The notes below the pieces were generated by a model that saw only the letters and a list, made by a program, of their open reading frames with translations, was not told the DNA's origin and did no database searches. Positions 1 to 31,002 of a stretch of DNA of 31,002 bases are shown piece by piece. Source of the stretch: a virus. Both the position numbers and the translations under genes were made by a program. The stretch covers positions 1 to 31,002 of IMG/VR virus record IMGVR_UViG_3300034418_007886, one strand, 5' to 3'. The number at the start of each line of letters is the position of its first letter. Within the stretch, counting starts at the first letter, position 1.

Positions 1-312
1 GTAATAGTAAGCATATTGACCCATTCTTATTATGTGCCAAAAATCAAAATCTTCATTATTTAGGTTAAACATCTTAACTGCATTTTCTATGTATTTAACA
101 TTGTCTGTATCTGATTTTACCCATTCTAATAAATCATTGTCAGATAGGTTTATTAAACCATCAGCTATGCTGTGAAGCCTATCATTCATAAAACTTTTTT
201 TAAGTTCATCAATAGTGTCGATGTCATATAACATATCCTCAAACTCACTTGCTATCTCGTAGTATTTACCATTTAATTTAATAAACTCTTTATATTTATG
301 TTTTATATTCAT
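1..312 (-). CDS. Small hypothetical phage protein, partial at window edge
   Basis: The first 104 codons of a minus-strand gene are visible; it runs off the left edge with no stop. The protein begins MNIKHKYKEFIKLNGKYYEI and is acidic and helical-looking. Residues 60-95 (LSDNDLLEWVKSD, then NVKYIENAV) line up with residues 94-112 of the gene at 970-1410 (YTYDLTEWLHSD, then NVYYLDKAI), so the two look like paralogues. I do not recognise a function. The start is supported by the shared leader upstream (dual hairpin, then AGTAATAATTTATAGGAG) that also precedes other genes of this arm. Confidence 0.75.
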   Translation of the reverse strand, partial: MNIKHKYKEFIKLNGKYYEIASEFEDMLYDIDTIDELKKSFMNDRLHSIADGLINLSDNDLLEWVKSDTDNVKYIENAVKMFNLNNEDFDFWHIIRMGQYAYYY

Positions 313-340
313 TTTTTAAACTCCTATAAATTATTACTTT

Positions 341-357
341 ATGATTATAAAAATCAT
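341..357 (-). repeat. 17-nt leader dyad (hairpin B), copy 1
   Basis: On the minus strand this reads ATGATTTTTATAATCAT, arms ATGATT/AATCAT around a 5-nt loop. It lies 28 nt before the start codon at 312 and 2 nt after the G.U hairpin at 360-383. It could be an RNA hairpin or a protein-binding dyad; it also contains TATAAT, but no -35 element is seen at the proper spacing. Confidence 0.6.
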
Positions 358-359
358 AT

Positions 360-383
360 CCAAAGGCGCCATAACGCCCTTGG
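360..383 (-). repeat. Intergenic G.U hairpin (hairpin A), copy 1
   Basis: As minus-strand RNA, CCAAGGGCG pairs with CGCCUUUGG (9 bp including one G.U) around the loop UUAUGG. In plus-strand RNA the wobble becomes an A.C mismatch, so the fold favours minus-strand transcripts. It lies between the stop of the gene at 392-886 and the leader of the gene at 1-312. No U-run follows directly, so it is not a classical terminator. Confidence 0.65.
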
Positions 384-391
384 TATAACTT

Positions 392-886
392 CTAAACTTG
401 CTCGTAGGCACTATATTCAATGTTTTCTAAGTCATCTTTTAATAAGTAAGTAAGTACGGCACCTATTGATTGCTCATCACCCATTATTGCTTTATCATAT
501 AATTCATCATAATTATTAGATGTAAATGATATAAAACCACTATAAGAGCTGTAATTTTCTTTTAAAAAGTCTTTAAACTCTTTATTGTTTAGATTATCTA
601 ATGTTTTAAACAATTCTTTTTTATCAATATCAATTACAAAATCTAACTCATCATTACCATAATTGTAAGACTTAGGACTATACCACCCCGTAAACTCTAC
701 CTTTTTAACAAAATCAATGTTTTTAAATATGTCCAAAGACTTGTAAGCCTCTAATATATTGTCCATATACTCGTTATGATCTATTTCATCATCATCATAA
801 TCATCATATTTATGACTTAAATCAAAAATTGTATTGTAAGTGCCATTAAAAAATGGAACTAGATCTGTATTTAATTTTATTTTCAT
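392..886 (-). CDS. Hypothetical phage protein with YSPKSYNYG motif
   Basis: A 164-residue acidic protein. The N-terminal stretch FNGTYNTIF and the central VEFTGWYSPKSYNYGNDEL (about residues 64-82) resemble an uncharacterised family of small phage and plasmid proteins built around Y-N-(T/S)-I and a Y-S-P-(R/K)-x-Y-N-(F/Y) core. I recall that pattern but know of no assigned function. No transmembrane segment or cysteine motif is seen. The start is preceded by GTAATAATTTATAAGG, the leader shared with neighbouring genes, and by hairpins at 913-929 and 932-960. It is probably co-transcribed with the gene at 970-1410 from the promoter near 1443-1471. Confidence 0.8.
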   Translation of the reverse strand: MKIKLNTDLVPFFNGTYNTIFDLSHKYDDYDDDEIDHNEYMDNILEAYKSLDIFKNIDFVKKVEFTGWYSPKSYNYGNDELDFVIDIDKKELFKTLDNLNNKEFKDFLKENYSSYSGFISFTSNNYDELYDKAIMGDEQSIGAVLTYLLKDDLENIEYSAYEQV

Positions 887-912
887 ATAAAACCCTTATA
901 AATTATTACTTT

Positions 913-929
913 GTAACATTAAATGCTAC
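913..929 (-). repeat. 17-nt leader dyad (hairpin B), copy 2
   Basis: On the minus strand this reads GTAGCATTTAATGTTAC. The arms GUAGCAU/AUGUUAC pair with one G.U. The length (17 nt), distance to the start (26 nt) and position 2 nt after hairpin A match the other leader copies, although the primary sequence differs. That suggests structure rather than sequence is conserved. Confidence 0.6.
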
Positions 930-931
930 TT

Positions 932-960
932 GTAGGACATTATGCACCATAACGCCCTAC
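932..960 (-). repeat. Intergenic G.U hairpin (hairpin A), copy 2
   Basis: As minus-strand RNA, GUAGGGCGUUAUG pairs fully with CAUAAUGUCCUAC (13 bp including two G.U) around a 3-nt loop. The inner UUAUG/CAUAA and outer GUAGG/CCUAC segments differ from other copies yet still pair, which is covariation. The plus-strand transcript would have A.C mismatches at the wobble positions. Confidence 0.7.
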
Positions 961-969
961 TAACAGCTT

Positions 970-1410
970 TTAATCTTTTAATAAGTTAAAAACATATTCA
1001 AATACTTCATCAATTGCTATATATTGTGCTGTTGCGAGCAACTCAAAACCATTCTTACAACCATATTCGTTTATTGCTTTATCTAAATAGTAAACATTAG
1101 AATTATCACTATGTAACCATTCTGTTAAATCATAAGTGTAAATGTCAACCATACTATCAACTAGCTCGTGTCTTATATCATCGATATCATCTATATTTTC
1201 AATATCATAGTTTAATAGGTTTTCTAGTATACATAGGTAAGTGCCATATATATAATCCTTGGGATATGAGCCCTCGTGAGCGTCATATACAGATTGTTTT
1301 AAATCTTTATCAGCACTATCTTTTAGAAACCATATTGTTGAATTATCAACTTGTTTTATGATAGGTTCAAAATCATTTATATAACTTTTTATTTTTGTTT
1401 TTATTTTCAT
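970..1410 (-). CDS. Small hypothetical phage protein, paralogue of the gene at 1-312
   Basis: A 146-residue acidic protein. The N-terminus is basic (MKIKTKIKSYINDFEP), with a helical middle (IENIDDIDDIRHELVDSMVDIY) and a conserved-looking C-terminal block YDLTEWLHSDNSNVYYLD through AQYIAIDEVFEYVF. The block is shared with the partial gene at 1-312. The pattern is familiar from uncharacterised phage and plasmid accessory proteins; I know of no function. The start is preceded by GTAATAATTTATAAGGAAG. The gene has its own promoter, TTGACA-17-TATTAT, at 1443-1471, so it probably heads a transcription unit that also covers 392-886 and 1-312. Confidence 0.8.
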   Translation of the reverse strand: MKIKTKIKSYINDFEPIIKQVDNSTIWFLKDSADKDLKQSVYDAHEGSYPKDYIYGTYLCILENLLNYDIENIDDIDDIRHELVDSMVDIYTYDLTEWLHSDNSNVYYLDKAINEYGCKNGFELLATAQYIAIDEVFEYVFNLLKD

Positions 1411-1442
1411 ATAACTTCCTTATAAATTATTACTATAACATT

Positions 1443-1471
1443 ATAATATCATATGTAACAACACTTGTCAA
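1443..1471 (-). promoter_or_regulatory. Sigma70-like promoter for the gene at 970-1410
   Basis: On the minus strand, TTGACA (1471-1466), a 17-nt spacer and TATTAT (1448-1443) give a near-consensus promoter. Transcription is predicted to start near 1436, about 25 nt before the ATG, so a normal leader with Shine-Dalgarno AAGGAAG is made. Confidence 0.75.
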
Positions 1472-1489
1472 TGATATTAAATGCTATAT

Positions 1490-1511
1490 AACGCCCACCT
1501 TAATGAGCGCT
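1490..1511 (-). repeat. Divergent copy of intergenic hairpin A
   Basis: Minus-strand RNA AGCGCUC pairs with GGGCGUU (7 bp with two G.U) around an 8-nt loop. It keeps the GGGCGUUAU element of the other copies, but here it forms the 3' arm. It lies just after the stop of the gene at 1520-1750. The stretch that follows (GCATTTAATATCAT) resembles a decayed hairpin B before the promoter at 1443-1471. Confidence 0.45.
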
Positions 1512-1519
1512 AACAACAC

Positions 1520-1750
1520 TTAATGCCATATGTAGTTATATTCTTTACATTTACTCACAGCGATGTAAAAATGCTCATCATCGTTGCCACCCTCGTAGAC
1601 ATCATAAGAATAAAAAAATGCTAATATATCGCTCTCTGTGTATCCACACATATTAGCTATTAAATTAAAATCGTTGTCATTTTTATATACAGATTTTAGT
1701 TCTAATTTTTTAACTATTTTATTTTTTATAGGTTTAAACTCTTTAATCAT
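1520..1750 (-). CDS. Small hypothetical protein
   Basis: A 76-residue protein with a basic N-terminal third (MIKEFKPIKNKIVKKLELK) and an acidic, aromatic C-terminal part containing IANMCGYTESDILAFFYSYDVYEGG. No family is recognised. It has no own -35/-10 pair; the leader has the dual-hairpin arrangement (1777-1793 and 1797-1828), then AGTAATAATTTAATAAGGGG. It is probably read through from the promoter at 2466-2494. Confidence rests on the shared leader and ribosome-binding site rather than homology. Confidence 0.7.
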   Translation of the reverse strand: MIKEFKPIKNKIVKKLELKSVYKNDNDFNLIANMCGYTESDILAFFYSYDVYEGGNDDEHFYIAVSKCKEYNYIWH

Positions 1751-1776
1751 ATTTACCCCTTATTAAATTATTACTA

Positions 1777-1793
1777 ATGATTTTAAAAATCAT
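1777..1793 (-). repeat. 17-nt leader dyad (hairpin B), copy 3
   Basis: On the minus strand this reads ATGATTTTTAAAATCAT, arms ATGATTT/AAATCAT. It sits 26 nt before the start codon at 1750 and 3 nt after hairpin A (1797-1828), the same geometry as the other copies. Confidence 0.6.
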
Positions 1794-1796
1794 ATT

Positions 1797-1828
1797 CAAA
1801 GGCATTTTAAAGCATTAAAACGCCCTTG
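1797..1828 (-). repeat. Intergenic G.U hairpin (hairpin A), copy 3
   Basis: As minus-strand RNA, CAAGGGCGUUUUAA pairs with UUAAAAUGCCUUUG: 14 bp, two of them G.U, around the tetraloop UGCU. The apical UUUUAA/UUAAAA pairs replace the UUAUG/CAUAA of copy 2, a compensatory change. It is followed by AAUAUGAUUUUUA rather than a direct U-tract. Confidence 0.7.
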
Positions 1829-1837
1829 ATATAACTT

Positions 1838-2062
1838 TTAATCAAAGTCCTTTATGTCTATAAGCTCGTAGTATTCATTAAAAAAGCACTCTTTAACCTC
1901 GTAGCTTTTATTGTAGCCTAACGCCTCTAACTCTTTTATAAAGTCATCTTTACCGCTAAAAATAGGGTTTTTAACCTTTATTAAACCTCTTTTATGATCA
2001 CCATTAAACTCATAAACAGAATATAAACCGCTTTTTAAATCTTTATTTAAATAAAAAATCAT
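1838..2062 (-). CDS. Small hypothetical protein starting MIFYLNK
   Basis: A 74-residue protein beginning MIFYLNKDLKSGLYSVYEF with a C-terminal KDDFIKELEALGYNKSYEV segment. The layout (MI-x-x-LNK, Ser-Gly-x-Tyr, a beta-rich middle, then a helix ending in GY) parallels the protein at 2147-2425, so the pair may be distant paralogues. No function is recognised. The start is set by ATAAGGAGTAAATA before the ATG, and the leader contains the dual hairpin at 2090-2135. It is probably in one unit with 2147-2425. Confidence 0.7.
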   Translation of the reverse strand: MIFYLNKDLKSGLYSVYEFNGDHKRGLIKVKNPIFSGKDDFIKELEALGYNKSYEVKECFFNEYYELIDIKDFD

Positions 2063-2089
2063 TATTTACTCCTTATAACTTGTTACTTT

Positions 2090-2106
2090 ATGATTATAAA
2101 AATCAC
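2090..2106 (-). repeat. 17-nt leader dyad (hairpin B), copy 4
   Basis: On the minus strand this reads GTGATTTTTATAATCAT, with arms GUGAUU/AAUCAU (one G.U). It lies 27 nt before the start codon at 2062. It is nearly identical in sequence to copy 1, and has the same geometry as the other copies. Confidence 0.6.
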
Positions 2107-2110
2107 ATTA

Positions 2111-2135
2111 CAAGGCGTTAGCGATATAACGCCCT
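2111..2135 (-). repeat. Intergenic G.U hairpin (hairpin A), copy 4
   Basis: As minus-strand RNA, AGGGCGUUA pairs with UAACGCCUU (9 bp, one G.U at the same relative position as in copies 1 and 3) around a 6-nt loop. It is located between the stop at 2147 and the leader of the gene ending its start at 2062. Confidence 0.65.
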
Positions 2136-2146
2136 ATATCTAACTT

Positions 2147-2425
2147 TTATTTAATGTACTCCTCCACCTCTTTTATGGCGTCTGGCTCACTTTTAAAGCC
2201 CTTACGTTCATCACCCTTTAGCTGTCCGTATCTGTGGTAGCCGCTTATATTTTTATAGCCTTTGCTCTTTAAAGGTTCTATAACTCTATCCTCGCTACCA
2301 TAAAGGCCGCTAAAGTTGATTGTTTTATAGCTCTCGCTGTCTTTTATGATTGTTAGAGTAAAATACTCACCGCTACAACCATAGACGCCAGCGCTGTAGC
2401 CAACCTTGTTTAAAATGTAGATCAT
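2147..2425 (-). CDS. Small hypothetical protein starting MIYILNK
   Basis: A 92-residue protein. I place the start at the ATG at 2425, preceded by ATAAGGAGTTTAAAA. The frame stays open to an ATG at 2494, but that region is the promoter. The protein begins MIYILNKVGYSAGVYGCSGE and ends with a helix, SEPDAIKEVEEYIK. The layout is similar to the gene at 1838-2062 (MI-x-x-LNK start, GY near the middle), a possible distant paralogue. No function is recognised. The gene is first in a unit driven from 2466-2494. Confidence 0.75.
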   Translation of the reverse strand: MIYILNKVGYSAGVYGCSGEYFTLTIIKDSESYKTINFSGLYGSEDRVIEPLKSKGYKNISGYHRYGQLKGDERKGFKSEPDAIKEVEEYIK

Positions 2426-2465
2426 TTTTAAACTCCTTATATTTAAAACTTGTATACTATACATA

Positions 2466-2494
2466 AATATACTATATATAACTAACAATGTCAA
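2466..2494 (-). promoter_or_regulatory. Sigma70-like promoter for the gene at 2147-2425
   Basis: On the minus strand, TTGACA (2494-2489), a 17-nt spacer and TATATT (2471-2466). The spacer begins TTGTTAGTTATAT, closely matching the spacer of the plus-strand promoter at 3908-3935 (TATGTTAGTTATG), so the two may belong to one regulated class. Confidence 0.7.
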
Positions 2495-3000
2495 TACCCT
2501 ATATAATTATATTGATCTTAATTTTAAAAATAGTGCAATAAAACGCCCGCAAGATGTAACCCTATATATATAGTAATACTATTATACCCTTATACCTTTT
2601 TTATTCTTTTTATTGTTTTAACCTTTTTTATTGTTGTTACCTTTTTTTATGCTTTTTTTAAAACCTTTTTACGCGTGTTGTTACCTTTTTACGCTTTTAA
2701 AATAGGCTTGTGTATAGTTTTACCCACGTCCAGCCCTTGCTTTTACTTATGACACTTTACCCATTTTTTAAATAAAAACGCCTTAAAACTCAATTTTACG
2801 CCTTCCTTTTTACATTAAAACCCATAAAAAACCCGTAAAAACCCTATATATCTTACTTATATTATATATAAAAATGATATAAAAGTAACTTATAGTAAAA
2901 AAATCATAAAAATTAAAACATTGATACAACGGGTAAAAGTCTTAATCGCTACTGCGTGCAGTACAAAGAGCAACGCAACCTATAGTAATGTAATAATAGG
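2495..3000. other. Gene-free AT-rich stretch with repeats, possible origin or control region
   Basis: No convincing coding region is found on either strand. The stretch holds an iteron-like cluster (2594-2690), further copies of CCTTTTTAC and ACGCCTT-type words to about 2810, very AT-rich DNA around 2840-2910, and a small dyad TACTGCGTGCAGTA at 2950-2963. An easily melted region next to iterons is typical of replication origins, but no replication gene is in the window to test this. Confidence 0.4.
2594..2690 (-). repeat. Iteron-like cluster of AAAAAGGT words
   Basis: Five copies of AAAAAGGT (minus strand; ACCTTTTT on the plus strand) start at plus positions 2594, 2621, 2639, 2663 and 2683, spaced 18-27 nt apart. 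Two of them extend to AAAAAGGTAACAACA. Even in AT-rich DNA the GGT with a fixed A5 prefix and the repeated extension are notable. This could be an origin iteron array, a regulator-binding array, or low-complexity drift. Confidence 0.45.
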
Positions 3001-3031
3001 CAATAAAAAGCCCCCTATTGTAAGGGGGCTT
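3001..3031 (-). terminator. Rho-independent terminator after the gene at 3039-3596
   Basis: On the minus strand, AAGCCCCCT pairs perfectly with AGGGGGCTT (9 bp) around a 6-nt loop and is followed by TTTTTATTG. It begins 8 nt past the stop codon of the gene at 3039-3596, isolating that gene from the genes downstream. Confidence 0.85.
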
Positions 3032-3038
3032 AATATCT

Positions 3039-3596
3039 TTAATCGGTTATACTATCAATATAAGCTTTAGCGCTTGCTAGTGCGTCATCATCATCATAAA
3101 TAGATACGCAACTATCTATAAGATCGTGGCTTACGTTACCGCAACAACTACAGGTATTATCTTTTAATACTTCATAAGCGTATACATCGCCATTAATATA
3201 TTTATTATATAGATCTAACTCATACTTATAGGCTTTGATTATATTCTTTTTATGCTTTTTTATACCCATTTCTCTTATATTGCCGTCTGTTGTGGCTATA
3301 ACGCCTAAAACGCCGCTATCAAAGGTACAGCTAAAAGAACCTAATGACAAACTTACGCCACTATGTATATAAGCATAGATAGGCATAATATATTTGTACC
3401 CACTAGACTTTAAGTCTTTTATAAGTTCATCTATATCATCGCCTTTAGATATATCACTATCATACCATTCAAAGTTATAACGCCTATGATTTAGGAATAG
3501 ACAACTCACGTTGCTATTTTCACGTGGAGAATACGCGTATTCATCGTAGCTCACTATAATTTTATAACCTTTATATTCCTCATTATGTACTTCCAT
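3039..3596 (-). CDS. Uncharacterised phage/plasmid protein with SPRE..HRRY..DSG signature
   Basis: A 185-residue acidic protein. The order of motifs matches a widespread family of unknown function that I recall from phages and plasmids: an N-terminal YKIIVSYDE, then SPRENSNVSCLFLNHRRYN (about residues 24-42), PIYAYIHSGVSLSLGSFSC and TFDSGVLGVI (about 76-102), IREMG, then a helical part with YNKYINGDVYAYEV. A CSCC pair near residue 149 and a C-terminal DALASAKAYID helix follow. The family is usually an early or accessory gene. It has its own promoter (3650-3677), ribosome-binding site (AATAAGGAAT) and terminator (3001-3031), so it is a single-gene unit. Confidence 0.85.
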   Translation of the reverse strand: MEVHNEEYKGYKIIVSYDEYAYSPRENSNVSCLFLNHRRYNFEWYDSDISKGDDIDELIKDLKSSGYKYIMPIYAYIHSGVSLSLGSFSCTFDSGVLGVIATTDGNIREMGIKKHKKNIIKAYKYELDLYNKYINGDVYAYEVLKDNTCSCCGNVSHDLIDSCVSIYDDDDALASAKAYIDSITD

Positions 3597-3649
3597 AATA
3601 TTCCTTATTAAATTGTTAAACTGCTACTTATATATATAAGTATAGATAT

Positions 3650-3677
3650 ATAATATCATAATGTTATGTAATGTCAA
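3650..3677 (-). promoter_or_regulatory. Sigma70-like promoter for the gene at 3039-3596
   Basis: On the minus strand, TTGACA (3677-3672), a 16-nt spacer and TATTAT (3655-3650). The GATATTAT around the -10 also occurs in the promoter at 1443-1471. Transcription is predicted to start near 3643, just before a 16-bp palindrome that would lie in the leader. Confidence 0.7.
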
Positions 3678-3771
3678 TAGGTTATATATCTATATATAAT
3701 AGGGTACGCGTGTAAAAAATATAAGGGTAGATATAAGAACGTAAAAAAATATATACGTATATATAAGGTAT

Positions 3772-3804
3772 AGGGGGCAACGTGGGGGGGGCAAGCCCCG
3801 CGCG
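3772..3804. other. GC-rich patch with G8 run and GGGGCAAGCCCC dyad
   Basis: A roughly 33-bp GC-rich island in very AT-rich DNA. It contains GGGGGCAA twice (about 14 bp apart), a run of eight G at 3784-3791, the dyad GGGGCAAGCCCC at 3788-3799 and a CGCGCG end. It could be a packaging (cos/pac) site, an origin element or a protein-binding site; none can be shown from sequence alone. Confidence 0.35.
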
Positions 3805-3858
3805 AATATATAAAGGAATAACATCCACTGTTCCCCACACAGCCGAAACCATTCCTAT

Positions 3859-3893
3859 ATATGACAAAGTGATTTTTGGATATGACAAATGAT
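3859..3893 (+). repeat. Direct repeat ATATGACAAA upstream of the rightward promoter
   Basis: ATATGACAAAGTGAT (3859-3873) and ATATGACAAATGAT (3880-3893) start 21 bp apart, about two helical turns. They lie 15-50 bp upstream of the -35 box at 3908. Same-face spacing upstream of a promoter is what a dimeric activator or repressor site would look like. Confidence 0.4.
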
Positions 3894-3907
3894 GAAAGCA
3901 CATTGTA

Positions 3908-3935
3908 TTGACATATGTTAGTTATGTGATATATT
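3908..3935 (+). promoter_or_regulatory. Rightward sigma70-like promoter giving a leaderless start at 3942
   Basis: TTGACA (3908-3913), a 16-nt spacer and TATATT (3930-3935). Exactly 6 nt separate the -10 box from the ATG at 3942, so the expected first transcribed base is the A of the start codon. There is no Shine-Dalgarno. The spacer shares TGTTAGTTAT with the minus-strand promoter at 2466-2494. Confidence 0.7.
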
Positions 3936-3941
3936 GTGTGT

Positions 3942-4274
3942 ATGTTAGATTTATTTATAGGGAATCCTTCAGTATTACCATTAAGAATATTTATGCTGTT
4001 TGCATTTATGTACGGCTTCTCAGAGAGAGTTAGGTCAGCTACTGATTCATCAGCTAGGTTATTACTAAAAGCCTCTCAGAATCTAATTTTAGGGGTCTGG
4101 TGGGTAATAAAATATCCTGCGTATATTGCATTGTGGATAGGTATGAATGTAATCTTCCCACTAACCTTTTTAATTGGAATAGGTATGATGATTTTCTTTT
4201 TATTACCAATACTTGCTTATGGGGTATTTGAAGCCATAGTAGTCGTTACTAAATTATTTTTATTTGGAGTATGA
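3942..4274 (+). CDS. Small integral membrane protein
   Basis: A 110-residue hydrophobic protein. I see three or four membrane segments: about residues 12-25 (PLRIFMLFAFMYGF), 47-65 (NLILGVWWVIKYPAYIALW) and 70-90 (VIFPLTFLIGIGMMIFFLLPIL), followed by an amphipathic C-terminal VVVTKLFLFGV. The start at 3942 is chosen because it follows the promoter directly; a GTG at 3936 would lie at the -10 end. It is the first gene of the rightward operon. Its function is unknown; a holin or superinfection-exclusion role is possible, but unsupported by any motif. Confidence 0.7.
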   Translation: MLDLFIGNPSVLPLRIFMLFAFMYGFSERVRSATDSSARLLLKASQNLILGVWWVIKYPAYIALWIGMNVIFPLTFLIGIGMMIFFLLPILAYGVFEAIVVVTKLFLFGV

Positions 4275-4279
4275 GAAAC
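4245..4279 (+). repeat. Duplicated junction segment, copy 1
   Basis: This 35-nt stretch, the tail of the gene at 3942 plus the following start region, matches 4616-4650 at 31 of 35 positions. It marks the left end of a tandem duplication that produced the genes at 4282 and 4642. Confidence 0.75.
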
Positions 4280-4281
4280 AT

Positions 4282-4614
4282 ATGAAAAACAAAAGAAGAA
4301 GTAAGAATTGCGTAAACCATAGGGCTACAGAAGCAGTACTAATATTTTTTGTAGGTTACATAATGCTAGTTCCACTAGCAGAGTATGGCCTATTAAATAT
4401 TTTTGATAAGTGGGGAGCACCAGGTTTACCAATAGTTTTTGTACTTTTAACTGCTTGGTACTACCCATATACTACTTTTAATAAAAGTTTAATAGGTTCA
4501 GCATTATCTTGCCTATTTTTATTGTTCTTCTTTTCTAATCCTCTTGGTGGTGTATTACTTATTATTTGTATCTGTCTAGTATATTTAATTTATTCAGAAC
4601 TCACAGGCTGGTAG
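4282..4614 (+). CDS. Membrane protein, first of a tandem pair
   Basis: A 110-residue protein with a basic N-terminus (MKNKRRSKNCVNHRATEA) and membrane segments at about 17-34 (AVLIFFVGYIMLVPLAEY), 49-65 and 74-105. It aligns along its length with the protein at 4642-4971: both have NHR-x-TEA, the FVG and LVPL motifs, EYGLL-x-IFDK and SNPL-x-G. The start at the ATG at 4282 follows GGAG by 12 nt; a TTG at 4264 is in frame but less likely. No function is known. The cytoplasmic basic tail and multiple helices would suit a phage membrane effector or holin-like protein, but this is inference. Confidence 0.7.
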   Translation: MKNKRRSKNCVNHRATEAVLIFFVGYIMLVPLAEYGLLNIFDKWGAPGLPIVFVLLTAWYYPYTTFNKSLIGSALSCLFLLFFFSNPLGGVLLIICICLVYLIYSELTGW

Positions 4615-4615
4615 T

Positions 4616-4650
4616 GTTATTAAATTATTTTTATTTGAAGTATGAAAAAG
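4616..4650 (+). repeat. Duplicated junction segment, copy 2
   Basis: Near-identical to 4245-4279. Here it is non-coding up to the ATG at 4642, whereas in copy 1 it encodes the VTKLFLFGV tail of the gene at 3942. This fixes the direction: the duplication unit carried the end of the upstream gene with it. Confidence 0.75.
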
Positions 4651-4971
4651 AGTTATATAAATCACAGACCCACAGAGGCATTGCTCATAATTTTTGTAGG
4701 TTGCATAACCCTAGTACCACTGGGAGAGTATGGTTTGTTAGATATTTTTGATAAGTTGGGTATGCCAAAAGCACCAATAATTTTTGTACTCTTTACTGCT
4801 TTAAACTATTTAAACTTTAGTTTTTGTATAGCCCTCATACGCGGAGCATTATACACTCTATTTTATTTGTACTTTATATCTAATCCACTTAATGGTGCAA
4901 TACTTTTAATATGTTTCTTCCTTTGTATCTTCCTTGCATATTACTTTTACTTAAAACTCACAAAGTCATAA
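4642..4971 (+). CDS. Membrane protein, second of a tandem pair
   Basis: A 109-residue hydrophobic protein, a paralogue of the preceding gene by tandem duplication. Shared blocks: INHRPTEALLIIFVGCITLVPL, GEYGLLDIFDKLGMP, IIFVLFTAL and ISNPLNGAILLICF. Three or more membrane segments are visible, with a short basic N-terminus and a C-terminal YYFYLKLTKS. There is no strong Shine-Dalgarno (GAAG close to the ATG), so it may depend on translation of the upstream gene. Keeping two divergent copies suggests a variable or dosage-related membrane function. Confidence 0.7.
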   Translation: MKKSYINHRPTEALLIIFVGCITLVPLGEYGLLDIFDKLGMPKAPIIFVLFTALNYLNFSFCIALIRGALYTLFYLYFISNPLNGAILLICFFLCIFLAYYFYLKLTKS

Positions 4972-4974
4972 TGA

Positions 4975-4980
4975 TATAAT
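4975..4980 (+). promoter_or_regulatory. TATAAT box 6 nt before the terminase start
   Basis: TATAAT at 4975-4980 is followed by 6 nt and then the GTG start at 4987. No convincing -35 box (TAAAAC at the expected place) and no Shine-Dalgarno are seen. It fits the leaderless late-promoter pattern found at four other starts in the window. Confidence 0.5.
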
Positions 4981-4986
4981 CACTTT

Positions 4987-6306
4987 GTGAAAGTTAAACT
5001 ACACAAAGGCCAATACAAAGTCGTAACATCTCCTAAAAGATTTAAGGTAATTGTAGCTGGTAGACGTTGGGGTAAATCAGTTTTAGCAAGAATGTGGTTA
5101 TTCAAAAAGGCTATGGATACACCAGGCACTTATTGGATTGTAGCTCCAACCTATGGTCAAGGTAAAGAAATCCATTGGAAACAAGGACTTCTTAGCGAAA
5201 TACCCAAATATGTAATCAGAACAAAGAATGAGCAAGAACTTGAGATGGTACTTGTTAATGGTAGCCGTATAGCAATTAGATCAGCAGAAAATCCAGACAG
5301 ATTAAGAGGTGTTAAGTTAAATGCCCTTGTAGTAGACGAGATAGCTAGTATAAGAAATTGGAGATGGTTATGGGAAGAGGTATTAAGAGCAACCCTAACA
5401 GACTATGAATCACCTGCACTCTTTATTAGTACCCCAGCAGGGTACAATCACTTCTTTGAATTGTATCAAAGGGGGATAAAAGGTAGTGATAAGTACAATG
5501 AAGACTACGAAAGTTTCAGATTTACAAGCTATGATAACCCAAATGTACCATCAAAAGAGATAGATAAGGCAAAAGAATCACTTACAGAAGACACATTTTT
5601 ACAAGAATATATGGCAGAGTTCAAGACATTTACAGGTCTTGTGTATAAAGAGTTCCAAAGAGAGGTTCACGTAGTAAAACCCTTCAAAATACCAAGAACT
5701 TGGAGAGTATTTAGGGGTATGGACTTTGGTTCTAACAACCCAACAGTGTGCCTATGGGTAGCATTTGATGAAGATGACAACGCTTGGATAATAGATGAGC
5801 ACTATGAACAGGCAGAAACCATAGATTTTCACGCAGGACAGATAAATGCGAAGACATCTACCCCAATAGCAGGTACTTATGGTGACCCTACAGGTACTCA
5901 ATGGCTAAGAGAGTTTGCAAAAAGGGGGGTACATATTAGTAAAGCAAACAAAGAAACAGGAACTACCCGTCAGCATTGGGTTTTGTACGGTATTAACCTA
6001 GTAAAAGAGAGATTAAAAATAAAACCAGGTCATTTTGTAGACAATATACCTATGGAAGATTCAGCAGGTATGCCTAGAATGTTCGTATTCAACAACTGCA
6101 AACACCTAATACAAGAGTTTGAGTCATATAGGTGGAGAGAGAAGCTACCAACTGCACCACAAGACTTGAATGAACCCGATACTCCAGAAAAAGCAAACGA
6201 TCACGCTATGGATGCACTAAGATATGTGATATGTTCTTACAAAGGTAAGAGGAAGACTACTGTATTTGAGCAATGGAAACCAAAGCAATGGAGGATTGGT
6301 ATATGA
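4987..6306 (+). CDS. terL: Terminase large subunit
   Basis: A 439-residue packaging motor. The N-terminal ATPase has Walker A GRRWGKS at residues 25-31 and Walker B LNALVVDEIA with the acidic pair at about 117-118, followed by an FISTPAG coupling motif near 147-152. The C-terminal RNase H-fold nuclease has RGMDFGSNNPTV (catalytic Asp near 246), IIDEHYEQ (about 268-275) and NDHAMDALRYVI (about 404-415). Length is normal for the family. It cuts concatemeric DNA and pumps it into the prohead through the portal. The GTG start is the first codon after the TATAAT box. No small terminase is recognised in the window; the gene before it is a membrane protein. Confidence 0.97.
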   Translation: MKVKLHKGQYKVVTSPKRFKVIVAGRRWGKSVLARMWLFKKAMDTPGTYWIVAPTYGQGKEIHWKQGLLSEIPKYVIRTKNEQELEMVLVNGSRIAIRSAENPDRLRGVKLNALVVDEIASIRNWRWLWEEVLRATLTDYESPALFISTPAGYNHFFELYQRGIKGSDKYNEDYESFRFTSYDNPNVPSKEIDKAKESLTEDTFLQEYMAEFKTFTGLVYKEFQREVHVVKPFKIPRTWRVFRGMDFGSNNPTVCLWVAFDEDDNAWIIDEHYEQAETIDFHAGQINAKTSTPIAGTYGDPTGTQWLREFAKRGVHISKANKETGTTRQHWVLYGINLVKERLKIKPGHFVDNIPMEDSAGMPRMFVFNNCKHLIQEFESYRWREKLPTAPQDLNEPDTPEKANDHAMDALRYVICSYKGKRKTTVFEQWKPKQWRIGI

Positions 6307-6545
6307 CCGATAGCACCAAGCAATATATTGAAATGGTAAAGACACTAGACCCAGAACTTTATGAGATAAAGATAGCTCTACTTGAAACACAGGTAAATCA
6401 CGAGATATTACTACACCTTATTAGAAGTCTTGCACTAATTAAAAGTGGTACAGGGTATGGTGAGATAGCAGTACAGATAAGAAAAGGTAATGTAGGTTTA
6501 GTAAAGGCAACAGAGAACATAGCATTAGATTTACCTATTGTATAA
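6303..6545 (+). CDS. Small hypothetical protein between terminase and portal
   Basis: An 80-residue, mostly helical protein beginning MTDSTKQYIEMVKTLDPELYEIK. The start ATG at 6303 overlaps the terminase stop (ATGA), so it is translationally coupled; an in-frame ATG at 6273 inside terL is less likely. The middle ALLETQVNHEILLHLIRSL looks like a long amphipathic helix. No family is recognised. Its stop overlaps the first of two TATAAT boxes that precede the portal. It might be a packaging or portal-associated factor by position only. Confidence 0.65.
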   Translation: MTDSTKQYIEMVKTLDPELYEIKIALLETQVNHEILLHLIRSLALIKSGTGYGEIAVQIRKGNVGLVKATENIALDLPIV

Positions 6546-6550
6546 TAGTG

Positions 6551-6556
6551 TATAAT
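6551..6556 (+). promoter_or_regulatory. TATAAT box upstream of the portal leader terminator
   Basis: TATAAT preceded by TAGTG, with a second TATAAT at 6541-6546. Transcription is predicted to start near 6563 and would make a 38-nt leader ending in the terminator at 6576-6600. The same TAGTGTATAAT plus terminator plus ATG layout occurs at 20441-20509. Confidence 0.5.
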
Positions 6557-6575
6557 AAATGTAAGTTAGAAACTT

Positions 6576-6600
6576 GGCACCTATTATTGGTGCTTTTTTT
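6576..6600 (+). terminator. Rho-independent terminator abutting the portal ATG
   Basis: GCACC (6577-6581) pairs with GGTGC (6589-6593) around a 7-nt loop, followed by seven T (6594-6600). The portal ATG is the very next base. It could end transcripts from the terminase unit or attenuate transcripts from the TATAAT at 6551. Confidence 0.75.
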
Positions 6601-8586
6601 ATGCCAAAAAACAAGAAAACATTAAAAGGAACATCAGAAGAATTAGATATATTATCGCAAGTGTTAGGACACTATGACCTTGCAAAAGAAGACTTAGATA
6701 TTAGAAGACCAGACTTTGATAGAAAAGATGAATTATTTAGGTCATACATTGACGAGAGTAAGTGGCCATACCAATCTCTTGTATTTGACCCAAGAGTTTA
6801 CACATCTATATTTGAAAAAACATCAAGATTACTTGCAAGAAAACCAAAAGGAAGACTTGTACCAAGAGAGAGTGGGGATACATTAGGAGCATATGTTTCT
6901 AACGAGCTACTAAACTTTCAATGGGATGACAACGAGAGAATAGCAAATATGCCAATGGTTGCGAAATGGGGACTAATGGATCAGAATGCCCGTAAGTACG
7001 GAGCATCATTTGCACTTGTTAAGTGGCATTATGAAACAATAGTTGATAGAAAAACCAAAAAGAGAAAGACATACTATGATGGCCCAGACTTTATACCTTG
7101 GAACAACAGAGATGTTCTCTGCGACCCATCGCACCCTACAATAAAGAATTGGATACAACTAAGAGATTATGTATCCATACAAGATTTAAAGAATGTAAAC
7201 GACACAGCAAAAACAAAACCTGTGTATAAAAACTTAGACCTTTTAATGGAGTCAATCTATGAAAAGGGTGGGGATACTAGAGATAGTAACTACACAAGTA
7301 AAAACCTAGCAATTAAAAACCTAGACGATAAGTTAGGTAAAGATGAGGTATTTAGAACTGTTGAAATAGTTACTGAGTACAGAAAAGATAGGTGGATAAC
7401 ATTTGCACCAAAGCACGGGGTTATTTTAAGAGATATTGAAAACCCATACGACCACAACCAAATACCTGTGGTCTTAATGAAATATTATCCAATAGATGAC
7501 GACATCTATGGTTTATCTGAAATAGAACCTGTTGAGAAATTGCAAAAAGCAATTAACGCATTAGTCTGCCAATACATAGATAGTGTAAATATGGGTCTTG
7601 CTCCTATAGTAAAAGTTAGAAGTACAGGTGTCGAAATGCACACATTAGAGTGGGGTCCTGGTAAGAAATGGATTATGGATGATCCATCAGATGTAGTTGC
7701 ACACGAGCAAGGTACAGCAGGTATTGCAGAGTTCACATCAACATATAGATTTTTAGTAGCAGCCTTGCAAGAAGCACTAGGTGAAACAAGTGCAGGTATT
7801 AGTAATGTAATGCCAGGCTCTGGTGATAAAACAGCAACAGAGGTAAAAGACCTTGCCTTGCAAAGAACAGCAAGGGATAACTACAACCAAATCTTCTTAT
7901 CAGAAGCACTTAAAAAACAAATGCTCTTATGGCACAAGATGAATGTACAATTCTATTTCAATCCAGAAGAATCACAAAAGGTCATTAGAGTTGTAGGTAA
8001 AGAAGCAGTTAAATATTTTGAAAAAATAGGATTAGAAGGATACACACTAAGTGCAGAGGCAGCAGACCTACTAGCAAGTCCAGAGATAGCAGACCTTGGT
8101 ATTGCACCAGAAGAACTACAAACATTATCAACCCCTGTTGAAACAGAAGAAGGTACTGTAAGTAAGTTCACAATGGAACCTGGAACTAATGAAGGGTACT
8201 TAATAGTAGAACCAGAAGACTTATCTGGAACTTATGACTACATACCAGATATTGAAAGTATGTCTGTACCTAGTGAAGCAGAGGCATTAAGGTCACAAAG
8301 AGAGTTAATACAAACAGTATTAAATCCAGCAGTAGACCAAAGGCTAATGTCACTTGGATACCAATTAGATTTAAAAGAGTTATTAGTAAATTACTTTGAA
8401 CAACTTGGTTTAAAAGATGCTGAAAAGTATTTCACCAAGGGTTCAATGCAACAAGGAATGATGCCAAATGAAACTATCACAGGAGCAGGACCGATTGCTA
8501 AAGGAAGCTCTCTTGGTTCAGAATATGACCTCTACGGAAGGATGGCAGAAGGTAATCAAACCCCTACTGACCAGCAAATTATCTAA
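6601..8586 (+). CDS. Portal protein
   Basis: A 661-residue portal of the type found in podoviruses. The N-terminal part has DRKDELFRSYIDESKWPYQ and a segment describing mapped residues YTSIFEKTSRLLARKPKGRL. The core has IPWNNRDVLCDPSHPTIKNW, IPVVLMKYYPIDDDIYGLSE, then EPVEKLQKAINALVCQYID, and SGDKTATEVKDLALQRTARD, a typical portal stem/crown helix pattern. The dodecameric ring at the capsid vertex receives terminase and the tail adaptor. The start at 6601 follows the terminator T-tract without any Shine-Dalgarno; upstream codons would run through the hairpin. The C-terminal 40 codons overlap the next gene in another frame. Confidence 0.92.
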   Translation: MPKNKKTLKGTSEELDILSQVLGHYDLAKEDLDIRRPDFDRKDELFRSYIDESKWPYQSLVFDPRVYTSIFEKTSRLLARKPKGRLVPRESGDTLGAYVSNELLNFQWDDNERIANMPMVAKWGLMDQNARKYGASFALVKWHYETIVDRKTKKRKTYYDGPDFIPWNNRDVLCDPSHPTIKNWIQLRDYVSIQDLKNVNDTAKTKPVYKNLDLLMESIYEKGGDTRDSNYTSKNLAIKNLDDKLGKDEVFRTVEIVTEYRKDRWITFAPKHGVILRDIENPYDHNQIPVVLMKYYPIDDDIYGLSEIEPVEKLQKAINALVCQYIDSVNMGLAPIVKVRSTGVEMHTLEWGPGKKWIMDDPSDVVAHEQGTAGIAEFTSTYRFLVAALQEALGETSAGISNVMPGSGDKTATEVKDLALQRTARDNYNQIFLSEALKKQMLLWHKMNVQFYFNPEESQKVIRVVGKEAVKYFEKIGLEGYTLSAEAADLLASPEIADLGIAPEELQTLSTPVETEEGTVSKFTMEPGTNEGYLIVEPEDLSGTYDYIPDIESMSVPSEAEALRSQRELIQTVLNPAVDQRLMSLGYQLDLKELLVNYFEQLGLKDAEKYFTKGSMQQGMMPNETITGAGPIAKGSSLGSEYDLYGRMAEGNQTPTDQQII

Positions 8587-8767
8587 TAGTTGGTTAGACC
8601 CAAGAAAGACAAGTGATGAAAAAGATTTCTTTCATCAATACATAGTAGCTTGGGCAACAGCAAATGCTGTAGATGAGATTTTAAAAATGATTGAAGGTTA
8701 TGAGGAAAGAGTAAAAAGTTTAAGGGCAAAGCAAAAAGAAGACGAGCCCTACAGGATAGGACAATAA
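8468..8767 (+). CDS. Small helical protein overlapping the portal end
   Basis: A 99-residue protein: MKLSQEQDRLLKEALLVQNM, then GWQKVIKPLLTSKLSNSWLD, FFHQYIVAWATANAVDEILKMIE and a basic tail. It is helical and lacks cysteines or membrane segments. The layout (short helices, then a hydrophobic W-containing helix before a charged tail) is familiar from small head genes beside portals, but no function is assigned. The ATG lies inside the portal gene, giving a 119-nt overlap in a different frame. The part after the portal stop is clearly protein-like, and no later start would leave a comparable product. Confidence 0.7.
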   Translation: MKLSQEQDRLLKEALLVQNMTSTEGWQKVIKPLLTSKLSNSWLDPRKTSDEKDFFHQYIVAWATANAVDEILKMIEGYEERVKSLRAKQKEDEPYRIGQ

Positions 8768-8768
8768 T

Positions 8769-8897
8769 ATGCCAATGGTAAATGGTGCAAAATACCCGTA
8801 TACAAAAGCAGGTAAAAAGAAAGCTGAAATGGCTAGAAAGAAAAAAGGTAAAAGTTTTGGTTCAATGTTAAAAGGTGGCAAAAAGAAAAAGTATTAA
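8769..8897 (+). CDS. Very small lysine-rich protein (KYPYTKAGKKKA type)
   Basis: A 42-residue, highly basic protein: MPMVNGAKYPYTKAGKKKAE followed by MARKKKGKSFGSM and a terminal lysine run. Short proteins with N-G-(K/A)-K-Y-P-Y-T-x-x-G-K are familiar to me from environmental tailed phages next to portal/capsid genes. No function is proven; it may bind DNA or RNA, or neutralise charge in the head. It starts 1 nt after the previous stop. It is too short for default gene callers. Confidence 0.75.
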   Translation: MPMVNGAKYPYTKAGKKKAEMARKKKGKSFGSMLKGGKKKKY

Positions 8898-8910
8898 ACA
8901 ACTAAAGAGT

Positions 8911-9033
8911 ATGAAGAACAGTCTTGTTAAGAATATCGCCTTAGCAAGAAGGTTAGGTAAGTCAAAACCTAAGTCTAAATCTACTGTTAGTAAGAAGGCT
9001 TTTAGCAAGTTGAAAACCTACAAAAAGAAATGA
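8911..9033 (+). CDS. Very small lysine-rich protein
   Basis: A 40-residue basic protein beginning MKNSLVKNIALARRLGKSK and ending KAFSKLKTYKKK. It overlaps the next start by ATGA. An in-frame GTG at 8875 would give a 52-residue form beginning MAKRKSIKQLKSM and overlapping the previous gene; I cannot decide between them. It is one of four consecutive small basic genes between portal and scaffold. No family name is known to me. Confidence 0.6.
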   Translation: MKNSLVKNIALARRLGKSKPKSKSTVSKKAFSKLKTYKKK

Positions 9034-9275
9034 ACATTAGAAAGACTACAAAAGGTAAGAATAGAAACTTTAGAACTGTTAAAGAAGGTGCTGGTATGAC
9101 AGCAAAAGGTGTTAGAGCATACAGAAGAAAGAACCCTGGCTCTAAACTTAAAACTGCTGTTACTGAAAAAAACCCATCACCTGAAAGAGCTAAAAGAAGA
9201 AAAGCCTTTTGTGCTAGGTCAAAAAGTTGGACAGGCGAAAGAGGAAAGGCAGCACGAAAACGCTGGAAATGCTAA
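9030..9275 (+). CDS. DUF6321-like small basic protein
   Basis: An 81-residue, very basic protein with the order GMTAKGVRAYRRKNPGSKLK, AVTEKNPSPERAKRRKAFCAR, then a Trp-containing KRWKC C-terminus. This matches the pattern I know for DUF6321 proteins of environmental phages (G-(L/M)-(S/T)-AKG-x-x-AY, L-(K/Q)-x-(A/P)-VT, RRKSFCAR, LR-KW-x-C). The family function is unknown. The two cysteines (in FCAR and at the C-terminus) are the family's usual positions. It is coupled by ATGA to the gene before and TAATG to the gene after. Confidence 0.8.
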   Translation: MNIRKTTKGKNRNFRTVKEGAGMTAKGVRAYRRKNPGSKLKTAVTEKNPSPERAKRRKAFCARSKSWTGERGKAARKRWKC

Positions 9276-9406
9276 TGCCATTTAAGAGCGAGAAACAAAG
9301 GAAGTATTTATGGGCAAACAAACCAAAGATAGCAAAAGATTGGACTGCAAAGTATGGAAGCAAACCAAGAAAAAAGTCTACAAGAGCTACCAGAAAGTCA
9401 AAGTAA
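9275..9406 (+). CDS. MPFKSEKQR-type small basic protein
   Basis: A 43-residue protein beginning MPFKSEKQRKYLWANKPKIA, then KDWTAKYGSKPRKKS and a basic tail. Proteins starting MPF-(K/R)-SEKQR-x-(Y/F)-(L/M)-(W/H)-AN-(K/E)-P are very common in tailed phages and I recognise the pattern well, but the function is unknown. The start overlaps the previous stop (TAATG). It is shorter than most gene callers report and would probably be missed. Confidence 0.8.
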   Translation: MPFKSEKQRKYLWANKPKIAKDWTAKYGSKPRKKSTRATRKSK

Positions 9407-9584
9407 TTTTTGGCAAGGTGATAAGCATACTAAAGAAATAGTACATAAAGAGTGCGACCACAGCTTTGTGCATAGGAGTGCAAGAGAGATTGAGTGTGAA
9501 AAGTGCAGAGCTGGGTTTGTACTAACAAGAGAGTGGCACATTAAAAACAAAAAATTGTATTATAAAGATAAGCTTGTATTTTGA
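9354..9584 (+). CDS. Small protein with a Cys/His zinc-binding-like motif
   Basis: A 76-residue protein. The core is ECDHSFVHRSAREIECEKCR (about residues 33-52), with Cys34, His36, Cys49 and Cys52, followed by AGFVLTREWHIKNKKLYY. A (C-x-H ... C-x-x-C) core followed by G-x-x-L/T and a W-x-(I/L) then (K/H)-LY beta hairpin is familiar from small zinc-finger proteins in phage head modules. It overlaps the preceding gene by 53 nt; a later start would lose only disordered sequence, so the true start is uncertain. Its stop codon overlaps the base of the structured RNA at 9584-9663. Confidence 0.7.
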   Translation: MEANQEKSLQELPESQSNFWQGDKHTKEIVHKECDHSFVHRSAREIECEKCRAGFVLTREWHIKNKKLYYKDKLVF

Positions 9585-9663
9585 TAGCTGAGTGCGTGGT
9601 AATTTAGATCCCGTACTTGGCTATTAGGCTATAAGCCTAAATGCCGAGTGGTATGCGTCCACT
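9584..9663 (+). ncRNA. Candidate structured RNA with alternative stems, upstream of scaffold
   Basis: The 120-bp gap before the scaffold gene folds strongly. AUAGCUGAGU (9584-9593) can pair with ACUUGGCUAU (9615-9624) over 10 bp with two G.U. Alternatively ACUUGGC (9615-9621) pairs with GCCGAGU (9643-9649) and encloses a perfect 7-bp hairpin UUAGGCU/AGCCUAA (9624-9640). A third stem, AGUGG/CCACU (9647-9663), competes with the second for AGU. Mutually exclusive stems before a ribosome-binding site (AAGGAC at 9695-9699) are typical of a cis-regulatory RNA. It does not fit a tRNA, and I do not recognise a known riboswitch or ribozyme core. Confidence 0.55.
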
Positions 9664-9704
9664 ATAAAAAGCGACAGTAATAAATTGGCAAACAAGGACA
9701 AAAT

Positions 9705-10478
9705 ATGTCAGAAGAAAATAGGGCAGAACAAACACCTGAGAGTACACAGGTAGAGCCAATGCCTAGCTCAGAACAAACTCAGGAAGCAGAAGTTAAAACT
9801 GAAGAAGTGGTGCAAGAACCTATAAAGGAACAAGCAGTAACGGAACAGGGGGTAACTGAAGCAGACTTAGAACTTTCTAGGGAGGTTTCAAACCGAACAA
9901 GAGAGCAGTTCAACAAATTAAGAGAGCAGTTAAACTACTACAAGAACCAGAATACTGCTAATGAGCAAAAGTTGAAAAGTCTTTATGACGAGGATACAGG
10001 TCTTATTAACAAAGATGGTTTGAATAGTTTAAGTCAAACTGCTTACAGCGCTGAACAAAGAGCAAGAGCTGCTGAGGATAAACTCAACAGGTATCTTGAC
10101 TCTCTTCAAGAGAGGGAAGCCTATCAAGAGTTCCCTGAGCTTGACCCAAATAATGCAGGTTTTGATAGGGACTTGCATAAAGCTGTAAGGGGTTACATTA
10201 CAGATTCAATGGTTAATCCAATGGATTACGGTGGTAAGGAATTAACTATGGCTGAAGCTGCAAGGCTAATTACTAACATAGCAAATAAAAAGGCTAAGAA
10301 AGTAGAAAAGCAAGTAGCAAAAGAAGTAGTTAGTAAGTTAACACCAAAAGAAGAAGCTTCATTAGAAGCAAAGGGGAAATCAGATAGAGCCCCAATTGAT
10401 ATGGATAACATAAGAGAAAGAAGCCGAAAAGGTGACAGACTCGCAACCATAGAAAGATTAAAAAGACTATCGCAGTAG
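9705..10478 (+). CDS. Probable head scaffolding protein
   Basis: A 257-residue, highly charged protein placed directly before the major capsid gene. The acidic N-terminal 55 residues (rich in E, Q, T, P) are probably disordered. Residues about 60-130 form coiled coil (VSNRTREQFNKLREQLNYY and AEQRARAAEDKLNRYLDSLQ). A conserved-looking EFPELDPNNAGFDRDLH segment follows, and the C-terminus is basic and helical (IERLKRLSQ), as in scaffolds that contact coat protein. It would guide capsid assembly and then leave. The Shine-Dalgarno is AAGGAC, 5-8 nt before ATG. There is no recognisable protease domain. Confidence 0.85.
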   Translation: MSEENRAEQTPESTQVEPMPSSEQTQEAEVKTEEVVQEPIKEQAVTEQGVTEADLELSREVSNRTREQFNKLREQLNYYKNQNTANEQKLKSLYDEDTGLINKDGLNSLSQTAYSAEQRARAAEDKLNRYLDSLQEREAYQEFPELDPNNAGFDRDLHKAVRGYITDSMVNPMDYGGKELTMAEAARLITNIANKKAKKVEKQVAKEVVSKLTPKEEASLEAKGKSDRAPIDMDNIRERSRKGDRLATIERLKRLSQ

Positions 10479-10509
10479 CAATTTGCCTTATAGAAAGAGG
10501 TGATTAGAA

Positions 10510-11418
10510 ATGGCATATGGATTACAAACATACCAAGACAGTATAAGAAGGGAAGATTTGTTAGACATCATTAGTGATGTTTCACCAGATGAAAACCCTT
10601 TAACTACTATGTTAGGTACAAGTGATGCTTCTCAAACTCTACACGAGTGGCCAGAAGATTACATCTCAAGACCTATTTCAGTAGTTGGTACAATAGAAGG
10701 AGCAGAAGCTTCTTTTAGTGACCTTACACAACCATCAAGAAGAAACAACATAACTCAAATCATCAGACAAACTTTTAAAGTTTCTGGTACTGAAAGTGAT
10801 GTTGATGTTGCTGGTATGGCTGACCCTTTTGATTACCAAGCTGAAAAAGCTTTAAGAGAATGGAAAAACCAATTAGAGTTCTCATTAGTAAATGGTGTAA
10901 TGGCATCTGGTTCTTCAGGAGTCGCAAGACAAATGGCAGGATTACAAGCTGTAATTACAACTCACTCTACTGCTAGAAACTCAGGTACTTCTTTATCTGA
11001 AGCAGAGTTCAACGATATGGTAAGAGAAGTATGGACTGATGTCGGTAGTGAAGATGTATTTGACTTAGTATTAGTTCCTATGGGATTAAAACAAAAAATA
11101 AGTACATTTACAGCAGGATCTACAAGATACATAGATGCTTCTGAAAAGAGATTAGTCAAACCTGTAATGGTTTACGAATCTGATGGTGGTATCCACAGAA
11201 TCTTTGCACACAAAGATGTAAGAGCAGCAGCAGGTACTGTAACCTTCTTAGGAATTAAAGAAGATAAATACAGAGTTTCATACTTAAGAAGACCTACTAG
11301 AAAAGAATTACCAGCAAATGGTGACTACAGAGCAGGAATGATTATTGGTGAAGCTACACTAGAATATATGGCTGAAAGAACATCTGTACAAAGAACAGGT
11401 TACAACATACAAGGATAA
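10510..11418 (+). CDS. Major capsid protein, SU10/DUF5309-like HK97 fold
   Basis: A 302-residue capsid subunit. Residues 1-110 contain SIRREDLLDIISDVSPDENP, HEWPEDYIS, then NNITQIIRQTFKVSGTESDV, the signature I know from SU10-type (DUF5309) major capsid proteins. The middle WKNQLEFSLVNGVMASGSSG and the later DLVLVPMGLKQKISTF belong to the P and A domains. The C-terminal LEYMAERTSVQRTGYNIQG is the usual final helix and strand. There is no long N-terminal delta domain, which matches having a separate scaffold gene. Strong Shine-Dalgarno AGAGGTGATT (10496-10505) suits the most abundant virion protein. A double hairpin follows the stop. Confidence 0.95.
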   Translation: MAYGLQTYQDSIRREDLLDIISDVSPDENPLTTMLGTSDASQTLHEWPEDYISRPISVVGTIEGAEASFSDLTQPSRRNNITQIIRQTFKVSGTESDVDVAGMADPFDYQAEKALREWKNQLEFSLVNGVMASGSSGVARQMAGLQAVITTHSTARNSGTSLSEAEFNDMVREVWTDVGSEDVFDLVLVPMGLKQKISTFTAGSTRYIDASEKRLVKPVMVYESDGGIHRIFAHKDVRAAAGTVTFLGIKEDKYRVSYLRRPTRKELPANGDYRAGMIIGEATLEYMAERTSVQRTGYNIQG

Positions 11419-11419
11419 T

Positions 11420-11467
11420 CTAATCAAGGGCCCTGATTAGTGCTAGGCAGTCACCTCGGCTGCCTAG
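11420..11467 (+). other. Two adjacent hairpins after the capsid gene
   Basis: CTAATCA pairs with TGATTAG around AGGGCCC (11420-11440). CTAGGCAG pairs with CTGCCTAG around a 9-nt loop (11443-11467). Neither is followed by a T-tract, so they are not standard terminators. They could protect the 3' end of the capsid mRNA, mark a processing site or attenuate transcription. A TATAAT box begins 2 nt after the second stem. Confidence 0.65.
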
Positions 11468-11469
11468 TG

Positions 11470-11475
11470 TATAAT
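11470..11475 (+). promoter_or_regulatory. TATAAT box 6 nt before the ATG at 11482
   Basis: TATAAT follows the second hairpin directly and is separated from the ATG at 11482 by 6 nt (GCAAGT). No TTGACA-like -35 box is found, since that position lies inside the hairpin. It belongs to the leaderless-start set. Confidence 0.5.
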
Positions 11476-11481
11476 GCAAGT

Positions 11482-11850
11482 ATGAAGATGGTTACCACAT
11501 CTGGAAGGATTGTAGAACATACCGACCTTGCTTATGTAGATAAGCTAATAGATTTAAAAAACACCAAAGACCCTTGGGAAGTTATGGATTTCATAGTTGA
11601 AACTTGGGCAAAGCAAAGACCAGGGGAATACCAATCTCTTGTTATAGATATATTAGAAACCCAAGATAATACCTACAATGATTACGGAGAATCAAAAGAA
11701 GGTAATTTTAGAAGAACAATAGACCTACCTATTTATGTTGAGAGAGTATTTAGAATACTTTACAGAAACACAGATTTTCAATTTGATAAAAAGTTTTATA
11801 GAAAGATGTGGAAAAGATACCCAATCTTTCGTGTAAGTAAAAGGAGCTAG
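11482..11850 (+). CDS. Hypothetical head-module protein
   Basis: A 122-residue protein: MKMVTTSGRIVEHTD, then DPWEVMDFIVETWAKQRPGE, LPIYVERVFRILYRNTDFQF and a basic end with FYRKMWKRYPIFRVSKRS. Small proteins with DPW-x-V-(M/I)-x-x-(I/L)-V-E-x-W and a C-terminal (F/W)-x-(K/R)-(R/W)-(Y/F)-P-x-FRV are familiar from environmental phages beside the major capsid gene; no function is assigned. The start at 11482 is chosen because the in-frame ATG at 11440 lies between the two hairpins and before the TATAAT box. Its position suggests a capsid-associated or head-completion role. Confidence 0.7.
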   Translation: MKMVTTSGRIVEHTDLAYVDKLIDLKNTKDPWEVMDFIVETWAKQRPGEYQSLVIDILETQDNTYNDYGESKEGNFRRTIDLPIYVERVFRILYRNTDFQFDKKFYRKMWKRYPIFRVSKRS

Positions 11851-11851
11851 T

Positions 11852-13687
11852 ATGCCAAAGATTGCACTTGCAATGATAGTTAAAGGAGATGAGGGAGATA
11901 AACTTAAAAGATGTCTTGATTCAGTTAAAAATTATGTAGATGGGATATTTGTAACCATAACTACAAAAGATGAAAATGTATCAAGAGTAGTTAAAAAAGT
12001 AGGAACTAGCATCAAAGCACCCTACAAGTTCCACACTACTATAACCAAAAAGCAAGTAGATTTCATAAAAGACTTCGGTCTAAACCCATACATTAAAGAA
12101 GGGGATAAGATATTTGAGTTTGATAAAGCAAGAAACTTCTCTTTTGAGCAGGTACCAGAAGATTTCGAATACATACTATGGCTTGATGCAGACGACATAA
12201 TGCTTAATGCACACAACCTACCAAAAGTATTAGAGATAATGGAGCAGAATAAATTAGACGCTTCGTACTTTAACTACCTTTACCAAGTTGAAGCAGATGA
12301 TAAAGGTAAGATTAAAAACATACTAATACAACATCTTAGAGAAAGAGTAGTCAGAAGAGATGTATTTAAATGGGTAGCACCAATACACGAAACACTAATC
12401 CCACAAAAAGAACATAGGTCAAAAGACTTGAAATTATGTGAGGTAGCACATTTATCAGATGATAGCAGAATGCAAGAAAACTTTAAAAGAAATGTTAAAA
12501 CATTAGAACTATCTATCTATCAAACACAAGGTAAAGACCCAAGACCTATCTACTATCTTGGTAAGGCACATTATGATGAAGGTCATTTATTTGGAAAACA
12601 CGAGCACTTTGAACCTGCAAGACTACTATTTAACAAATACTTATATGGAGAGAACCCATCTGGTTGGGCAGAAGAAAGAGCACAATGCTGGGACTTTTTA
12701 GCAGAGATAGAAAGGGATCTAGGTAATGTTGATAAAAGTATAGAGTGCTCTCTAAACTCTTTTGCAGAGTACGGGCAGAATCCTGCAACATACATCTCAC
12801 TAGCACTTTCTTACATTGATAAGAAAGATTACAAAAGAGCAGAGCATTGGATTAAACTAGCAACAGCATTCAAACAGCCCGAAACCACCCTAGTAACTAA
12901 CCCAAAGGAATTACAAGGTAGGTCACTTGAGGTTGCCTATCATTTAGGACTTAACAAACCAGATCTTAATATGGCAGCAGATGCTGCAAAAGCAATGTAT
13001 GAACTAGACCCAAATCAAAAGATATTTAAAGACAGATTAAACTTTGTAATGGGACTTCTTGAACAAAGGGAGTTAACAAGAGCCGCAGCCACTATCGCAA
13101 AGCACCTATCAATAGGACAAGCAAGTAAACTAAAACCCTTCCTTGCATCCTTGCCACAAGAGATAGCAGATAACCCATTTATGATTGACCTACATAAAAA
13201 GGTGTTCCCACCAAGAAAACATAATGAAAATGAGATAACAATATATTGTGGGCCTGGATTTACTAATTGGTCACCATCTCTTATGGAAAACCCTAATGGG
13301 TCATTTATGGGTGGGTCGGAAGAAGCAGTAGTTTATGTAACAAGAGAACTAGCAAAACTTGGTTGGGATGTAACAGTATATGGCGATCCAGCAGAAACAG
13401 AAGTAGATGAAGGGGCCACGTACGAACCCTACTACAAGTTCAACCCAGACGACACATTTAATATAGTAATTAGTTGGAGGCAACCACATCTTGCAGACCT
13501 TAACCTTAACTGCAAAGGCCTATACATTTGGAATCACGATGTAATAAATCAGATGGATTACACAAAAGAAAGATTAGATAACATAACAAAACTTCTAGTT
13601 TTATCACCAGCACATAGGAAAAACATACCTAACATACCAGACGATAAGATAGTAATTTCAGCAAATGGAGTCACTTATGAGAAATAA
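11852..13687 (+). CDS. Glycosyltransferase: GT2 domain + TPR + GT-B N-terminal half
   Basis: A 611-residue composite protein. Residues 1-230 are a GT-A/family 2 transferase: IALAMIVKGDEGDKLKRCLD (4-23), ILWLDADDIML (108-118, the DxD-type nucleotide-sugar site) and FKWVAPIHETL. Residues about 230-440 look like tetratricopeptide-like helices (PIYYLGKAHYDEGHL, AEERAQCWDFLAEIE, ATYISLALSYIDKKD). This is the known GT2-TPR layout. Residues 460-611 (ITIYCGPGFTNWSP, GGSEEAVVYVTRELAKLGWD, LYIWNHDV, ISANGV) match the N-terminal half of a GT-B (GT1/GT4-like) enzyme. That half ends at a stop exactly where the domain linker is expected; the C-terminal half follows in another frame. It probably glycosylates virion or host surface molecules. 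Confidence 0.88.
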   Translation: MPKIALAMIVKGDEGDKLKRCLDSVKNYVDGIFVTITTKDENVSRVVKKVGTSIKAPYKFHTTITKKQVDFIKDFGLNPYIKEGDKIFEFDKARNFSFEQVPEDFEYILWLDADDIMLNAHNLPKVLEIMEQNKLDASYFNYLYQVEADDKGKIKNILIQHLRERVVRRDVFKWVAPIHETLIPQKEHRSKDLKLCEVAHLSDDSRMQENFKRNVKTLELSIYQTQGKDPRPIYYLGKAHYDEGHLFGKHEHFEPARLLFNKYLYGENPSGWAEERAQCWDFLAEIERDLGNVDKSIECSLNSFAEYGQNPATYISLALSYIDKKDYKRAEHWIKLATAFKQPETTLVTNPKELQGRSLEVAYHLGLNKPDLNMAADAAKAMYELDPNQKIFKDRLNFVMGLLEQRELTRAAATIAKHLSIGQASKLKPFLASLPQEIADNPFMIDLHKKVFPPRKHNENEITIYCGPGFTNWSPSLMENPNGSFMGGSEEAVVYVTRELAKLGWDVTVYGDPAETEVDEGATYEPYYKFNPDDTFNIVISWRQPHLADLNLNCKGLYIWNHDVINQMDYTKERLDNITKLLVLSPAHRKNIPNIPDDKIVISANGVTYEK

Positions 13688-14285
13688 TAAAAGAGTAATA
13701 TACACATCAAGTTATGATAGAGGACTTGAGCATCTACTTAAAATATGGCCAGATGTAGTTAGCCAAGTACCAGATGCAGAGCTGCACATCTACTATGGCT
13801 GGGCACTCTTCGAAAGATTTTATGCAAACAACCCAGAGAGAATGGCTTGGAGGGATAAGATGAATAAAATGATGGAGCACAAAGGTATTACTCACTTTGG
13901 TAGAGTTAGCCAAGACGAGATAATGAAGAGAATGCAGGGAGCTGGTATATGGGCATACCCAACACACTTTTATGAGATTAGTTGTATTACTGCAATGAAA
14001 GCACAAATAGCAGGGTGCGTACCTGTATGCACAGATTATGCAGCACTAGATACCACAGTACAGTACGGGGTTAAAATATCAGGTGATATATACGACCCTA
14101 AGGTACTTGAAACATTTAAAAGCGAGTTAATTGCTATGCTTGAAAATCCAGAGAAACAAGAGAGCATTAGAGAGAAGATGATGACCTGGGCAATCAAGTG
14201 GTTTACTTGGAGCAGAGTAGCAGAGCAGTGGGATAATTTATTTAAAGGAAGGAAGGTAGATGGACTTATACCTAAAAGCAACTAA
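13677..14285 (+). CDS. GT-B glycosyltransferase C-terminal domain (split gene)
   Basis: A 202-residue protein carrying the C-terminal Rossmann half of a GT1/GT4-like glycosyltransferase: RVIYTSSYDRGLEHLLKIWP (about 6-25), ELHIYYGW, THFGRVSQDEIMKRMQGAGI, YPTHFYEISCITAMKAQIAG (the E-x7-E-like donor-binding region) and VPVCTDYAAL. It lacks the acceptor half, which is encoded at the end of the preceding gene. The ATG at 13677 lies 11 nt before that stop; a second possible ATG is at 13665. The two polypeptides could associate, or a +1 frameshift could join them. A sequencing or assembly indel is the simplest alternative. Confidence 0.8.
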   Translation: MRNNKRVIYTSSYDRGLEHLLKIWPDVVSQVPDAELHIYYGWALFERFYANNPERMAWRDKMNKMMEHKGITHFGRVSQDEIMKRMQGAGIWAYPTHFYEISCITAMKAQIAGCVPVCTDYAALDTTVQYGVKISGDIYDPKVLETFKSELIAMLENPEKQESIREKMMTWAIKWFTWSRVAEQWDNLFKGRKVDGLIPKSN

Positions 14286-14466
14286 GAACGAAAAAGGTGA
14301 AACAGTATCAAGATGCCCTGAGTGTAAGAAAGAGATGAGAAGTCCTTACATAGGAGAGGTAGCATTTTGTAGTAGAATGTGTGAGATGAATTACAGATAT
14401 AGAATGAGAAACAAAGATAAGTTCGGTCAAATATCTATATCACCAGATAAGGTTAAGAAGTTATGA
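14260..14466 (+). CDS. Small zinc-ribbon-like protein in the glycosyltransferase island
   Basis: A 68-residue basic protein with two CxxC-type knuckles: CPECKK (residues 19-24) and FCSRMCEM (about 36-43). The spacing resembles short zinc ribbons such as those of the YacG type, but I do not assign that name. The C-terminus is basic (YRYRMRNKDKFG). Shine-Dalgarno AAGGAAGG sits 5-6 nt before the ATG, although the start lies inside the preceding gene (26-nt overlap). It is coupled by ATGA to the next glycosyltransferase. Its role is unknown. Confidence 0.7.
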   Translation: MDLYLKATKNEKGETVSRCPECKKEMRSPYIGEVAFCSRMCEMNYRYRMRNKDKFGQISISPDKVKKL

Positions 14467-15239
14467 ATATAGCATTTGTTTATCACCACAAGTACGAAGA
14501 TAAGTGGCGAGATGGTTTATGGGCTGCAATAAAACTATTAGAAAAGAACCACAAAGTTAAGTGGATAAACCTACACAACCAGAAACTAAAAGTAGCAAAG
14601 AAAGATTTTGTCTTAGGTTGGGGTGCTTTTGGCAGTCCTGTTGATAATGCGATAAAAGATTTACCTAACAAAAAAGGCCTATGTATTGCTGGTGTAAATA
14701 TAGAACCACCTTATAGTATTAACTATGATGTATTATTTTATGAAACAGATTGGTTTAGAGGGCACCTTAAACACCCAAATGTAGTTAAGGCATTTGGTAT
14801 CAATACAGATATTTACTACATCAAAGAACCCACAAAGATTAAATATGACTACATTAGTGTTGGTGCTTTTGCTGATTGGAAAAGACACGATAAAATCATA
14901 AATAAAGAAGGGATAAGAATCGTGATAGGAGAGGTGCAAGAAGATAACTTAGCAGAATCAATGAGAATAATAAAAAAACTTGTTACCAACGGAGTAATAG
15001 TTATGCCTATGCAAGAACCAGAGTTTCTTGCTAAGTTATACAGAGAAACAGAAGTTGCCTATATACCAGCTAATTTACACGGTGGTGGCGAAAGAGCAGT
15101 TCTGGAAGCAAGGGCCTGTGGTTGCGAGGTTATAGTGGAGAACGATAACCCAAAACTAAAAGAGTTGTTGTATGGTTCTATTTACTCACATATCGACTAT
15201 GCAAGAGAGCTGGAGAAAGGGTTAAGACTGTGTCTGTAG
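14463..15239 (+). CDS. GT-B family glycosyltransferase
   Basis: A 258-residue protein with a GT4-like pattern but shorter than usual. The N-terminal Rossmann half is MNIAFVYHHKYEDKWRDGLW and VLGWGAFGSP. A central linker has NVVKAFGINTDIYY (the common N-P-x-G-(V/I)-D-x-x-x-(F/Y) junction), then DYISVGAFADWKRHDKIIN. The C-terminal donor site is AYIPANLHGGGERAVLEARA (about 199-218), with the Glu motif E-R-A-V-L-E-A and CGCEVIVEN. That donor motif is characteristic of retaining GT4 enzymes. It overlaps its neighbours by 4 and 10 nt, indicating one operon with the other sugar genes. Confidence 0.85.
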   Translation: MNIAFVYHHKYEDKWRDGLWAAIKLLEKNHKVKWINLHNQKLKVAKKDFVLGWGAFGSPVDNAIKDLPNKKGLCIAGVNIEPPYSINYDVLFYETDWFRGHLKHPNVVKAFGINTDIYYIKEPTKIKYDYISVGAFADWKRHDKIINKEGIRIVIGEVQEDNLAESMRIIKKLVTNGVIVMPMQEPEFLAKLYRETEVAYIPANLHGGGERAVLEARACGCEVIVENDNPKLKELLYGSIYSHIDYARELEKGLRLCL

Positions 15240-15643
15240 TATACACAGGTGGTACTTTCGACTTGTATCACAAAGGACACGTTGATTTGTTACGCAGGTG
15301 TTACGAGCTTGGTGAGGTTGTTGTAGCCCTTAACACTGATGAGTTTGTCAGGGAGTACAAGGGGCTGTCGCCTGTAAATACCTACGAGGAAAGAGAGGCT
15401 GTACTTCTTGGTTGTAGGTATGTAGATAGCGTAATACCAAACGAGTTTGGACAAGACTCCAAACCGACCATACTAAAGGTAAAGCCAGACTATATCGTTG
15501 TTGGTAGCGATTGGCTAAAAAAAGACTACCTTGCCCAAATGTCTTTGACAGTTGAGTGGTTAGAGGAACAGGCAATTACACTTGTATATGTCCCACGTGT
15601 ACTTAAATTATCAAGTACACAGATTAAAGAAAGGATGAAATGA
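15230..15643 (+). CDS. Cytidylyltransferase, TagD/GCT-like
   Basis: A 137-residue nucleotidyltransferase of the HxGH superfamily. YTGGTFDLYHKGHVDLLRRC (5-24) has the nucleotide-binding HxGH. Then come EEREAVLLGCRYVDSVIPNE (53-72), KPDYIVVGSDWLKKDYL and, near the C-terminus, LSSTQIKERM, corresponding to the ISTT/SS-x-I-K-x-R motif. Length matches glycerol-3-phosphate cytidylyltransferases, which make CDP-glycerol from CTP. Other members make ADP- or CDP-activated sugars or cofactors, so the substrate is not certain. The GTG start follows no clear Shine-Dalgarno and overlaps the preceding gene. It would supply an activated donor for the neighbouring transferases. Confidence 0.88.
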   Translation: MSVVYTGGTFDLYHKGHVDLLRRCYELGEVVVALNTDEFVREYKGLSPVNTYEEREAVLLGCRYVDSVIPNEFGQDSKPTILKVKPDYIVVGSDWLKKDYLAQMSLTVEWLEEQAITLVYVPRVLKLSSTQIKERMK

Positions 15644-16182
15644 TAAGTGCGTTAGTATCTTCATATTGGGTAGATGGGCAAAAAGCAGAAATACTGCAAA
15701 GATGCCTTGATAGCCTTCAAGGTTCTGATGAAATACTTTCTCTTGTAACTCACCACAAATGCCCTCTTGGTTTTGCAGATGCTTGGAATAGGTTAGCAAC
15801 TCTAGCCAAGGGGGATTTCTTAATATTTATAGGAGATAACAATACTTTAACAAGGGGCAGTTTATCGCAGTTATGTATCTCTGGCACTGTAACTTCCCCA
15901 CTGATAAATGAACAGGGTCAAGAGTTTTGGGGTATGGTGTTTTGTATGCCAAGAGATATTTACGAAAGCGTGGGGTTGTATGATATGAGATTTAATAATG
16001 GTAGTCATTGGGAAGATACAGACCTTCTTAGACGTTTAAAAGAAAAAAACATACCACTAAAATCTGTACCTGATGTAAACTTTAATAGACCACAAGGTGG
16101 AAGAACAATAGACGCCACACCTGGTAATGAACATAAAAAAACAATAAATGCAGAGATTTTTATTAAAAAATGGAACTTATGA
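15640..16182 (+). CDS. GT2-like glycosyltransferase, compact
   Basis: A 180-residue GT-A/family 2-like protein, shorter than the family norm (about 230-300). MISALVSSYWVDGQKAEILQ (1-20) is the first strand and helix. AWNRLATLAKGDFLIFIGDN (48-67) has the GDN acidic site in place of DxD. FWGMVFCMPRDIYESVGLYD and GSHWEDTDLLRRLKEKNIPL (127-146) hold the ED catalytic-base region. All core GT2 elements are present, so it may be active. Coupled by ATGA to the cytidylyltransferase. Its stop overlaps the remnant start at 16179. Confidence 0.83.
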   Translation: MISALVSSYWVDGQKAEILQRCLDSLQGSDEILSLVTHHKCPLGFADAWNRLATLAKGDFLIFIGDNNTLTRGSLSQLCISGTVTSPLINEQGQEFWGMVFCMPRDIYESVGLYDMRFNNGSHWEDTDLLRRLKEKNIPLKSVPDVNFNRPQGGRTIDATPGNEHKKTINAEIFIKKWNL

Positions 16183-16208
16183 TAAGCATACTTACACCAT
16201 CATTATAG
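16179..16208 (+). pseudogene. Remnant glycosyltransferase start (MISILTPSL)
   Basis: A 9-codon reading frame overlapping the previous stop (ATGA) encodes MISILTPSL and then stops. The first 24 nt match the true start of the transferase at 16354 (MITVLTPS) at 20 of 24 positions. It looks like the original coupled start of a GT2 gene, left behind when the small gene at 16233 was inserted or when a tandem GT2 copy was deleted. It has no function of its own, except perhaps ribosome coupling. Confidence 0.6.
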
Positions 16209-16232
16209 TAGTAAATTAGAAGAAGGAATAAA

Positions 16233-16436
16233 ATGTTAGTAGTAAAAAAAGACCCTAGTTGGTTTCCAGCAGAGAACCCAAATCTTAAAGTTGGAGAAAC
16301 AATAGAGGTAACAGACCCAGAGTATTTAATTAAAAAAGGAATAGTAACTGTATATGATAACAGTACTAACACCATCAAACAGAAATCTACAGGGACTAAG
16401 GTCAGTAGAAAAATCACTAAAAAGACAAAGAGTTAA
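16233..16436 (+). CDS. Small virion-type protein (VGETIEVTDPEYLIKKGIV)
   Basis: A 67-residue protein. MLVVKKDPSWFPAENPNLK is followed by VGETIEVTDPEYLIKKGIVT, a short beta-rich module ending in a residue-position phrase (x-x-G-x-V) common in small phage head or tail completion proteins. The Lys/Thr-rich tail (TGTKVSRKITKKTKS) overlaps the beginning of the next gene by 83 nt in another frame. Shine-Dalgarno AGAAGGAAT precedes the ATG. It is the only non-sugar gene in the island apart from the zinc protein, and seems to interrupt it. No family name is recognised. Confidence 0.7.
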   Translation: MLVVKKDPSWFPAENPNLKVGETIEVTDPEYLIKKGIVTVYDNSTNTIKQKSTGTKVSRKITKKTKS

Positions 16437-17058
16437 TTTTGAGTGGATTATAGGTAGTCCAGAAAAACCAGACCTTGATATAGATTTTATATGGATACAA
16501 GACCCACCTAAAAAAGAGGGTGATGTTTGGGTATTTAATAAACTAATGAACCAGATGGTTAAAAAGGCAAGTGGTGATTTAATAGTTTCTGTGCAAGACT
16601 TCACAGAGTTCTCACCAGATGCACTTGAAAAGTTTAGTTTTCATTATAATAACAACAAAAAGTCTGCTGTATCAGGTGTAGGAAATAAGTACTTAGATAA
16701 GTATTTTTTCAATAAAGTATGGCAAGACCCAAGAGAAAGAGATGACCAAGGAACTTTTTACGAAACATCATTTGATAATTGGGAAGGTAACTTTGGATCA
16801 ATACCTAAACAAGCGATACAAGAGGTCGGGGGGTTTGATGAAGAACTAGATAAATACTTTGGTATGGATTGGTACTCTGTTAATTACAGAATACAAGCAC
16901 TGGGTGCAGCAACCTTTTATCTTGACCAGACAAATAAAAGTTACTCGCTAACTCACGATAGGTACAAGGGGTGGGATGAAAACAATGCGATAAACGGCCC
17001 ATTTCAAGATAGGGTAAAGTACTACGAAAAAGTAGGATATAGGTTGGGGTATAATTAA
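16354..17058 (+). CDS. GT2 family glycosyltransferase
   Basis: A 234-residue GT-A transferase. MITVLTPSNRNLQGLRSVEK (1-20) is the first strand and helix, FEWIIGSPEK follows, and LIVSVQDFTEFSPDALEKF (about 75-93) holds the acidic QD site that replaces the usual DxD. WEGNFGSIPKQAIQEVGGFD (144-163) and YFGMDWYSVNYRIQALGA carry the acceptor loop and catalytic-base Asp, as in galactosyltransferase-like GT2 C-termini. SYSLTHDRYKGWDENN near the end supplies the metal-ligand histidine. The start lies inside the 67-residue gene; a duplicated start segment occurs at 16179. It ends next to a TATAAT box. Confidence 0.85.
   Translation: MITVLTPSNRNLQGLRSVEKSLKRQRVNFEWIIGSPEKPDLDIDFIWIQDPPKKEGDVWVFNKLMNQMVKKASGDLIVSVQDFTEFSPDALEKFSFHYNNNKKSAVSGVGNKYLDKYFFNKVWQDPRERDDQGTFYETSFDNWEGNFGSIPKQAIQEVGGFDEELDKYFGMDWYSVNYRIQALGAATFYLDQTNKSYSLTHDRYKGWDENNAINGPFQDRVKYYEKVGYRLGYN
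17050..17055 (+). promoter_or_regulatory. TATAAT box 6 nt before the ATG at 17062
   Basis: TATAAT overlaps the end of the transferase gene (GGGTATAATTAA includes its stop codon) and lies 6 nt before the next ATG. No -35 box or Shine-Dalgarno is visible. It belongs to the leaderless-start set. Confidence 0.5.
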
Positions 17059-17061
17059 ACT

Positions 17062-17532
17062 ATGAAGATTGTTGATTTCAGAACAGGAGATACAAAGGTA
17101 GTAAGAGATACCTTTATAGATGAGCACAGCACAGACCACTCTATAAGATATAACAGACTAGCTAATCTGTTAGGTCTTGATAAGTATGCACGAATGAATA
17201 AAGACTTATCTCATAAGCTAACATTTTTATATAACAAGATGGCAAAGATAGTAGGAGATGACCCACACAAAGTAGCAGATGCACTTGAAGTTTTTAAAAA
17301 AAATACAAGGTCAAATAACCTTAATGGGAGAGAGATGGTTGATTCTATATATAGGATATTAAGACTAGAATCAGATAGAGAAGAAATGCTTGGAAGACTT
17401 AGAGAGAAACTAGAAGTAGAACAGCAGAAATCAGCAGACTTTCATAACTCATTTGTAGAAGATTTAGAAGCACCAACAGTAGTACAAGCAGAGGTTGCTT
17501 CAAAAGAAAGGTTAGATAATGTCAATGACTGA
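17062..17532 (+). CDS. Hypothetical structural-module protein, helical
   Basis: A 156-residue charged protein: MKIVDFRTGDTKVVRDTFID, then SIRYNRLANLLGLDKYARMN, LTFLYNKMAKIVGDDPHKVADALEVF and a C-terminal coiled region with LRLESDREEMLGRLREKLEV. There is no membrane or cysteine motif, and no family is recognised. The last 14 nt overlap the following gene. It starts directly after a TATAAT box and begins the tail/fibre part of the operon, so it may be a virion or assembly protein. Confidence 0.65.
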   Translation: MKIVDFRTGDTKVVRDTFIDEHSTDHSIRYNRLANLLGLDKYARMNKDLSHKLTFLYNKMAKIVGDDPHKVADALEVFKKNTRSNNLNGREMVDSIYRILRLESDREEMLGRLREKLEVEQQKSADFHNSFVEDLEAPTVVQAEVASKERLDNVND

Positions 17533-17908
17533 GCACCCTTTGCAAATGCAAAGAGAAGAACACGACCATACTCTGTATGCTAAAAGAGTAAATATAGTTG
17601 GCACAAGTGGTAACCAAGTAGATGTAACAGGAGATGGTAAGCTTGAAGTTAATGCCTCAGTATCTGCAACAATAGATGCAGTTGTAGATAAGTGGAATGT
17701 TAATGATATTGAAGAAGCATCAACTACAATCACATATATAGGGCAAGAAGAAAAAGATGGTGATTGGTATTTAAAAAAAATAGATACAAGTAGTGCTGCC
17801 ATCTTCTCACACGCAACTGCAACAAACAACCCTAGTGTATTAACTTATAGTAATGCTTGGACATCAAGAGCAAGTATTACATACGGAGATTATTCCACAG
17901 CCTTCTAA
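17519..17908 (+). CDS. Small virion protein with NNPSVLTYSNAW motif
   Basis: A 129-residue protein. The N-terminus (HPLQMQREEHDHTLYAKRVN) is followed by VTGDGKLEVNASVSATIDAV and a C-terminal domain, TITYIGQEEKDGDWYLKKID, then ATNNPSVLTYSNAWTSRASI and TYGDYSTAF. A domain with YIG-x-E-x-x-DG-x-W-x-x-KI, NNPSV-x-x-Y-(S/T)-x-AW and a terminal YG-x-Y/F-x-x-AF is familiar to me from many phage structural clusters next to fibre genes; its function is not assigned. Two candidate starts (17519, 17525) differ by two residues. TAATG coupling to the next gene suggests a fixed stoichiometry with the fibre. Confidence 0.75.
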   Translation: MSMTEHPLQMQREEHDHTLYAKRVNIVGTSGNQVDVTGDGKLEVNASVSATIDAVVDKWNVNDIEEASTTITYIGQEEKDGDWYLKKIDTSSAAIFSHATATNNPSVLTYSNAWTSRASITYGDYSTAF

Positions 17909-18918
17909 TGAGTTTAAGAATAGATAAAGTAGTAAAAGGTAATATCATATTTCACGACCACCCAGGCGAAGATGTAAAAGGTGGAAGTGTTGGTGGTGTT
18001 ACACCTATTGAGAATGTTGTATTAGATACAAGCTACACTGCAACAGGTTCAGAATCACAAGGAACACTTTATTGGAACTCAGTAGATGGAACACTAGATG
18101 TAGTTTTAAATGGTGTTAACCTACACTCAGGACAACAATTATACTTTTATGGTAAAGCAAGTGGCGACATAGCAAAGGGTGCTTTAGTGCAATTTGCAGG
18201 AGTGCAGGGCGATCACATACTTATGAAAGAGTGCGTAGTTTCAGAGATACAGGCAAGTCCTACTTATCTTATTGGAGTTGCAGCAGAATCATTAACTAAT
18301 GGTAATTTTGGATATGTTACTTGGTTTGGATATGTTAATGATGTTTATACAGATACACCTAATAATGGAGATAGTGCAGATTGGGTAGCAGGAGATATAC
18401 TTTACTTTTCTAATACAACAGGTGGGTTAACAAAAACTATGCCAACAGTACCTGATACTAAAATAGAAGTTGCAGCAGTAACTAAGATTCAAACAGGTGC
18501 AAGTCAAACAGGTAGGTTACTTGTTAGACCAACAATCTATCACAAGCTAGAAGAGGCAAGTGATGTAGATACAACAGGTATTGCAGATGGAAATGTTCTT
18601 AAATGGGATAGTGCTAACTCAAAATGGATTGTGAGTTCAGATTTAACAACAACAACTTGGGGTTCAATTACAGGAACATTATCAAATCAAACAGACTTAC
18701 AAACAGCATTAGATACAAAAGTTACATATCACGGAGAACACGATACAGACCCAGCAGTTACACCAGCAAATGGAGATGAGTATTGGAATAATTTAGATGA
18801 AAAAATACAAGTGTATATTGGTAGGTGGAGAGAATTAAATGGGGCAGATAGGTTTCAATTTACAGATGATAGCGATTTTCAATTCACTGATGATAGTTAT
18901 TATCAACTAACAAGTTAA
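17908..18918 (+). CDS. Tail fibre / appendage protein
   Basis: A 336-residue beta-rich protein beginning MSLRIDKVVKGNIIFHDHPG. The region QLYFYGKASGDIAKGALVQF through YVTWFGYVNDVYTD resembles a small beta domain found repeatedly in phage fibres. It is followed by IADGNVLKWDSANSKWIV and WGSITGTLSNQTDLQTALDT, both typical trimeric fibre shaft sequences, then a collar-like DGDEYWNNLDEKIQVYIG-type segment (actual start NGDEYW). The C-terminus repeats FQFTDDS twice and ends YYQLTS. It probably forms part of the receptor-binding apparatus. The start overlaps the previous stop (TAATG). Confidence 0.8.
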   Translation: MSLRIDKVVKGNIIFHDHPGEDVKGGSVGGVTPIENVVLDTSYTATGSESQGTLYWNSVDGTLDVVLNGVNLHSGQQLYFYGKASGDIAKGALVQFAGVQGDHILMKECVVSEIQASPTYLIGVAAESLTNGNFGYVTWFGYVNDVYTDTPNNGDSADWVAGDILYFSNTTGGLTKTMPTVPDTKIEVAAVTKIQTGASQTGRLLVRPTIYHKLEEASDVDTTGIADGNVLKWDSANSKWIVSSDLTTTTWGSITGTLSNQTDLQTALDTKVTYHGEHDTDPAVTPANGDEYWNNLDEKIQVYIGRWRELNGADRFQFTDDSDFQFTDDSYYQLTS

Positions 18919-18920
18919 GG

Positions 18921-18926
18921 TATAAT
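18921..18926 (+). promoter_or_regulatory. TATAAT box 6 nt before the ATG at 18933
   Basis: TATAAT begins 2 nt after the previous stop and is separated by TTATAT (6 nt) from the ATG. No -35 box or Shine-Dalgarno is seen. It belongs to the leaderless-start set. Confidence 0.5.
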
Positions 18927-18932
18927 TTATAT

Positions 18933-20108
18933 ATGGCACAATTAACTAGCAGAACAGAACTAACAACACCAGCAGATGATGATTTACTGCACATAATAGA
19001 TAAGTCAGATACAACTGATGGGGTTAATGGTACTTCAAAAAAGATACAAAAAAGCAATTTAATTTCAGGATTAACTGCAAGTGATATTACAGATTTTGAT
19101 ACAGAAGTTGCAAACAATTCAGCAGTAACACTAAATACTGCAAAGGTAACAAATGCAACACATACAGGTGAGGTTACAGGATCGGGGGCATTAACAATAT
19201 CCGACAATGTTGTAGACGAGGCAAATCTAAAACTAGATACAGCACCAACTAACGACTATATTTTAACAGCAGATAGCACAGCAAGTGGTGGTATGAAATG
19301 GGCAGAAGCACCAGCAAGTTCTCCACTCACTACAAAAGGTGATTTATACACATACGATACAGATAATGCCAGATTACCAATAGGTACAGATGGACAAATG
19401 CTAGTAGCAGATAGTTTAGAAACCACAGGACTTAAATGGGTAGATACAGGAATTGATGCAATAAATATAAATGTTTTTACTGCAAATGGAACTTGGACAA
19501 AACCAACAGGACTAAAATACATAATAGTTGAAGTCATTGGTGGTGGAGGTGGTGGTGGAGGTGTCGAAGGCGACACAGGTGATACTGCTAACTCTGGTGG
19601 AGGTGGTGGTGGTGGATACACCCTTAAAAAAATACTAGCATCTTCACTTGGATCAACAGAAACAGTAACAGTAGGAGCAGGTGGTGCAGGTGGTACAGGA
19701 AACTCAGGTGGAACAGCAGGTGGTACTTCTTCATTTGGCAGTCATTGCTCAGCAACAGGTGGTAGTCAAGGTGGTGGAAATGGACCATCCCCATTAGTTC
19801 CTAGAAGAGGTTTAGAGTGTGGCGCAGGTGGTGTAGGCACAGGTGGTGATGTAAATGGTACAGGGCAAACAGGACCAAATGGATTTAACCTTGCGACTGC
19901 TGGATATGGACAAGTATCTGGTGGTGGTGGTGGTTCAATGTATGGTGGTGGTGGTGCTCAAAAAGTATCAGTAAACCAAAATGGAAATGACGGAATTGGA
20001 TATGGTGGTGGTGGTAGTGGTTGTGCTACTTACGATAGTGTTGCCAACTACACAGGTGGTGCAGGTACAGATGGAGTTGTAGTAGTTTATGAATATATGG
20101 AGGCATAA
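18933..20108 (+). CDS. Tail fibre with glycine-rich adhesin domain
   Basis: A 391-residue protein. The N-terminal half has repeated fibre-shaft words (SRTELTTPADDDLLHIIDKS, LTASDITDFDTEVANNSAVT, LTTKGDLYTYDTDNARLPIG). From about residue 180, VFTANGTWTKPTGLKYIIVE leads into a long glycine-rich domain with runs such as GGGGGGGG and YGGGGSG, ending VVVVYEYMEA. This matches the Gly-rich fibre domain family whose known relatives fold as stacked polyglycine-II helices (for example the tip adhesin of phage S16). Inter-strand loops between Gly runs are the receptor-contact candidates. The immediate neighbour is a tail-fibre chaperone. Confidence 0.85.
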   Translation: MAQLTSRTELTTPADDDLLHIIDKSDTTDGVNGTSKKIQKSNLISGLTASDITDFDTEVANNSAVTLNTAKVTNATHTGEVTGSGALTISDNVVDEANLKLDTAPTNDYILTADSTASGGMKWAEAPASSPLTTKGDLYTYDTDNARLPIGTDGQMLVADSLETTGLKWVDTGIDAININVFTANGTWTKPTGLKYIIVEVIGGGGGGGGVEGDTGDTANSGGGGGGGYTLKKILASSLGSTETVTVGAGGAGGTGNSGGTAGGTSSFGSHCSATGGSQGGGNGPSPLVPRRGLECGAGGVGTGGDVNGTGQTGPNGFNLATAGYGQVSGGGGGSMYGGGGAQKVSVNQNGNDGIGYGGGGSGCATYDSVANYTGGAGTDGVVVVYEYMEA

Positions 20109-20443
20109 TGAAAGCACTAATACATAATGAAAAAATAATAGATATAACAGAAAACACTTACCCTGTTCACGAAAGTCTAATCTGGATAGATATGCCAGAG
20201 GGTGTAGAAGTAGGAGATGGATATGTTGATGGGCAGTTAGTTAAACCACAACAAGCAGGAGTAACTTGGGATGATATTAGAGCAACAAGAAATTACCTAC
20301 TAGCACAGAGTGATTGGCACATAACCTATGCAACAGAAAAAGGTATAGCAGTTCCACAAAATGTTTTAGATTACAGGGACAAGTTAAGAGATATCACACA
20401 AGATTTTGCAACACCAGAGGAAGTCGTGTTCCCTAAGTTGTAG
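20108..20443 (+). CDS. Tail fibre assembly chaperone-like protein
   Basis: A 111-residue protein. The N-terminal part (MKALIHNEKIIDITENTYPV, then GVEVGDGYVDGQLVKPQ) is a short beta domain. The C-terminal part is WDDIRATRNYLLAQSDWHIT, then YRDKLRDITQDFATPEEVVFP. The pair (I-R-x-x-R-(N/D)-x-L-L-x-x-(S/T)-DW) plus (Y-R-x-x-LRDI) is characteristic of the phage tail assembly chaperone/fibre-assembly family, which helps fibre tips fold or trimerise. Its place right after the glycine-rich adhesin, overlapping by TAATG, supports that. It is the last gene before the TATAAT-terminator at 20446. Confidence 0.85.
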   Translation: MKALIHNEKIIDITENTYPVHESLIWIDMPEGVEVGDGYVDGQLVKPQQAGVTWDDIRATRNYLLAQSDWHITYATEKGIAVPQNVLDYRDKLRDITQDFATPEEVVFPKL

Positions 20444-20445
20444 TG

Positions 20446-20451
20446 TATAAT
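20446..20451 (+). promoter_or_regulatory. TATAAT box upstream of the leader terminator at 20479
   Basis: TATAAT preceded by TAGTG, just after the chaperone stop. Transcription predicted from about 20458 would make a leader of about 49 nt ending at the terminator T-tract. The arrangement is the same as at 6551. Confidence 0.5.
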
Positions 20452-20478
20452 TTACATAGGTAGAAATTAGAAATTAAA

Positions 20479-20506
20479 ACCGACTCTTAATGGGTCGGTA
20501 TTTTTT
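20479..20506 (+). terminator. Rho-independent terminator abutting the ATG at 20507
   Basis: ACCGACTC pairs with GGGTCGGT (8 bp with one G.U) around TTAAT, followed by ATTTTTT. The ATG of the next gene is the base after the T-tract. It would end the fibre-unit transcripts or attenuate a leader RNA started at 20446. Confidence 0.8.
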
Positions 20507-20770
20507 ATGGCAAATCATAGAACACAGAATGAAATAATAAGATTAGCAGCTGATACTTCTGACGCATCAAACGGCCCTAAAAGGCTTAGTGATATGCGAA
20601 CTGCACTATTTGGTAGTAATAGAAGAACAGCAAGACTAGCTTATATAAATACAGATCAAACAAAACCACACGATAAGTGGGAGAAATACTTACGAAGTAA
20701 AGGAATAAATAACTCAAAATACACAGCAGAAGAAAGGGATGTCTTTCATATAACATCAAGCTACTTATGA
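20507..20770 (+). CDS. Small hypothetical protein preceding the tail adaptor
   Basis: An 87-residue basic protein: MANHRTQNEIIRLAADTSDA, SNGPKRLSDMRTALFGSNRR, then helical KWEKYLRSKGINNSKYTAEE. No family is recognised. It starts immediately after a terminator T-tract with no Shine-Dalgarno and ends ATGA-coupled to the adaptor gene. It may be a head-completion or connector factor by position only. Confidence 0.65.
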   Translation: MANHRTQNEIIRLAADTSDASNGPKRLSDMRTALFGSNRRTARLAYINTDQTKPHDKWEKYLRSKGINNSKYTAEERDVFHITSSYL

Positions 20771-21456
20771 TTACATTAGAAGAAATACAAGCAAGAATAT
20801 CAGCACTAATAGACCAAGATTCATCAGCACCAGATTATTCATCTGAGGATTGGCTTCTTAGAACTAGATATATAAATATGTCGCAAGATGAGTGGGCACA
20901 ACTTTATGATTGGAGTGTACTCTACAAAGAATACAACACAATGACATCAACTCCTTCTAGCAATGTAACAGTTGCCTTGCCAACAGATTTTAGAAAAATA
21001 TCAGGGTATCCTAAAGTACCAACAGGAAGAAGTACAGATGAGTTTCCACAAGTACTGCCACAACAAAGAAGTCAAAAGGATAAGAGCTCACCATACTTTT
21101 ATGTTATGGGTGATTACAAAGATGGGTATTCAGCAGTATTCAACCCAGCAACAGCAAGTGGGCAGTTTGCATCAGGTGCTTCAATATACATAAACTATTA
21201 TGCAAAACCTACATCAATGGTAAGTCCATCTGATGTATCACCTTGCCCAGATCCAGAGTATTTAGTTAAGAGAGCCACAGCTTATCTACTAGAATCAAGG
21301 GAAGACCCAAGATACCCTAGTGCAAAAGTAGAAGCTGAAAAAATCTTGAGAAGAATGCTTAAAAGAGAAACAACACATACTGAATCTCAGAATGATAATT
21401 CAAGAATTAGAACTGTTGAAGAAACAAGATATGGCTTTAGAATTGGTCGTGACTAA
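20767..21456 (+). CDS. Head-tail adaptor (connector) protein
   Basis: A 229-residue protein matching podovirus adaptor/gp6-like or tail-tubular-A-like proteins. ITLEEIQARISALIDQDSSA is followed by LLRTRYINMSQDEWAQLYDW (30-49), the usual helix with a Y-I/L-N-x-(A/S) and E/DW core. The beta-rich middle has VALPTDFRKISG, and FYVMGDYKDGYSAVFNP and SIYINYYAKP follow. A C-terminal helix, EYLVKRATAYLLESREDPRY, is followed by a basic tail. It docks beneath the portal and carries the nozzle, and the nozzle gene follows directly (TAATG). Confidence 0.82.
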   Translation: MITLEEIQARISALIDQDSSAPDYSSEDWLLRTRYINMSQDEWAQLYDWSVLYKEYNTMTSTPSSNVTVALPTDFRKISGYPKVPTGRSTDEFPQVLPQQRSQKDKSSPYFYVMGDYKDGYSAVFNPATASGQFASGASIYINYYAKPTSMVSPSDVSPCPDPEYLVKRATAYLLESREDPRYPSAKVEAEKILRRMLKRETTHTESQNDNSRIRTVEETRYGFRIGRD

Positions 21457-23402
21457 TGGCACTATTTGATTTAAGAGATAGAGGTTACAACCCACCAAAA
21501 CTTATTGTAGGTGATTGGGATAATTTTAGAAGAGGTCTTAACTTACTATTAAAAGAAACCGAGATACCAAAAGATGCTATGGCACAGGCTGATAACATAA
21601 TGCTTATTGGTCGTGGTACTCCTACAAAAAGATGGGGACTTGGTACATACTATATGGCAAATGCAACAGGTGCTGTTAGAGGACTTGCTGGTTACTACAA
21701 ATCAGATGGTACTAACGAACTTCTCGCAATAACAGATGCTGGTACATTAACAGTTAAATCTGGTGCAAGTTACATAGTTAGAACAGGTGCTTCTTGGGCA
21801 TCAGGTTACCCTGTATCAATGACTCAATTAAACGATAATGTCTATATAGCAACCACTCAAAGAGAAGTTGTTAAGTATGACGGGTCGTCTTTAACAGGAT
21901 TTCCAACAGTAGCTCAGCCTACTAATGTATTTGCAACACAAATATCAGGTGCTTCTGGTACATCAAGATACTCATATAGAGTTAATACAATTACAGTAAA
22001 TGGGGATACCTTAGCAACAACAGCTTTTGAATTAGACAACCAACCAGAATCATTAACAGATGGTGCAGTTAGAATATCTTGGACACCAGCTTCTGCTGCG
22101 TCAGGGGTTATTGAAGGGTATGGAATCTTTGGAAGAAACCTAGGTGATGAGAGATTTATTTCAAAAGTATATGCACCAGAAACCTCATTTGTAGATGACG
22201 GGTCGCTAATACCTGCTGAGTTTACATTCCCACCACTTGCAGATTCAACAGGTGGAATTGTAGCAGGTAACATTGAAAGGTATGACGATAGGCTAATCTA
22301 CTCAGATATACCAGGAGATGAGTCAAAGATGGTAATAACAGGTAGAGTACCTAACCACGAGAAAACAGATGTTGCTAGTGGTGGTAATTATCTACGAATA
22401 GAACCAGATGCAGGTGACCCTATAAAAGCAGTAAAAGGTTTTGGTAGTAGAATAATTGCATTTAAAGAAAAGAGTATTTGGGATGTGGCACTATCACAAC
22501 TAACTGTTGGCAACTTTGTAGTAACACAACCTTCTGCAACAATAATTACAGCAGCACTTGGATGTATTGCACCAAAGACAATACAAGCAGTTGAGAAAGA
22601 TATATTTTATTTAACAAGAAAAGGCGTCTATGCAATAGGATATGAACCTAACATTTTAGCTGACGTTCTTAGAACAAACGAAATAAGTGCAGTAATACGC
22701 CCGTACTTTGAAAATCTAACAGCAGAGCAACTAAGAGATGCAATAGCAGTATATGCTGGTTTTAAATACATAGTGATAATACCAGGACTAAATCAAGCAG
22801 TAGTTTATGACAGAGAAAGATTTGCTTGGCTTGGCCCTTGGACTTTTGATGCAAACACAGCACTTGTATATTTTGATGATAATGGTAGAGAGAGATATTT
22901 ATTAGGTTCTGATGATAGCCCATATGTTTATGAGTTATCTAATGAGTATGATTCAGACAATGGTTCTGCAATCAATATGACACTAAGAACTAAAAAAGAA
23001 GATTTTGGAGATTGGTCAGTTTATAAAACATTAAAAGACGTGTACTCTGTTTGGACAAATGTTGAGGGTGAGGTAACGGTAGAACTTAGAGTTGAGAACA
23101 GAGAAGGGCAAACTCAAACAATTAGAAGTTTTACAATCAACTCAGCACAAACACAAGGATCATCAGGTTGGGGTTGGGATACCTTTGGTACTACTCTATG
23201 GGGTGATAGCTCAGGTACCACAACAGTTACGGGATTTGATGAACTTGTTAAATGGTTATCTGTAAATAAGATAGCAAGAAGAGTACAGATTATAATTAAG
23301 ACAAATAAAAAAGGTAGTAATTTTGAGCTTTTAGGTATTCAACTACAAGTCAGACCAATAGGTAGAGGACTTAAAGGCAAAGGATGGAGGGTAACTTCGT
23401 GA
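21456..23402 (+). CDS. Tail nozzle / tubular protein B-like
   Basis: A 648-residue beta-rich protein. The N-terminus VGDWDNFRRGLNLLLKETEI, then AMAQADNIMLIGRGTPTKRW (about 42-61), is the F-x-x-G-(L/I)-(N/D) plus (A)-x-N-x-x-(L/I)-x-x-(G/R)-G-x-(P/L)-x-(R/K)-R-x-G signature of podovirus nozzle or stabilisation proteins (gp12-type beta-propeller). Repeats such as GLAGYYKSDGTNELLAITDA and MTQLNDNVYIATTQREVVKY are propeller blades. A middle fibronectin-like or immunoglobulin-like insert (PTNVFATQISGASGTSRYSY) lies near 150-260. It forms the distal tail tube through which ejection proteins leave. Confidence 0.85.
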   Translation: MALFDLRDRGYNPPKLIVGDWDNFRRGLNLLLKETEIPKDAMAQADNIMLIGRGTPTKRWGLGTYYMANATGAVRGLAGYYKSDGTNELLAITDAGTLTVKSGASYIVRTGASWASGYPVSMTQLNDNVYIATTQREVVKYDGSSLTGFPTVAQPTNVFATQISGASGTSRYSYRVNTITVNGDTLATTAFELDNQPESLTDGAVRISWTPASAASGVIEGYGIFGRNLGDERFISKVYAPETSFVDDGSLIPAEFTFPPLADSTGGIVAGNIERYDDRLIYSDIPGDESKMVITGRVPNHEKTDVASGGNYLRIEPDAGDPIKAVKGFGSRIIAFKEKSIWDVALSQLTVGNFVVTQPSATIITAALGCIAPKTIQAVEKDIFYLTRKGVYAIGYEPNILADVLRTNEISAVIRPYFENLTAEQLRDAIAVYAGFKYIVIIPGLNQAVVYDRERFAWLGPWTFDANTALVYFDDNGRERYLLGSDDSPYVYELSNEYDSDNGSAINMTLRTKKEDFGDWSVYKTLKDVYSVWTNVEGEVTVELRVENREGQTQTIRSFTINSAQTQGSSGWGWDTFGTTLWGDSSGTTTVTGFDELVKWLSVNKIARRVQIIIKTNKKGSNFELLGIQLQVRPIGRGLKGKGWRVTS

Positions 23403-24094
23403 CAACATTTTATAAAGCACCCAGCAAAAACTTTGTTCAGTTGAACTTAGATGGGTCAATAAACTCAAGTCAAGATACTATTAACCTAAATGACGCTAGT
23501 GATTTAAACTTCCCTGGTGCAATAGTAGTAGATAGACTTGATGCAAATGGTACCTCTACACCAGCAAGTAGAGAAGTAATAACTTATACAGGAATAACAG
23601 GTAATCAGCTAACAGGTTGTACTAGAGGTGTTGATGGCACAATAGCACAATCACACTCAGACCAAGCAAGAGTAGATACTGTACTTACTGTTGGTATGTA
23701 TAACGACCTAATTACATCAGTAAGCAATGTTATTAGTACAACAGGCAATGTTACAGCTGAGGTTTTAGATCCTAAAGTAACAAAACAAAACCTAGTTACA
23801 TCAAGTGATGGTGCAACAATAACTTTTGATTTGGATACAAGTAATGTATTCACAGTTACTTTGGGTGGTAATAGAACACTAGCACTAAGTAATGCAGATG
23901 TAGGACAAACATTTATTATAAGACTTACACAAGATGGACCAGGAAGTAGAACAGTAACTTGGTTTTCAACAATCAAATGGGCTGGTGGTGTAGAGCCAAC
24001 ACTTACAACAACAGGTGATAAAACTGACACATTTGGTTTTATATGCACATCAGCAGGAAATTATGATGGTTACATAGTAGGGCAAGGCTTATGA
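23399..24094 (+). CDS. Tail-associated beta-rich protein (fibre or needle-like)
   Basis: A 231-residue protein started at the GTG at 23399, 8 nt after Shine-Dalgarno GGAGG (23386-23390) and overlapping the nozzle stop (GTGA); the in-frame ATG at 23384 has no spaced Shine-Dalgarno. VTTFYKAPSKNFVQLNLDGS and INSSQDTINLNDASDLNFPG resemble the beginning of baseplate or tail-hub adhesins. ASREVITYTGITGNQLTGCT is a typical module of such proteins (E-x-x-x-Y-T/S-G-x-x-G-N-x-L/F-T-G-x-x-R-G). The C-terminal half (TLGGNRTLALSNADVGQTFI through GYIVGQGL) looks like a jelly-roll end-domain. Confidence 0.72.
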   Translation: MTTFYKAPSKNFVQLNLDGSINSSQDTINLNDASDLNFPGAIVVDRLDANGTSTPASREVITYTGITGNQLTGCTRGVDGTIAQSHSDQARVDTVLTVGMYNDLITSVSNVISTTGNVTAEVLDPKVTKQNLVTSSDGATITFDLDTSNVFTVTLGGNRTLALSNADVGQTFIIRLTQDGPGSRTVTWFSTIKWAGGVEPTLTTTGDKTDTFGFICTSAGNYDGYIVGQGL

Positions 24095-24288
24095 CATATC
24101 TAGTATTTCATTTAGTAGGATACGATAAAAAAGACCAACTAGGAAACCTAGAAGATAAAGTAGTTATTAGACTTATTGATACTACTTATGAAAATGCACT
24201 TAATAGAGCAAGACAAATAATAGAGAAACCTTTTTGGTTATTAGGTGAAGTTATAGAGTACAAGGATAAACAAGATGGCAATAAGTAA
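24091..24288 (+). CDS. Small hypothetical protein between fibre genes
   Basis: A 65-residue protein: MTYLVFHLVGYDKKDQLGNL, then TTYENALNRARQIIEKPFWL and EYKDKQDGNK. A short alpha/beta fold is likely. No family is recognised. It overlaps both neighbours (4 and 14 nt), which supports real translation in the fibre operon. A chaperone or fibre-linked role is a guess from position. Confidence 0.6.
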   Translation: MTYLVFHLVGYDKKDQLGNLEDKVVIRLIDTTYENALNRARQIIEKPFWLLGEVIEYKDKQDGNK

Positions 24289-25552
24289 TGGTGTAATTTT
24301 TATCTGGACAGGAACAAATGCTAATATACCAGCAGGTTGGGAAAGAGTTACTGCACTTGATAGTAAATATCCAAAAGCAGTTGCTAATACGAGTACAGAA
24401 CCTAATACAACAGGTGGTAGTGCTACTCACACTCATACAAGTCCAGCACACAGCCACACATTACAAAACCATACTCACACAATAACAATTAGTGGAATAT
24501 CAAGTGGTGCAGGAAATGCAGGAGATTCAAGAGAAAATGCAACTGACCATACAGGTCACGCACCTTTTACTTCTGGGGCAGTAAGTGGTGGTGGATTATC
24601 AAGTGTTACATCAACCTATGCGAGTGTATCAAATGACCCACCATATTATGAAGTTATCTATATAACACCAACAACAGCAGTAGGAGGATTACCAAATCTT
24701 GCATTAGCATTAAGTGAAGATACAGGTTTCACAAACAACACAGGAAAATACAATGGATATTATTTATGTGACGGAACAAACTCAACACCAACCCTAGCAA
24801 ACAAATACCTAAAAGGTGCAGGAACAGGTGCAGATGCAGGGGGTACAGGGGGAAGTACTACAAATGTACATACATTAACCCATACTCACTCTGTAAGTTT
24901 GCATACTCACGTTGCAGCAACATCTGGAGCAGCAAATGGATTTTCACAAAGGGATGAACCTGGTTCTGGTTTTGTAAGGCACGATCACACTCACCAAGTA
25001 GCTTTATTAGCACCAGCATCTGATCCTATATCAGCAGCAGATATTGTTTTAACAACAACAGAAACAGTAGAACCTGCATATAAAAAACTATTAGCAATAC
25101 AAAATAGAAGTGGAACAGTTTATACACCAACAGATATTATTGGATTATGGTTAGGAACAATAGCAGACATACCAACAAACTTCGAAATCATTTCAACATT
25201 AAATGATAAGCATTTGAAAATTGCAAGTAATACAGGAGAAATAAGTAACACAGGTGGTAGCAATACGCACACTCACTCTGCACAAGACCACACACACACA
25301 GCAGCAGGAACACACACTCATACAGCAAATGGTTTAGAACACGTTTCAGGAACATCAGTATCTGGTAGTGATAATAGTGCTACAAGAGATTCTCAAGTAC
25401 ACACTCAGCCAACAGTTACAAATGAAACATCTGTATATAACACAGCAACGACTACAGCAGAAAGTAGTTCAAATGAACCTGAGTATAGAACAGTAGCTTT
25501 TATAAAATACAAGGGAGAAAAAGGAGCATCAATTCTTTTAAACTTAATATGA
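24275..25552 (+). CDS. Receptor-binding fibre with triple HxH-rich collar repeats
   Basis: A 425-residue protein built of three tandem units of about 140 residues. Each begins like a tail-collar domain (IFIWTGTNANIPAGWERVTA; KYNGYYLCDGTNSTPTLANK; GLWLGTIADIPTNFEIISTL), continues G-G-S-x-T-H-x-H-rich, and ends in a Y-containing strand (PYYEVIYITP; PAYKKLLAIQ; PEYRTVAFIK). Unit 1 has HTH, HSH and HTH; unit 2 has HTH twice, then HDHTH; unit 3 has HTH three times. In T4 long-tail-fibre tips, HxH motifs in a trimer bind iron ions, so each unit may build a metal-stabilised needle. It probably touches the receptor. Confidence 0.82.
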   Translation: MAISNGVIFIWTGTNANIPAGWERVTALDSKYPKAVANTSTEPNTTGGSATHTHTSPAHSHTLQNHTHTITISGISSGAGNAGDSRENATDHTGHAPFTSGAVSGGGLSSVTSTYASVSNDPPYYEVIYITPTTAVGGLPNLALALSEDTGFTNNTGKYNGYYLCDGTNSTPTLANKYLKGAGTGADAGGTGGSTTNVHTLTHTHSVSLHTHVAATSGAANGFSQRDEPGSGFVRHDHTHQVALLAPASDPISAADIVLTTTETVEPAYKKLLAIQNRSGTVYTPTDIIGLWLGTIADIPTNFEIISTLNDKHLKIASNTGEISNTGGSNTHTHSAQDHTHTAAGTHTHTANGLEHVSGTSVSGSDNSATRDSQVHTQPTVTNETSVYNTATTTAESSSNEPEYRTVAFIKYKGEKGASILLNLI

Positions 25553-25583
25553 TAAAAATAAATGTAGTAAAATTAAATAAATC

Positions 25584-25592
25584 GGAGGTGAT
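25584..25592 (+). promoter_or_regulatory. Near-perfect Shine-Dalgarno for the gene at 25598
   Basis: GGAGGTGAT at 25584-25592 complements the canonical 3' end of bacterial 16S rRNA over nine bases, 5 nt before the ATG at 25598. It contrasts with Shine-Dalgarno-free starts elsewhere in the late operon and shows that the host uses a standard anti-Shine-Dalgarno. Confidence 0.85.
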
Positions 25593-25597
25593 TTAAT

Positions 25598-26572
25598 ATG
25601 GCAGAAAGAAGTCCCTACACAGGGGAAAAATTAGTAGAAGGCGTAAATGCCGATTTAAGGGGTGGGAAGCTAAGAGCAAGAAATCCTTATGAAGGAATAT
25701 ATGATGAAGCAAATAAAGCTTTAACAGATTACGCAACAAGTTTACAAGCAGACCAACCAACATTAGAGTCTGATATATCAGCACAAGGCGAGGCTCAAAA
25801 AAGAACAATAGAAGCACAAAGACAAGAAGGTCTTGGAACTATTGGTACTCAAAGAACACAGGCACAAGCATCTAGTGAATCAGCAATAGCAGAAGCAAGA
25901 AGAATAGCATCTGAACAAATGAAAGGACTACAAGCACAGTTTGGTAGTGCAACAGGTACAGGTGGATTTACAGGTGAGATTATGGGTAGAGAAACTGCCA
26001 GAAACATTGCAGGTACTAGAACAGCTCTAGCACAAACAATGGATCAATTAAATCTTGCTGAAACAAGTTTAATAAGAGAAGCAGATAATCAAATCTTTCA
26101 AATAGAAACACAAACCAATGCAGCTATTAACGATACAAGAAGACAACTTCGTGACCAACTAGCACAGATTAACTTGCAAAAAGGTCAGCTAGAAGCAGAT
26201 AAAGCAACAATGAGAATAAATGCACTTCAAAATTATCAGCTAACACTAAGACAATTAGAGGCACAAAAGGAACAATCAATGATGCAGATAGAAGCAAACA
26301 AGCAATCAGCATTACAAAACTTTGAGTTCGAAAAAGCCCTAATAGCAGAAAGAGCTAGATACAGTACAAGTGGTTCTGGTGAAGTAGGTGATGATACTAT
26401 TCCAATAATTCCAGGTACGGGTGAAGACGAGCCTATGGTAACTACCCAAAACACAGCACTAAACAGAATGCTTCAATTAGGTTTTAGACCATCAAATATG
26501 AGTATTGGTAATGTACGAACACAAGGAGCAAGAACTACTGACCAAGGAGTTAGTACAGGTTATGGATTTTAA
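25598..26572 (+). CDS. Coiled-coil internal virion (ejection-type) protein
   Basis: A 324-residue, Gln/Ala/Glu-rich helical protein. Long coiled coil runs from about 40 to 255 (DQPTLESDISAQGEAQKRTI; IAEARRIASEQMKGLQAQFG; RQLRDQLAQINLQKGQLEAD; TLRQLEAQKEQSMMQIEANK), interrupted near 110-135 by a Gly/Thr loop (GSATGTGGFTGEIMGRETAR). The C-terminus is disordered and acidic, then ends MLQLGFRPSNMSIGNVRTQG. This resembles internal core/ejection proteins of podoviruses that lie in the head and leave before DNA. The very large protein that follows supports this. Strong Shine-Dalgarno at 25584. Confidence 0.72.
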   Translation: MAERSPYTGEKLVEGVNADLRGGKLRARNPYEGIYDEANKALTDYATSLQADQPTLESDISAQGEAQKRTIEAQRQEGLGTIGTQRTQAQASSESAIAEARRIASEQMKGLQAQFGSATGTGGFTGEIMGRETARNIAGTRTALAQTMDQLNLAETSLIREADNQIFQIETQTNAAINDTRRQLRDQLAQINLQKGQLEADKATMRINALQNYQLTLRQLEAQKEQSMMQIEANKQSALQNFEFEKALIAERARYSTSGSGEVGDDTIPIIPGTGEDEPMVTTQNTALNRMLQLGFRPSNMSIGNVRTQGARTTDQGVSTGYGF

Positions 26573-26574
26573 TT

Positions 26575-29500
26575 ATGGCAGTAAATGAACAAGCAAGAAG
26601 AAATGCCCAATTAGCACAAGGTATGTCTACAAGACAGACCCCTACTTCTACTGCTACTGTTCAAAGGTTACAGTCAAATAATCTGCAAGACCGTATTGCT
26701 AATAAGATAAGAACCACATTTCCTCAAACTGTTGAGAGGTTAAGAAAGTTCGGACAAACGCCCGTTAAACTAACTCAGTCCGAACAAAACCTTTTAACAG
26801 ATGCTCAGTTTATTGCACAAGAAGCAGCAAGGGGTGGTTCTAAACTTGTTCCTTTTGTAGGTAACTACTTATACGAGAAAGCAATAAAGCCTAGTATGGG
26901 TGGTGAGTTAGCACCTGCTACCAAAAGAGGTGAGATGGCAGGTAAGGTTGCTTACGTTGCCCCAGCAGCAGCAACACTAAGAGCAGCTCCTAGTATGGGT
27001 CTTAGTTATGGTGTAAAGTCTGCTACATTATCAGGTGTTTTGTCAAAAGCATTAGGTGGTTCTTTTACAGAAGGTGCTACTGAAGGTTTTGTTAATGCTC
27101 CTGTAATAGGTATGGTTGGAACAATAACGAATCCAATAATTGGTAAGTCAGTAGCTTTAACAGGCAGGAGTATAAAAAACCCTTTTACAAAACAACTTGC
27201 AACAAGAAGTGTATCTTCAATACTTAACATAGCAGAAGGCGTACCAATGGATATGGCGTTAGGACAACAGCCACTAACAACCCAATCTATTGTAATTGAT
27301 GGTATATCAGGATTTTTGCTAACACCTGGTGCTAATAAAGACCTTGTTGATTCTGTTTTAGATTTACAAAAAAATAAATTAGACGCATCTAAAAAATCTA
27401 TATTAAAAGTACAAGAAGCATTACAAAAACCAGAAAGCAAAGAAATTATAAAACAAGCAAGTGACGATATAGAAAGTGGTAAGAGTGTAGGTCAAATAGA
27501 AGATGAAGCACTAGGATTTAAGCCTGGTGTAAAACAAGAGTTTGATAATGCTCTACTTAAAAAAGACAAAAACACTATAATTAAATTGTTACCAAATGTG
27601 CCAGATGAGTATAAGCAAAGATTTAAAACAGAAATAGAAATTGCTACAGGGCAAAAACTACCAGCACCTACTAATCCAAGAACACAGGCTCTTTTAGATA
27701 AAATTATTAGAAACTTTGAAATAGCACAAGAAGCAAGAACAAAACAAGAAGATATATATACAGAACAAAGGGCTAGAAGAGTTGCAGAAGCTGAGCAACT
27801 AGGAGAAGAATTAACAGGAAAAAAATTACAAATAGCAAGAAAGGGTGTCTTGTCTGGGGAGTTTGATAAGGTAGAGATGAAACCAGAAGACACAATAACA
27901 AAGGAAGATGTAGACTATTTATTTAATGAAATAGAAAACATAAAAGACTTAACATTTTTTGAAAGACTAAGAGCAAAAGATGCTCTTGAACAATTATTTA
28001 CAGAAGGTAAGCCACCAATACAATCAGACCTTAATATATTAAAAAGAATATATGGTGAGAACTTCGCAGATGAAGTTAAAAAGAACTCCAAATCTTTTAG
28101 AGGACTTGGCGAACAAATTATTGAAACACTTGGCTTAACAAGAGCACTTACTACAATAGGTGATTTTTCTGCAATATTTAGGCAAGGATTTTGGTTTTCT
28201 ACTAGAAAAGAGTTTTGGAAAAATCTACCAAAGGCTTTTAGATATGCTTTTGACCCTAACTACACAAGACAACAAATGGAAGCCATTTATGAATTAGAAA
28301 GTATTAGAGCACAAGCAGAAATACCTGTTGGTCAAAGACTTGCTATAACTGAATTAGAAGGTGGTTTATCAAAGGGAGAAGAGGCATTTCTAGGTTCTGC
28401 AATAATAAATAAAGTACCTGTACTTGGTAAGATAGCCAGAGGTTCCGAAAGGTCTTATGTAGGTTTTTTGAATAGTTTAAGAGCAGCAGCTTATGAAACT
28501 ATGTATCAAGAAGCTAAAAAGTCTGGTGCATTAGATGCAGACCCAAAGCTACTTTCTAAAATGGCTGAGTATGTAAACTCAGCAACAGGTAGAGGTAATC
28601 TAAATGACTTACCCGAAGCTGCACAAGGGATTATGAATGCAGTATTATTCTCTCCAAGGTTGCAGAAATCAAGAATAGATTTACTAAACCCCCTTAAGTT
28701 TCCTATGATGGGTTCTTTTATTAGAAGACAGTATGCTAGGGATTTAATAAGCAACGTTACTTTAGGTCTTACTGTACTTGGACTTGCAAAACTTGCAGGT
28801 GCAGAAGTTGGTACTGACCCAACAAGTGCAGATTTTGGAAAGATAAAGGTAGGTAATACAAGAGTAGATATATGGGGTGGTTTTCAGCAGTACGCAGTCT
28901 TGCTATCAAGGCTATGGTTAGGTAGAAAAACATCATCGGTTACAGGCATTGAATCAGAGTTTACAGGTGCACTAGATATATTAAAAGGGGATTTCTCAAA
29001 AGGTTCTGGTTTTAACCCAAACAATATGCTTACCATACTAACCGACTTTGCAGAAAACAAAACAAGTCCTAATACTAGACTAGCACTTTCCTTATTTAGA
29101 GGATTAAAAGATGCAAACGGTAACAAACTAAGCCTTACAACAGAGGCTTTAAACATAACAGTTCCTTTAATATTACAGCAGTTTGTAGAAGCATATGAAC
29201 AAGAAGGTCTTGGCTTTGCTATTGCAACAACATTACCAGCAGCAGTGGGTTTTAATGTTGCAACTTATGGAGAACAAGTACCAAGAATCGGCGAAACAGA
29301 ATCAGGAGCACCTAAAGTTGAGTATGCTTATGAACCTACATTTGGTGACATTGTTAAAGAGAAACTAGCAGGGATTCCATACACGACCCTATCACAACAG
29401 GAACAAGAAGTCCTTATAGCAAAAAGAGATAGAGAAACAGCAGAGAAGTTTGCAATTCAAGAGGCTAAAAAGAGAGTAAAGAAAACAGGAAGAACAGAGA

Positions 29501-30270
29501 TAGTTGCAGGTAAAGAGATAAGGCTTGTACAAGGAGAGCCAACAGAATACAAATTAAAAGAGCTAAGTTATCAGCCACAAGATCCTGCTATTGCTGTTGA
29601 AGATGACATACTAGCAGAAGGATTTTTTAGAAACATAACAGGCTCAGAAAATGTACCACAAGAGTTACTAAACTATTTAGATAGAAGTCCTGAAAGAGCA
29701 ATATCTAATAGGGTAATTGCAAAGATATACAAGAACGACCCTAATATAGTTAAGTACTTAGAAGACAGGGGGCTGTTTACTGAGGATATGGCAAACCGAA
29801 TTGTCTTAGAAAAAGCAATAGAAAACCCAGACCAAGCACAGCAGATAGTTTATAAAAGATTAAACAACCTAGTTACAAGAAAAGAAGAGATAGGAACTGA
29901 TGGTGCTAACTTAATACTTACAGGAGTTCAAGAAGGGGTTATTGATAGAGAACTTGCTAACAAGATTGTATCTGACTACAAAGGTGCTATGACAAAGAGT
30001 GCTAAAAATAAACTCATAGGTGATGTTGCAGTATATAAAATGACAGAAAGAGAAGCACCTGTTACAGAAAGAGAAACATACCTTAAAAAATACATTAACG
30101 AAATTAAAACAACAGATAACGAAGTTGGTGCAGACGCTATTAACTATTTAATAAAACTTTATGAACAAGACTTCATATCTAAGACATCTATAAGAAAGAT
30201 ATTACAAGGCGAGTCTGCAACAGATTCGGCAATAGAGAAGTATAAAAAGTTTATAAACACAATAGAATGA
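26575..30270 (+). CDS. Large ejection/internal virion protein with polyvalent-protein module
   Basis: A 1231-residue protein, the largest in the window. The N-terminus is disordered (QGMSTRQTPTSTATVQ), followed by a Gly/Ala-rich membrane-like stretch near 125-160 (KVAYVAPAAATLRAAPSMGL). The middle is helical. Residues about 690-790 contain NAVLFSPRLQKSRIDLLNPL, YARDLISNVTLGLTVLGLAK and FGKIKVGNTRVDIWGGFQQY, a domain I know from phage large polyvalent and ejection proteins. The helical C-terminal third has repeated NKI/RIV motifs (DRELANKIVSDYK, TEDMANRIVLEKA). It probably leaves the capsid with the genome and helps DNA cross the host envelope. No lytic transglycosylase motif is seen. Confidence 0.8.
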   Translation: MAVNEQARRNAQLAQGMSTRQTPTSTATVQRLQSNNLQDRIANKIRTTFPQTVERLRKFGQTPVKLTQSEQNLLTDAQFIAQEAARGGSKLVPFVGNYLYEKAIKPSMGGELAPATKRGEMAGKVAYVAPAAATLRAAPSMGLSYGVKSATLSGVLSKALGGSFTEGATEGFVNAPVIGMVGTITNPIIGKSVALTGRSIKNPFTKQLATRSVSSILNIAEGVPMDMALGQQPLTTQSIVIDGISGFLLTPGANKDLVDSVLDLQKNKLDASKKSILKVQEALQKPESKEIIKQASDDIESGKSVGQIEDEALGFKPGVKQEFDNALLKKDKNTIIKLLPNVPDEYKQRFKTEIEIATGQKLPAPTNPRTQALLDKIIRNFEIAQEARTKQEDIYTEQRARRVAEAEQLGEELTGKKLQIARKGVLSGEFDKVEMKPEDTITKEDVDYLFNEIENIKDLTFFERLRAKDALEQLFTEGKPPIQSDLNILKRIYGENFADEVKKNSKSFRGLGEQIIETLGLTRALTTIGDFSAIFRQGFWFSTRKEFWKNLPKAFRYAFDPNYTRQQMEAIYELESIRAQAEIPVGQRLAITELEGGLSKGEEAFLGSAIINKVPVLGKIARGSERSYVGFLNSLRAAAYETMYQEAKKSGALDADPKLLSKMAEYVNSATGRGNLNDLPEAAQGIMNAVLFSPRLQKSRIDLLNPLKFPMMGSFIRRQYARDLISNVTLGLTVLGLAKLAGAEVGTDPTSADFGKIKVGNTRVDIWGGFQQYAVLLSRLWLGRKTSSVTGIESEFTGALDILKGDFSKGSGFNPNNMLTILTDFAENKTSPNTRLALSLFRGLKDANGNKLSLTTEALNITVPLILQQFVEAYEQEGLGFAIATTLPAAVGFNVATYGEQVPRIGETESGAPKVEYAYEPTFGDIVKEKLAGIPYTTLSQQEQEVLIAKRDRETAEKFAIQEAKKRVKKTGRTEIVAGKEIRLVQGEPTEYKLKELSYQPQDPAIAVEDDILAEGFFRNITGSENVPQELLNYLDRSPERAISNRVIAKIYKNDPNIVKYLEDRGLFTEDMANRIVLEKAIENPDQAQQIVYKRLNNLVTRKEEIGTDGANLILTGVQEGVIDRELANKIVSDYKGAMTKSAKNKLIGDVAVYKMTEREAPVTERETYLKKYINEIKTTDNEVGADAINYLIKLYEQDFISKTSIRKILQGESATDSAIEKYKKFINTIE

Positions 30271-30494
30271 AGATAACAACAGAACTACTACTAAAAATAA
30301 TGACACCCCTTATAGCTGTTGCAATAGCATACGGAGTCATAGAAACCAAGATAGAACACTTTGATACTAGGATAACTAAGGTAGAAGATAAGATAGAACA
30401 ACTAGATGAAACCTTTGTTAAAATAGAGATAAGACTTGCTGAGATACAAAAGGATATACAAGCATTAAATAATAAACTAGACGAAGTTAAGTAA
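30267..30494 (+). CDS. Small membrane-anchored coiled-coil protein (holin- or spanin-like)
   Basis: A 75-residue protein with one N-terminal membrane segment (LLLKIMTPLIAVAIAYGVIE, residues 8-27), then a coiled coil IEHFDTRITKVEDKIEQLDE through IQKDIQALNNKLDEVK. Size, one transmembrane helix plus coiled coil, and position directly before the CHAP endolysin resemble XhlA-type/holin-accessory proteins. It overlaps the preceding stop (ATGA). A class III-like or accessory holin is likely, but a virion-anchored role cannot be excluded. Confidence 0.65.
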   Translation: MKITTELLLKIMTPLIAVAIAYGVIETKIEHFDTRITKVEDKIEQLDETFVKIEIRLAEIQKDIQALNNKLDEVK

Positions 30495-30500
30495 TTAACA

Positions 30501-30506
30501 TATAAT
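30501..30506 (+). promoter_or_regulatory. TATAAT box 7 nt before the endolysin ATG
   Basis: TATAAT is separated from the ATG at 30514 by 7 nt. TAGACG (30478-30483) at a 17-nt spacer matches TTGACA at 4 of 6 positions. There is no Shine-Dalgarno before the ATG. It belongs to the leaderless-start set. Confidence 0.55.
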
Positions 30507-30513
30507 GTGATAT

Positions 30514-31002
30514 ATGAAACTAAATGATTTTATAAAAAAATATACAGGTGTTAAATGTGGAAACACAGATGCAAACTTCGGGCAGTGTGTTGGCCTTGCA
30601 ATGTTATTTACCGAGAGCCTTGGTATAGGGCATACTTGGGGGGATGCCCACTCGATTTACTCTAATGCTAAGACTGCAGATTTTATAAAAATACCTAATA
30701 GTCCTAATGCTTATCCTGTTGCTGGTGACCTTATGTGCTGGGATAGTTCAATGGGTGGTGGTTATGGACACATCGCTATTGTTACAGAAAGTAATGCAGA
30801 TGAAGATAGTTTCACAGTATTTGAACAAAATAGCCCACTAGGTTCTCCTCCAAAGATAACTAAATATACAAAGTGGAATGGTGTTATTGGGTGGCTTAGA
30901 CCAAAAGTATTAGCAGAACAAACAGATGACTGCGATAAAAAGATTAAAGAGTTAGAAAAACAACTTCAAAGTGTAACTACTGAGAAAGATAAGTACAAGA
31001 GC
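30514..31002 (+). CDS. CHAP-domain endolysin, partial at window edge
   Basis: The first 163 codons are visible. A CHAP amidase/endopeptidase fold is evident: FGQCVGLAMLF with nucleophile Cys25, then PVAGDLMCWDSSMGGGYGHI with catalytic His86 and AIVTESNADEDSFTVFEQNS supplying Glu104/Asn106. The remaining visible part is a charged coiled-coil start (DDCDKKIKELEKQLQSV), so a second half, perhaps a wall-binding or multimerising domain, lies beyond the edge. It hydrolyses peptidoglycan peptide crosslinks or amide bonds during lysis. The gene follows the membrane coiled-coil protein, forming a likely lysis pair, and starts directly after a TATAAT box. Confidence 0.9.
   Translation, partial: MKLNDFIKKYTGVKCGNTDANFGQCVGLAMLFTESLGIGHTWGDAHSIYSNAKTADFIKIPNSPNAYPVAGDLMCWDSSMGGGYGHIAIVTESNADEDSFTVFEQNSPLGSPPKITKYTKWNGVIGWLRPKVLAEQTDDCDKKIKELEKQLQSVTTEKDKYKS

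Follow-up and report, generated by a model that had tools for sequence, protein, structure and literature searches.

Stop-codon-anchored stem-loops repeated between small genes of a tailed phage resemble the gene-shuffling cassettes of T4-like phages

Five consecutive gene junctions on the minus strand of a phage genome share one architecture, built at most of them around a long RNA stem that is predicted to begin at the stop codon of the upstream gene and that shares one of its strands with a second, alternative hairpin ahead of the next gene. The sequence analysed, a virus record of 31,002 bases (IMGVR_UViG_3300034418_007886), is referred to below as the window. We put at about even the chance that this is a repeated RNA cassette, working like the PeSL (promoter early stem-loop) cassettes of T4-like phages reportedly described by Arbiol in 2010 and Comeau in 2014, and that its long stem is most likely cut by an RNase III-type enzyme.

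The structural genes of the phage lie on the plus strand from ~4 kb onwards and include those for the large terminase subunit, the portal, the major head protein and tail proteins. The terminase is closest to those of Vibrio phages of ~37 kb and others, at 34% identity or less, and the capsid protein matches phrog_1328; judged by these terminase and capsid matches, this tailed phage is not T4-like. The first 3.6 kb carries seven small open reading frames (ORFs) on the minus strand, named here by their start coordinates, none of which has a named function, and PADLOC and NCBIfam searches gave no match to the small proteins or to the element between them. These ORFs are probably early genes, because of their opposite orientation, their predicted sigma-70-type promoters, and the relatives of the protein of gene 3596 (3039-3596, minus strand; phrog_6186), which lie close to the ends of two large genomes, those of Bacillus phage vB_BcoS-136 and Sphingobium phage Lacusarx. 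The proteins behind the repeated leaders mostly differ from one another, as an earlier note on this DNA had held, although BLASTP relates those of genes 312 and 1410 to each other (E 1e-7); paralogy of P0005 and P0006 is not supported (E 0.13). A near-identical contig, IMGVR_UViG_3300006867_004467 (L003 below), agrees with the window at 99.7% over 348 to 7201.

The earlier note had described four leaders, each with two hairpins, A and B, followed by a AGTAATAATTTATAAGG-type sequence. All four are present on the minus strand at the positions given there, with a weak leader variant at gene 2062, and a fifth junction that had been missed (1520->1410) has the same stem together with a sigma-70-type promoter match. 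At four of the five junctions (2147->2062, 1838->1750, 1520->1410 and 392->312, each written as the end of one gene and the start of the next) the predicted fold is a single long stem starting at the first base of the upstream stop codon, so that the two-hairpin layout described earlier is the alternative and not the ground state. The stem is 20-26 bp long in four copies, with a small interruption ~10-12 bp up, and ~19-23 bp in the fifth, and the A hairpin previously placed at 2111-2135 is the upper part of the stem that follows gene 2425. At the remaining junction, 970->886, most of the stop-anchored stem is possible but for two A.A mismatches, and A+B is the more stable fold there. At the 1520 junction the arms of the upper stem are very unlike the others and include GGGCGTTA on the 3' side, yet this stem is of similar length and stands in the same place. 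Coordinates of all these features are given in Table 1.

Table 1. Genes, stems, hairpins, leaders and promoter matches of the minus-strand region (MFE and antisense values in kcal/mol)
Feature	Position	Strand	Remarks
Small ORF P0001	1..312	-	Cut by window edge; related to P0003; different gene here in L003
Small ORF P0002	392..886	-	phrog_37559-like; 3' end is a divergent allele in L003
Small ORF P0003	970..1410	-	
Small ORF P0004	1520..1750	-	
Small ORF P0005	1838..2062	-	
Small ORF P0006	2147..2425	-	Relatives in other phage contigs, these without the element
Stop-anchored hairpin after gene 2147-2425	2097..2149	-	MFE -21.2, z -5.0, antisense -11.7
Stop-anchored hairpin after gene 1838-2062	1784..1840	-	26 bp, one bulge; MFE -26.4, z -9.2, antisense -10.7
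Stop-anchored hairpin after gene 1520-1750	1478..1522	-	20 bp, one bulge; MFE -21.8 (62 nt), z -5.3, antisense -3.4
Stop-anchored hairpin after gene 970-1410	920..972	-	Two A.A mismatches in lower stem; MFE -22.6 (62 nt), z -4.7
Stop-anchored hairpin after gene 392-886	348..394	-	MFE -24.5, z -6.3; last base 348 is the end of the L003 match
Hairpin B	2090..2106	-	Alternative pairing, strand 2 with strand 3
Hairpin B	1777..1793	-	
Hairpin B	913..929	-	Four pairs changed on both sides relative to other copies
Hairpin B	341..357	-	
Leader AGTAACAAGTTATAAGG	2071..2087	-	Weak variant, with Shine-Dalgarno
Leader AGTAATAATTTAATAAGG	1758..1775	-	
Leader AGTAATAATTTATAAGG	1418..1434	-	Behind promoter, near expected transcript start
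Leader AGTAATAATTTATAAGG	894..910	-	
Leader AGTAATAATTTATAGG	323..338	-	
Predicted sigma-70-type promoter, gene 1410	1443..1471	-	TTGACA-17-TATTAT; 11/12 match, TG before -10
Predicted sigma-70-type promoter, gene 2425	2466..2494	-	TTGACA-17-TATATT; 11/12 match
Predicted sigma-70-type promoter, gene 3596	3650..3677	-	TTGACA-16-TATTAT; 11/12 match
GGGCGTTTTATTGC motif upstream of gene 2425 promoter	2535..2548	-	Without stop-anchored stem

Folding of the 62 nt from each upstream stop was compared with 500 dinucleotide shuffles per junction, and all five junctions fold better than every one of their shuffles (z -4.7 to -9.2). When both strands of the 31 kb were scanned in 60-nt windows for stems of at least 19 bp at -19 kcal/mol or lower, seven places were returned, and five of these are the five consecutive junctions at 2147, 1838, 1520, 970 and 392. 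Of the seven copies of the motif GGGCGTT in the window, six lie in the minus-strand gaps, one each ahead of genes 2425, 2062, 1750, 1410, 886 and 312, and the seventh is at 26763. In four of the five junctions the motif starts ~13 nt beyond the upstream stop. Its spacing is thus kept relative to the gene before it, so that the hairpin is as much a feature of that gene's 3' end as part of the next leader.

Few other strong stems occur in the window. On the plus strand, a long stable hairpin at 9572-9640 (-44.7 kcal/mol over 9560-9712) overlaps the stop codon of ORF 9354-9584 and is unrelated in sequence to the junction stems, and a strong stem of ~23 bp (-21.7 kcal/mol) at 19883 lies within the tail fibre region.

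That the function lies in the minus-strand RNA, as had been proposed, agrees with the composition and the strand bias of the stems: their pairs comprise 26 G-C, 59 A-U and 23 G.U (23/108), and the sense stems, at -20.3 to -25.6 kcal/mol, are far stronger than the antisense ones at -3.4 to -12.1 kcal/mol. This bears on the possibility that B, and A with it, act instead in double-stranded DNA as palindromic operators or recombination sites. Such a role would account for the overlap of B with a -10-like TATAAT in two copies, for the B arms flanking the promoter at 1410 and for the conservation of GGGCGTT in whichever arm, but the arms vary with their pairing kept, where an operator should conserve its sequence, and the G.U pairs fall on the sense strand while the antisense folds are much weaker. 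We consider a DNA-level element very unlikely. In integron attC sites, which are associated with an integron integrase, RYYYAAC precedes GTTRRRY over ~55-140 nt; an attC site had been raised as a candidate by GGGCGTTA and was rejected by inspection, as the order and size of the half sites here are unlike it: in the A copies the GTTA side comes first, with the TAAC side a short way behind.

To describe the alternative pairing we refer to the 5' arm of the lower stem as strand 1, to its 3' arm as strand 2 and to the stretch ahead of the leader as strand 3. In the predicted folds strand 2 pairs either with strand 1, to complete the long stem, or with strand 3, to form hairpin B, and as B uses the 3' strand of the long stem, B and the lower stem are mutually exclusive. 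Cognate arms pair better than swapped ones (ranking 1/120 permutations for the upper stem, 2/120 for the lower stem and 6/120 for B), and these ranks, together with the pairs changed on both sides, bear out the earlier observation that the A arms vary while pairing is kept. In the four-copy alignment ~92% of cells are paired in both structures, against 36-52% in slid controls, and pairs changed on both sides number four for the long stem and six for A+B. The variants of strand 2 in the 886 and 2062 copies keep B more faithfully than they keep the lower stem. These compensatory changes support both the long stem and hairpin B, short of proof, and may reflect few events because the five copies come from one lineage and represent about two sequence types.

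The exclusive pairings could be read as a switch that senses translation, in which a ribosome terminating at the upstream stop would cover the first 12-15 nt, disrupting the lower stem and allowing B to form. The stem does begin exactly at the stop, and its G+C core lies ~13 nt further on in four of the five copies, which is about the reach of a terminating ribosome; strands 1, 2 and 3 change together; and when the first 12 nt are blocked in silico, the promoterless copies 2062, 1750 and 886 adopt A+B. However, the 312 copy refolds differently, the accessibility of the Shine-Dalgarno site follows no consistent on/off trend between the two states, and no output is evident. We find it improbable that the ribosome opens the stem in this manner and that translating a gene thereby decides what becomes of the mRNA segment behind it.

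Where promoters can be recognized they match the sigma-70 consensus closely (Table 1). At 1410, and also in L003, the promoter match sits between strand 2 and strand 3, and the common AGTAATAATTTATAAGG leader falls approximately at the transcript start expected behind it. The four other junctions contain no sigma-70 match of at least 9/12 with the -10 ahead of the start codon. This distribution has to be set beside the view that the stems are intrinsic terminators, partial or full, which end each message so that transcription is restarted from promoters. A simple scan, which found 6 sites where 1.6 are expected, does flag three of the five copies as terminator-like (383, 1829 and 2138, minus strand), GATTTTTA stands on the 3' side in three copies, and the promoter matches at 1410 and in L003 lie behind a stem as restarting would have it. 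The T run, however, comes ~6 nt past the upper stem and is itself paired within the A+U-rich lower stem, and the copies at the 970 and 1520 junctions have CATTTA alone. Strong termination would silence four genes because their junctions lack a consensus promoter behind the stem; for this reason, and because the clear, canonical terminators of the same phage (3008-3031 and ~20480-20506) are built differently, we prefer processing as the role of the stem and regard termination as rather unlikely. A perfect hairpin with 8-bp arms, CTAGGCAG...CTGCCTAG, is also present directly after the major head protein gene (11443-11467, plus strand) and is without a T run.

Comparison with L003 gives a view of how the region changes. 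The window and L003 have 23 differences, and 16 of these are clustered at 399-458, where gene 886 has its final codons, whereas the adjoining stem at 348-394 is identical in both; the two sequences part beyond 348, which is the last base of the stem. Past this point L003 carries a consensus sigma-70 promoter sequence, TTGACA-17-TATAAT, together with the same leader and an ORF of 57 codons that was not found in the window. Because the stem is identical, with 16 differences beside it and divergence starting at 348, it is better conserved than the adjacent codons and forms the edge of the exchanged segment. It is possible that the divergent end of L003 is an assembly chimera, as it is only 293 bp long and lies at the contig edge, although the tract of 16 differences lies outside the repeat and argues against a simple misjoin. 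Taken as sequenced, L003 supports the cassette idea with a gene exchanged at a stem, in one case only. The mobile or shuffled cassette suggested by the earlier note is thus upheld to the extent that the stem is found with another promoter and gene, but the swap is seen within one lineage, and the searches of more distant relatives found no copies.

The distribution of the element was followed with a covariance model built from the four A+B leaders and run on the window, L003 and five other phage records, with relatives sought through the terminase, capsid and early proteins. The model matched the four window copies, the 1410 leader (E=0.0019, through the leader half) and the corresponding set in L003. 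No further copies appeared in the five other phage records, two of which are relatives with a 70% identical capsid protein; in the relatives other than L003 the element is absent by the covariance model, and the rest of the two relatives is without the small genes. Scans of viral and genome contigs for the exact leader, for the motif plus leader and for the left arm gave, beyond L003, single matches without the remaining element, which we read as chance. Rfam gave no match above the gathering score in the window, with weak sub-threshold matches alone in 1-4000. So far, the element is private to one lineage.

Although the element had been taken as entirely unrecognised, the promoter/stem-loop cassettes of T4 are close to it in anatomy. 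The PeSLs of T4-like phages combine a stem-loop with an early promoter, are dense between small variable genes and are tied to gene shuffling (PMC4503421). The likeness lies in several copies of a stem-loop between small ORFs, at five junctions here, and in a point of gene exchange, seen here in one case as the stem, promoter and different gene of L003. The promoter beside the stem-loop is matched here at the 1410 junction and in L003 and was not found at four window junctions. Two further features differ from the PeSLs so described: here the stem begins with the stop codon and cannot coexist with its partner hairpin, and the carriers of PeSLs are T4-like myoviruses whereas the terminase and capsid place this phage elsewhere. 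The element looks like a new version of the T4 PeSL shuffling cassettes. Since the phage falls outside the T4-like group and the promoter is missing from most copies, we do not classify it as a PeSL.

Three other systems offer partial parallels. The early message of T7 contains five RNase III sites (PMC4858673). As there, duplexes stand between consecutive small genes on one transcript, and the stems here reach the at least ~20 bp expected of an RNase III substrate, a likeness drawn by analogy from predicted duplexes. We know of no alternative hairpin using the 3' strand in T7. In Cluster K mycobacteriophages, the 13-bp SAS/ESAS sequence GGGATAGGAGCCC recurs where translation begins in many non-structural genes unrelated to one another, roughly half of which have an imperfect 17-bp inverted repeat upstream (PMC3203893). 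A short repeated sequence at the starts of unrelated genes, with an inverted repeat upstream, is common to both, but the leader here is AGTAATAATTTATAAGG and not GGGATAGGAGCCC, the spacing differs and the stem is anchored at the stop of the preceding gene. The haloarchaeal virus HGTV-1 has a promoter-like box and inverted repeat before most ORFs in one part of its genome, and these motifs are likened to PeSLs (PMC3950731). That is a different virus with an archaeal TATA box, and stop-codon anchoring is not mentioned for it in the text consulted (PMC3950731).

We propose that in each copy the stop codon of the upstream gene would open a stem of ~20-26 bp whose 3' strand could alternatively pair with the next stretch to give hairpin B, just upstream of an AU-rich leader that is unstructured and contains a Shine-Dalgarno site. 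Copies without a promoter would depend on read-through, while the others would have a sigma-70 promoter between the two B strands. The stem may insulate each gene, and an RNase III-type cut within it, by analogy with the T7 early operon, would free strand 2, so that B could form at the new 5' end and cap the mRNA of the next gene. The DNA common to the gene ends would let small genes be exchanged by homologous recombination. An arrangement of this kind would show how phages keep small, fast-changing genes interchangeable, and in the sole exchange seen the RNA element at the gene end has changed less than the preceding codons and borders the swapped segment. If the stop-codon stem and B truly compete, this would be a new means of insulating or coupling neighbouring genes in one message. 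An extension that we hold to be improbable is a modular switch, in which the terminating ribosome would switch the intergenic RNA between a duplex open to processing and a B hairpin protecting the following gene, the self-contained module travelling with the swapped genes.

Repeats of other kinds also occur in the window. A non-coding stretch at 2590-2920 contains imperfect ACCTTTTTTATT-type and 28-nt repeats and is possibly a replication origin region. On the plus strand at 4264-4971, two small ORFs lie side by side as tandem duplicates, at 71% over 261 nt and at 92% in a common 36-nt start region.
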